A model generated the notes under the pieces. It did no database searches. It saw nothing but the letters and a program-made list of their open reading frames with translations, and was not told where the DNA came from. 43,985 nucleotides of DNA from Clostridia bacterium (lineage in GTDB: Bacteria; Bacillota; Clostridia; Oscillospirales; CAG-272): contig JAFVTS010000026.1 in the NCBI GenBank assembly GCA_017503105.1, positions 1 through 43,985 of the forward strand. The letters run 5' to 3'. This document shows, one piece after another, positions 1 through 43,985 of the stretch (within the stretch, counting starts at the first letter, position 1; each line of letters starts with the position of its first letter). The position numbers and the translations under genes are program-made.

Positions 1-100
1 GAGTAAGGTCACTTGTAGACTACGAGTTTGATAGGTCGGAGATGTAAGTGCAGTAATGTATTCAGTTGACCGATACTAATAGACCGAGGGCTTGAACAAC
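1..100 (+). rRNA. 23S ribosomal RNA, 3' end (partial)
   Basis: The first 100 bases match the conserved 3' terminus of bacterial 23S rRNA, including the domain VI segments TTTGATAGGTCGGAG, GTAAGTGCAGTAATGTATTC and GACCGATACTAATAGACC. The gene enters from upstream of the window, so only its last ~100 nt are present. The exact mature end is approximate. No 5S rRNA follows in the next kilobase. Confidence 0.96.
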
Positions 101-196
101 TGTTTTGTATACCGAAACATTTTCAAGCATCTAAACTTTGAGCTTTTCGTTTCTTTCCTTATTCGGTTTTCAATCGGCATTTGACCGATTAAATAT

Positions 197-272
197 GCAC
201 CTCTAGCTCAGTTGGTAGAGCAACTGACTCTTAATCAGTGGGTCCAGGGTTCGAGTCCCTGGAGGTGCACCA
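197..272 (+). tRNA. tRNA-Lys (anticodon CTT)
   Basis: A complete 76-nt cloverleaf: acceptor stem GCACCTC/GAGGTGC, D-arm GCTC...GAGC, anticodon stem ACTGA/TCAGT with loop CTCTTAA (anticodon CTT), T-arm CAGGG-TTCGAGT-CCCTG, and an encoded CCA tail. It lies about 96 nt after the 23S end with no promoter visible between, so it is probably the distal gene of the rRNA transcript, released by RNase P and 3' processing. Confidence 0.97.
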
Positions 273-273
273 A

Positions 274-313
274 AGCAAAAAGACCAAGCCTTGCGCTTGG
301 TCTTTTTGCTTTG
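274..313 (+). terminator. Intrinsic terminator of the rRNA-tRNA transcript
   Basis: A near-perfect hairpin follows the tRNA CCA end directly: AAGCAAAAAGACCAAGC pairs with GCTTGGTCTTTTTGCTT around a CTT loop. The U-rich 3' arm supplies the U-tract. This is the expected end of the rrn operon. Confidence 0.9.
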
Positions 314-315
314 CG

Positions 316-351
316 TGCGTCGGAGGGGACTCGAAGCGCCACGGTAGTGAA
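316..351 (+). repeat. Repeat unit, copy 1 (downstream of tRNA-Lys terminator)
   Basis: The segment beginning TGCGTCGGAGGGGAC and ending CGGTAGTGAA recurs with few changes at 504-540. In both copies it follows a terminator-like hairpin ending in a T-run. An 11-nt copy of the tRNA T-arm (TCGAGTCCCTG) also occurs further on at 410-420. This looks like decayed duplicated sequence at a tRNA 3' end; no open reading frame in it is credible. Confidence 0.6.
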
Positions 352-471
352 TGACAGCCTAAACGGCTGTCAGAGCCGTGGCTGACCGAGCGCGCAGTTC
401 GCGCGAGAGTCGAGTCCCTGAAAGATAGAACTTTGGCTATCCTTTTTGCATTTTCCCGGAATAGATTTTTT

Positions 472-500
472 ACCGAGCCTTGCGTTCGGTTTTTTTGTTT
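472..500 (+). terminator. Second terminator-like hairpin
   Basis: ACCGAGC pairs with GTTCGGT around a short CTTGC loop, followed by TTTTTTG and more T. It resembles the tRNA terminator in loop and position relative to the adjoining repeat, so it may be a duplicated remnant rather than a working terminator. Confidence 0.55.
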
Positions 501-503
501 TAT

Positions 504-540
504 TTGCGTCGGAGGGGACGAGAAGCGACGCGGTAGTGAA
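504..540 (+). repeat. Repeat unit, copy 2
   Basis: Second copy of the 316-351 unit: TTGCGTCGGAGGGGACGAGA followed by AGCGACGCGGTAGTGAA. It differs from copy 1 by a few substitutions and small indels. Confidence 0.6.
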
Positions 541-580
541 CGGGGCTTCCGCATTCGGGCATAAACGAATAAAAAACGAA

Positions 581-615
581 AGGTACTGTGAAAAAAGACA
601 CAGCACCTCTTTTTA
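581..615 (+). terminator. Third hairpin with T-run
   Basis: AGGTACTGTG pairs with CACAGCACCT (one A-C mismatch) around AAAAAAGA, followed by CTTTTTAT. It has the form of an intrinsic terminator, but no gene on the plus strand precedes it other than the rRNA/tRNA unit. Confidence 0.6.
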
Positions 616-1322
616 TATTAAATGTTTTTTAGGAAGTCAAGGTCGAAAAACGGCGGTTTGGATTCTGTCGCTGGATTTTAAGTCTTAAATGCTCTGAGCG
701 GAGAATTTATTTTAGCGAACCTCGTCCTTTTTTGTCGTTTTCGGTGTCGGAATAATAATTTTTTTGTGCAAAACGGTTTTTTCACACTTGTTTTTGCTCC
801 AAAGTGCCCTTTTTTTCAAATTCTTTTACTCGAACAGGCGTTTACAAGAGAAATATAAATAATAAATGTAGGTTTTTAACGGCACGTATTATTCGCGTTT
901 TTTGCGCCGAATATTTAACTGTAAAATTCAGAAAAAAAGCAATTTAGCAAGCACCCGTGAGAAATTTTATCAAAAAAACAGCCAAATCATATACTAAAGC
1001 GAACGGGCGAAAACGCGTCGGATTTTCAGCCCGAAAAGCGCGCTCGTCTTTGGAGCGATTGACTGAGCTGCGGTGGATGCTAACGAAAAACGACCTTTTA
1101 CGTCGGAGAAGGGCTTTTTTGGTGCGAAAAACGTGAGAAAAATGAAAAACAGCCCGATTCAAGATCGCCGATCTTGCCTTAAGCGTTCTTTTTGCCGTAC
1201 AAAAGGCATTCCGAGAGCTTCGTTTTGGGGCTCGGAACTGAAGTTTTACCGACGTCCGAGAAGCCTTTTTAAAGCATATAAAGCTTTTAAGAAAAACTTT
1301 GTCTTTTTTTATTAAAAAGGTA
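616..1322. other. About 700 bp without a recognisable gene
   Basis: This AT-rich, homopolymer-rich stretch holds only short reading frames of about 80 codons or fewer, none with a convincing ribosome binding site or protein-like composition. I recognise no RNA gene. A small palindrome (AAGATCGCCGATCTT) is near 1161-1175. It ends at the strong promoter of the 1532 gene. Confidence 0.6.
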
Positions 1323-1351
1323 TTGACAACATAAAAAAAGCGTGTTATAAT
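1323..1351 (+). promoter_or_regulatory. Perfect consensus sigma-A promoter
   Basis: TTGACA (1323-1328) and TATAAT (1346-1351) are separated by 17 bp, a full match to the consensus. Transcription would start near 1358, giving a leader of about 175 nt before the lipoprotein gene. The leader contains a small hairpin (near 1456-1470) but no riboswitch that I recognise. Confidence 0.92.
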
Positions 1352-1531
1352 AAATTAGCATAGACTAAGTATTCTTATCGTTTTGCTTATACTCCAATAC
1401 GAATGCGGGAGGTGTAAGAAAAAATACGCGGTTTGAGCCGATGAAGCTGCGTACATATCGATGCATCGGTAGCAATTACGAAAGATATAAAATTTAAAAA
1501 TAAAAATTTTTTAAAGAAAGGACACCCCAAA

Positions 1532-4500
1532 ATGAAAACCAAAAACCTTTGGCTTAAAACTTTGGTGATGATGCTTTGCTTGACCCTTTCTCTCACTTGC
1601 TTGTTCGCTTGCGTTGGCGAAGAAGAGCTTGCTGAGGTAAGCAATAAGGCGGATAGCGTTAAGACCGAAGTTGAAAAGCTCGAAACCAAACTCACTGACG
1701 TTGCTAAAAATGCAGCGGCTATTGAGGAACTCAAGACGGCTGTTAAGGGTCTTACCGACGGCGACGCTGCTCTTGAAGAAAAGATCGCAGCAGTAAACAC
1801 TGCAATCGAGAAGGCTGAAAAAGCAGCTAGCGATGCAAACGATACTCTTAAGAGCGAGCTTATCGGCGCTATCGGCAATGCTCAGTCGGCACTTGAGGGC
1901 GATCTTGATGAGCTCGAGACCAAGCTTCAGGCCGCTATCAACGATCTTGATACCGCTATCAAGGGCGCTATGGAAGATCTTAAGAACGAACTTGAAGATG
2001 CTATCGCTGCTGTTAAGTCTGATCTTGAAGCTGCTATCGCAGGCAAGGCTGACAAGACCGAGCTTGCACTCAAGGCAGACAAGGCTGAGCTTGAAAAGCT
2101 TGCAGGCGAGCTTGAAACCGTTTCCGCTAACTGGAACGCTTACAACGAGGCTACCGCAGAGCTTTACGATGGCGAGTATTCCTTCGATGCATTCGAGGAT
2201 ATCTGGACTGCAGTAGATAAGAACAACTACGCTGAGGAAGGTTATACCGATTCCGAGGGCGTTTACCAGCTTGGTTACAACGATTTCCTTAAGGAAGTTG
2301 ATAAGCTTGAATTCTTCCTTACCCGTGCGGTTTCCGTTGAGCAGATCAAGGGTTACTTCGATGACCTTAAGGCACTCATCGAAGAAATGCCTACTCTCAC
2401 CGAGACTCTTGCAGGTCTTCTCGCAACCACGACTACCGTAACCGCTGAGAAGGACTTCCTTGACAACATCAAGGCTATCGAGGCTAAGATTCCCGATACC
2501 GACGCTACATACACCGAGGACCTTAAGACCGCGTTTGCAGCTCTCGTTGCAGCACACGACAACCTCGTTGCAGCAGCTGAGGCAGCAGTTGCACTTGATG
2601 CAGAGATCGACGCTATCGCAACTCCTATCGTATGGGAAAACAGCAAGACCGTTCTCGTAGCAGCAACTCAGAATCTTGACGCTTACAAGACTCAGTTCTT
2701 CGCTAACCCCGATTACAACAAGTACTACGCAGATGGCGCGAACGAGTACGCTAAGGTTGTAACCGGTTCGGCAGATCTTGACACTTACAATGCACGTTAC
2801 AACGAGCTTGGTCTCGCTGCAGCGGACACCAACATTTCTAAGATCTTTGACGGCGTAGTTCTTAACTTCGCAACCGTAAGACCTCTTTGGAGCCAGCTTG
2901 AGGCAGTTGACGCTAACGGTGCAAGATTCACCGAGTGGCTCACTAAGTACAACATCGACCTTGAGGTTGACGCTGCTACTCTTGCTAACATCTTCACCGG
3001 CGGTGAAGTTGAACTTTACACCAAGTCTAAGGCATACGTTGATGCTATGAACGAGATCTACACCACTATCGATGTTGATACTCTCAAGGCTAACATCAAC
3101 GCTCTTACCACTCCCGCTCTTTACGCAGAGCACGCTGCTTGGACCGCAATCCACAACACTATGGTTGCGCTCAAGACTGCAATTGAGGCTGTTGAGAACT
3201 TCGACGCAGCTATCGACACTAACTACGCTCAGATGATAACCACCGCTTGCCAGACCAAGCTTGACGCTGTTGACGCTCGCATGAACGTTCTCGTTGAGGC
3301 TAAGGCTAAGATCGATGAGGTCTATGCTTATATGGCAGCTATCCTTACTAAGGAAGGCGGCATCACCTACGCTGATAAGGACGCTATCGATTCCTACAAG
3401 GCTCAGCTTGATATGTACGTTGGCTACTATGCAATCGAGGCAGACAACGCAGAGGATGAGAACGACAACTACTCCACCATCTGCGCTGCAGCATACGCTA
3501 AGTATGACGAGCTCATCGAGGCTTACAAGGTTAAGACCGCTGACGTTCTTGCTCTTTACAAGGAAGTTCGTGCATACCTTGACTCCGTTGCTTGGGCACT
3601 TAAGGACGGTAACGAGATTCAGGCACTTGCTGATAAGCTTCAGGGCTTCGTAGCAATGGGCGTTACCGACATCGATCTCTACCTTGAGGACGATGACGAG
3701 CAGGCTACCGCAATCGACTTCGAGCAGCTTCTCCTTGACTACAACGAGAAGGCAGCTGAGTACACTGTATACGCTAAGGATGCAGAAACCGCAGCAGTTT
3801 CCGTAAACGCTCTCGTTGCAGCACTTGGTACTGACGGTCTTAAGCCTAACTTCATCAAGAATAAGGCAAGATTCGAAGAGGCTTGGGCAGCAGTTGAGGC
3901 TTGGTGCGAGGCTTGGCTTACCGATGCTGATCTTGAGGCAGCAGGCGACGACGTTGCAAAGGCAGTTGCAGCAGTTCAGGCTGTTAAGATCTTCGGCGAA
4001 GACGCTATGTTCAAGTTCGTAACCACCGCAAACTACAACAACGCTAAGAAGTGGGCTGAAGCAGCTGTTAAGACCTATGGCGAGGCTGAAGAAGCTTGGG
4101 CAGATATTAAGGCTGATATGGAAACTCTTATCGCAGATTGGAACGTACATTCCTTCTCCGATAAGTCCGTAGTTCCTAACTTCACTGAGGTTATGGCAGC
4201 TTACGAAGCATACGCTGCTAAGTATTACGAAGCAGCTGACGTTGTAGACGTTCTTGGTGAGAAGGCTACCTACGATGCATTCAAGACCGAGTACGATGCT
4301 TGCAAGGCTCTTGAAGCAAGCAGAGAAAGCGTTGCTAACCAGATCATCGCTCAGATCAAGGCTCTCGGTGAGGTAACTCCCGATACCGCAGCTGATGTTC
4401 TCGCAGCAATCGCAACTATCAACGCAGCAATCGAAACTTATGAAGCTACCTACTGCGATGACGGTTGCCTCTTCGGCGACAACCTCTTCATCCTCTACCG

Positions 4501-4720
4501 TACCACCAAGCTCGCTGAGTTTGCTAAGGCTTGCAAGGAAGCATATGCTTACGCAGACGATGCAGTTAAGACCGAGAAGGTTAACAACGCTTGGAACAGT
4601 GGACGTCAGTGGATCGAAAGCGCAACCGACGAGTCCTTCGTTGACTTCGCTTACGGCTTCGCATCCTCTACTCTTGACGGCGTTATTGAAGAAATCAATC
4701 CCGCTCCCGTAGCTCCCTAA
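1532..4720 (+). CDS. Large secreted coiled-coil lipoprotein, function unknown
   Basis: The 1062-residue product starts at an ATG behind AAAGAAAGGA. An N-terminal Lys-rich and hydrophobic signal peptide ends in a lipobox L24-F25-A26-C27, so the protein should be acylated at Cys27 and held on the outer face of the membrane. Residues ~30-180 are heptad-rich coiled coil (E/K/L/A-rich, including a KADKTELALKADKAELEKL stretch resembling fibre stalks). The remaining ~880 residues are helical, acidic, rich in Ala, Tyr and Asp, with no family I recognise. Codon choice is extremely restricted (Lys nearly always AAG, Asn AAC, Thr ACC or ACT), more so than in most neighbours, which with the perfect promoter indicates very high expression. 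A structural cell-surface or spacer role is plausible but inferred. Confidence 0.85.
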   Translation: MKTKNLWLKTLVMMLCLTLSLTCLFACVGEEELAEVSNKADSVKTEVEKLETKLTDVAKNAAAIEELKTAVKGLTDGDAALEEKIAAVNTAIEKAEKAASDANDTLKSELIGAIGNAQSALEGDLDELETKLQAAINDLDTAIKGAMEDLKNELEDAIAAVKSDLEAAIAGKADKTELALKADKAELEKLAGELETVSANWNAYNEATAELYDGEYSFDAFEDIWTAVDKNNYAEEGYTDSEGVYQLGYNDFLKEVDKLEFFLTRAVSVEQIKGYFDDLKALIEEMPTLTETLAGLLATTTTVTAEKDFLDNIKAIEAKIPDTDATYTEDLKTAFAALVAAHDNLVAAAEAAVALDAEIDAIATPIVWENSKTVLVAATQNLDAYKTQFFANPDYNKYYADGANEYAKVVTGSADLDTYNARYNELGLAAADTNISKIFDGVVLNFATVRPLWSQLEAVDANGARFTEWLTKYNIDLEVDAATLANIFTGGEVELYTKSKAYVDAMNEIYTTIDVDTLKANINALTTPALYAEHAAWTAIHNTMVALKTAIEAVENFDAAIDTNYAQMITTACQTKLDAVDARMNVLVEAKAKIDEVYAYMAAILTKEGGITYADKDAIDSYKAQLDMYVGYYAIEADNAEDENDNYSTICAAAYAKYDELIEAYKVKTADVLALYKEVRAYLDSVAWALKDGNEIQALADKLQGFVAMGVTDIDLYLEDDDEQATAIDFEQLLLDYNEKAAEYTVYAKDAETAAVSVNALVAALGTDGLKPNFIKNKARFEEAWAAVEAWCEAWLTDADLEAAGDDVAKAVAAVQAVKIFGEDAMFKFVTTANYNNAKKWAEAAVKTYGEAEEAWADIKADMETLIADWNVHSFSDKSVVPNFTEVMAAYEAYAAKYYEAADVVDVLGEKATYDAFKTEYDACKALEASRESVANQIIAQIKALGEVTPDTAADVLAAIATINAAIETYEATYCDDGCLFGDNLFILYRTTKLAEFAKACKEAYAYADDAVKTEKVNNAWNSGRQWIESATDESFVDFAYGFASSTLDGVIEEINPAPVAP

Positions 4721-4752
4721 GCTACCGAGTAGTTGCTTGATCGCGACAAATC

Positions 4753-4787
4753 TTCTTAAACCGAAGACGACCTCTTCGGTTTAAGAA
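4753..4787 (+). repeat. Perfect 15-bp inverted repeat after the lipoprotein gene
   Basis: TTCTTAAACCGAAGA (4753-4767) and its exact complement TCTTCGGTTTAAGAA (4773-4787) flank a 5-nt loop. No T-run follows, so it is not a classical terminator. It sits immediately before the strong terminator and could protect the mRNA 3' end or be a tandem terminator element. Confidence 0.75.
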
Positions 4788-4791
4788 ACCA

Positions 4792-4845
4792 AATAAAAGA
4801 AAACCGTTATGGGCACAGTCCCGTAACGGTTTTCTTTTATTATGC
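4792..4845. terminator. Strong intrinsic terminator (22-bp stem)
   Basis: AATAAAAGAAAACCGTTATG plus GG pairs with CCCGTAACGG followed by TTTTCTTTTATT, giving 22 pairs with one G-T wobble and a 6-nt loop (CACAGT). The U-rich 3' arm gives termination on the plus strand; the A-rich 5' arm would also serve the minus strand. Confidence 0.9.
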
Positions 4846-5211
4846 GCTCGGGACGCCTTAGTTTTGAAGCGCAAAGCGCAGAATCGAGTCTTTGTGTATG
4901 TGGAGCGCACAGGCGGCTTTTGTCGGTTTAAGTGAGGTGACGGTGGGGCAAGAAAGTAAATTCCGAGCGCTTTATCCGAAAGATGTGGAGCGGCAGGCTG
5001 AAAATGCAAAATTAAGATATTTCCGTAGGGCGGCGCGAAAATGCGGAGCGCAAAACAGAGGAATGCTAAATTAAGATAAATCGTCAGGCATCGACGTGCT
5101 CGGCATTCTTCTTCTAAAACCCCATTCCTTTACGTTTTCCGGCGATGACCTTAAAACGTTTAAACGGGCGAACAATTTCGGATTTTTATTATCACATAAT
5201 CGAAAAAAGTA
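4846..5211. other. Intergenic stretch with degenerate repeats, no gene seen
   Basis: No reading frame here is convincing. Two imperfect copies of a ~38-nt motif are visible: 4982-5019 (GATGTGGAGCGGCAG...GCAAAATTAAGATA) and 5040-5078 (AATGCGGAGCGCAAA...GCTAAATTAAGATA); a shorter relative (ATGTGGAGCGCACAGGCGG) is at 4898-4916. These look like decayed dispersed repeats. Confidence 0.5.
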
Positions 5212-5240
5212 TTGAAACCTCTTTGCTTTTGTGATAAAAT
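5212..5240 (+). promoter_or_regulatory. Sigma-A promoter of the EamA transporter gene
   Basis: TTGAAA (5212-5217), 17 bp, TAAAAT (5235-5240) with an extended TGA just before the -10. Start of transcription would be near 5247, about 44 nt before the ATG. Confidence 0.75.
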
Positions 5241-5290
5241 ATATATTGACTTGATAACTTAGAGCGTGACCGCGCGGAAAGGAAAGACTG

Positions 5291-6214
5291 ATGGGATATT
5301 TACTTATAACCTTGGCTATGTTTTTGAATTTAGTTAAGGCCTTTGCTTCAAAAAAGCTGAGCCGACGCGCAGAATGCGTTGCCGACAATATTGACCTCAG
5401 CATTTTGCGTAACGTCTTTTGCGTGGCGGTCGGAGCGCTGTTTATCGCGCTTGCGAACGGTGCGGATTTCAGCATTCCGCCGCTTGGAATTCTGATATGC
5501 CTTCTTTCGGGCGCTTTTATGTCCGTTAATTACGTGGCGTGGGTAATGGCTTTAAAAACAGACGCAATAGTTTTTGCTTCGACTGCAAACAACGCGAATT
5601 TTATTGTTGTCGGAGTGCTCGGAATCTTTGTTTTTGGCGAACATCTTTCTCTTTCTAAGGGAATAGCCATTCTTTTGATCTTCGCAGCTATGTTCTTTAT
5701 GGTGAAATTTCAAAGAGGTATCGGCGGTGCGCCGAAGCTCCGCGACGCGGTGTTGCTTTTCCTTGTTTTCCTTTGCGGAGGTATTTCTTCGGTAACGGAA
5801 AAATGCTTCTCAAAATACGTCGTCGGGGTCAGCTCTCATATCTACACGTTCTACGCCTTCTTGTTTGCTATTCTCTGGTTGCTTGCGGCTCGCATATTTA
5901 TAAGGCAACCGAGCGCCGTTAAATTTGCCGAGAGGAAGGAAAAGCTCTTCGGCTTTCTTCCGTACGCTCTCGTTATGGGAATCGCGATCTACGGTGTAAC
6001 GTACTTCAAAACGCTCGCAAATTCTTACCTTGACACTATCGTGCTATATCCCTTGAACAACGGTCTTACCCTCGTTGGAAGCTGTATTATGGCGTGGATA
6101 TGCTTTAAGGAAAAGCCTAATAAAAACTGCGTTATCGGAATGATTTTGATCTTCTTGGCTCTCCTTCTATCCTCGGGGACGCTTGAGCAGATAATAGGCC
6201 GTCTGTCTGCTTGA
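5291..6214 (+). CDS. EamA/DMT-superfamily transporter
   Basis: The 307-residue protein is almost wholly hydrophobic, with about ten predicted membrane helices in two halves, as in the drug/metabolite transporter (EamA) superfamily. The first half ends with an FGEHLSLSKGIAILLIF segment that matches the usual EamA pattern (FGE-hydrophilic-G-helix), and the last helix pair contains FKEKPNKNCVIGMILIF, its counterpart in the second half. The start ATG lies 6-8 nt behind GGAAAGGAAAG. It is monocistronic by layout: own promoter, and another promoter begins 46 nt after its stop. Such permeases export or import amino acids, nucleosides or other small metabolites; the substrate cannot be told from sequence. 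Confidence 0.9.
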   Translation: MGYLLITLAMFLNLVKAFASKKLSRRAECVADNIDLSILRNVFCVAVGALFIALANGADFSIPPLGILICLLSGAFMSVNYVAWVMALKTDAIVFASTANNANFIVVGVLGIFVFGEHLSLSKGIAILLIFAAMFFMVKFQRGIGGAPKLRDAVLLFLVFLCGGISSVTEKCFSKYVVGVSSHIYTFYAFLFAILWLLAARIFIRQPSAVKFAERKEKLFGFLPYALVMGIAIYGVTYFKTLANSYLDTIVLYPLNNGLTLVGSCIMAWICFKEKPNKNCVIGMILIFLALLLSSGTLEQIIGRLSA

Positions 6215-6259
6215 GGAGGCGCTTCCTTTATCGGTGACGCACGTTTGCCCGCGTTTTGC

Positions 6260-6288
6260 TTGACAAAACGTCATATGTGTGCTAAAAT
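6260..6288 (+). promoter_or_regulatory. Sigma-A promoter of the siroheme protein gene
   Basis: TTGACA (6260-6265), 17 bp, TAAAAT (6283-6288), extended TGC before the -10. The transcript would start near 6295, only about 22 nt before the chosen ATG. Confidence 0.85.
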
Positions 6289-6316
6289 ATTTGTATACTG
6301 TTAAGAGGTGAAGATT

Positions 6317-7246
6317 ATGGGACTTACAAAAGAACAAATAACAGCGGTCAAGGCTAAAGGCTTTTTGCGCAACCGCGGCACGGATAATTTCTCCGGAAGG
6401 CTCGTTTCAAAGGGCGGAGTTTATTCAGCCGCCGATCTTAAAACCGTATCGGAAATAGCCGAGCGATTCGGCTCGGGCAAGGTCGGATTTACGAGCAGGC
6501 TTTCCGCTGAGATCGTTGGTATTCCTTACGAAAATATAGATGCGGCTATCACTTATGCGAGTGAAAGAGGGCTTTCTTTCGGAGGCACGGGCGCAAAGAT
6601 AAGACCCGTAACCGCTTGCAAGGGAACGACGTGCGTATACGGTAATTTTGATACTCAGGCGCTTGCCGCTAAGATTCACGATAATTATTACGTGGGCTGG
6701 GCGGGCGTCAAGCTGCCGCACAAGTTCAAGATCGGCGTCGGCGGTTGTCCGAACAGCTGTATGAAGCCGAGCCTTAACGATTTTGGCATTGAGGGGCACA
6801 GAGTTCCCGTCTTTGACGCCGAAAAGTGCCGCGCTTGCAAGATCTGTGCCGTTGAGAGCGCTTGTCCTTCTTGCGCCGTAACGAGAGATGGGGCGGGCAA
6901 GGCTCGGATCGACGATGCTTGCCGAAGCTGCGGCGTATGCTCGGGGAAGTGCCCGTTTGGTGCTTTTTCCGAAAACACCGAGGTGAAGTATAAGATCTTC
7001 GTCGGAGGCACTTGGGGCAAGGTGACAAGGATGGGAACGGAGCTCTCCAGGCTCGTTTCGGAGGATGAGGTATTTCCCATTCTTGAAAAGGTGATGCTTT
7101 GGTATAAGGAAAATGCTTATGAAAAGGAGCGCCTTGGCGCCGCTTTGGACAGACTCGGCAAGGAAAAGCTCGAAGAGGATATTTTCGGCGACGGGCTTCT
7201 GCTCAGAAAGGATGAGATCATCTCATCTCCTATAAAAACGAGATAA
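6317..7246 (+). CDS. Sulfite/nitrite reductase-like siroheme-[4Fe-4S] protein with ferredoxin domain
   Basis: I chose the ATG at 6317 (309 residues) because AGAGGTG lies 6 nt before it; the upstream GTG at 6308 is part of that site. The N-terminal part has the ferredoxin-like NiR/SiR half-domain. Siroheme-coupled cluster ligands are C101 and C106 (CKGTTC, a C-x4-C) and C144/C148 (GGCPNSC, C-x3-C). A 2x[4Fe-4S] ferredoxin insert follows: CRACKICAVESACP (C-x2-C-x2-C-x5-C, longer than usual) and CRSCGVCSGKCP. This organisation matches the small stand-alone sulfite-reductase-like proteins of anaerobes and the AsrC subunit. No asrA/asrB or dsr partner is adjacent, so its electron donor is unknown. 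Six-electron sulfite reduction is the family activity; that it acts on sulfite here is inference. Confidence 0.87.
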   Translation: MGLTKEQITAVKAKGFLRNRGTDNFSGRLVSKGGVYSAADLKTVSEIAERFGSGKVGFTSRLSAEIVGIPYENIDAAITYASERGLSFGGTGAKIRPVTACKGTTCVYGNFDTQALAAKIHDNYYVGWAGVKLPHKFKIGVGGCPNSCMKPSLNDFGIEGHRVPVFDAEKCRACKICAVESACPSCAVTRDGAGKARIDDACRSCGVCSGKCPFGAFSENTEVKYKIFVGGTWGKVTRMGTELSRLVSEDEVFPILEKVMLWYKENAYEKERLGAALDRLGKEKLEEDIFGDGLLLRKDEIISSPIKTR

Positions 7247-7298
7247 TAAGATACTCAGCGTTTCGGGACGTGAATAAACGTCCGTTATTGGTTTTGCT

Positions 7299-7940
7299 AT
7301 GAGAAGAGAAAAAAGAGAAAGAAAAAGACTGACGTTCTTCGGCGTTCCTTTTGCGTGTATTGCTCTTGTGGCGATCGTTTTTTCGCATATAGGATGGCTT
7401 GTTGAGAATATTGCCCGCGTTTTTTTGGTTGGTGAAATAGACGCGCGCTTCTACATTTTACCTTTTATTTCTGCCTACGGAGCTATTCCGTTTGCTTTTC
7501 ACGCTATACTGCGCTCACCGAATGATATAAAGTTCTTTGGCAAGGAGCTTCCTTTAAAGGATGGGCTCAGGGCAAGGATAATAAAAAACGTCATCGCCTA
7601 TATTTTGATGGTGCTGTTCGTTTATATAGCGGAGCTTGCCGTCGGAAATCTTTGGGATAAGCTCTTTGGGGTTAAGCTTTGGGACTATCGTTCGTATCCC
7701 TTGAACTTCACGCGTTATACGAGCTTGCCTACGAGTCTTGCTTTCGGCACGGGGGGCTTCATTCTTTATAAAACCGTTTACAAGTGGCTGTTGAATGCTT
7801 TTTGCAACGCGCCTTATAAAATTATAACCGTACTCGCCGCCGTGCTCGGCATCCTTATAATTTTAGATACGGTAAATATGATACTCTATATGGCTGTGAT
7901 GAAAGACGCGCCAATGCTTTGGAGCATAGATCTCAGGTGA
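7299..7940 (+). CDS. CmpB-type putative ABC transporter permease (membrane protein)
   Basis: The 213-residue protein has about five to six membrane helices and the landmarks of the ABC_trans_CmpB family: a WLVENIARVF segment in the first helix, RFYILPFISAYG in the second, then IAELAVGNLWDKLFGVKLWDY and YPLNFTRYTSLPTSLAFG. Family members are widespread in Clostridia, and their function and ATPase partner are not established. It begins 52 nt after the siroheme protein with no separate promoter seen, so the two may be co-transcribed. The ribosome binding site is weak (no clear AGGAG), so the start is the least secure part. Confidence 0.82.
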   Translation: MRREKRERKRLTFFGVPFACIALVAIVFSHIGWLVENIARVFLVGEIDARFYILPFISAYGAIPFAFHAILRSPNDIKFFGKELPLKDGLRARIIKNVIAYILMVLFVYIAELAVGNLWDKLFGVKLWDYRSYPLNFTRYTSLPTSLAFGTGGFILYKTVYKWLLNAFCNAPYKIITVLAAVLGILIILDTVNMILYMAVMKDAPMLWSIDLR

Positions 7941-7959
7941 CGCGATCTTTGAAGCAGTG

Positions 7960-8004
7960 AAAACCGCGCCCTCATAGCTTCGACACGGGGAGCGCGGTTT
8001 TTTC
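7960..8004 (+). terminator. Intrinsic terminator between the CmpB-like gene and nrdG
   Basis: AAACCGCGC (from 7961) pairs with GCGCGGTTT (ending 8000), followed by TTTC. The loop is long and partly paired. nrdG starts only ~43 nt later without an obvious promoter, so some read-through may supply nrdG. Confidence 0.75.
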
Positions 8005-8046
8005 TTGGATCAAAATATAAAAAAACAAAGAAAAGTGGTGCATTAT

Positions 8047-8733
8047 ATGATAATAAACGGTTTTCAGAAGCTGACTCTTCTGGATTTTCCAGCACATACG
8101 GCTGCGATAGTTTTTACCGCAGGCTGCGATCTGCGCTGTCCGTTCTGTCATAACGCCCCGTTGGTTTCCCGCATCAGACTTGACGAGAGGATCGACGAGG
8201 GGGAGGTCTTTTCGTATCTTGAGAAGCGCTTCGGAATTCTCGACGGAGTATGCGTCAGCGGCGGCGAGCCGCTCCTTCAGAAGGATATTTTCGCGTTTCT
8301 TGAACGCGTGAAGGATATGGGCTACGATGTTAAGCTTGACACGAACGGCTCGTCGCCCGAAAGGCTCCGCGAGGTGATAGACAGAGGTCTTGCGGATTAC
8401 GTGGCTATGGATATAAAAAACGCTCCCGAGCTTTATCAGAAAACAACGGGGATAGGGGATCTTGATATTGAACCTTTTTCCAAGAGCCGTGATATATTGC
8501 TCTCGTCCTCGGTTGATTACGAATTCCGCACGACGGTCACGAGCGAGCTGCATACGCCGAAGAGCATTGCCGCGGCGGCTGAATGGATAAAAGGGGCAAA
8601 GCGGTATTTCATCCAGAATTTCAAGGATTCGGGCGACACCGTCGGCGAGGGGATGACTCCGTGCTCGCAGGACGTGCTTGAGGCGATGAAGACGGAGGCG
8701 TTAAAATTCGTCGAGAACGTGAATATCAGATAA
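8047..8733 (+). CDS. nrdG: Anaerobic ribonucleotide reductase-activating protein (radical SAM)
   Basis: The ATG at 8047 (228 residues) is preferred over upstream in-frame codons because AAAGTGGTG precedes it and the family begins with MIINGFQKLTLLDFP. The radical-SAM cluster motif is C-x3-C-x2-C (CDLRCPFC). A GGEP motif follows (CVSGGEPLLQ), which contacts the SAM amino group. It matches the NrdG-type activases that install the glycyl radical on class III reductases. The likely client is NrdD encoded 330 nt downstream, but nrdG has its own terminator at 8755-8790 and lies before the NrdR boxes, so the two genes are not one regulated transcript. Confidence 0.92.
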   Translation: MIINGFQKLTLLDFPAHTAAIVFTAGCDLRCPFCHNAPLVSRIRLDERIDEGEVFSYLEKRFGILDGVCVSGGEPLLQKDIFAFLERVKDMGYDVKLDTNGSSPERLREVIDRGLADYVAMDIKNAPELYQKTTGIGDLDIEPFSKSRDILLSSSVDYEFRTTVTSELHTPKSIAAAAEWIKGAKRYFIQNFKDSGDTVGEGMTPCSQDVLEAMKTEALKFVENVNIR

Positions 8734-8754
8734 TTATTATTTATAATAATAGGA

Positions 8755-8790
8755 AGAGAACGCTTTTTGTATCGGGCGTTCTCTTTTTTC
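8755..8790 (+). terminator. Intrinsic terminator of nrdG
   Basis: AGAGAACGC (8755-8763) pairs exactly with GCGTTCTCT (8776-8784), followed by TTTTTC. Confidence 0.9.
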
Positions 8791-8887
8791 TTGAAAAGCG
8801 GGGCAGAATGGAAAGTTTTCACAAATTTGTTAGCAATGTACAAATATATGCCCGCGAATTTTGTCAAAATGCCGAAAAACAAGAAAA

Positions 8888-8903
8888 ACACAATATCTTG
8901 TGT
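8888..8903 (+). promoter_or_regulatory. NrdR box 1
   Basis: ACACAATATCTTGTGT matches the NrdR-box consensus (ACACwATATwTTGTGT type) at essentially every position. It lies just upstream of the -35 element of the nrdD promoter. NrdR with bound dATP represses ribonucleotide reductase genes by binding paired boxes. Confidence 0.9.
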
Positions 8904-8910
8904 TTTGGTA

Positions 8911-8939
8911 TTGACTTTGAGCACAAGATATGGTATAAT
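8911..8939 (+). promoter_or_regulatory. nrdD-trxB promoter
   Basis: TTGACT (8911-8916), 17 bp, TATAAT (8934-8939), with an extended TGG before the -10. The transcript would start near 8946, leaving a leader of about 120 nt. Confidence 0.9.
8921..8936 (+). promoter_or_regulatory. NrdR box 2, overlapping the -10
   Basis: GCACAAGATATGGTAT matches 13 of 16 positions of ACACAAGATATTGTGT. Its start is 33 bp from that of box 1, about three helical turns, as needed for both boxes to lie on one face of DNA. It covers the spacer and part of the -10, so binding would block RNA polymerase. Confidence 0.82.
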
Positions 8940-9064
8940 AGTTACGCATCAACACCCCGAATTGTTGAAAAAATATCTCGGAAAACGCAATTTATCAAGG
9001 AAAATCAAGGCTTTTCGGGACTTTTCAGGCACGTGGGAAAAAGTAAAAAATAAGGAGAAAAACT

Positions 9065-11437
9065 ATGTACAACGTTATAAAAAGAGACGGTAAGATCGTT
9101 TCCTTCGATCTTAAAAAGATCAGCACGGCAATCACGCAGGCTTTCGAAGCGTGCAACAAGCAGTACAACAGCGACATTATAGATTTCTTGGCACTTAAGG
9201 TTACGGCGGAGTTCGAGCCTAAGATCGAGAATGAAACTATTTCTGTCGAGCACATTCAGGACAGCGTTGAGTCCGTTCTTATAAAGGCGGGCTACGACGA
9301 CGTTTCCAAGGCGTATATCATTTATCGCCGTCAGAGAGAAAAGCTCCGTAATCTCAACGCGACCATCGTTGACTACAAGAAGATCGTTGACAACTACCTT
9401 AATATTAACGACTGGAGAGTTAAGGAGAATTCCACCGTTACCTATTCCGTCGGAGGCCTTATCCTTTCAAACTCGGGCGCTATAACCGCAAACTATTGGC
9501 TCTCCGAGGTCTATGACGACGAGATCGGCAACGCGCACAGAAACGCGGACATTCACATTCACGACCTTTCTATGCTTACCGGTTATTGCGCAGGCTGGTC
9601 CTTGAAGCAGCTTATTCAAGAGGGTCTTGGCGGCGTTCCCGGAAAGATCACCTCTGCTCCCGCAAGCCACCTTGCAACTCTTTGCAACCAGATGGTCAAC
9701 TTCCTCGGCATTATGCAGAACGAGTGGGCAGGTGCGCAGGCGTTCTCTTCCTTTGACACCTATCTTGCTCCCTTCGTAAAGGTTGATAACCTCTCTTACG
9801 ACCAGGTAAAGAAGTGCATCGAGTCCTTCATCTATGGCGTAAATACGCCCAGCCGTTGGGGAACTCAGGCACCCTTCTCCAACATCACCCTTGACTGGGT
9901 AGTTCCCGCTGACCTTGCAGAGCTTAACTGCATCGTAGGCGGCAAGGAGATGGACTTCAAGTACAAGGATTGTAAGCGCGAGATGGATATGGTCAACAAG
10001 GCGTTTATCGAGGTTATGATCGAGGGTGACGCAAACGGCCGCGGCTTCCAGTATCCTATCCCCACCTATTCCATCACCTCTGATTTCGATTGGTCCGAGA
10101 CCGAGAACAACAAGCTCCTCTTCGAGATGACCTCGAAGTACGGAACTCCTTACTTCTCTAACTATATCAACTCCGATATGGAGCCCTCCGACGTTCGTTC
10201 GATGTGCTGCCGTCTTCGTCTTGACCTGCGTGAGCTTCGTAAGAAGTCGGGCGGTTACTTCGGAAGCGGAGAATCCACGGGTTCTGTCGGCGTTGTTACC
10301 ATCAACATTCCGAGAATCGCTTATCTTGCAAAGGACGAGAAGGACTTCTACGAGCGTCTTGACCGTATGATGGACATTTCCGCACGTTCTCTTAAGATCA
10401 AGCGTACCGTTATCACCAAGCTCCTTGACGCGGGACTTTATCCTTACACCAAAAGATACCTCGGCACCTTCGGCAACCACTTCTCCACCATCGGTCTTGT
10501 GGGTATGAACGAGGCTTGCCTTAACGCTAAATGGATCGGCAAGGATCTCACCGATAAGACGGCTCAGGAATTCACCAAGGACGTGCTCAACCATATGAGA
10601 GAGCGTCTCTCCGACTATCAGGAGGAGTACGGCGATCTTTATAACCTTGAGGCAACTCCCGCAGAGTCCACAGCGTTCCGTCTTGCAAAGCACGATATAG
10701 AGCACTATCCCAACATCATCACCGCCGCAAAGAGCGACGATCAGACCCCCTATTACACCAACTCCTCTCACCTTCCCGTAGGTTATACCGAGGACATCTT
10801 TACCGCCCTTGACGTTCAGGATGAGCTTCAGACTCTCTATACCTCGGGCACAGTCTTCCACGCCTTCCTTGGCGAGAAGCTTCCCGATTGGAAGTCTGCC
10901 GCAAACCTTATCAGAAAGATCGCGGAGAACTATAAGCTTCCTTATTACACCCTCTCTCCCACCTATTCCGTATGTAAGAACCACGGTTACCTCTCGGGTG
11001 AGCACTTCAAGTGCCCCGTTTGCGGTGAAGGCACCGAGGTATACAGCCGTATCACGGGTTACTACCGTCCCGTTCAGAACTGGAATGACGGTAAGGCTCA
11101 GGAATACCGCGACCGTAAGGTTTACGACATAGAGAATTCCAAGCTCAAGAGAAGCGCGTGTGACGCTCCCGAAACGGTGAAGACCGAGGCGGCTCCCGAG
11201 GCGGCAGTTGCCGACGGCGCGTATCTCTTCACCACCGCGACCTGCCCCAACTGCAAGATCGCAAAGAGCGTGCTTGACAAGGCGGGCTACCTCTATCACA
11301 CCTTGCTTGCAAACGAAAACGCAGAGCTCGTAGCTGAGTTTGGCGTTAAGCAGGCTCCCACCCTCGTTGTCGTAAAGAACGGCGAGGCGTCGAAGTTCAC
11401 GGGCGTTTCCGATATAAAGAAGATGCTCGGTGCGTAA
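9065..11437 (+). CDS. nrdD: Anaerobic (class III) ribonucleoside-triphosphate reductase with fused C-terminal redoxin domain
   Basis: The 790-residue protein starts at an ATG behind AAGGAG. An N-terminal ATP-cone (beginning MYNVIKRDGKIVSFDLKKIS) gives allosteric control. The central barrel carries C381/C382 (MCCRLRLDLRELRKK), the likely thiyl-radical region. A zinc-site-like CKNH...CPVC element precedes the glycyl-radical motif RITGYY, with Gly665 as the radical residue. After a ~25-residue Ala/Glu/Pro-rich linker, residues ~715-790 form a glutaredoxin/thioredoxin-like domain with the redox pair C727-P-N-C730 and a cis-Pro (QAPTL). This points to the redoxin-dependent class III subtype (not the formate-dependent one), with the reductant domain tethered to the enzyme. 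The trxB-like gene starts 16 nt after its stop. Confidence 0.94.
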   Translation: MYNVIKRDGKIVSFDLKKISTAITQAFEACNKQYNSDIIDFLALKVTAEFEPKIENETISVEHIQDSVESVLIKAGYDDVSKAYIIYRRQREKLRNLNATIVDYKKIVDNYLNINDWRVKENSTVTYSVGGLILSNSGAITANYWLSEVYDDEIGNAHRNADIHIHDLSMLTGYCAGWSLKQLIQEGLGGVPGKITSAPASHLATLCNQMVNFLGIMQNEWAGAQAFSSFDTYLAPFVKVDNLSYDQVKKCIESFIYGVNTPSRWGTQAPFSNITLDWVVPADLAELNCIVGGKEMDFKYKDCKREMDMVNKAFIEVMIEGDANGRGFQYPIPTYSITSDFDWSETENNKLLFEMTSKYGTPYFSNYINSDMEPSDVRSMCCRLRLDLRELRKKSGGYFGSGESTGSVGVVTINIPRIAYLAKDEKDFYERLDRMMDISARSLKIKRTVITKLLDAGLYPYTKRYLGTFGNHFSTIGLVGMNEACLNAKWIGKDLTDKTAQEFTKDVLNHMRERLSDYQEEYGDLYNLEATPAESTAFRLAKHDIEHYPNIITAAKSDDQTPYYTNSSHLPVGYTEDIFTALDVQDELQTLYTSGTVFHAFLGEKLPDWKSAANLIRKIAENYKLPYYTLSPTYSVCKNHGYLSGEHFKCPVCGEGTEVYSRITGYYRPVQNWNDGKAQEYRDRKVYDIENSKLKRSACDAPETVKTEAAPEAAVADGAYLFTTATCPNCKIAKSVLDKAGYLYHTLLANENAELVAEFGVKQAPTLVVVKNGEASKFTGVSDIKKMLGA

Positions 11438-11452
11438 TTTCGGAGAGGGAAA

Positions 11453-12373
11453 ATGGCTGAATTATACGATATAGCAATCATCGGCGGCGGCCCTGCGGGG
11501 CTCGTCGCCGCCCTCTATGCAAGGAGGGCAAATAAAACCGCCGTCGTGCTTGAAAAGGCGACCTTTGGCGGTCAGATAACCTTCTCGCCTAAGGTTGAGA
11601 ACATCCCCGGATTTCTTTCCGTCACGGGCAATGAATTTGCCGAAAAGCTCGTTGAGCAGGTCATTGAGCAAGGTGCTGACGTTGAGTGCTGCGAGGTGTC
11701 CGAGGTGCGCGGGGGCGAGGTGAAGACCGTCGTTACCGACTCGGGCGAATTTACGGCAAAAACGCTCATCATCGCTACGGGCGCAAAGCACCGCACCCTC
11801 GGACTCGAAAACGAGGAGCGCTTTATCGGTGAGGGCATATCCTTCTGCGCTGTTTGCGACGGAGCTTTTTATCAGGGCAAGGACGTTGCCGTTATCGGCG
11901 GCGGAAATTCCGCACTCCAAGAGGCTATCCTCCTTTCCGACGTGGCAAAGACCGTCACCGTAGTGCAGAATCTTGACTTCCTTACGGGTGAGGCGAAGCT
12001 CGCAGAGCAGCTTTACAAAAAGGAAAACGTCAAGGTCATCCTCGGCACGACCGTAACGAAATATATAGGCGACACGGAGCTTAAAGGAATCACCGTAAAG
12101 AATGAAAAAACAGGTGAGCTTACCGACATAGCCGTTGACGGGCTCTTCCTTGCCGTCGGTCTTGTTCCGCAGAACGAGGCTCTTCGCGGAATCGTCGAGC
12201 TTGATGAGCGCGGATATATTAAGGCGGGCGAGGACACGCTCACGTCCGCAAAAGGTATTTTCGCCGCAGGTGACTGCCGCACCAAGCGCATCCGCCAGGT
12301 TGCCACTGCTGCCGCAGACGGTGCTGTTGCTGCGGTCAGCGCGTGTGACTTCGTTGACGCTTTGGGAAAATAA
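11453..12373 (+). CDS. trxB: Thioredoxin reductase-like flavoprotein, probable reductant of the NrdD redoxin domain
   Basis: The 306-residue protein has the low-molecular-weight thioredoxin reductase fold: FAD motif GGGPAG (11-16), redox pair C132-A-V-C135 followed by Asp, second nucleotide motif GGGNSA (149-154), and the C-terminal FAD motif GIFAAGDC. It starts 16 nt after nrdD behind GGAGAGGG and shares its promoter, so a dedicated role in reducing the NrdD-fused CPNC domain is likely. One oddity: where NADPH-dependent enzymes have HRRxxxR to hold the 2'-phosphate, this protein has VQNLDFLTGEAK (171-182) with no arginines. It may use NADH or another donor. The family call is firm; the cofactor preference is inference. 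Confidence 0.92.
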   Translation: MAELYDIAIIGGGPAGLVAALYARRANKTAVVLEKATFGGQITFSPKVENIPGFLSVTGNEFAEKLVEQVIEQGADVECCEVSEVRGGEVKTVVTDSGEFTAKTLIIATGAKHRTLGLENEERFIGEGISFCAVCDGAFYQGKDVAVIGGGNSALQEAILLSDVAKTVTVVQNLDFLTGEAKLAEQLYKKENVKVILGTTVTKYIGDTELKGITVKNEKTGELTDIAVDGLFLAVGLVPQNEALRGIVELDERGYIKAGEDTLTSAKGIFAAGDCRTKRIRQVATAAADGAVAAVSACDFVDALGK

Positions 12374-12392
12374 TTCAATAAGAAACAGTATG

Positions 12393-12429
12393 AGGCAAGC
12401 CCTGAAAATACGGGCTTGCCTTGTTTTTT
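12393..12429 (+). terminator. Intrinsic terminator of nrdD-trxB
   Basis: AGGCAAGCCC (12393-12402) pairs exactly with GGGCTTGCCT (12412-12421), followed by TGTTTTTT. Confidence 0.92.
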
Positions 12430-12467
12430 GCTATTCTGATTTTTTGCGGGAAAAATAATCTTTTCTA

Positions 12468-12496
12468 TTTACAAATCTTTTTTTATATGGTATAAT
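12468..12496 (+). promoter_or_regulatory. Promoter of the structured RNA
   Basis: TTTACA (12468-12473), 17 bp, TATAAT (12491-12496), with extended TGG before the -10. The predicted start at ~12503 is exactly the first base of the long helix described for the RNA. Confidence 0.85.
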
Positions 12497-12502
12497 TTAT
12501 TT

Positions 12503-12717
12503 GTCACACAAATTTAATATACGTTATGGGTGTTTTTTCCGTATGGGATAACTATACCCTTTTTTGCGCAACATAAAAACAGACTCTTTGCATAGGTAAA
12601 AATGCGGACTCGCTCTGTTTGGATGTTGTGCCCTGCACTCATACCGTATAGAATTTGTGTGACGACAATCGGAGTCCTGCGTTTTTCGGTGCGCCGGCTT
12701 CGGTTGGCGCACTTTTT
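12503..12717 (+). ncRNA. Free-standing structured RNA, 6S-like architecture
   Basis: A ~215-nt transcript is delimited by its own promoter and a terminator. Its ends pair: P1 is GTCACACAAATT (12503-12514) with AATTTGTGTGAC (12652-12663), a perfect 12 bp. After a 4/2 internal loop, P2 is ATACGTTATGGGTG (12519-12532) with CACTCATACCGTAT (12636-12649), one mismatch and one wobble. A large asymmetric bubble follows (12533-12569 on the 5' side, ~5 nt on the 3' side). Then P3 GCGCAACAT/ATGTTGTGC, P4 ACAGA/TCTGT and P5 GCAT/ATGC. A long closing rod, a central bubble and an apical rod are the hallmarks of 6S RNA, the sigma-A holoenzyme mimic. No clear antiterminator is seen, which argues against a leader riboswitch. 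The 6S identity is inference. Confidence 0.55.
12689..12717 (+). terminator. Terminator of the structured RNA
   Basis: GTGCGCCGGC (12689-12698) and GTTGGCGCAC (12703-12712) form a 10-bp stem closed by a TTCG tetraloop, followed by TTTTTATTTTT. It is one of the strongest terminators in the window and lies 34 nt before the next ATG. Confidence 0.95.
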
Positions 12718-12750
12718 ATTTTTATCATTTTTAAAAGGAGGTACATAAAA

Positions 12751-13134
12751 ATGTACACGGAAATCGGAAAAAAGATCAAACTTTTGGCAATGGTCACGGC
12801 GGTCGTTATGGCGCTTATCTCTGTTGTGGGTGGCTTTTCGATCATCGCGGAAGGTTATTTAGAGGACGTAATAGCCGGACTGTTGGTGATGCTCGTAGGT
12901 GTTTTAGTAGCTTGGGTGTCGTCGTGGGTCCTCTACGGCTTCGGAGAGCTTATTGATAAGACTGTGAGTATCGAGGAACGCTTATCCATAGCTTCGGACA
13001 AGACTGAGCAGAAAGAAAAAATGAATACGGCAGACGAGGAAAAGATAGAGAAGATAAAATCGTTGTATTCCGCAGGTCTGTTAAGCGAGGACGAGTACAA
13101 AGAGGCGATTTATAAGGCTGGCGGAACGGTATAA
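12751..13134 (+). CDS. Two-helix membrane protein with C-terminal SHOCT-type motif
   Basis: The 127-residue product starts at an ATG behind a full AAAAGGAGG. Residues ~8-33 and ~38-62 are membrane helices. The soluble tail is charged, and its last ~30 residues (EKIEKIKSLYSAGLLSEDEY and a following Lys/Ala stretch) match the SHOCT pattern: a helix, the turn AGLL(S/T)-E-x-E-(F/Y), then a second helix. SHOCT is a short oligomerisation-type module of unknown specific role at the ends of many Bacillota proteins. The next gene begins one base after its stop. No function can be assigned. Confidence 0.8.
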   Translation: MYTEIGKKIKLLAMVTAVVMALISVVGGFSIIAEGYLEDVIAGLLVMLVGVLVAWVSSWVLYGFGELIDKTVSIEERLSIASDKTEQKEKMNTADEEKIEKIKSLYSAGLLSEDEYKEAIYKAGGTV

Positions 13135-13135
13135 A

Positions 13136-13753
13136 ATGGATAGCCATAGATTTCTTATAAGAAGAGAAAAATATAAGACTCCTATCTTTCTCTTGCTGGT
13201 CGCGTCGCTGCTGTTTTTGATTCTGTCCGCCGTTTTGCCGTTTTATAACATATTTACGGTGATCGGCTCGCTCGCGGCAATCACTTCCTGCGTTCTTCTG
13301 GCGGTAAGTATTTTCGGCAAAGCGAAAAAGATTCCGAAAGTCGCTGTCTTTGCGACTGTCGCGCTATACGCGCTTTTTTCCGCAGTTTCAGTCTTTATAA
13401 TCCAAATTTTGTTTTACCTTGTTTTCGCTGCCGCCTTGGTGTGCGTGACTGTTTGTTTATACAACGGTAGAGCAAAGCCGATTTATTTGATCGTTATTGC
13501 AAGCGCAGGAATCACTTTGGAAACGATATGCGCGCTTTATGACTTGGGACGTGTGTTCGTTTTTGCGGGAATGATATGCTTTTACGTTGTTATTATCTTG
13601 CTTGCGTTGGATGAAAAAACAGCTGATGCCCGCGATAGCAGTAACGACGGAGTTGAAGATCAGCTTGCTATGCTTAAGAGCGCTCTTGACAGCGGAATAA
13701 TTACCGAGGAACAGTATCGGGAAAAAAGATCGAAAATACTTGAAAATTTGTAA
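13136..13753 (+). CDS. Multi-helix membrane protein with C-terminal SHOCT-like tail
   Basis: The 205-residue protein begins one nucleotide after the preceding stop (TAA-A-ATG), so it should be translationally coupled. A basic N-terminus (RREK) precedes about six membrane helices (residues ~17-160). The cytoplasmic tail ends with DQLAMLKSALDSGIITEEQY and KRSKILENL, the same helix-turn-helix SHOCT pattern as its partner, with an SGIIT turn. The two proteins probably form one membrane complex through these tails; this is inference. No catalytic motif is visible. Confidence 0.75.
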   Translation: MDSHRFLIRREKYKTPIFLLLVASLLFLILSAVLPFYNIFTVIGSLAAITSCVLLAVSIFGKAKKIPKVAVFATVALYALFSAVSVFIIQILFYLVFAAALVCVTVCLYNGRAKPIYLIVIASAGITLETICALYDLGRVFVFAGMICFYVVIILLALDEKTADARDSSNDGVEDQLAMLKSALDSGIITEEQYREKRSKILENL

Positions 13754-13826
13754 AACCGAAGAGCTGTCGATATTGGAAGTGCGCCTGATATTTGAACAAG
13801 CTCGTCGGTGAATATTTACGCATAAC

Positions 13827-13863
13827 AAAAAGAGGTGCGACGTTTCGGTCGCATCTCTTTTTT
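13827..13863. terminator. Bidirectional terminator between the SHOCT pair and trpS
   Basis: AAAGAGGTGCGAC pairs with GTCGCATCTCTTT around a short TTTCG-containing loop. It has TTTTTT on the plus side and, read in reverse, TTTTTG on the minus side, so it can end both convergent transcripts. Confidence 0.9.
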
Positions 13864-13940
13864 AAAATAGATTCATTTAAACTTGATTAAATTTAACACG
13901 GGGTGGGGGTAAAAGTTGATTTTTTAGGTTAAAGTAAACT

Positions 13941-14936
13941 TTAGTTTACAAACCCTATCTTTCTTCTGACCTTTGACATAGTGCGGCGTGCGTAATACGA
14001 CGCTTCCTCGGCGCCCGCTTTCATTACCGCTTCGAGGTGTGCTTTGTCCGCGATAAGACGCGCGAACTCTTCTCTGACGGGTGCAAGCCCGTCGGCGCAA
14101 GCCTCGCCAACTGCCAGCTTGAAGTCGCCGTAGCCCTTGCCCGCGAACTCGGCTTCGATATCTTCAAAGCTCTTGCCCGTGAAGGCACGGTAGATAGTCA
14201 TAAGATTGGAAACACCCGGCTTATCCTCGGAATACCTTACCTCCGCTTCGGAGTCGGTGACCGCCTTTTTGAACTTACGCATAATATCGTCCTTGGAGTC
14301 AAGGATGTAAACGACGGCGTTCTGGTTGGGGTCGGACTTTGACATCTTCGCTGTGGGCTCTGCGAGTGACATAATCTTCATCGTGTCGGGTGAGATATAC
14401 CCCTCGGGAACGGTAAAGGTGTCGCCGTATATCTGGTTGAATCTCATTGCAACGTCGCGCGCAAGCTCAAGGTGCTGCTTCTGGTCGATTCCGACTGGAA
14501 CGAGGTCGGTCTGATAAAGGAGCATATCCGCCGCCATAAGGGCAGGGTAGGTGAAAAGTCCTGCGTTTATGTTCTCCGAGTGCTTCTGGCTCTTGTCCTT
14601 GAACTGCGTCATACGGGAAAGCTCACCGAACATAGTGTAGCAGTCGAGTATCCAGCCAAGCTCCGCGTGCCCCGGCACGTGGGATTGGACGAAGAGCGTA
14701 TTCTTCTTCTCGTCAAGGCCGCAAGCCATATAAAGAGCAAGGGTCTCGTACGTTCTTCTGCGAAGCTCCGCGGGCACCTGTCTTACGGTGATGGCGTGAA
14801 GGTCAACGACGCAGTAGAAGGTCTTGTATTCGTCGGAGAATCTTGAGAAATTCTTGATGGCTCCGAGGTAGTTTCCGATAGTGAGGTTTCCCGAGGGCTG
14901 AACTCCCGAGAAAACTGTTTTCTTGTCCTGATTCAT
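13941..14936 (-). CDS. trpS: Tryptophanyl-tRNA synthetase
   Basis: The 331-residue protein is a full-length class Ic aminoacyl-tRNA synthetase charging tRNA-Trp. The HIGH-type motif is PSGNLTIGNYLGA (residues 14-26, with TIGN), and KMSKS lies at 197-201. The Rossmann core includes VVDLHAIT and the GIDQKQHLELARD segment that contacts tryptophan and ATP. Its length matches the usual 325-335. AAGAGG precedes the start. It has its own promoter with only a ~30-nt leader, so there is no T-box control, which many Bacillota trpS genes have. Confidence 0.97.
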   Translation of the reverse strand: MNQDKKTVFSGVQPSGNLTIGNYLGAIKNFSRFSDEYKTFYCVVDLHAITVRQVPAELRRRTYETLALYMACGLDEKKNTLFVQSHVPGHAELGWILDCYTMFGELSRMTQFKDKSQKHSENINAGLFTYPALMAADMLLYQTDLVPVGIDQKQHLELARDVAMRFNQIYGDTFTVPEGYISPDTMKIMSLAEPTAKMSKSDPNQNAVVYILDSKDDIMRKFKKAVTDSEAEVRYSEDKPGVSNLMTIYRAFTGKSFEDIEAEFAGKGYGDFKLAVGEACADGLAPVREEFARLIADKAHLEAVMKAGAEEASYYARRTMSKVRRKIGFVN

Positions 14937-14970
14937 TGTTTTTGCCTCTTAAATATCAATTGATAGAATG

Positions 14971-14999
14971 ATTATACACCTAAAGCTCGGGTTTGTCAA
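14971..14999 (-). promoter_or_regulatory. trpS promoter, perfect consensus
   Basis: On the minus strand TTGACA (14999-14994), 17 bp, TATAAT (14976-14971). Both hexamers and the spacing are exact. Confidence 0.92.
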
Positions 15000-15055
15000 G
15001 GGGGGGACGAGCGGTATTGAACGCCGCAGCCCTTTCTTTTTTGCCGTTGGCAAAT

Positions 15056-15091
15056 TGCACAACTTGACGCTTGCTTTATTGTGCATAATAT
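15056..15091 (+). promoter_or_regulatory. Possible promoter and operator of the Gld-type ABC operon
   Basis: TTGACG (15064-15069) and TAATAT (15086-15091) are 16 bp apart. A 7-bp inverted repeat, TGCACAA (15056-15062) and TTGTGCA (15079-15085), brackets the -35 and abuts the -10, as an operator might. A competing -10 (TATAAT, 15103-15108) has no good -35. The assignment is tentative. Confidence 0.4.
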
Positions 15092-15227
15092 ACTAACGCC
15101 GATATAATATTTACTTATTCGACAAAAATAAAATTCATATACTTGCGTTTTATTCACACTTTATTTATATTTATATGTTAAAATATACAAGCGTTACTAT
15201 ACGCATTTGACTGTGCGATATAAAAAT

Positions 15228-15246
15228 GTGCCCGCATCTCGGGCAC
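15228..15246 (+). promoter_or_regulatory. Leader hairpin just before the ABC operon
   Basis: GTGCCCG and CGGGCAC form a perfect 7-bp stem with a 5-nt loop directly before the GAAAGGA ribosome binding site. No T-run follows. It could protect the mRNA 5' region or modulate initiation. Confidence 0.55.
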
Positions 15247-15262
15247 GCGAAAGGAATAGAAA

Positions 15263-16240
15263 ATGATCAAAGTTGAAAATCTTGTGAAAAGATACGGCAC
15301 GAATTACGCTTTGAATAACGTGAGCTTTGAGATACAGAGCGGAGAGATCGTCGGACTTCTCGGCCCTAACGGCGCGGGAAAGAGTACGACTATGAATATT
15401 CTCACGGGCTATCTTTCCTCTACCTCGGGAGCCGCGTACATAGACGGAATAAACGTTTTTGAGGATCCGATGGCGGCGAAGAAGCTCATAGGCTTTTTGC
15501 CCGAGCAGCCGCCCGTGTATCCCGATATGACGGTGCTTGAGTATCTGAATTTCGTTTACGAGCTCAAGGGCTGTAAGCTTGAGCGCGAGGCGCACCTCTC
15601 GGAGATAATGGAGGTCGTCAAGCTCACGGACGTGAAGAAGAGGCTCATAAGAAACCTCTCAAAGGGATATAAGCAGAGAGTCGGTATAGCCCAAGCGCTC
15701 GTCGGCGACCCGAAGGTCGTTATTTTCGACGAGCCGACGGTCGGTCTTGACCCGAAGCAGATACTTGAGGTAAGAAACCTTCTCAGAACTCTTGCGAAGC
15801 GTCATACCGTAATTCTTTCGACGCATATCCTCGCGGAGGTGCAGGCTGTGTGCGAGAGAGTTCTCATAATAAACAAGGGCGAGCTTATAGCAGACGACCG
15901 CACGGAAAACCTTACCCGCGTTATAGAGGACGGCTATCACTACGAGATAAAGGTCATCGGTCCGCAAAAGGACGTTCAGAAAACACTCTCCCAGAGTGCG
16001 GGCGTGAAGAGCGTCACCCCCACGGGTCAGAAGGACGCCGAGGCGCATTGCTATCTCGTTGAAAGCACCAGCGGTGTTGACGTGCGCAAAACGCTCTTCT
16101 CGATCTGCGCTTCCAACAATTGGCCCATCATAGGGCTTATGCCTGTCGGAACCGATCTTGAAACGGTATTTATCAAGCTCGTTGAGCGCTCTGACGGACA
16201 AGCTACCGTCAATACATCCGAGCGCAAGTCTGCTCGCTAA
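15263..16240 (+). CDS. ABC-2 type transporter ATP-binding protein (GldA-like)
   Basis: The 325-residue protein has a complete ABC ATPase: Walker A GPNGAGKST (34-42), a signature LSKGYKQR, Walker B VVIFDEPTVGLD and the switch histidine in STHI. About 100 residues follow the ATPase core, a C-terminal extension common in ABC-2 exporters. LSKGYKQRVGIAQAL in place of LSGGQ is typical of the GldA/NatA-like group. It is the first gene of a five-gene operon; the permease starts 14 nt after its stop. In Flavobacterium the GldA-GldF-GldG complex is needed for gliding; homologues in non-gliding Clostridia have no assigned substrate. Confidence 0.93.
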   Translation: MIKVENLVKRYGTNYALNNVSFEIQSGEIVGLLGPNGAGKSTTMNILTGYLSSTSGAAYIDGINVFEDPMAAKKLIGFLPEQPPVYPDMTVLEYLNFVYELKGCKLEREAHLSEIMEVVKLTDVKKRLIRNLSKGYKQRVGIAQALVGDPKVVIFDEPTVGLDPKQILEVRNLLRTLAKRHTVILSTHILAEVQAVCERVLIINKGELIADDRTENLTRVIEDGYHYEIKVIGPQKDVQKTLSQSAGVKSVTPTGQKDAEAHCYLVESTSGVDVRKTLFSICASNNWPIIGLMPVGTDLETVFIKLVERSDGQATVNTSERKSAR

Positions 16241-16254
16241 GGAGGATCTTAAAA

Positions 16255-16962
16255 ATGCTTGCTGTATTTAAAAGAGAGATGCACGCTTATTTCACAGGCG
16301 TCATCGGATACGTATTTCTCGTTTTGTTTCTTGCCGTCGGCGGTGCCGTCTTCTGCTTCTCGACGCTCTTTCAGATGTCGGGCAGCTCAACGACCTGGTT
16401 CACCGTTATGCTCTTTATGTGCGCGATAATTCTGCCCATTCTTACGATGAAGTCCTTCAGCGAAGAGCGAAAGACGAAGACTGAGCAGCTCTTTATGACC
16501 GCTCCCGTGCCGATCGTCTCGGTCGTTATCGGTAAGTTCCTTGCGGCATATTCGATGTTTGCGGGCGCTCTCGTTTTCAACTCGCTCTATTTCCTTATAC
16601 TTATCCCCTACACGCAGTTTAAGTTTGCCCTTCTTCTCGGTCAGCTCGTTGCGCTTCTGCTCGTCGGAATGGTGTTTATCAGCATCGGACTTTTCGTTTC
16701 CTCGCTTACCGAAAACCAGCTTTCCGCGGCGATAGGCTCAATGGCGATAATCGCGTTCTTCCTTGCCATCAGCCTTGTAAACGCGCTCATTCCCGCTAAT
16801 TATTGGATAAGATACGTATTCAACGGACTTTCCGTCTTTACGAGATTTTCCGCTTTTTCGAGCGGTTACTTTGACGTCGCGTCCGTCGTTTACTTCCTTT
16901 CTATGAGCGCCGTTTTCCTTTATCTTACCTGGAGAGTCTACGACAGACGCAGAGTAGGTTGA
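16255..16962 (+). CDS. ABC-2 type permease (GldF-like)
   Basis: The 235-residue membrane protein has six predicted helices. It opens with a short basic amphipathic segment (VFKREMHAYF) and carries, between the second and third helices, MKSFSEERKTKTEQLFMTAP, the conserved cytoplasmic coupling segment of GldF/ABC-2 permeases that contacts the ATPase. A near-ideal GGAGG precedes the start. It would form the membrane channel for the preceding ATPase, probably as a homodimer. Confidence 0.92.
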   Translation: MLAVFKREMHAYFTGVIGYVFLVLFLAVGGAVFCFSTLFQMSGSSTTWFTVMLFMCAIILPILTMKSFSEERKTKTEQLFMTAPVPIVSVVIGKFLAAYSMFAGALVFNSLYFLILIPYTQFKFALLLGQLVALLLVGMVFISIGLFVSSLTENQLSAAIGSMAIIAFFLAISLVNALIPANYWIRYVFNGLSVFTRFSAFSSGYFDVASVVYFLSMSAVFLYLTWRVYDRRRVG

Positions 16963-16983
16963 TTTTCGTGAAGGGAAGAGAAG

Positions 16984-18561
16984 ATGAAAAATAAGTTAAA
17001 AGACAATTTGCTTGCCGTCGCGGCGTCTGCCGCGGTAATAGCAGTCGTGGTGCTCTTAAACGTCGTGCTCTATTCTCTGACCGCGATAAACGGTTGGTAC
17101 GTGGCGTACGCTGAGGAGCTTGACCTGACTATAAGCGGCAGGACCGATCCTCTTTTTGAGGATGCGATAGCAAAGGGCAGAAAGGTTGAGATAATATTCT
17201 GTATGCCCGAGGACGAGCTTGCCGTCCACGCGACGGGTAAGGACGTTCTAAATACCGCTAGGCAGTTTAAAGAAAGATATCCCACCCTCCTCGATCTGAC
17301 GTTTTATAACATCAGAACTATGCAGGATGCCGACGGAAATATAGTTGCCGACAGATTTGAAAAATATCAGACGGGACCTCTTGGCGAAAAGATAGCTCTG
17401 CATCAGGGTGCGGTTATTTTTTCAAGCACCGTGAAGGACGAAGCGGGTAACGAGCGCGAGGACTTTACCGTATTGAACGCCATCTACGGCGGCGTTCCCT
17501 TCGTTGATTTTTATCACATCGACGCGGAAGGCTATATAACCGCCTATAACGGTGAGGAAATGATAACCTCTATGATGCTTTGGGCGCTTGCTCCCGAGCA
17601 TAAGATAGCGTATTTCACGAAGGGGCACGACGAACCCGTTGACCCGACCTTCGTAAAGATGCTCCTTTGCGCGGGATATTATATAGCCGAGCTTGATCTT
17701 GTAAGGACCGATACTTACCGCTCGAGCACTCTCGACCCCGAAGCTCTCAAGAATAAAAAAGGTCTTGACCTTGATCGGGCGGGGCTCGTTATAATTTCCA
17801 ACCCTGCATACGATTTTGCCAAGGGCGCATCCGGTGTCAGAGCTGAAATAGATAAGCTTGAGGAGTATCTTGCCTCGGGTGGTTCGCTTTACGTTTCACT
17901 CGACCCATACGTAGGACGACTCCCCAACCTTGAGAACTTTTTAGAGCAATACGGCATAAAGATGACCGAGGGGGAAACGGACGAGGGCGCAACCGTTAAA
18001 AACATCATCCGTGACCCGAGAAACGCGATAACCACGGACGGATATACGTTCGTTGCCAATTACGCGGATAACGAGCTTGGCGAGGCACTCTCAAAGAACA
18101 CCGACCCGTTCGTTTCCGATGACGTCGTAGTAAAGAACGTAGGCGCTCTCACCCTGTCGGGTGATGCCAAGCCCGTGCTCGTTTCCTCGTCTGCGGCACA
18201 AGCCGTTGCGGGCGGAAGCCAAGTGGACTCGGAGGGAAGCTATTGCGTTGCGGCGCTTTCAAAAAAGGCGTTCGGTGACAATACCGCCAACGTATTCGTT
18301 TGCGCCGGAGTTTATCTTGCGGCTTCCGACGCGGTCATAAGCGATTCTTACGCCAACAGGAATTTCATTTACGCCGTGCTTGACGAGTTCTTCGGCTCGG
18401 CCGCAGCTCCTTACGGATGTAAGATAGTTCCTTATAACTCGGGAATCCTCGAGGATCTCACGATGGGAACGGCAAGGATATACACGGTTCTCATAATGGC
18501 AATTCCCGCAGGACTCGCAGTTCTCGGAATCGTCGTAAACAAGAGAAGAAAGAACAGGTAA
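16984..18561 (+). CDS. GldG-like ABC transporter auxiliary protein, copy 1
   Basis: The 525-residue protein has one N-terminal helix (residues ~8-32), a ~450-residue extracytoplasmic domain and one C-terminal helix (last ~30 residues) followed by NKRRKNR. The extracytoplasmic part has the GldG/DUF-type arrangement: an early RKVEIIF strand, a GEEMITSMMLWAL helix, then HKIAYFTKGHDEP, and a later LEEYLASGGSLYVSLDP segment, as in ThiJ/PfpI-like GldG domains. It starts 21 nt after the permease behind GGGAAGAG. It is paralogous to the next gene (shared FTKGH(D/G)E motif). It probably links the ABC motor to an external substrate or wall component. Confidence 0.85.
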   Translation: MKNKLKDNLLAVAASAAVIAVVVLLNVVLYSLTAINGWYVAYAEELDLTISGRTDPLFEDAIAKGRKVEIIFCMPEDELAVHATGKDVLNTARQFKERYPTLLDLTFYNIRTMQDADGNIVADRFEKYQTGPLGEKIALHQGAVIFSSTVKDEAGNEREDFTVLNAIYGGVPFVDFYHIDAEGYITAYNGEEMITSMMLWALAPEHKIAYFTKGHDEPVDPTFVKMLLCAGYYIAELDLVRTDTYRSSTLDPEALKNKKGLDLDRAGLVIISNPAYDFAKGASGVRAEIDKLEEYLASGGSLYVSLDPYVGRLPNLENFLEQYGIKMTEGETDEGATVKNIIRDPRNAITTDGYTFVANYADNELGEALSKNTDPFVSDDVVVKNVGALTLSGDAKPVLVSSSAAQAVAGGSQVDSEGSYCVAALSKKAFGDNTANVFVCAGVYLAASDAVISDSYANRNFIYAVLDEFFGSAAAPYGCKIVPYNSGILEDLTMGTARIYTVLIMAIPAGLAVLGIVVNKRRKNR

Positions 18562-18570
18562 TGCCGAATT

Positions 18571-20247
18571 ATGAAATTGAATATCTTTAAGGGTAAAAGC
18601 ACGAGGACCCGAGTGTTTACGCTTATAACCGTCGGCATTATTCTTGCGGTCCTTTTGCTCAATTACCTTCTTACGTACCTTACGGGTAAGAACGCGCTTT
18701 ACGTCGACCTTACCCCCGAAACATTATACACGCTGAGCGACGAGATGAAGTCCGAATGCGCCTTCGTCGACGAGCTTGACGACGGCGACAAGGAGATAGA
18801 GATCATCTTTTGCGCCGACCCCGACTCCTTGGAGTCCTCGGTTGTAACGAGAGTGCCGTATTTTATGGCGCTTCAGATGCAAAGGGAATACGACAACCTC
18901 TCGGTAAAGACCTTCAACGCGACCTATAATCCCACGGCTCTCTCAAAATATAAAACGACCTCGCTTTCCGAGATCGCGCAGGACGACGTTATTATTTCCT
19001 ACGGTAATACCTACCGTATCGTGTCTGCGGACAGCTTCTGGATGAAGACGAGCGAGGGCTCGTATTTCTCCTATAACGGTGAATACAAAATGGCGTCGCT
19101 CCTTATGTCCGTCACGGCTGTAAACAAGCCCGTTGCCTGCTTTACCAAGGGGCACGGCGAGACGTATTACGCAGACGGAGATCCCTCGTCAAGCTCCGAG
19201 GCTGCGGGCATTTACGACCTGCTCTCCGAGCGTGGATTTGACGTTAAGACCGTCGACCTTTCAAAGGAAGAGCTGCCTGCCGACTGTACTCTCGTTATTA
19301 TAAACAATCCTTTGACGGACTTCGTTTACGACACGGATAAATCGGACGTGTTTGATTACACGTCGGAAACGAAGAAGCTCGACCGTTATCTCCGAGAAAA
19401 GCAGGGTGCTATTATGGTTGCCCGCGATTACGCGAATACCGAGCTTGAAAATCTTGACAGCTTCCTTTACGAATGGGGCTTCGATTTCGGTAACGCCCAG
19501 GTGGCCGACGCGTCGAACCATATAGGAAGCTACGGCGATGACAGCAAAGACGCAGACAAGATCCTCGGCGTTTACAACACCGAAGAGGACAGCTACGCCA
19601 ACGCGGTCTACGGTGAATTTGCCGCTATCACGTCCGCGCCGCACACGGTCTTTGTAAACACGGGCTATATTGAATGCTCCTTCTATGAAACGGACACGAA
19701 ACTTGAGGACGGCTCAAGCAACGTTACCATAACCTACAACCCTTTTATGACCTCTTACAAAACGGCGATAGCAACCAAAATAACCGCCGACGGCACCGAA
19801 ACGGTCAAGAAGGAAGAAGCGCTTGATCTTGCCGCCGTTACGGTAAGATACGCTCTTGACGAGGTTACGAGCGAGGCGGAATATTCTTACGTATTTTGCT
19901 CAAACAGCAAGGACTTTTTCTCAAACGATCTCCTTTACAGCAATTCCTATGCTAACTTCGATATAGTTTCGGCTCTTGTAAATAACATTTCAAGAGTGGA
20001 TCAATACGCCTCTATGGAGCTCGGCGGTTCTTCGATGAACTCGAAGAAGTACGGCGGAAAGCAGCTCGTTTACGACACTTTAAGCGAGACTCCCGCAACG
20101 GTCTACAACCCCGACGCAACGTATAAGGAAACGCTTGAGGCTATTACCCCCGGCGTTAAGAGAACTGCGGTGATAATCGCGGTGATAGCTCCCTTGGTCC
20201 CTCTTACGGCTTGTATCGTTATAAGAATCAAACGTAAATATTTGTAA
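18571..20247 (+). CDS. GldG-like ABC transporter auxiliary protein, copy 2
   Basis: The 558-residue protein repeats the topology of its upstream neighbour: an N-terminal helix (residues ~15-36), a long outer domain and a C-terminal helix (residues ~530-550) ending IRIKRKYL. Shared landmarks are KEIEIIFCADP, GEYKMASLLMSVT followed by ACFTKGHGE, and the LDRYLREKQGAIMVARD segment. Sequence identity looks low outside these, so the duplication is old and the two probably form a heteromer. It begins 10 nt after the first copy with AATGCCGAATT before its ATG, so its ribosome binding site is poor and translational coupling is likely. Confidence 0.83.
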   Translation: MKLNIFKGKSTRTRVFTLITVGIILAVLLLNYLLTYLTGKNALYVDLTPETLYTLSDEMKSECAFVDELDDGDKEIEIIFCADPDSLESSVVTRVPYFMALQMQREYDNLSVKTFNATYNPTALSKYKTTSLSEIAQDDVIISYGNTYRIVSADSFWMKTSEGSYFSYNGEYKMASLLMSVTAVNKPVACFTKGHGETYYADGDPSSSSEAAGIYDLLSERGFDVKTVDLSKEELPADCTLVIINNPLTDFVYDTDKSDVFDYTSETKKLDRYLREKQGAIMVARDYANTELENLDSFLYEWGFDFGNAQVADASNHIGSYGDDSKDADKILGVYNTEEDSYANAVYGEFAAITSAPHTVFVNTGYIECSFYETDTKLEDGSSNVTITYNPFMTSYKTAIATKITADGTETVKKEEALDLAAVTVRYALDEVTSEAEYSYVFCSNSKDFFSNDLLYSNSYANFDIVSALVNNISRVDQYASMELGGSSMNSKKYGGKQLVYDTLSETPATVYNPDATYKETLEAITPGVKRTAVIIAVIAPLVPLTACIVIRIKRKYL

Positions 20248-20257
20248 GGAAAGAAAA

Positions 20258-23200
20258 ATGCAATTTAAAAGAAAAGTAAACAAAACCCGTCGGACGGTCA
20301 TATTTCTGTCCGCTTTAGCGGTGCTGATCGCTCTGCTCACCGTCCTTGCGGTGATCCTGTCGCGCTCCGTGGCGGAGGTCGAGGTGCCGAAAGAAGAGGG
20401 GAAGGTCTTGAAACCGATACGTGAAGAAGAGGGACGGTTCAATTCGTACCCGATCGCGTATCCCCTGATCGATCAGAAGGATATAACTCTCGTCAGTATA
20501 GAAAACGAGAACGGCTCTTACTTTATGGCGATCCCCCCGGACGGCTCGTCCGATTCGTTTGAGTTCTTCTACGAGGTTGACGACGACGGTAATTATGCGT
20601 ATATTGACGAGCAGGGGCGTAAATACGTTTACTACTCCCCCGACATCCTGACCGAAGAGGACGAGATGAGGTACGACGAGCTCTACGCAAAGGTCAAGGG
20701 CGACGGTTACGACAGAATACCTATGCTCACCTATCTGCTTGCGGCGCTCCGCTCTCCTTATTTCGACGACAGAATATACCTTAGCGACGACGCTGCGACG
20801 CGTGAGAGCCAGCTTGCCGCCTACGGCTTCAGTACGGGCACGGCGACCAAGACGCCCGAAGAGGGCGAGGAAGAGTCCAACGCAAAGAAGGGCTATTCAC
20901 AGAAGATAATCAGATTTACCTACACGAAGGAAGACGGCACCGAGGGCTCTTACAAAATAGAAATAGGAAACAATACCGTCACGGGCTCGGGATATTATTT
21001 CAGAGTCTACGACGCCGTATATGACGAAAAGGGCAACGCAGAGTACCGCGCCAGAGATTACCTTTACGTAACGAGAGAGTCGAATTACTTCAAGTACGCT
21101 CTCGTCGGAATAGAGGCATATATCAATCCCATTCTCATCGCGGCAGGTCTTGAAAACGATCAGCACGCCCTTTACGCTCCTTATCTTACCCCCGAATATA
21201 AGCAGTGGAAGACCGAGCTTCACGAGCTTGGAAGCCTTCCCTCCGACAAAGAAGGAATGAAGAACGTCACGGACGTTTTTGCCACGGTCAATACGTGGAG
21301 CCCCATCTTCGTCGCGGACAACGAGGACGTTTCCATTTATAATAATTACGTGAATGATATACTTGGGTCTTATATATTCAATATGACCGAGTATGAGGAT
21401 AACGCGCTTTATTCTTATCTTCTCTCGGCACTCTCCGGCAAAGAGCTCGGAGGCGGCAGCGTTTCGCAGAGCTTGCTTTACGAGAGGGACGTTATGTCGG
21501 GCAAGAAGTACCGTTATTGGATAAAGAGCGTTGACGCCATAATCACGGGCAGCGGCGATAACACCACCGCGGGCGCCACCGTCTCGGAGTTTGGAGCAAG
21601 ATACGTCCGCGTGACGTACGCTCTTGGCGAATGGAACGAGGAAAAGGGCGAGTATGTCCAGGTGGAAAACCTTACCCAGATAATAACGGGTGAGGACGGA
21701 AAGACCGAGCTTAACAAATACGCGACCGATACCTGCGGTATAATAGATCTTAATTACCTTAAAAAGATCGGCGTCGCGGAGGATACCTTAAACAGGCTCA
21801 CAACGGTTGAGAAATTTGAGGTGCCCCTGTTTATCGACGTTACTTACGAAAAGAAGATCGACGGCGTCTCGACGGGTCTTTCATCCAGCAGTATGTCTTA
21901 TTACCTTGACGCGGTGCTCGAGATCTATTCCACGGTGCGTGACGAGGACGGGAACGTAGTTTCTCACACCAAGGCAAGCTCGCTTACCGACACCTCGATA
22001 GTTGCGTTCCGCTATTATTACGTTAAGGACGGAAAGGCTCAGAACGCCAATATCGGCTATATAGATATGCTTTCCGATGAAAACGAAAAGGATCACGAAA
22101 AGCAGTCGAAGATCCGCGCGGCTATCAAGGTTTGGATGAATCTTGAATCGGAACAGGCGATAAACGTTCTTGACGAGAGCGTATACAAAGATATAGTTTC
22201 CGACTATATTCTCTATGAGTTTGAGAATATAAGCGCGTATATCACGGGTGAGCTCATCTCCTCGTTCCGCTTCGTAAACTCCTCGGAGCGCGATCCGTTC
22301 TACGGTGAGTCGTTCTACGAGAGCGCTGACGAGTTTATGCTTTACGCGGTAAACCAGGATTCTTGCGAAAAGGTCACGAAGCTCCTCGGCGGACTTGTGG
22401 AAAGCTCGAGCGTCGACGGACTTACGGGTATAGAAACGGTGGAGCTTGGCGTTACCTTTGCTACTATGAAGAAGTGGGGTTGCACAGCCAACCTTATACA
22501 CTATTCTCTTCCGAGAGATCTCTACGTTTCCGTGGAAACGGCGGAGAACGAGTTCGACGATTACGGGTGGCTGAGGACCCTTGATTTCGTTCTGTACGTC
22601 AGCGATTCCGTCTGGGATCCCGATACGGAATCTTACGTCAGATACGTAGCTTCGGAGATGTATGATATTATAGTAAAGATAAGCGCGGACATGCTTGGCT
22701 TCCTTGATCTTGAAAGGGTCGATTTCTGGGCAAGACGCAACTTCATACTCGTTGACTCCACGTATCTGAAGTCCGTGGGAGTAGAGCTTAAAATGAGCGA
22801 TATCAGCGGCAAGTTCGATCTCTTTATCAGGCACGACGATATAGACGTTGGCTCTGCTACGGATTACGACTTTATGAGAGTCCATCTTGAAAAGATAGAA
22901 GCGAACTTCAGAACGCGCTACGATGAATATCTTGAATATCTCGCCGCGCAGGATTCGAACGCCATAGGACCGTATCTCAGCGACTTTTACGATTATCTCG
23001 CGGGTGAGCAGGTCAGAGAGGATAACGACAGCAAGGGAACGGGAATGTTCAAGGAGTGGCTCCTCGCGCTCTACTTCACAAGCTATTCGGGAACCTTGAC
23101 CGAAGAGGAACAGGCACAGGCAAAAGCGGGCGGGCTCATAATGTCCCTTGACATAATGCTTGACGGTGACAGAATTGCCAAGGACCACGCGGGACTTGAC

Positions 23201-23422
23201 GCGTCCGATTACGCTAACAAGCATTATTACTACAAATTTTACAGATGCGACGACAACCGCGTTATGGTCAGCATATCGAACAACAGATTTGAAGCGGGTT
23301 CGTCAGACTTCTATATTTCCGATTTTGCGTTTAACAAGATCGTTTCGAATTTCATCGGTCTTTTAAACGGTGAAACGCTCGACTCAAACGAGCCGTATCC
23401 CGATTTCAAGCCTCTCGGATGA
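20258..23422 (+). CDS. Very large membrane-anchored exported protein of the Gld-type operon (DUF4340-like)
   Basis: The 1054-residue protein has a single N-terminal anchor (residues ~13-35 after a basic KRKVNKTRR start); everything else lies outside. It is acidic and rich in Tyr, Asp and Glu. Near residue 190-260, a YGFSTGTATKT segment, later KIIRFTYTKEDG and YKIEIGN, followed by SGYYFRVYD, resembles the DUF4340 pattern (YGL-P...G...l-iG...g-YYV). Such proteins follow gldG homologues in many genomes, but they are usually 300-500 residues. The extra ~600 residues have no family I recognise. Its start is 10 nt after the previous gene behind AAGGAAAG. It is the last gene of the operon. The DUF4340 assignment is tentative. 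Confidence 0.72.
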   Translation: MQFKRKVNKTRRTVIFLSALAVLIALLTVLAVILSRSVAEVEVPKEEGKVLKPIREEEGRFNSYPIAYPLIDQKDITLVSIENENGSYFMAIPPDGSSDSFEFFYEVDDDGNYAYIDEQGRKYVYYSPDILTEEDEMRYDELYAKVKGDGYDRIPMLTYLLAALRSPYFDDRIYLSDDAATRESQLAAYGFSTGTATKTPEEGEEESNAKKGYSQKIIRFTYTKEDGTEGSYKIEIGNNTVTGSGYYFRVYDAVYDEKGNAEYRARDYLYVTRESNYFKYALVGIEAYINPILIAAGLENDQHALYAPYLTPEYKQWKTELHELGSLPSDKEGMKNVTDVFATVNTWSPIFVADNEDVSIYNNYVNDILGSYIFNMTEYEDNALYSYLLSALSGKELGGGSVSQSLLYERDVMSGKKYRYWIKSVDAIITGSGDNTTAGATVSEFGARYVRVTYALGEWNEEKGEYVQVENLTQIITGEDGKTELNKYATDTCGIIDLNYLKKIGVAEDTLNRLTTVEKFEVPLFIDVTYEKKIDGVSTGLSSSSMSYYLDAVLEIYSTVRDEDGNVVSHTKASSLTDTSIVAFRYYYVKDGKAQNANIGYIDMLSDENEKDHEKQSKIRAAIKVWMNLESEQAINVLDESVYKDIVSDYILYEFENISAYITGELISSFRFVNSSERDPFYGESFYESADEFMLYAVNQDSCEKVTKLLGGLVESSSVDGLTGIETVELGVTFATMKKWGCTANLIHYSLPRDLYVSVETAENEFDDYGWLRTLDFVLYVSDSVWDPDTESYVRYVASEMYDIIVKISADMLGFLDLERVDFWARRNFILVDSTYLKSVGVELKMSDISGKFDLFIRHDDIDVGSATDYDFMRVHLEKIEANFRTRYDEYLEYLAAQDSNAIGPYLSDFYDYLAGEQVREDNDSKGTGMFKEWLLALYFTSYSGTLTEEEQAQAKAGGLIMSLDIMLDGDRIAKDHAGLDASDYANKHYYYKFYRCDDNRVMVSISNNRFEAGSSDFYISDFAFNKIVSNFIGLLNGETLDSNEPYPDFKPLG

Positions 23423-23460
23423 GGACTTGTCGGAGAAGTACGAAAACAATAAACGACTCG

Positions 23461-23510
23461 GCTGCCGCTTTCGCAGAATACGCGAAAGCGGCAGCTTTTG
23501 AGCTTTCTTT
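23461..23510 (+). terminator. Terminator of the Gld-type operon
   Basis: GCTGCCGCTTTCGC (23461-23474) pairs exactly with GCGAAAGCGGCAGC (23482-23495), a 14-bp stem, followed by TTTTGAGCTTTCTTTT. Confidence 0.9.
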
Positions 23511-23562
23511 TATATATTTGTAAAATAAAAATAAGAAAATATTATATTTTTTAAAAAAACAG

Positions 23563-23591
23563 TTGCTTTTTTTGAAAACTTGTGATATAAT
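23563..23591 (+). promoter_or_regulatory. Promoter of the Cys/His-repeat lipoprotein gene
   Basis: TTGCTT (23563-23568), 17 bp, TATAAT (23586-23591), with extended TGA before the -10. The leader would be about 108 nt. Confidence 0.75.
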
Positions 23592-23705
23592 AATGCTTGC
23601 CTAATATGCAAAACAGCGCTTTTTTCAAAAAACGTCTGCTTTGTTTCCCTCGACTCTGGGATAATGAGTTAATAAAAAATAAGATATAGAATAGAGGAAA
23701 GACAA

Positions 23706-26564
23706 ATGACAAAAAGAATCATAGCTCTTATTCTTGTAATCGTTATGAGCGTGCTCACGCTCTTCGGTTGCGGTGAATACGACTACGCAGATGCGGATCT
23801 TGATGATTTTTCCACCGTTTACAAGGATAAGCTTTTAAGCGCCTTTGCGGGAATCCAAATAGAGGATGAGGAAGATTTCTCCGCAGATCCCGAAACGAGA
23901 AAGAAGGAAGTATACGACATTATACTTCGCAGCCTTCTTAACGCGGATAACGCAAACGACGAGGAGTACACCGAGGGCACGCCCGATTTCGCGGACGCTC
24001 TTTACTATTCCTACTATGCGGTATACGAGGATGACGACGGAGTTAAGCACGTGATCAACGTTCCCAAAACCTCGGGAAAGACCGATTACGTAATTCTCCC
24101 CAACAATAAGACCTATCTTCAGTTTGGCGTAAAGGGCAACGCCGATGACGCGCTCTTGAAGGCTATTGAAGAGAAGTTTGCGGCAATCGACATTAAGGAT
24201 TACGCATACGATCTTAATAAGAATGAGGACGATGACGGCCACGCGGGTAAGGGCAATCTTAAGGTTGAAGCGGGCAAGACCGTTCTTCTTACCTTTACTT
24301 ACACCGATGCCGAGGGCAAGACTAAGGATATAAAGAACCTTGTTTGCCAGATCCCCGCGGAGAAGCCCGCCGACCCGACGGTTGACGCTCTTCCCGAATC
24401 GGCTAAATCACTTGCGGACCTTCTCTTCTTCGAGAACTTCCTTTACGATCTCGTTGGAAAGAACGTCGGTGCGAAGCTTTCCGCAAGCACTAATAAATTC
24501 GAATACGAGTTTGAGCTTCCCACGACCGAAACTCCCGCTCCCGCTGATTCCGAGGGTGGAGAGGAAGCTCCCAAAAAGGAAAAGGTTTCTTACACCTCCG
24601 TTACCGTTACGGGTATCGTAGAGGGAACCGCCGTCGAGGTTGACGTAGTATACCCCGACGACGAGAAGAAGGAGTTTACCGACCTCTTCGGCACTAAGGT
24701 CGACCTTAAGGGCAAGGACGTTACCTATTTCGTATACCCCGTTCATATTAAGAAGGTCGATTACGTAGACGTTGACGTGCTCGAGGACGCGGACAAGAAG
24801 GCTGAGGCTTTCGTTAATAACGCAACCGCAATACTCACCGTATTCTACGGCTCGCAGAGCGTACAGGATCTCCTTGACGATAACGGAAAGGCGACCGGCG
24901 AGAAGGTTGGCGCGCTTGACATCTTCACGAACGAGGAATATAAGATCACCTATGAAGAGGGTGAGGGTGAATCCAAGAAGGAAGTAACCAAGACCTTCAA
25001 GGAGCTTATGCTTGAGTTCACGAAGGTTCAGAAGGCTTACGAGGACGCAAAGGCGGCTCTTGATAAGGCGGAGGACGCTTTCGAAAAGGCTGAAAAGGCA
25101 CTCAAGAAGGCAGAGAAGGATTACTTCGATATGAAGGACATAACCATTCCCGGTTATGAAGAGGATATCAAGTTCTATAATGCTGAAAAGACACTTAAGC
25201 AGGAATATCTTGAGAAGATAAAGGCAGCTACCGATCTTGCGGCGCTGGTAGCCGATCTTGAAGCCGAAATCGCGGCTCTTGAAGCTATCGAGGATGAAAC
25301 CGAGAAGGCTGAAAAGAAAGACGAGCTCACTATCAAGAAGGATATTCTTAAGCTTATAAAGGACGCGACGGATCTCTCAGCAGCCGAGAAGGCGCTTGGT
25401 GATGACATCACGGTGGTAGAAAAGGATATAAAGACCACCGAGGAGGCTCTTGCTGATGCAAAGCTTGACCTTGACGGTGATCCCAATGCAAGCTCCGCGG
25501 CTCTTAAGAAGGGCTTCAAGGGCGTATACGAGGATGCGGTAGCAGCATTCAAGACCGCTTGCAAGACTCTTAACGCTCACAAGGACGATGATAACAACTG
25601 CGTTTGCGATATTTGCGAGGCAGAGCTTGACACCCACGTGGATGAGCCCGTAGGCGAAGAGGGCGCTGAGGTTGCAGATTGCAAGTGCGACAAGTGCGAA
25701 GCTCTTCTTAAGCACGTCGACGAGGACAAGGACGGCAAGTGCGATACTTGTAAGGTCGAGTTCGTTGAAGACGATAACAAGGATAGAAAGACCGTAGCTG
25801 AGGCTGCGAAGTCCGCTATTGCGGCCGAGGCTGAGGCACTTGAGAAGCGCGACGCGTTCGTAAACGACAAGCTCTTCAAGGTAAAGAAGTATAAGGACGA
25901 TGCAGAGGTGGCTGACGCTTCTATCACCGCTGATATCTGCGACGCGTTCAAGGATAGCGTTTACGACGTGCTTGAGGACGAGTACTTCGAGGCTATCAAC
26001 GAGAAGATCAAGGCCGCTGTCGTTAAGATCATATACTCCGAGGAGTATATTACGGTAGATCGCGAGAACCTTCCGAGAAAGGCTGTAAACGAGATCTACG
26101 ACAGAATTTACGACGGATATAAGGCTGAATTCTTCGGAAGCGAGAAGACCTACGACCAATACTCGGGTGACTTTGAAGCATATCTTATGGTCAAGACGGG
26201 TATGGCTACCTTCAAAGAGGCAAAGAACGCAATAAAGGCTGAGGCTAAGGAATACGTTGCAAAGATCGTTAAGATCTATCAGGTAGCAAGAGTTCTTGGT
26301 GTAACTCTTCAGGAAGAAGAGTTCGAGGCAACCTGCGACGAGTTCCGCCAGAATCAGGAATATATGGAAAAGCTCTTCAAGCAGAACGGACTTGAATACA
26401 ACGGCGAGCTTGACGAGCAGAGCATCCATATCGCTGAGCAGGCAGATAAGCTTCTTGACTACCTCTTCAAGACCAAAACGGACGACAAGAGAGTAGCGAC
26501 TCAGGAGAAGAACGGAAAGATCTACTTCGTTTACGAGAACTGCGTATCTTATTCCGTAAAATAA
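23706..26564 (+). CDS. Large exported lipoprotein with Cys/His repeats and trigger-factor-like C-terminal region
   Basis: The 952-residue protein has a signal peptide with lipobox L19-F20-G21-C22. Residues ~445-590 are a long Lys/Glu/Ala coiled coil. Then come three metal-site-like units: H625...C632-x-C634-x2-C637, H644...C659-x-C661-x2-C664 and H670...C679-x2-C682, with HVDE-type and DGKCDTC spacing. The last ~200 residues are helical; a segment with EYVAKIVKIYQVARVLGVTL then EEEFEATCDEF resembles the arm region of trigger factor/SurA-type chaperones and the end of the 27140 protein. A role as an extracytoplasmic folding factor is inference. The ATG follows AGAGGAAAG. Codon choice suggests high expression. 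Confidence 0.8.
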   Translation: MTKRIIALILVIVMSVLTLFGCGEYDYADADLDDFSTVYKDKLLSAFAGIQIEDEEDFSADPETRKKEVYDIILRSLLNADNANDEEYTEGTPDFADALYYSYYAVYEDDDGVKHVINVPKTSGKTDYVILPNNKTYLQFGVKGNADDALLKAIEEKFAAIDIKDYAYDLNKNEDDDGHAGKGNLKVEAGKTVLLTFTYTDAEGKTKDIKNLVCQIPAEKPADPTVDALPESAKSLADLLFFENFLYDLVGKNVGAKLSASTNKFEYEFELPTTETPAPADSEGGEEAPKKEKVSYTSVTVTGIVEGTAVEVDVVYPDDEKKEFTDLFGTKVDLKGKDVTYFVYPVHIKKVDYVDVDVLEDADKKAEAFVNNATAILTVFYGSQSVQDLLDDNGKATGEKVGALDIFTNEEYKITYEEGEGESKKEVTKTFKELMLEFTKVQKAYEDAKAALDKAEDAFEKAEKALKKAEKDYFDMKDITIPGYEEDIKFYNAEKTLKQEYLEKIKAATDLAALVADLEAEIAALEAIEDETEKAEKKDELTIKKDILKLIKDATDLSAAEKALGDDITVVEKDIKTTEEALADAKLDLDGDPNASSAALKKGFKGVYEDAVAAFKTACKTLNAHKDDDNNCVCDICEAELDTHVDEPVGEEGAEVADCKCDKCEALLKHVDEDKDGKCDTCKVEFVEDDNKDRKTVAEAAKSAIAAEAEALEKRDAFVNDKLFKVKKYKDDAEVADASITADICDAFKDSVYDVLEDEYFEAINEKIKAAVVKIIYSEEYITVDRENLPRKAVNEIYDRIYDGYKAEFFGSEKTYDQYSGDFEAYLMVKTGMATFKEAKNAIKAEAKEYVAKIVKIYQVARVLGVTLQEEEFEATCDEFRQNQEYMEKLFKQNGLEYNGELDEQSIHIAEQADKLLDYLFKTKTDDKRVATQEKNGKIYFVYENCVSYSVK

Positions 26565-26628
26565 AAGCAAAGGCGTAAGGCCACGACCTGCGAGGTCTTT
26601 ACCCTGGCAAATTTCGTTGACAAATTCG

Positions 26629-26662
26629 GAAATCCGACAGCGGGGCTGTCGGATTTCTCTTT
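26629..26662 (+). terminator. Terminator after the Cys/His lipoprotein gene
   Basis: GAAATCCGACAG (26629-26640) pairs exactly with CTGTCGGATTTC (26646-26657), followed by TCTTT. The T-run is weak, so read-through into rnhA, which has no promoter that I can see, is plausible. Confidence 0.7.
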
Positions 26663-26679
26663 AGATAGGATAGCATTTT

Positions 26680-27123
26680 ATGAAAAAAGTACAGCTTTAT
26701 ACCGACGGAGCGTGCAGGGGAAACCCCGGGCGCGGCGGATGGGGCGCGATACTCGTATTCGGTAAATACGAAAAGGAGCTGTCGGGCGGCGAGCGCGAGA
26801 CAACCAACAACAGAATGGAGCTTTTAGCTGCCATAGAAGGTCTTTCCGCCTTGAAGGAGCCGTGTGAGGTCACGCTTTATTCCGATTCGAAATACCTTGT
26901 TGACGCGTTTTTGCAGGATTGGGTAACGGGCTGGCGCGCTCACGGCTGGAAGCGGGGCAAGGATGAATTGAAGAACCCCGATCTTTGGGCAAGGCTTTAT
27001 GAGTTGACAACCGTGCACAAGGTCGAGTTCGTGTGGGTAAAGGGGCATAACGGTCACGATTACAACGAGCGCTGTGACACCCTGGCAACGAGTTTTGCTG
27101 ATTCGTTCGTGACGGAGTCCTGA
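26680..27123 (+). CDS. rnhA: Ribonuclease HI
   Basis: The 147-residue protein has the standard RNase HI length and all catalytic residues: D9 (YTDGACRGNPG), E47 (NRMELLAAI), D69 (YSDSKY), H123 (KGHNGH) and D133 (ERCDTLA). The basic-protrusion region (GWRAHGWKRG) is also present. It degrades the RNA strand of RNA-DNA hybrids in the cytoplasm, removing primers and R-loops. The next gene begins 17 nt after its stop, so the two are probably co-transcribed, though their functions look unrelated. Confidence 0.97.
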   Translation: MKKVQLYTDGACRGNPGRGGWGAILVFGKYEKELSGGERETTNNRMELLAAIEGLSALKEPCEVTLYSDSKYLVDAFLQDWVTGWRAHGWKRGKDELKNPDLWARLYELTTVHKVEFVWVKGHNGHDYNERCDTLATSFADSFVTES

Positions 27124-27139
27124 GATTTTGGAGGTATAA

Positions 27140-28825
27140 ATGGCAAAAGGAAGAGTTAATACCACGTTACAAAAAGAAGATACAAAGGCGGGGCGTCGAA
27201 GGGTAAACATCATTCTCGTGATAGTTTGTTCGCTTCTTGCGGCGGCACTTATCGCGACGGCGATAGTAATGCTCGTCCTTAATATAAATAAGGAAGAAAA
27301 GCCTTTCGATTACGTGAACGCAGATCTGACCCCATATATCTATATGTCGGCAGAGAATTACAAGGGCTATAAGGGCTATGAGGTTATGATCTCTATAGAC
27401 AGGATCACCGACGAGTCCGTAAAGACAGCCTTGATGCAAGCTCGCGCGGCTAAGCGCGGCGAGGCGAAAACTAACGACAAGGAAACTATGGCGAAGATAG
27501 AGGTTGGCGACGATATACTTCTTTATTTCCAAGGGTACAGCGTTGACGAGCAAGGAAACAAGGGCTCGGCGATAAACGGCCTTGGCAATTTCACCGTTTC
27601 GGACGAGGAAAAAAGAACGTATATGATAGGCGGCGGCTCACTTGATAAGCTTGGACTTAACCTTGAGCTTAAGCTCGTCGGAGAAGACCTTTCGAAATAT
27701 ACTTATTGCGAGATAGTTGACGAGGGCGAGATAAGAGAGAACGACATTCTTTTCGTTACTTACGAAGCGCGCGTGAAGAACGACGGCGAATACAGCCGCC
27801 GCGGAGCGGGGTCCGAGCGTATGAATCTTGCAGACGGCGGCATAGATGACGTGATGGGCGAGGGCTTTACCGAGATGATCCTCGGGCAAAAGATCGGCGT
27901 GGCTGTCGAAAATCCGTCGAAGGTCACTTATAAATCTGACGAGTACGAAACGATAAGATACACTAAAATAAAGGTGGATTACGTCCTGCGCCCGACCGAA
28001 GAAGATCAGGAGCCGCTCAGCATTATGACGACTATACCGTCTTCTTACGAAAACGTCAATTTGCAGGGCACGCTCGTCCTCTTTGAGCTTTACGTAAGAC
28101 ACGCGGTCAAGTACGAGGTGCCCGAGCTTAATGATAAATTTATTCGCGAGGAGCTCGGTGTGAGCGATGAGGTGCTTGAAAAATACGAGGGAAGCAGCAA
28201 TACCGAACGCTTTGCCGCTTACACGAAGGATCTTCTTGAAAAGAAGAATCAAGCGGAAATAGACGCCATACTTATCGAGGCGATGTGGGCGCATTATTAC
28301 AGTATCGCGGAGTTCAAGTCCTTGCCCGAGGACGAGGTAACGCGCCTTATAGAAAAACAGAAGAAGCCGCTTGAAGAGGCTTACACCAAAAACAGCGGGG
28401 ACTATAAGTCGTTTGACGAGTTTGCCCAAGCATACGTTACCGAAAAACTCGGGGTAGAGCTTGTATGGAGCGATTACTTCAGGCAGGTGGCGGAGAGCGA
28501 CGTCAAGGAAAAGCTGATATTCTACTACGTCGCAAGGGCGGAGAAGCTTTTGCCGAGTGATGCGGAGTTTGCCGCACTTGCCGAGAGAGTCAGAAAAGAG
28601 GACCTTGAGTACACCCTTTTTGCAAACGGCATAACGCGCGATAAATACGAAACGGATGCTGAGTACGAGGCAGCGGTCGCGCCGTATCGCGCGGACGTTG
28701 AAAAATACTACGCCGATGAGGAGATCCTTCGTTGGGTGGTACACCGCGAGTACGCAGAGGCGAAAATGAGCAAGCTCGGCGTCGTTAAGTACAAGGAAGC
28801 GGCAAGCCTTCCCGTGGCGCCTTGA
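27140..28825 (+). CDS. Membrane-anchored trigger-factor-like / FKBP-type protein
   Basis: The 561-residue protein has a basic cytoplasmic N-terminus, one membrane anchor (residues ~25-50) and an outer domain. Residues ~115-330 follow the FKBP/trigger-factor PPIase pattern: KIEVGDDILLYFQGYSVDEQ, then a GGGSLDKLG strand, MGEGFTEMILGQKIG (the GFEE-x-L-x-G element) and, after an insertion, TTIPSSYENVNLQGTLVLFE (the V-FP-Y...L-G-x-x-x-F element). From ~335, VPELNDKFIREELGV begins the helical trigger-factor C-terminal arms, ending near SKLGVVKY. This order of PPIase then arms, tethered outside the membrane, suggests an extracytoplasmic foldase, an inference. GGAGG precedes the start. Confidence 0.82.
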   Translation: MAKGRVNTTLQKEDTKAGRRRVNIILVIVCSLLAAALIATAIVMLVLNINKEEKPFDYVNADLTPYIYMSAENYKGYKGYEVMISIDRITDESVKTALMQARAAKRGEAKTNDKETMAKIEVGDDILLYFQGYSVDEQGNKGSAINGLGNFTVSDEEKRTYMIGGGSLDKLGLNLELKLVGEDLSKYTYCEIVDEGEIRENDILFVTYEARVKNDGEYSRRGAGSERMNLADGGIDDVMGEGFTEMILGQKIGVAVENPSKVTYKSDEYETIRYTKIKVDYVLRPTEEDQEPLSIMTTIPSSYENVNLQGTLVLFELYVRHAVKYEVPELNDKFIREELGVSDEVLEKYEGSSNTERFAAYTKDLLEKKNQAEIDAILIEAMWAHYYSIAEFKSLPEDEVTRLIEKQKKPLEEAYTKNSGDYKSFDEFAQAYVTEKLGVELVWSDYFRQVAESDVKEKLIFYYVARAEKLLPSDAEFAALAERVRKEDLEYTLFANGITRDKYETDAEYEAAVAPYRADVEKYYADEEILRWVVHREYAEAKMSKLGVVKYKEAASLPVAP

Positions 28826-28849
28826 TAAATTTTAAAAGAGTCAATAAAT

Positions 28850-28886
28850 CAAAAAGCATTACGGTCATTGCCGTAATGCTTTTTTG
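28850..28886. terminator. Bidirectional terminator between the foldase gene and the sugar-acid operon
   Basis: AAAAAGCATTACGG (28851-28864) pairs exactly with CCGTAATGCTTTTT (28871-28884) around a 6-nt loop. It has a U-tract in both orientations and ends the plus-strand unit and the minus-strand operon. Confidence 0.93.
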
Positions 28887-28913
28887 TATATACAAGCCTT
28901 AAAACGCTCAAGC

Positions 28914-29852
28914 TCAGGTCTTTCCGTACTCAAAGATACGTACAATCCCCTTTGCCGTCGATGCGGCGACCTCTTCGTCCGAAAGGGCTATGACCTTCTT
29001 GTCGGAATGCTTTTGACAAAGATGTGCCGTGGCTCTTTTTATTTGCGCCCGACCGCCGATAACCACAGTCGCCAGAGGGGAGGAGATAATGGTGTTTATC
29101 TCGTCGGCAAGCACCGCGCCGAGGAAGAAGGAATAGCACTCTTCCTCGCCACGCCCGAAGAGATTTTTGAGTATTCTCGTTTTAAAGAGCGCCTCGTTCA
29201 AGCCGTGCTCATTCGCGTACAAAAATCCGTCATCAAGGGAGGGCGTGTCGAGTTTTTCGCACGAAAGTGACACGGCGTCCTTCAGAATAGTACCCTCTGA
29301 GAGCGCTGCAATCATCTCGCCCGTAAGCGTCGTTGAAAATCGCGTTATTCTGCCCTCTCGGTCAGTATATATCAGCTTGGAATGAGAGCCGGGAAGCACG
29401 AAAACGCACTCTCCGTACGACTCTTCCCGAAGCCCCATAAGCTCCGTTTCCTCGCCGCGCATCATATCGGTCAGCTCAAGCTCGCCCACCGTTTTAACGC
29501 CGCGCACGAAGCTTATCGGAATCTCTGCCACCTCGGGAATAAGGACGCTTTCCATATTCCTCGCAAGCTCGGCAATTCCCGCAGGCGCCGTTATATGAGG
29601 CAGATTTACAAGCCCGAATTCAGATGTTATCATTCCCGAGGCAAGAATGGCGTCAATATCCGAGAGGGAATATCCCGCCTCGGAAAGAAGCTTATCCAAA
29701 GCGGCCTTTAAAGCATTCTTCAGCTCTTCGTTTCCGCCTATACTCTTTTTTGCTCCTGTTGGGATCTTGACGGTGCTTTGAATCTCACCGCCTATGACGA
29801 GTGAGACACGCGTATTGGTCGTGCCTCCGTCTATCGTTACGTATTTTTTCAT
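28914..29852 (-). CDS. dgoK: 2-dehydro-3-deoxygalactonokinase (DgoK family)
   Basis: The ATG at 29852 (312 residues) is chosen because GGAG lies 7 nt before it; an in-frame ATG four codons earlier overlaps that site. The ASKHA-fold phosphate loop is IDGGTTNTR near the N-terminus. Other DgoK landmarks are ILASGMITSEFGL, VLPGSHSKL and a C-terminal VVIGGRAQI. The family phosphorylates 2-keto-3-deoxy-galactonate (or -gluconate) at O-6, feeding the aldolase encoded by the preceding gene. It is the last of eight genes in the operon and is separated from the aldolase by a 79-nt gap holding a hairpin. Confidence 0.9.
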   Translation of the reverse strand: MKKYVTIDGGTTNTRVSLVIGGEIQSTVKIPTGAKKSIGGNEELKNALKAALDKLLSEAGYSLSDIDAILASGMITSEFGLVNLPHITAPAGIAELARNMESVLIPEVAEIPISFVRGVKTVGELELTDMMRGEETELMGLREESYGECVFVLPGSHSKLIYTDREGRITRFSTTLTGEMIAALSEGTILKDAVSLSCEKLDTPSLDDGFLYANEHGLNEALFKTRILKNLFGRGEEECYSFFLGAVLADEINTIISSPLATVVIGGRAQIKRATAHLCQKHSDKKVIALSDEEVAASTAKGIVRIFEYGKT

Positions 29853-29869
29853 AAAAAGCTCCATTCGAA

Positions 29870-29929
29870 GGACTTGACGCGGATAAAAGCGGATCGGAGT
29901 TTGCCGTGAAAATCCGTCGCGTCAAGACC
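29870..29929 (-). promoter_or_regulatory. Intercistronic hairpin between the aldolase and kinase genes
   Basis: GGACTTGACGCGGAT (29870-29884, plus strand) pairs with ATCCGTCGCGTCAAGACC (29912-29929) over ~14 bp with one mismatch and one bulge. It fills almost all of the only long gap in the operon. There is no T-run, so an RNA-processing or stability element is more likely than a terminator. Confidence 0.65.
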
Positions 29930-29931
29930 CG

Positions 29932-30582
29932 TTAATTTGACACGGCTGCCACGTAAGCGCGTGCAAGCTCGGTGATCTCTCCATATTTTTCGGCTTTGAT
30001 AAGGTCGCCTTTTACTATTCCCGACCCGATACCGAAGCCCGAGGCGCCCGCCTTCAAAAAGTCCTTCACGTTGCCAAGATCAACTCCGCCAACGGCGAGG
30101 AATTTAATTCCCGAAAGCGGCGCCCTTACCGCCTTTAAATAGGCGGGACCGAGGTCAAGAATGGGGAAAAGCTTGACGAAGTCAGCCCCCGCTCTGTGTG
30201 CCGTCATCGCTTCGGTCGGTGTAAGCGCACCCGGCATAGATACGAGCCCTGCCTCGCGGGTCTTTTTAATTACTCCCTCACAGGTGTCGGGCGAGATGAT
30301 GAACAGACCGCCCGCCTCTTTTACAAGCGCGACCTGACTTTCTTTTGTCACCGTGCCCGCGCCGATGAACATTTTGCCTGACATTGCCGTCGCGAGCATA
30401 GCAATTCTATCAGCTGTTTCCTCGTCGCTTACACTTCCGTCCTGCGAGAACGTTATCTCAAGCAAGCGCACACCCCCCGCGTACATCGCCTCGGCAAGGG
30501 GCACGAGCTTTTCTCTCGGAACGCCTCTTACGATGACGATGAGCTTTTCTTTCGTTACGGATTCTATTACGGCGTTTCTCAT
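29932..30582 (-). CDS. eda: KDPG/KDPGal aldolase (2-dehydro-3-deoxyphosphogluconate/galactonate aldolase)
   Basis: The 216-residue protein is a class I TIM-barrel aldolase of the Eda/DgoA family. The Schiff-base lysine is K137 in GADFVKLFP, with E42 (LLEITF) and R19 (VIVRG) as the other active-site residues; GAGTV, SPDT and FLAVGGV strands are also in place. It cleaves the 6-phosphorylated 2-keto-3-deoxy acid to pyruvate and glyceraldehyde 3-phosphate. It starts one base after the cupin stop. Whether it prefers the gluco or galacto form cannot be read from sequence; the adjacent DgoK suggests galacto. Confidence 0.92.
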   Translation of the reverse strand: MRNAVIESVTKEKLIVIVRGVPREKLVPLAEAMYAGGVRLLEITFSQDGSVSDEETADRIAMLATAMSGKMFIGAGTVTKESQVALVKEAGGLFIISPDTCEGVIKKTREAGLVSMPGALTPTEAMTAHRAGADFVKLFPILDLGPAYLKAVRAPLSGIKFLAVGGVDLGNVKDFLKAGASGFGIGSGIVKGDLIKAEKYGEITELARAYVAAVSN

Positions 30583-30583
30583 A

Positions 30584-30961
30584 TTAAAGCTCTACCTTTA
30601 TCGGCTCGTCAAAGAATACCTTCTCGGAATTGTCAGCGGAGGTGTTGTGATTCTCGACGATAAGGATCTTTGCGTCGGGTGACATTGCCGTTCCGTGCCA
30701 CGTTGCCTTCTTTACGTTGTATATCTTAAACTTTTCCATCTTGTAAACGTTTTTTTCTTCTCCGACGACGAGAGCCGCTTTGCCTTCAAGAAGGACGAAC
30801 ACCTCGTCTGTCAGCATATGGCGCTCGTACTTTGTGATAGCGCTGAGCGCGTCGGCGTAGTTCATAAAAGCAACTCTCCATTCACCGAAGTTCATAGTTG
30901 GCTCGTAGCCCTCACCCGTGTAATCAAAAATTTCAATATCCTTGTTTTCAAATTCTCTCAT
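30584..30961 (-). CDS. Small cupin-fold protein
   Basis: The 125-residue protein is a single-domain cupin. Motif 1 is represented by YERHMLTDEVFVLLEGKAAL (a histidine, an acidic DE pair and a G at the turn), motif 2 by ATWHGTAMSPDAKILIVE with a second histidine. A metal site is likely but has fewer ligands than the usual two His-His-Glu sets. Cupins in sugar-acid operons include isomerases, lactone or keto-acid epimerases and sensors; the role here is unknown. It sits 12 nt after the DUF1116 gene and one base before the aldolase gene. Confidence 0.72.
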   Translation of the reverse strand: MREFENKDIEIFDYTGEGYEPTMNFGEWRVAFMNYADALSAITKYERHMLTDEVFVLLEGKAALVVGEEKNVYKMEKFKIYNVKKATWHGTAMSPDAKILIVENHNTSADNSEKVFFDEPIKVEL

Positions 30962-30973
30962 TTTCGTATCTCC

Positions 30974-32224
30974 TTATTTTTCTGTTTTTCCGTATTTTTC
31001 TTCAAAGGCTTCGCACGCTTCGAGAAAACACTTCATCGGTATTTCGGCGCATCCCGCGCCCATCCAACCGCCGTTTTTGTCTATCATACCGCCGTTGATA
31101 ACGGGAAGAATGCCGCTTTCCTTGACCTTAAAAATATCAATACCCACGGGGGCGTGTGAAAAATTAAGGTTCGGTATCCTGTAATTCTCGTTCTCCGAGG
31201 CACATATCTTACGCATCCTTTCGGTCGTGCGTATTCCGTCCTCAAAGCTCTCGCCGCGGAAGGAGCACACCTTCGGACTTGCCGCGGAAAGAAGACCGCC
31301 AAGTCCCGCGCACTCAACGACGCTGCTGTCGCCGATCCAAGGAAGCTGATTTTCTCTTACCGCGCCCTCGGTCATATAGGTTCCCTCTATCATCGGCGAC
31401 GGTGCCGTGAACCATCTGTCGCCAAGCCCCGAGACCTTGATGCCGTATTCAACGCCGTTGCCGCCCGCAGCCGTCACTATCGGCGAGGCGCTGACGCCGT
31501 GGGCAGCGAGAGTTGCCGTCCTTTGCGCCGATTGGCAGAAGTTGTGGAAGAAGCGGGGCGTTTTCGCAAAATACATAAGAAGCTCAGCTGAGTTCTTGCA
31601 CTTAAGAGCGTAGGGAATTATTTCCCTTATGAAGAGCGCGTCGACGGCGCTCTGGCTCGAATGGTTTTCATCCCCCATCAGAAGCCCGTCTGTAACTATT
31701 TGCTTCAGAGGAATTCCGCCGCACTCTCCGAGCACCTCGGATATGGGTGCGAGAAGCTCGCCGCCTATGTACAAAAGATTTTTCTTGATCTCCTCGGAGT
31801 AAACGCCCCAGCCGCAAAATCCGCCGCCGAATTTGCTCTCGTGCGGAAAAACGCCTGCGCGGATACCCGTTTTTTTATCCTCGCAAACGAGAAGCGGCAC
31901 GGATGCCGAGACTATGCCGACGCCTGAGCCCACGCTGTTAAAATCAAAAGCGCTTTTTATTTTTATCTCGCCGCGAAGTATCATATCCTCGGCGCTCTTT
32001 TCCGTCCTCGCAAGCCCCTCGAAGAGCACCGCGTTTATCATACCTTTTTTGTGGAGCGAGCACATACGCTCGAATTCTATCGGCGGTCCCGAGTGAAGGA
32101 CGGTGCGCTCGTCAAATCCTTCAAGAAAATCTCCCGCGCGTTCGACTCCGACCCAATAAGGCTCGGACTCCGCAATGGCGCGAGCTGATTTCAGAGCCGC
32201 GTTTTCTACGTCTTTTATATTCAT
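30974..32224 (-). CDS. DUF1116 family protein (AllG/YlbE-like)
   Basis: The 416-residue protein shows the landmarks of DUF1116: VLHSGPPIEFERM, an EGLA segment, NSVGSGVGIVSASVPLLV, DGLLMGDENHSSQSAVDALF and the FFHNFCQSA segment. In E. coli the DUF1116 protein YlbE (AllG) is one of three proteins (with FdrA/AllF and AllH) of oxamate carbamoyltransferase. Neither an FdrA-like nor a DUF2877 partner is encoded here, so that activity is unlikely as such. Its ATG overlaps the stop of the upstream flavoprotein gene by 4 nt (ATGA), so the two should be made in a fixed ratio and may form a complex. Function unknown. Confidence 0.82.
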   Translation of the reverse strand: MNIKDVENAALKSARAIAESEPYWVGVERAGDFLEGFDERTVLHSGPPIEFERMCSLHKKGMINAVLFEGLARTEKSAEDMILRGEIKIKSAFDFNSVGSGVGIVSASVPLLVCEDKKTGIRAGVFPHESKFGGGFCGWGVYSEEIKKNLLYIGGELLAPISEVLGECGGIPLKQIVTDGLLMGDENHSSQSAVDALFIREIIPYALKCKNSAELLMYFAKTPRFFHNFCQSAQRTATLAAHGVSASPIVTAAGGNGVEYGIKVSGLGDRWFTAPSPMIEGTYMTEGAVRENQLPWIGDSSVVECAGLGGLLSAASPKVCSFRGESFEDGIRTTERMRKICASENENYRIPNLNFSHAPVGIDIFKVKESGILPVINGGMIDKNGGWMGAGCAEIPMKCFLEACEAFEEKYGKTEK

Positions 32225-33756
32225 CTTATCACCTGCCTTTTCGTAGTCGTATCTCCGTTTTCTTTTTTCAGAATTATACTGTACCGCTCGCCGGATCCAT
32301 CGGTACAGTCCTCTCTTATGTGTGAGCCGACGCTATCGGTCCTCGCAAGAGCCGCGGTTATAACGAGCTTAACCGTCAGGGCGTCGTTGTAAAGGCGAAG
32401 CGCGTTGAAAGAGTTTTTGACGCTAAGTGAGCTTCGTATCACGCCCCCTACGCACTCTGCCGCTTTTCGCAGAGCATCGCCGCTTTTAATAACACCGAGC
32501 GTATTTTTACAAATGCCGTCAAGCAAAGCTCTTTGAGCGCTTGTGTCAAACGGCACGTCTTTTGCGTCGCAAAGCTCGGGAAAACCGTCCGAGGTGGCAC
32601 CCGTGTTGAGTTTTTCGTCAAGAAAGCGCACGATACTTTTCCCTGCAATATCACCGAAAACGAGCACCTCAAGTCCGGCGTTGCCGCCAAGACGGTTTGC
32701 TCCGTGAACACCTCCTGCCGCCTCCCCCGCGGCAAAGAGTCCCACAAGGCAGGTCTTACACTCGCTGTCGATCTTTATTCCGCCCATAGTCGTGTGCGGT
32801 GCGGGCGTGATCTCGACGGGCGTCCGTCTTATATCTATACCGCATTTTTCATACCGTTCAAAGTAGTCGCGGTATTTACCGAGCAGCATTTCCTCGGGCA
32901 CGCCCGTCATATCGTAATAAACGCCTCCCGTCTTTGTGGCACCGCCGCGAAGAATCTCACGGTATATTCCTGCGGAAAGCGCGTCTTTTCCCACTCGCTC
33001 GTCCATAAATCGCTCGCCGTTTTTATTTCTTATAACGGCACCCTCGAAGAGCATAGTGGTGATTATGCTCTTTCCTGCGACCGCCCTCGGGGCGGTCGCG
33101 ACGGTCGGCTCGTATTGGATAAATTCCATATCCACGAGCTCGGCTCCCGCGTCGTACGCCATCGCCGCACCGTCCCCTCCTATATCGGGGGAGTTCGTGG
33201 AGAAGGGGAAAATTCCTCCGAATCCGCCCGACGCGATAAGAACGGATTTCGCAAAAACGGAGAAATGCGTTCCCGTCTTTCTGTCAAAGAGGCGCGCGCC
33301 TACGACGCTCTCGCCGTCTTTTATGAGCCCGAGCGCGCGAGTTTTCTCAAGCTCCTTATATTTCTTTCCCAAGATAAGCTCACGCAGTATTTTAGCACCC
33401 GTCCTGCCTCCGATTCCCGCAACGCGAGGAACGCTTGAGCCAAGCGGCTTTAAAAGGTCGTAACCGCCGTCCTCTTTTTTGTCAAAATCGCAAGAAAATT
33501 CCTCTCTTACGCCGAAGGCGCCGCTTACCAAAGTCTGTGCAAGCAGAGGGTCGTTTTGATATTTACCGCTCTTCAGCGTATCGCTGAGGAAAAGCTCCCT
33601 TGAATCTTCTTCAAGCAGGGGCACGTTAAGTCCGTGTATGTATGGAGATGCTCCCGCGCCGTCCGATACGAGAGTGACGGAATATTTTTCAGCGATTATC
33701 GCCGCTGCGCGTCTTGCGGTGATCCCTCCGCCTATGATAAGAACGTCCGAGGTCAT
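32221..33756 (-). CDS. Fumarate reductase/succinate dehydrogenase-like flavoprotein
   Basis: I chose the ATG at 33756 (511 residues), which overlaps the dehydratase stop as TAATG; an upstream TTG is less likely. FAD_binding_2/FrdA-type landmarks are the N-terminal dinucleotide motif VLIIGGG, ASGGFGG, NSPDIGGDG, the acceptor-domain GERFMDERVGKDALSAGI, PAPHTTMGGIKID, then FAAGEAAGGVHGANRLGGNA. In SdhA, FrdA and NadB the catalytic acid is the Arg of an (A/G)-x-RD motif; here the aligned residue looks like Lys (VGKD). That suggests an altered substrate or reaction. No iron-sulfur or membrane-anchor subunit is encoded nearby. It may oxidise or reduce a sugar-acid intermediate, which is inference. 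Confidence 0.85.
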   Translation of the reverse strand: MTSDVLIIGGGITARRAAAIIAEKYSVTLVSDGAGASPYIHGLNVPLLEEDSRELFLSDTLKSGKYQNDPLLAQTLVSGAFGVREEFSCDFDKKEDGGYDLLKPLGSSVPRVAGIGGRTGAKILRELILGKKYKELEKTRALGLIKDGESVVGARLFDRKTGTHFSVFAKSVLIASGGFGGIFPFSTNSPDIGGDGAAMAYDAGAELVDMEFIQYEPTVATAPRAVAGKSIITTMLFEGAVIRNKNGERFMDERVGKDALSAGIYREILRGGATKTGGVYYDMTGVPEEMLLGKYRDYFERYEKCGIDIRRTPVEITPAPHTTMGGIKIDSECKTCLVGLFAAGEAAGGVHGANRLGGNAGLEVLVFGDIAGKSIVRFLDEKLNTGATSDGFPELCDAKDVPFDTSAQRALLDGICKNTLGVIKSGDALRKAAECVGGVIRSSLSVKNSFNALRLYNDALTVKLVITAALARTDSVGSHIREDCTDGSGERYSIILKKENGDTTTKRQVIR

Positions 33757-35426
33757 TATCTTTCCCAAATGCCGCCCTTTGCCATAGAGCCGACGTTCTT
33801 TACGAAGAGGTTCAAATATCTCGGATAATCGTTCTTCGGGAATACCCAGGAGAATTCCGCCGCGCGCTTCGCTATCTCCTCGTCGGACACGCGCATATTT
33901 ATCTTTCTTTCATTTATATCAACGTCGACTATGTCGCCGTTTTTGATAAGACCGATGGGACCGACCAAAGCCGCCTCGGGAGAAACGTAGCCTATGCTGA
34001 GTCCCGACGTGCCGCCCGAAAATCTTCCGTCCGTGATTATCGCGCACGAGTTGTAAAGCTCGGGAATGCCCTTGAGCTCCTCTTGGAACGTGAACGCCGT
34101 CGTGCCGAAACGCCCCTTGAGTCCCATAAAGCGGAGCACGAGCGCGTCCCCCGGCTTTACCTCGCCCGAGCGCAGGGAGCGAAGTCCCTCGTCAAGGCTG
34201 TCAAAGACCCTCGCCGTGCCCGTAAACTTCATAAGATGCTCGGGAACCGCCGCGATCTTGATTATAGCTCCCTCGGGGGCGAGATTGCCGTAAAGCACGC
34301 CGATTCCGGGTGCTCGCATAACGGGATTGTCGAGGGTTCTTATAACGTCGGTGTCAAATACGGGCGCGCCCGCCACGTTCTCGGCAAGCGTGTTGCCCGT
34401 AACCGTCAGGCACGAGCCGTCAAGCTTCGGCATAAGGTTGTTAAGAAGGGGCGAAAGACCTCCCGCGAGGTCAAGGTCCTTTAAGCTGTAAGGACCGCCG
34501 GGGGCAAGGTGCGACATAAGAGGGATCTCGTTTGACGCCTCGTCGAAATATTTCCACCACGGCAGGTCGTATTCCGCTTCGTGAGCTATCGCGGGAATAT
34601 GAAGTATGAGGTTTGAAGAGCCCGCGACTGCCATATCTACCTTTATCGCGTTCTTTATCGCCTCGGGAGTCATTATTTTTCTCGCGGTTATTCCGTTTGC
34701 AACAAGGTTCATTATCTGCTTGCCTGCGCGGTACGCGATGTTCGAGAGCTTCGGGCTTACCGCGGACGCGGTAGAGTTGCCAGGGAGCGACATTCCGAGA
34801 GCCTCCGCTATAATACACATACTGTTTGCGGTCGTCATAGAAGTACAGCCGCCGCACATTCCCCAAGAATTTTCGATAAGTCCGTTGTACTCGTCCATAT
34901 CCATCTTGCCCTCTTTCGCGGTACCGACCTTGTCCTGCGCGTGGATGTGAAGGACCTCCTTGCCCCTGAACTGACCGAGGGGCATATATCCGCCCGTGAC
35001 GACGATAGTGGGAATATCGAGTCTTGCCGCCGCCATAAGATGCCCGGGAACGATGGAGTCGCAGGTGGAGAGCATTACCATACCGTCAAAGAAGTTGCCC
35101 TCGACGGTGATCTCGACCTGATCGGCGATGGAGTTTCTTGACGGGATCTCTACGTACTTCGGGTCCTTTAAAACCATTCCGTCGCATATGCCCGTCGTCA
35201 TCACCTCAACGGGAAAGCCGCCCGCCTCCCTTACGCCCTGCTTGACTCTTTCCGCGAGAGCTTTAAGGTGAATATGCCCGGGGTTGTATTCGTTCCACGA
35301 GTTTATTATTCCTATGAGCGGTCTGTTTTGTTCTTCGGGAGTAATTCCCATACCGCAAAGAAGTCCGCGCCTGCACTCGGATGCCTCGCCGAATTCCCAA
35401 CGGCTTCTTAAATTCTTGAACTGCAT
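33756..35426 (-). CDS. IlvD/Edd family sugar-acid dehydratase
   Basis: The ATG at 35426 (556 residues) follows GGGAGG at the right distance. It is an iron-sulfur dehydratase: cluster ligands are probably C122 (STCDSIVPGH), C194 (MCGGCTSMTTANSM) and C81 (GICDGM). The C-terminal domain has ITDGRFSGGTSG, the signature that holds the substrate and catalytic serine. The family includes dihydroxy-acid dehydratase and the dehydratases of gluconate, galactonate, xylonate and arabonate. Surrounded by sugar-acid genes and no ilv genes, it most likely makes a 2-keto-3-deoxy acid. The next gene begins within its stop codon. Confidence 0.9.
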   Translation of the reverse strand: MQFKNLRSRWEFGEASECRRGLLCGMGITPEEQNRPLIGIINSWNEYNPGHIHLKALAERVKQGVREAGGFPVEVMTTGICDGMVLKDPKYVEIPSRNSIADQVEITVEGNFFDGMVMLSTCDSIVPGHLMAAARLDIPTIVVTGGYMPLGQFRGKEVLHIHAQDKVGTAKEGKMDMDEYNGLIENSWGMCGGCTSMTTANSMCIIAEALGMSLPGNSTASAVSPKLSNIAYRAGKQIMNLVANGITARKIMTPEAIKNAIKVDMAVAGSSNLILHIPAIAHEAEYDLPWWKYFDEASNEIPLMSHLAPGGPYSLKDLDLAGGLSPLLNNLMPKLDGSCLTVTGNTLAENVAGAPVFDTDVIRTLDNPVMRAPGIGVLYGNLAPEGAIIKIAAVPEHLMKFTGTARVFDSLDEGLRSLRSGEVKPGDALVLRFMGLKGRFGTTAFTFQEELKGIPELYNSCAIITDGRFSGGTSGLSIGYVSPEAALVGPIGLIKNGDIVDVDINERKINMRVSDEEIAKRAAEFSWVFPKNDYPRYLNLFVKNVGSMAKGGIWER

Positions 35427-35443
35427 TTTGTCGCCTCCCAAAA

Positions 35444-36229
35444 TTAAAATTCGAAGTTCATACTTTCAATAGATCCGTCGATGGACTGACCGCCGTCAAC
35501 GAAAATGGTCTGACCTACTATGAATTTAGACTTTTCGTGATCGGCAAGGAAGAGTATCATTGGAACTATATCGTCCGTAGTGCCGCCGTTTCCGTAAGGT
35601 ATCTTTCTTGAGAAGGATGCAAGGTCCTTTTCCGAGTAACGCTCAGCAAGCTTCGTGAAAATAAGACCGGGAGCTATGCCGTTTACGTTGATGCCGTACT
35701 TTGCTACCTCAACTCCGAGCGCCTTGGTGAACATATTAAGACCGCCCTTGCCCGCAGAGTAGGGAAGCATCTTGCGGCGCACCCACGTTACACTGCTGTG
35801 AATTGACGAGATGTTGATTATCTTGCCCTTAGTGCCTTTCTCTATCATATCCGCAACGGCGTAGCGCGAGCAGTACGCCGCGGAATTAAGGTTCAAGTCT
35901 ATCTGAGAGTCCCAATATTCCATAGGCATATCCTTGAACTCTCCCTCGGGAATCTTAAGAGCGCCGCCTGCGTTGTTGACGAGCACGTCTATCTTGCCGA
36001 AGGTCTTTATGAAATCCTCAACCATATTCTTGCAGTTGTCGTGGTCGCAAACGTCAGCGATGTATACCTTCGTCTTTACGCCGAACGCCTCGCATTTTTC
36101 AGCGACCTCGTACGCGCCCTCGGGGTTCTTGTTGCAGTTGATGCCGACGTTGCAGCCTTCCTTTGCGAAAGCTATGGCCGCTGCCGCTCCTATTCCGTGG
36201 GATGAGCCTGTGATAAGTACGTTTCTCAT
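35444..36229 (-). CDS. Short-chain dehydrogenase/reductase (putative sugar dehydrogenase)
   Basis: The ATG at 36229 (261 residues) follows AAGAGGAG; upstream in-frame ATGs lie before that site. It is a classical SDR: TGSSHGIG (7-14), NNAG (85-88), catalytic S141/S142, Y157 and K161 (YSAGK), and a C-terminal GQTIFVDGG. The residue after beta-2 is Asn (INCNKN), not a clear Asp or Arg, so the NAD/NADP preference is open. In this operon it fits the first step, oxidation of an aldose to its lactone, comparable to galactose or glucose 1-dehydrogenases. It begins 42 nt after the hydrolase gene. Confidence 0.9.
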   Translation of the reverse strand: MRNVLITGSSHGIGAAAAIAFAKEGCNVGINCNKNPEGAYEVAEKCEAFGVKTKVYIADVCDHDNCKNMVEDFIKTFGKIDVLVNNAGGALKIPEGEFKDMPMEYWDSQIDLNLNSAAYCSRYAVADMIEKGTKGKIINISSIHSSVTWVRRKMLPYSAGKGGLNMFTKALGVEVAKYGINVNGIAPGLIFTKLAERYSEKDLASFSRKIPYGNGGTTDDIVPMILFLADHEKSKFIVGQTIFVDGGQSIDGSIESMNFEF

Positions 36230-36271
36230 TTCTGTTTTCTCCTCTTGTTTCATCGTCAAATGTTTGTTTTC

Positions 36272-37138
36272 TTATATTCCGAGTCTTTTTCTGTGCTCCG
36301 TTACCGTGTAAAGCGGCAGGAAGAGCTTTTCGGGCATACCGCACCCGACTTCGTTTATAAGCCTTACGGCTATTTCTGCGTCGTCGGTCATACCTTCCTT
36401 TACGTACGACGCGATGAGTGCTCCGTATTTTTCCGTCAGCTCGGAGCAAAACGCGAGCGCGCGCTTTACTTTTTCTTTTCCGATTATGAAGTCTCCGAGC
36501 CCGTCGTACTCGTGACCGAGAATTATGTTTTCCACGTCGAGCGCCGAGAGCTTTTTCAAGCTTTGCTCGTAATCGTCAAGGCTCTGATAGAAGCCTATGC
36601 CCTGCGTCGGCGTGCCGCCGCCTTGAAGAGAATCGCCCGTGATGACGGTTTTCGTCGGAATGTCGTACCAGCAAACGCAGTCTGTATCGTGCCCCGGGGT
36701 GGAGATAAGCTTCAAGCGCCCCTCGAGAATATCGCCGTCCTGCAATATCACGTCGGGGTCAACACCCTTGAGCCAGCTTTGCGGAGCGGGGCTGTGCTCG
36801 GGGAAGCGCGTTCTTATTCTGACGGCGTTTGACGCAGGGTCGGTAAGCGCTCCAACACCGCCCGCGTACGTCGCGACCTTAAGGCCGTATTTGCTCACAA
36901 GGTCGAAGTGTCCCGTTATGTGATCGCCGTGGCAGTGTGTGTTCAGCAGATAATCGATATCCGTAATATCAACTCCGAGCTTTTTGAGCGCGGGGATGAC
37001 GTATACCTCGGGTGCGTCAGCCCCCGAATCAATGAGAAAATTCTTTTCCCCCCTGACGAGCGTTACGCCCGTCCAAACGATGGAAAAGGGAGCCTTCATC
37101 ACGAAAACGTCTTTTACTACTTCTTTGAATTCGTACAT
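36272..37138 (-). CDS. Metallo-beta-lactamase-fold hydrolase (putative lactonase)
   Basis: The ATG at 37138 (288 residues) follows GAGGAAAGGG. The zinc motif H68-x-H70-x-D72-H73 (THCHGDH) is complete, with further ligands in TPGHDTD, ITGDSLQ and ILGHEYD. The fold covers lactonases, glyoxalases II and many other hydrolases. As the first gene of an operon that encodes a sugar dehydrogenase and a sugar-acid dehydratase but no SMP-30 or other lactonase, opening of the aldonolactone is the most economical role. That is inference from context. Confidence 0.85.
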   Translation of the reverse strand: MYEFKEVVKDVFVMKAPFSIVWTGVTLVRGEKNFLIDSGADAPEVYVIPALKKLGVDITDIDYLLNTHCHGDHITGHFDLVSKYGLKVATYAGGVGALTDPASNAVRIRTRFPEHSPAPQSWLKGVDPDVILQDGDILEGRLKLISTPGHDTDCVCWYDIPTKTVITGDSLQGGGTPTQGIGFYQSLDDYEQSLKKLSALDVENIILGHEYDGLGDFIIGKEKVKRALAFCSELTEKYGALIASYVKEGMTDDAEIAVRLINEVGCGMPEKLFLPLYTVTEHRKRLGI

Positions 37139-37171
37139 TTTTACCCTTTCCTCGGCCCTTGCGTTTTTTCC

Positions 37172-37200
37172 ATTATAGCACATTTCTTTCTTTGTGTAAA
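37172..37200 (-). promoter_or_regulatory. Promoter of the sugar-acid operon
   Basis: On the minus strand TTTACA (37200-37195), 17 bp, TATAAT (37177-37172). The transcript would start near 37165, ~27 nt before the first ATG. No other promoter is evident within the eight genes. Confidence 0.85.
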
Positions 37201-37259
37201 CAGCTTAGACGCGCAAAACCGAAAATAGATTGCTTTTATGTAAAAATATTTAAAAGCTT

Positions 37260-37297
37260 ATATTGATTATATACTCAATTTATGCTATAATCAATAT
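37260..37297 (+). promoter_or_regulatory. AraC-gene promoter within a perfect inverted repeat
   Basis: TTGATT (37263-37268), 17 bp, TATAAT (37286-37291) with extended TGC. ATATTGATTATA (37260-37271) is the exact complement of TATAATCAATAT (37286-37297), with 14 bp between arms, so each arm carries one promoter hexamer. This is a strong candidate operator for autoregulation and for control of the divergent operon whose -35 lies 60 bp away. Confidence 0.8.
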
Positions 37298-37343
37298 ACA
37301 AAACAGGCGAAAATTTGCACAAAACAGACTTTTTGGAGGAAGA

Positions 37344-38171
37344 ATGAGAATAGAAGATATAAGCGCTCGGATAAGATTTGCCGACAGATTTGAATACACC
37401 TGCTCAAGACCGCTTTCAAAAACCTACGATTCAAGGCTTCTTTATATCACGGGCGGAGAGGGGAATATAAGCGTTGGCGGGAGATACGTCAGAGCAGAGA
37501 AGGGAATGCTGATAGCGTTTCAGGGTGGGACGCCGTATAAGATCGAACCGTGCCCATCATTTTCGGCCTTTGCGGTGGATTTTGACCTTTGCGAGGGGTA
37601 TAAGTGCGAGGGATTTCTTTTTCCCGTACTCACGGAGCTTTTTGACGAAGAAAAGCTTCATAAGCGCGTGTATTTCGAAAACAGTGATTTTCTCGCCGTT
37701 CCGTTTGCCGAGCACGTCCATAGCGGAATAGAAGAGGATATACGCAGACTCGTCGAGGAATATAATTCAGGCAGGACGTTTTCTGGGAGAAGAGCGGAGC
37801 TTATTCTGAACGGTGTCTTTTTAGAGCTTGCCGACTCGCTCACGCTGCGGACCAAGGGCGCAAAATGTGCCAAACGCGTTTGCGATTATATATCCGAGCA
37901 TTACCGTGAGCCCCTGTCGAACGAGTCCGTAGCGCGAGCCTTCGGGCACGAGCCGTGTTACCTTAACAGAACGGTAAAACTTAACACGGGTATGCCCATT
38001 CATAAGCTTTTGACAAAAAAACGAGTGGACGAGGGGGTGAAGCTTTTGCTCACTACCGACCTTTCTCTTGAGCAAATTGCCGAGCGCGTCGGATTTTGTA
38101 CAGCTTCTCACTTTTCAAAAAGGTGCAAGGACGTCACGGGAAATATGCCCTCGTTTTACAGAAAGCACTGA
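37344..38171 (+). CDS. AraC-family transcriptional regulator
   Basis: The ATG at 37344 (275 residues) follows TTTGGAGGA; an in-frame ATG 27 codons upstream falls in the promoter. The N-terminal ~150 residues are a cupin-like sensor (with GNISVGGRYVRAEKGMLIAF and FSAFAVDFDL). The C-terminal ~100 residues are the double helix-turn-helix of AraC proteins: SNESVARAFGHEPCYLNRTV for the first and LEQIAERVGFCTASHFSKRC for the second, ending TGNMPSFYRKH. It is divergent from the sugar-acid operon, so a sugar or sugar-acid responsive activator of that operon is likely. Confidence 0.92.
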   Translation: MRIEDISARIRFADRFEYTCSRPLSKTYDSRLLYITGGEGNISVGGRYVRAEKGMLIAFQGGTPYKIEPCPSFSAFAVDFDLCEGYKCEGFLFPVLTELFDEEKLHKRVYFENSDFLAVPFAEHVHSGIEEDIRRLVEEYNSGRTFSGRRAELILNGVFLELADSLTLRTKGAKCAKRVCDYISEHYREPLSNESVARAFGHEPCYLNRTVKLNTGMPIHKLLTKKRVDEGVKLLLTTDLSLEQIAERVGFCTASHFSKRCKDVTGNMPSFYRKH

Positions 38172-38225
38172 TGTAAACTCTTTGGAACTTCAACAATAAT
38201 TGAGAAAACTTTTGAAGCCGTTTTC

Positions 38226-38254
38226 TTGAAATTCGCCCTGAGATGTGCTAAAAT
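38226..38254 (+). promoter_or_regulatory. Promoter of the lipid kinase gene
   Basis: TTGAAA (38226-38231), 17 bp, TAAAAT (38249-38254), with extended TGC before the -10. Confidence 0.75.
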
Positions 38255-38303
38255 TGTTTTGTACTTTCAAATGATCCAAGCACTGAAAAGAGGGGTTAGA
38301 GTA

Positions 38304-39179
38304 ATGAAAAAGGCACACGTTTTGTATAATCCGAAAGCGGGAAATGCGGAGATCTTCGAGAAATCGCTATTGAAGCTTAAAGCGCTTCTTTCCGATAGGG
38401 AAACGGAGTATAGAGAAGTAACGCAGATAAAGGATTATAAGGAATTTTTCGCCTCTATATCGCCTGAGGACGACGTTTACCTCGTTGGCGGCGACGGCAC
38501 TCTGAATCATTTCGTAAACGACGTCCGTGACGTTTCGTATGCTAACGACGTATATTATTTTGCGGCGGGAACGGGTAATGATTTTCTTAACGACGTCGCG
38601 AAAGGGTCGGATGATCCCGTGCTTATAAATAAGTATATCTCCGATCTTCCGACGGTCGAGGTAAACGGTGAAGAATACAGATTCATAAACGGCGTCGGTT
38701 ACGGTATTGACGGGTATTGCTGTGAGGTCGGCGACGCCTTGAAGGAAAGATCCTCGAAGCCCGTCAATTATACCTCGATAGCCATTAAGGGCTTGCTTTT
38801 TCATTATAAACCGACAAACGCCACGGTTACTGTGGACGGAAAAGAGTATAAATATAAAAAGGTGTGGATAGCACCCGTAATGAACGGACGCTTTTACGGT
38901 GGCGGAATGATGCCGACGCCCGATCAGGACCGCCTTGACGAAGAGCACAGAGTGTCCGTTTGTATTATGCACGGCTCGGGAAAGCTGCGCACGCTTACGG
39001 TGTTCCCGTCTATTTTTAAGGGTGAGCACGTGAAGCACGAAAAAATAGTCGCGGTGCACACGGGTCATTCCATAACGGTCAGATTCGACCGCCCCACCGC
39101 TCTTCAGATCGACGGAGAGACCGTGAAGGGGGTCACGGAGTATCACGCGCAATTCGGCGTTCCTGCTTCGGTTAAATAA
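38304..39179 (+). CDS. Diacylglycerol kinase family lipid kinase
   Basis: The ATG at 38304 (291 residues) follows AGAGGGG; the upstream in-frame start lies inside the promoter. The ATP-binding motif GGDGT is at 62-66, preceded by the usual YNPKAGN start and followed by AAGTGNDF and NGVGYGIDGYC. The C-terminal beta-sandwich includes MNGRFYGGGMMPTPDQD, typical of the DagK/YegS/LCB5-related family. It phosphorylates a lipid such as diacylglycerol at the membrane, recycling it in phospholipid metabolism; the precise lipid is unknown. Monocistronic. Confidence 0.92.
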   Translation: MKKAHVLYNPKAGNAEIFEKSLLKLKALLSDRETEYREVTQIKDYKEFFASISPEDDVYLVGGDGTLNHFVNDVRDVSYANDVYYFAAGTGNDFLNDVAKGSDDPVLINKYISDLPTVEVNGEEYRFINGVGYGIDGYCCEVGDALKERSSKPVNYTSIAIKGLLFHYKPTNATVTVDGKEYKYKKVWIAPVMNGRFYGGGMMPTPDQDRLDEEHRVSVCIMHGSGKLRTLTVFPSIFKGEHVKHEKIVAVHTGHSITVRFDRPTALQIDGETVKGVTEYHAQFGVPASVK

Positions 39180-39197
39180 TAATACTTGAATGTCAGA

Positions 39198-39233
39198 AAA
39201 GCGGTAAGGCTGTTCGCCTCTTGCCGCTTTTTA
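39198..39233 (+). terminator. Terminator of the lipid kinase gene
   Basis: AAAGCGG pairs with CCGCTTT, with further AAG/CTT and GC/GC pairs above a small mismatch, followed by TTATTTACC. Confidence 0.8.
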
Positions 39234-39256
39234 TTTACCTTATTTATAAAAAACGC

Positions 39257-39286
39257 TTGACTTGCTTTTGCGCTGTGTGATATAAT
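39257..39286 (+). promoter_or_regulatory. metF operon promoter
   Basis: TTGACT (39257-39262), 18 bp, TATAAT (39281-39286), with extended TGA. The leader is short (~16 nt), leaving no room for a SAM riboswitch. Confidence 0.8.
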
Positions 39287-39308
39287 TAGTCCGTCAGGAG
39301 GACGTATT

Positions 39309-40187
39309 ATGAGAATTATTGACCTGCTTAAAGATGAAAAGCTCTCGCTTTCCTTTGAGGTGTTTCCGCCGAAGACCGAGAGCGGCTATGAAAGTGTTAA
39401 GAGTGCGACGGAGGAGATAGCCAAGCTCTCGCCGTCGTTTATGAGCGTTACCTACGGCGCGGGTGGCGGTACGAGTAAGTACACCCTCGACATCGCGAAA
39501 AATATTAAGGAGCGCTACGGCGTTCCGAGCCTTGCTCACCTTACGTGCGTTTCCTCCACCAAACAGACGGTGAAAGAGCGCATAGAGGATATAAAAGCGG
39601 CAGGGATAGAAAACGTTATGGCGCTTCGCGGCGATATTCCGAAGGAGCTTGAGGGCGCCGATCGCTCGGCGTGGGATTATCGGCACGCCTCGGAGCTTGT
39701 GCGCGAGCTTCGCTCGTCGGATGCGAATTTTTGCATTGGCGGCGCGTGTTATCCCGAGATACATCCCGAGAGCGCGGATTCAAGGCAGGATATTGCGTAT
39801 TTGAAGGAAAAAGTTGACACGGGGTGCGACTTCCTCACCACACAGATGTTCTTCGACAACAACCTTCTCTACGGATTTTTATACAAAATACGCGAAGCGG
39901 GCATTACCGTGCCCGTTATCCCGGGCATTATGCCAATAACCAACGCAAGCCAGATCGAGCGCGCGATAAAGCTCTCAGGCTCTTTTATGCCGCATAGATT
40001 TATGAGCCTCGTTGACAAGTTCGGCACCGACCCGTCGGCAATGAAGCAGGCGGGGATCGCTTACGCCACCGATCAGATAATCGACCTCTTCGCAAACGGA
40101 ATAACGCACGTGCACGTTTATTCTATGAACAAGCCCGACGTTGCTGAAAAAATCAAAGCAAACCTCTCCGATATTCTCGGAAAATAA
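39309..40187 (+). CDS. metF: 5,10-methylenetetrahydrofolate reductase
   Basis: The 292-residue protein has the length of bacterial MetF and its landmarks: FEVFPPKT (catalytic Glu in this strand), MSVTYGAGG, the LAHLTCVSS strand, NVMALRGDIP and GCDFLTTQMFFDN, then VPVIPGIMPI. It reduces 5,10-methylene-THF to 5-methyl-THF, using FAD, for methionine synthesis or, in acetogens, the methyl branch of CO2 fixation. AGGAGG precedes the start. It probably heads the transcript that runs through the CBM9-like gene. No metV-type partner is adjacent. Confidence 0.96.
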   Translation: MRIIDLLKDEKLSLSFEVFPPKTESGYESVKSATEEIAKLSPSFMSVTYGAGGGTSKYTLDIAKNIKERYGVPSLAHLTCVSSTKQTVKERIEDIKAAGIENVMALRGDIPKELEGADRSAWDYRHASELVRELRSSDANFCIGGACYPEIHPESADSRQDIAYLKEKVDTGCDFLTTQMFFDNNLLYGFLYKIREAGITVPVIPGIMPITNASQIERAIKLSGSFMPHRFMSLVDKFGTDPSAMKQAGIAYATDQIIDLFANGITHVHVYSMNKPDVAEKIKANLSDILGK

Positions 40188-40236
40188 AAAAAGACGGCAC
40201 CCGTGTGAAGAATTTGCATAAGTAAAGGAGTTTTTT

Positions 40237-40695
40237 ATGTTAAATATAGGAGACGTTGCTCCGAATTTCACCTTGACGGATAAAGACGGGAGGGCGGTGT
40301 CCCTCTCCGATTACAGAGGTAAGAAGGTGGTTCTCTATTTTTATCCCAAAGATAACACCCCGGGATGCACGAGGCAGGCTTGCGCCTTTGCCGCGGCGTA
40401 CGAGGATTTTAAGAAAAAGGACGTTGCGGTTATCGGTATAAGCCGCGACAGCGTCGCCTCTCATTTGAAGTTTGCTGAGAAGTATTTGCTCCCCTTCGTT
40501 CTTCTCTCCGACCCCGAGCGCTTGGCAATAGAGCCTTACGGCGTGTGGCAGGAAAAGAAGCTTTACGGAAAGCTCTCCTTCGGTGTTGTGCGCACGACCT
40601 TTATCATTGATGAGAACGGGCGTATACAAAGTATAATGCCCAAGGTAAAGCCCGACACGAACGCTGCGGAAGTTTTAGCGGAGCTTAACGGATGA
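40237..40695 (+). CDS. bcp: Thiol peroxidase / peroxiredoxin, Bcp (PrxQ) type
   Basis: The 152-residue protein is a PrxQ-type peroxiredoxin. The peroxidatic cysteine is C44 in TPGCTRQAC, with the resolving cysteine C49 five residues on, the mark of atypical two-cysteine Bcp proteins. The GDVAPNFTLTDKDG opening and a VRTTFIIDENG segment are also typical. It reduces hydroperoxides in the cytoplasm using thioredoxin. It lies 49 nt after metF behind AAAGGAG, and its stop overlaps the next start (ATGA). Confidence 0.95.
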   Translation: MLNIGDVAPNFTLTDKDGRAVSLSDYRGKKVVLYFYPKDNTPGCTRQACAFAAAYEDFKKKDVAVIGISRDSVASHLKFAEKYLLPFVLLSDPERLAIEPYGVWQEKKLYGKLSFGVVRTTFIIDENGRIQSIMPKVKPDTNAAEVLAELNG

Positions 40696-41474
40696 CAAAC
40701 GGAGAAATATTCAGAATAGCGCTTGAGCAATCCGCCGTGGATTTTGGCCGCTCACCCGAGGACTTCCTTTCACCCGAGAACAGGATAACGGTGTCGCGAA
40801 AGACTGAAAAGGCAAGAAAATATCTTGACTTGCCCTTCGCGTGCGATATGGTTTCGTACGGGAATAACGTAGTGGCTCAAACGAGCGCGGAGCTCACGGA
40901 GCCCGTGCGCGAGTATCTCGCTAAGTATTCTGCAGCACACTGTTTTGAAACGCCGAATATCCACGTGCTTGACGAGATGCTTTCGCCCTTTGGTCTTAAG
41001 GTCTGCTTTATGGCTGAGTATTTTTTGCCTGACGTTGAAAAGATGAAAGTATTTCCTTGCGAATACGAAACGCGTTTACTTGACGCTTCCGCTTTTCGTG
41101 AGCTTTATCTTCCCGAGTGGAGCAACGCGCTTTGCGAAAAGCGGCGCGAGCTTGATGTGCTTGGCGTCGGCGCTTACGACGAGGGGCGCCTCGTTGGGCT
41201 TGCAGGGTGCAGCGCGGACTGTGAAACTATGTATCAAATAGGCATCGACGTCCTTCCGGATTACAGACGGCAGGGAATAGCCTCCGCTCTTACGAGTCGC
41301 CTTGCCGACGAGGTACTTAAGAGAGGGAAGGTGCCGTTTTACTGCGCCGCGTGGTGCAATTTAAAATCAGTAAGAAATGCCGTAAAATGCGGCTTTAGAC
41401 CTGCGTGGGTTGAGCTTACGGCGAGAGATATTGAGTTTGTCGATAAATTAAATAAGGAGCTTAAATCAAAGTAA
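40692..41474 (+). CDS. GNAT-family N-acetyltransferase
   Basis: The 260-residue protein starts inside the bcp stop codon (ATGA). The C-terminal half has the GNAT fold: GVGAYDEGRLVGLAG, then IGIDVLPDYRRQGIASALTS, which contains the acetyl-CoA pyrophosphate loop (R-R-Q-G-I-A), and YCAAWCNLKSVRNAVKCGF, the usual final strand-helix. The N-terminal ~120 residues are an extra region without a motif I know. Acceptor unknown. Confidence 0.87.
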   Translation: MTNGEIFRIALEQSAVDFGRSPEDFLSPENRITVSRKTEKARKYLDLPFACDMVSYGNNVVAQTSAELTEPVREYLAKYSAAHCFETPNIHVLDEMLSPFGLKVCFMAEYFLPDVEKMKVFPCEYETRLLDASAFRELYLPEWSNALCEKRRELDVLGVGAYDEGRLVGLAGCSADCETMYQIGIDVLPDYRRQGIASALTSRLADEVLKRGKVPFYCAAWCNLKSVRNAVKCGFRPAWVELTARDIEFVDKLNKELKSK

Positions 41475-41478
41475 GATT

Positions 41479-42003
41479 ATGAATTTTACAGAAATAGCAA
41501 AGACACGTCAATCTTGCAGAAAATACGACACGGGTAGGGGGATAGAGGAAGAAAAGCTTGCCGCTATCCTTGAATCTGCCCGTCTTTCGCCCTCTGCCTG
41601 CAACGGTCAGCCGTATCATATAACGGTCTGCGAGGGAGATACGGCAAAGGCCGTCGCTAAATGCACTATGGGTCTTGGAATGAACAAATTCGCCGCCGAC
41701 GCGCCCGTTCTTCTCGTCATATCGGAGGAGCCTTACGTTGCTTCTGCCGCCCTCGGCGCGAAGGTCAAGGGTAACGATTACCGCTCCATCGACATCGGTA
41801 TCGTCGCGGCGTACATAACCGCGGAAGCCGCAGCTCAGGGGGTGGGCTCTTGTATACTCGGCTGGTTTGACGACAAAAAGATCCGCGAGATATGCGCCCT
41901 TACAGATCCCGTGCGCCTTGTGATCACCCTCGGATACCCGAAGGATGATGAACTCAGGGAGAAAAAGCGCAAAAGCCTCTCGGAGCTTGTGAGCAAGATA
42001 TGA
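41479..42003 (+). CDS. Nitroreductase family protein
   Basis: The 174-residue protein matches the FMN-dependent nitroreductase family: the RQSCRKYD phosphate-binding opening, ARLSPSACNGQPYHI, the SIDIGIVAAYITAEAAAQGV helix and a C-terminal VITLGYPKDD. It is at the short end of the family, so the cofactor-binding dimer is likely but the lid region is reduced. These proteins reduce quinones, flavins or nitro compounds with NAD(P)H. It starts 4 nt after the acetyltransferase stop and overlaps the next gene by 4 nt. Confidence 0.9.
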   Translation: MNFTEIAKTRQSCRKYDTGRGIEEEKLAAILESARLSPSACNGQPYHITVCEGDTAKAVAKCTMGLGMNKFAADAPVLLVISEEPYVASAALGAKVKGNDYRSIDIGIVAAYITAEAAAQGVGSCILGWFDDKKIREICALTDPVRLVITLGYPKDDELREKKRKSLSELVSKI

Positions 42004-42575
42004 AGCTTCGGTCTCTGTTTGCCTTGTTTTTAAATATGATGAAAATAGGGCTCTTCACTTTTGGCGGCGGTTACGCGATGCTCACTCTTCTTGAAGACGA
42101 GTTCGTCAGGAAGAAAAAATGGTTATCGAGCGACGAGTTTTTGGATATGGCGGCAATAGCGGAATCCACCCCCGGACCGATAGCGATAAATGCCGCGACT
42201 TACATAGGATATAAGCAGTACGGCTTCCTCGGCGCTCTTTTTGCAACGCTTGGCGTCTGTATTCCGTCGTTTTTTGTGATCTTTGTAATTTCGCTTTTCT
42301 TCGACGCGTTTTTATCTTTGAAATACGTTACGTTCGCTTTTATGGGCATACGCGTCGGAGTTATATACCTTATAATTACCACGGGAATTCGGATGTTCCG
42401 CAGTATGAAAAAAAGCTTATTTAACGTTCTTACCTTTTCCGTCGCGTTCGTTTTGATGATAGCTCTGTCTGCTTTTTCGCGTGAAGTCTCCGCTATATAT
42501 TATATCCTCGCAGCAGGCGCGCTCGGTCTGAGCGTGTATTTCGTCGGGGTGCTTAAACGGGGGGCGGAGAAATGA
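42000..42575 (+). CDS. Chromate transporter, first subunit
   Basis: The 191-residue membrane protein is a single-domain (short-chain) CHR transporter. It carries the KIGLFTFGGGYAML motif in the first helix, a WLSSDEFLDMAAIAESTPGP segment and NAATYIGY, then about five more helices. It starts within the nitroreductase stop (ATGA) and its own stop overlaps the second subunit's start, so both are probably made together as a heterodimer. Family members export chromate, but in anaerobes the physiological anion is often unknown. Confidence 0.9.
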   Translation: MKLRSLFALFLNMMKIGLFTFGGGYAMLTLLEDEFVRKKKWLSSDEFLDMAAIAESTPGPIAINAATYIGYKQYGFLGALFATLGVCIPSFFVIFVISLFFDAFLSLKYVTFAFMGIRVGVIYLIITTGIRMFRSMKKSLFNVLTFSVAFVLMIALSAFSREVSAIYYILAAGALGLSVYFVGVLKRGAEK

Positions 42576-43147
42576 TATATATTGAGCTTTTTCTTACGTT
42601 TTTGAAAATAGGAACCTTCTCCTTCGGGGGCGGTTACGGTATGATATCACTTATCAGAGAGCAAATGCTCGAGAAAGCGTGGCTTTCCGAGGAAGAGCTT
42701 CTCAATATGATAGCCGTGGCGGAATCCACCCCGGGACCGATAGCGGTCAATATGGCGACCTTCGTCGGCTCGTCCCAAGGCGGCATCGCGGGCGCACTTC
42801 TCGCAACGCTCGGTGTCGTGCTCCCGTCGTTTATTATAATTCTTCTTATATCCGTATTTATAAAAAATCTCTTAAAACTCGCTCCCGTTTCGGCTTTCCT
42901 TGGCGGCGTTCGTCCCGTCGTTATTGCTCTGATACTTTCTACGTCCTTGACGATGCTTATTACAGCCGCTTTGGGGACCGCGTCGTTTTCGGGACGAATA
43001 AGCTTTGACGTTCGCGCCGTCTTCGTCTTTGCCCTAATAGCTGTGCTTGTTCCGATCTGCAAGAAGCTTTTTAAGAAAAGACCGTCGCCCGCTGTCGTCA
43101 TTCTCGCCTCTGCGGTGCTCGGAATACTCGTGTACGGCGTAATTTAA
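42572..43147 (+). CDS. Chromate transporter, second subunit
   Basis: The 191-residue protein is a paralogue of the preceding gene with the same motifs in the same order: KIGTFSFGGGYGMI, WLSEEELLNMIAVAESTPGP and NMATFVG. It overlaps the first subunit by 4 nt. Two half-size proteins in inverted topology replace the single fused ChrA of other bacteria. Confidence 0.9.
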   Translation: MIYIELFLTFLKIGTFSFGGGYGMISLIREQMLEKAWLSEEELLNMIAVAESTPGPIAVNMATFVGSSQGGIAGALLATLGVVLPSFIIILLISVFIKNLLKLAPVSAFLGGVRPVVIALILSTSLTMLITAALGTASFSGRISFDVRAVFVFALIAVLVPICKKLFKKRPSPAVVILASAVLGILVYGVI

Positions 43148-43207
43148 ATGAAGAAGATCTCAACGAAACAGCGTATTTACACCATTAAAACCGAAAGGAA
43201 AAAAACA

Positions 43208-43810
43208 ATGAATACCTATATTATCAAAAAAATCAAGGATGCATCTGAACTCAATACGGTACCTATGCTTGAGCTTGAAAACCGCTATCACGACACGCCG
43301 AAGGACGTGCGCGTTTTTGCGGGCATCGGATATTCCGACGAGGCTCTTCACGTTCATCTTAGGACGGTGGAGTCGGAGCACCGCGCCGAAGAGGTGGGTC
43401 TGCTTGGCGAGCCTTATCACGACAGCTGTCTTGAATTCTTCTTCTCGCCCGTGTCGGGTGATCCCAAATACTTTAATTTCGAGTTTAACAGCAACAAGTG
43501 CCTTTACGTCGGCTACGGCGAGAATCTTCAGAATTCCGCAAGGCTTATCGTCGACGCCGCGGAGCGCTTTTCTCCGAAGGTGAGCTTTAACACCGACGGC
43601 TGGGAGATAGAGTATCGCATTCCGTTTGCGTTTATCCGCCTTTTCGCTCCCGAATTTCAGGCAAGCCCCGGCGTATCCATTCGCGCAAACTGCTATAAGT
43701 GCGCCGATATGATGCAGCCCGAGCAGTACCTCTCCTGGAGCCTTATAACGCCCGAGAAGTTTACCTTCCACAGACCCGAGTGCTTCGGACTTATGACTTT
43801 CGGAGAGTGA
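43208..43810 (+). CDS. Carbohydrate-binding family 9-like protein
   Basis: I chose the ATG at 43208 (200 residues) because AAAGGAAA precedes it; the in-frame ATG at 43148, right after the transporter stop, has no ribosome binding site. The sequence fits the CBM9-like beta-sandwich: IGYSDEALHVHLRT, then HDSCLEFFFSPVSGDPKYFNF, GWEIEYRIPFAFI and SWSLITPEKFTFHRPECFG at the end. No signal peptide is present, so it appears cytoplasmic, unusual for a carbohydrate-binding module. Its role is unknown. It ends 39 nt before an insertion sequence. Confidence 0.8.
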   Translation: MNTYIIKKIKDASELNTVPMLELENRYHDTPKDVRVFAGIGYSDEALHVHLRTVESEHRAEEVGLLGEPYHDSCLEFFFSPVSGDPKYFNFEFNSNKCLYVGYGENLQNSARLIVDAAERFSPKVSFNTDGWEIEYRIPFAFIRLFAPEFQASPGVSIRANCYKCADMMQPEQYLSWSLITPEKFTFHRPECFGLMTFGE

Positions 43811-43849
43811 CGTCGGTATATACGAAAATCACCCGCTACCCTTATGAAG

Positions 43850-43985
43850 TGAACCCAAAAGTTTAGACAAAATTAAATATTAAATTGCTTGCGAATGAGC
43901 TCGGTATTGCACTGGGCTCATTCCTTTTAGTTTTAGAGAAATTCTTTCGTTGTTGTAGTAATGTATGTATTCTTCCAACTTTTCA
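43850..43985 (-). mobile_element. IS3-family insertion sequence, one end only
   Basis: The element's terminal repeat, TGAACCCAAAAGTTTAGAC (43850-43868), is of IS3/IS150 type, and the end of a transposase gene lies just inside it. The element continues beyond the window, so its other end and target duplication cannot be checked. Confidence 0.88.
43880..43985 (-). CDS. IS3-family transposase (OrfB), C-terminal 34 residues
   Basis: On the minus strand the frame from 43984 to the TAA at 43882-43880 encodes EKLEEYIHYYNNERISLKLK followed by GMSPVQYRAHSQAI. The YNNERI...LKGMSPVQYR pattern is the conserved end of the DDE integrase domain of IS150-type OrfB, including the final helix after the catalytic Glu. 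The gene is cut by the window edge. The reading frame is intact as far as it goes. Confidence 0.92.
   Translation of the reverse strand, partial: EKLEEYIHYYNNERISLKLKGMSPVQYRAHSQAI

Follow-up and report, generated by a model that had tools for sequence, protein, structure and literature searches.

Closest described systems

The De Ley-Doudoroff pathway of galactonate breakdown relies on an IlvD-type dehydratase, a DGOK kinase and a KDPGal-type aldolase, and to our knowledge a pair made of a flavoprotein (FP) and an AllG (DUF1116) protein has no role in it. AllG itself belongs to the oxamic transcarbamylase AllFGH (FdrA-YlbE-YlbF), which works with the carbamate kinase AllK; the chemistry of this enzyme (OXTCase), on which the analogy developed below is based, is described in PMC11326118. 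Our second comparison system is the non-phosphorylative Route III for L-rhamnose, L-fucose and pentoses. As reported (PMC6336799), its aldose dehydrogenase, lactonase and dehydratase are followed by a dehydrogenase and a 2,4-dioxo acid hydrolase of the FAH family, and oxidation and C-C cleavage give pyruvate and a hydroxy acid. Open-access papers on DUF1116, oxamate carbamoyltransferase and fdrA/ylbE/DUF2877/AllG, screened by title and the start of the abstract, yielded no sugar-acid role for these proteins.

An FP-AllG pair in a sugar-acid operon

The window, i.e. the whole stretch of 43,985 nucleotides analysed, carries the following genes around the pair:

28914..29864, minus strand: 2-keto-3-deoxy-galactonokinase family kinase (DGOK, PF05035, 138.6 bits)
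29932..30582, minus strand: KDPG/2-dehydro-3-deoxy-phosphogalactonate-type aldolase (PF01081, 114.8 bits; best NCBIfam match, NF006600, under its cut-off)
30584..30961, minus strand: cupin-like protein of 125 aa (cupin by eye)
30974..32224, minus strand: AllG/DUF1116 protein of 416 aa (PF06545), of the FdrA-less type that has no N-terminal cap
32221..33756, minus strand: FAD-dependent dehydrogenase-like protein (FP) of 511 aa (PF00890), fumarate-reductase/NadB superfamily, without the catalytic Arg
33756..35429, minus strand: IlvD/EDD-type sugar-acid dehydratase (PF00920, 354.8 bits; PF24877, 181.4 bits; under NCBIfam cut-offs)
35444..36232, minus strand: short-chain dehydrogenase (SDR), aldose dehydrogenase or keto-acid dehydrogenase (PF13561, 184.3 bits)
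36272..37183, minus strand: metallo-beta-lactamase-fold (MBL) hydrolase, probable sugar lactonase (PF00753, 97.9 bits)
37263..38171, plus strand: divergent AraC-family regulator (PF12833, 63.8 bits)

The original prediction, which placed a pair with an ATGA overlap between a dehydratase and an aldolase, is correct as to overlap, coordinates and strand. The FP reading frame runs on the minus strand from an ATG at 33756 to 32221 and that of AllG from 32224 to 30974, so that the two share the 4-nt ATGA of the junction AGATGAAT, while the dehydratase and FP genes overlap by one base (TAATG). The AllG/DUF1116 domain is present well over threshold (175.9 bits, cut-off 27) in a protein that is single-copy in its genome and homologous to canonical AllG over almost all of its own length (35-39% against three of them).

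The surroundings resemble both sugar-acid routes. The kinase, aldolase and dehydratase pass the Pfam cut-offs (DGOK, Aldolase, ILVD_EDD) without reaching the NCBIfam equivalog cut-offs, the kinase having no NCBIfam match, and together they recall the De Ley-Doudoroff gene set. Likewise, SDR, MBL-fold protein and IlvD reproduce the gene set of Route III, as families from which no substrates are read; the lactonase role of the MBL-fold hydrolase is a probable one that rests on gene context. Unlike Route III, which employs an NAD-dependent SDR and a hydrolase, this operon has FP and AllG, and its full form would involve phosphate and ATP; a scan of ten operon and neighbouring proteins revealed no FAH-family hydrolase.

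FP itself contains the FAD_binding_2 domain (175.5 bits) and scores under the NCBIfam cut-off in all of the 25 matches listed out of 29. With fumarate reductase and L-aspartate oxidase it has in common an FAD domain as well as PAxHT..GG and GANR-like motifs; in contrast to these, the window operon shows no iron-sulphur or haem partner in Pfam. A fumarate reductase function is ruled out, as the Arg of the RGEGG-type segment, which we take to be the catalytic Arg of fumarate reductase/succinate dehydrogenase flavoproteins, is missing from all 52 FP rows.

Search for the OXTCase partners in the genome of the window

The pair had been predicted to stand without FdrA, AllH or carbamate kinase, and none of the three was found above cut-off anywhere in the genome to which the window belongs (96.5% complete, 44 contigs). 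AllH (PF11392) gave no match there, the E. coli control being positive. Neither of two different FdrA queries (L091/L145, which are one protein, and L031) gave a match, in runs that did detect FdrA in 8 of 10 genomes (L031) and in 7 of 14 (L091/L145). Carbamate kinase (TIGR00746) produced two weak partial matches, neither over cut-off. Finally, a tblastn search of the window for FdrA returned only matches with E values of 0.8-0.9, which excludes that the pair is a remnant retaining a fragment of FdrA.

The commoner form of the module contains FdrA

A single scan retained 80 loci, 60 of which form a group around the window AllG, the remaining 20 being other loci. In 50 of the 60 group loci FdrA lies directly upstream of AllG. 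Downstream genes were counted in the 48 FdrA-containing loci with 1.5 kb of downstream DNA: an acetate-kinase-family gene (AckL) is found in 36 and AllH in 26. Carbamate kinase is absent from all 60 group loci; of the 20 loci outside the group, 8 have it and none has AckL. When only FdrA-containing loci with full context are considered (n = 34), MBL, SDR, IlvD and FP occur in 32 each, AckL in 26, AllH in 22 and carbamate kinase in none, with some variation in gene order. One carrier of FdrA, AllG, AllH and AckL is Oligosphaera ethanolica DSM 24202 (L151/L210). Across the group, MBL-fold homologues are found in 44/60 loci and KDPG aldolase homologues in 33/60, and PfkB-type kinases are often nearby. 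As for plasmids, 193 records held AllG relatives (the best 10 of 193 at 34.5-35.2% identity) and 417 held FP relatives (the best 10 of 417 at 30-35% identity); the two plasmid AllG records that we examined are FdrA loci with carbamate kinase.

The neighbourhood survey proposed at the outset therefore cuts both ways. AllG does sit in a sugar-acid operon beside FP, and FP followed by AllG with no FdrA between them recurs in eight loci besides the window, so that the pair is conserved in related genomes; together with the purifying constraint on the window AllG described below, this makes a chance arrangement unlikely. A recruitment of AllG independent of FdrA and AllH, instead, is not supported, since the commoner form of the gene set has these genes. 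The pair is best explained as a version, devoid of FdrA, of a sugar-acid module that is widespread. This module is like OXTCase in that relatives of the window locus have homologues of FdrA and AllH, and unlike it in its sugar-acid operon, in its acetate-kinase-family kinase and, as regards the window genome, in the missing FdrA and AllH.

AckL is an acetate kinase by Pfam (339 bits) that departs from the solved acetate kinases at the active site: R91 is replaced by K and D148 by E, and L122 of the pocket by A, V, T or S, each in 40 of 40 sequences. By gene content, AckL appears to replace carbamate kinase in the group loci, a kinase swap that we count as support for the chemistry proposed below. 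In the window's own genome two acetate kinases were detected, both of the R/D type as opposed to the K/E type of the full module, and of that module the window holds FP and AllG only, neither FdrA nor a K/E-type partner having been found. The swap also bears on whether the module could act on a carbamoylated or ureido-substituted sugar acid, with AllG keeping carbamoyl transfer. Although AllG, and FdrA in the relatives, are homologous to OXTCase subunits, we regard this as very improbable, given that an acetate-kinase-family enzyme takes the place of carbamate kinase and that no carbamate kinase homologue was detected in the group or, over cut-off, in the window's genome.

Origin and constraint of the FdrA-less loci

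The FdrA-less loci lack more than FdrA. AckL and AllH are each absent from 7 of 7 such loci, and an AllG cap peptide found in 50/50 FdrA-containing loci is missing from all eight FdrA-less loci and from the window. Coming and going with FdrA, this peptide marks a likely site of contact between FdrA and AllG. Its absence in 9/9 cases also argues against an ordinary FdrA-AllG enzyme whose FdrA is encoded elsewhere and works in trans, or escaped detection in incomplete metagenome-assembled genomes. Such a displaced subunit would be compatible with the state of the window's assembly and with the L133 genome, where FdrA is present in a second, fuller module (L177); of the nine genomes with FdrA-less loci, however, seven yielded no FdrA, and that of L153 has only a 27% partial match, making this explanation quite improbable.

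The FdrA-less state is best read as having arisen at least twice, with the window form a secondary loss. A single origin is ruled out (AU p 0.0008; 0% of 200 bootstrap trees), with the caveat that the tree has long branches and counts changes, not their direction; the careful tree comprised 52 of the 80 rows and the full 80-row tree was built by a quick method. The presence of FdrA in the sister rows L035, L036 and L176 suggests loss.

Comparison of the window AllG with that of L118 gives differences of 0.28, 0.20 and 0.67 at codon positions 1, 2 and 3, a pattern indicating that the protein is under purifying constraint, and 36 of 44 near-invariant AllG columns are kept in all nine FdrA-less rows. 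This speaks against the view that AllG is a relic, or a structural helper stabilising or regulating FP, while flux runs through KDG kinase and KDPG aldolase in the De Ley-Doudoroff manner. Several observations do fit that view. The window contains genes for the SDR, the lactonase-like protein, IlvD, DGOK and the KDPG-type aldolase. R190, which every FdrA-linked AllG has, is replaced by Ser in 4/9 FdrA-less rows, namely that of the window and those of three relatives. Measured against IlvD, AllG diverges about twice as much where FdrA has been lost (2.11 vs 1.10), whereas the corresponding figure for FP hardly moves (2.72 vs 2.45); a stable complex with FP and AllG as its two subunits would be hypothetical. 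The faster evolution of AllG could reflect decay rather than a hydrolase role. Yet L119, L120 and L153 have no KDPG aldolase homologue on the stretch examined, so that in these loci there may be no outlet other than the pair, and on balance we consider a relic or helper unlikely. A fold search with AllG found no functional relative.

Proposed chemistry

For the full module, the SDR, as aldose dehydrogenase, and the MBL-fold lactonase would yield an aldonate, which IlvD would convert into a 2-keto-3-deoxy acid, and FP would probably oxidise the latter to a 2,4-diketo-3-deoxy acid. Using phosphate, FdrA-AllG(-AllH) would then cleave the diketo acid; one product would be pyruvate and the other an acyl phosphate, whose acyl group would be lactoyl, glycoloyl or glyceroyl according to the sugar and from which AckL would make ATP and the free acid. 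The scheme transposes OXTCase chemistry onto carbon: with CH2 for NH, acylpyruvate (the 2,4-diketo-3-deoxy acid) would be the isostere of oxalurate and pyruvate that of oxamate, an acyl phosphate would take the place of carbamoyl phosphate, and an acetate-type kinase that of carbamate kinase. Route III offers a precedent, with an FAH-family hydrolase (PMC6336799). Gene content, co-absence, constraint and the altered kinase residues are observations, whereas every reaction of the scheme is an inference. We give this full-module chemistry, with phosphorolysis of the diketo acid by FdrA-AllG-AllH and ATP formed by the kinase, an even chance.

Several observations weigh against it. AckL is not within reach in 12 of 48 FdrA-containing loci; where KDPG aldolase homologues and PfkB-type kinases lie nearby, as they often do, the keto-deoxy acid may be consumed differently; and the kinase/aldolase arm of the window is complete and does not need the pair. 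In addition, a known 4-dehydrogenase is an NAD-dependent SDR (PMC11199699), so that the SDR may carry out the 4-oxidation and FP another step.

With FdrA, AllH and the kinase variant absent from the window, its AllG may retain the binding site for acylpyruvate and use water as acceptor of the acyl group. That the window AllG performs such a hydrolase step is conceivable but rather doubtful. The combined proposal, in which FdrA-AllG-AllH is an acylpyruvate phosphorylase gaining extra ATP through an acetate-kinase paralogue and the window may hold an FdrA-free, FP-coupled hydrolase, is a tentative one that we put somewhat below even. Between the acyl and carboxyl transfers originally suggested, carboxyl transfer finds no support; the better fit is acyl transfer, the acceptor being phosphate when FdrA is present and water when it is not.

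If the proposal is true, the DUF1116/FdrA/DUF2877 family gains a further role, this time on carbon compounds, that clearly parallels the chemistry of the only reaction assayed for it, and anaerobes of guts and digesters possess a form of Route III that conserves energy. An acylpyruvate phosphorylase would cut a C-C bond with phosphate, without thiamine diphosphate or CoA, a type of phosphorolysis new for such bonds. The FdrA-less lineages offer a natural experiment on AllG acting alone.

Neighbouring genes

Hints at the sugar are mixed (aldose epimerase, PfkB, ROK and GH43 among 98 neighbours scanned, from 237 listed of 292), and therefore no sugar identity is claimed; the GH43 neighbours hint at pentoses. 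A LarA-type racemase, EtfB, EtfA and an FAD-linked LctD/GlcD-type dehydrogenase follow in the same gene row in L162, and the last three of them are also present in L167; this hint at lactate as product is confined to these two related loci, and LarA to one. L119 and L120 likewise have a homologue of the AraC-family regulator oriented divergently next to the module, a cluster common to these loci and the window. The cupin-like reading frame between AllG and the aldolase, which matches nothing in Pfam or NCBIfam, also has counterparts directly after AllG in the FdrA-less loci L118, L120 and L133.

Gene row of the window

The gene for the DUF1116 protein AllG lies in a minus-strand row that also encodes the FAD protein FP, and an AraC regulator gene is divergent from this row.

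Minus-strand gene row of the window
36272-37183, minus, MBL-fold hydrolase
35444-36232, minus, SDR
33756-35429, minus, IlvD-type dehydratase
32221-33756, minus, FAD protein FP
30974-32224, minus, AllG/DUF1116
30584-30961, minus, cupin-like ORF
29932-30582, minus, KDPG-type aldolase
28914-29864, minus, DGOK kinase

IlvD and FP overlap by one base, and FP and AllG share the four bases of the original prediction. Its claim that FdrA and AllH, the other subunits of oxamic transcarbamylase (OXTCase), and carbamate kinase are missing holds across the window genome, which has a single AllG copy: neither subunit was found, and no carbamate kinase match exceeded the cut-off. By sequence, FP comes closest, among solved proteins, to a succinate dehydrogenase subunit A and to L-aspartate oxidases. 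Its catalytic-Arg segment reads mostly TTM/L..EGA, with Arg in 0 of 52 rows; His and a GANR-like motif are kept in the variants inspected.

Elsewhere, the window carries three large ORFs (16984-23422; 525, 558, and 1054 aa), of which two match PF09822 (ABC-auxiliary) weakly and below the cut-off, a 561-aa protein (27140-28825) with a weak, likewise sub-cut-off trigger-factor match, and a lone sulphite/nitrite-reductase-like protein (6308-7246) adjoining a CmpB-type ABC protein.

Distribution of AllG loci

In the first survey, for which 42 stretches were annotated, AllG was present in 24 of 391 genomes of the class sample, and window-AllG matches in 60 of 398 (phylum) and 8 of 196 (family), the window genome being counted in each time. 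Four further members of its genus among the genomes listed had no match. All seven other matching family genomes (L088-L094) have the order FP-FdrA-AllG, so the window is an exception within its family.

The second survey covered the best 80 of at least 100 relatives, found by scanning contigs with two peptide patterns. In both surveys nearly all loci come from metagenome-assembled genomes, and ORFs were called mechanically. In the 60 sugar-acid loci (L118-L178 minus L176), AllG is directly preceded by FdrA in 50, by FP in eight (L118-L122, L133, L153, L173) and by a contig end in two, counts that are not independent because contigs recur from the first survey (L121 is L034) and L133 and L177 belong to one genome. 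FP is on the stretch in 42 of the 50 FdrA+ loci, often but not always immediately before FdrA, and in a divergent row in several Verrucomicrobiota and Lentisphaerota. Three of the other eight were checked genome-wide: FP lies elsewhere in the L151 and L141 genomes, and none was seen in that of L130.

Counting loci that extend 1.5 kb or more downstream, the acetate-kinase-family gene AckL is on the stretch in 36/48 FdrA+ vs 0/7 FdrA-less loci (Fisher p 0.00025, kinship ignored), and AllH, whose matches are weak by sequence, in 26/48 vs 0/7; carbamate kinase occurs in neither group. The remaining 20 of the best 80 have carbamate kinase in eight and AckL in none; IlvD and FP occur only in L176, which falls, like L035 and L036, into a sister clade.

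Among side observations, a ring-opening amidohydrolase gene adjoins AllG in the FdrA-AllG loci L108, L095, L097, and L102 (carbamate kinase on three of the four stretches), and ~1000-aa frames in L038, L044, and L045 match FdrA or AllG and resemble fusions of the two. A 719/699-aa protein stands beside the FdrA-less modules of L119 (883-3042; marginal GH76/GH127 matches) and L121 (2222-4321; no Pfam match).

The kinase AckL

This ~400-aa gene after AllG is a Pfam acetate kinase; its alignment scores are 260 bits with the acetate kinase 1tuu and 293.6 bits with the probable propionate kinase 7fj7. In 1tuu numbering, 40 copies share R91 to K and D148 to E, and replace L122 by a small residue (A 33, V 5, T 1, S 1). 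We take all three to be acetate kinase site residues, with L122 in the pocket. The window genome yielded two acetate kinases, and both have R and D.

Probable loss of FdrA and changes in AllG

Searches for FdrA gave no match in the window genome or in those of L118-L122 and L173, and 5/5 FdrA+ control genomes were positive. The L153 genome has a partial match (27%), and that of L133 carries FdrA in a second module, L177. The trees need at least two changes for the nine FdrA-less rows: the window groups with L118-L121 (support 100/99), and L133, L153, and L173 are nested among FdrA+ rows (96, quick tree). A single clade of the nine was rejected (AU p 0.0008); six (L120, L121, L122, L133, L153, window) carry a long-branch flag.

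A conserved segment of ~32 residues, the cap, opens or precedes most FdrA-linked AllG proteins; in L031 (the L131 stretch) it is placed at the FdrA C-terminus. It was detected upstream of AllG in 50/50 FdrA+ sugar-acid loci and 13/13 other loci with FdrA upstream, positives that are partly built in because the eight HMM segments were partly drawn from the same loci. The absences are unaffected by this: the cap is missing upstream of AllG in 8/8 FdrA-less loci and the window, and in L190, L194, L195, and L197, where FdrA is not directly upstream.

With IlvD from the same operon as yardstick, AllG divergence is 2.11-fold (range 1.49-2.59) over the 10 pairs that the window and L118-L121 form, vs 1.10-fold (0.48-1.54) over 164 FdrA+ pairs with comparable IlvD identity; for FP the values are 2.72 vs 2.45. 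R190 is Ser in 4/9 FdrA-less rows, and 9/9 have Ser at C301, a position held by Cys in at least 53 of the 54 sugar-acid and sister rows linked to FdrA. That the window AllG is a relic or a helper seems rather unlikely to us. AllG remains constrained despite the absence of FdrA, and H44, E69, D185, H188, N256, D299, S300, E304, and D363 are kept in 9/9 FdrA-less rows.

Proposed chemistry and product

OXTCase (AllFGH) uses phosphate to split oxalurate into carbamoyl phosphate and oxamate (PMC11326118), a reaction earlier predicted from genomes (PMC3364942); nitrifiers carry allFGHK (PMC12625717). Route III sugar pathways yield 2,4-diketo acids, hydrolysed to pyruvate and lactate or glycolate (PMC6336799, PMC11199699). 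By isosteric replacement (NH to CH2, amino to alkyl), the OXTCase reaction would become acylpyruvate + phosphate to acyl phosphate + pyruvate, and the full module would run Route III by phosphorolysis, a reading by analogy to which we give an even chance. For the window AllG, without FdrA and the kinase variant, hydrolysis would be the simplest active reading, which we put forward tentatively.

Lactate as product is compatible with the L162 row (AllG, aldolase, PfkB kinase, AckL, AllH, LarA, EtfB, EtfA, LctD/GlcD-type dehydrogenase) and the same row, without a LarA match, in L167; a lactate product would in turn imply a 6-deoxyhexose substrate. GH43 genes upstream in L162 would instead fit pentoses. 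L126 carries an HpcH/HpaI aldolase. The named strain Oligosphaera ethanolica (L208, L209, L210) has two module versions, one compact and one split: the split module has MBL-SDR-IlvD-FP at one place and FdrA-AllG-AckL at another, and the second cluster runs FP-FdrA-AllG-SDR-MBL-IlvD.
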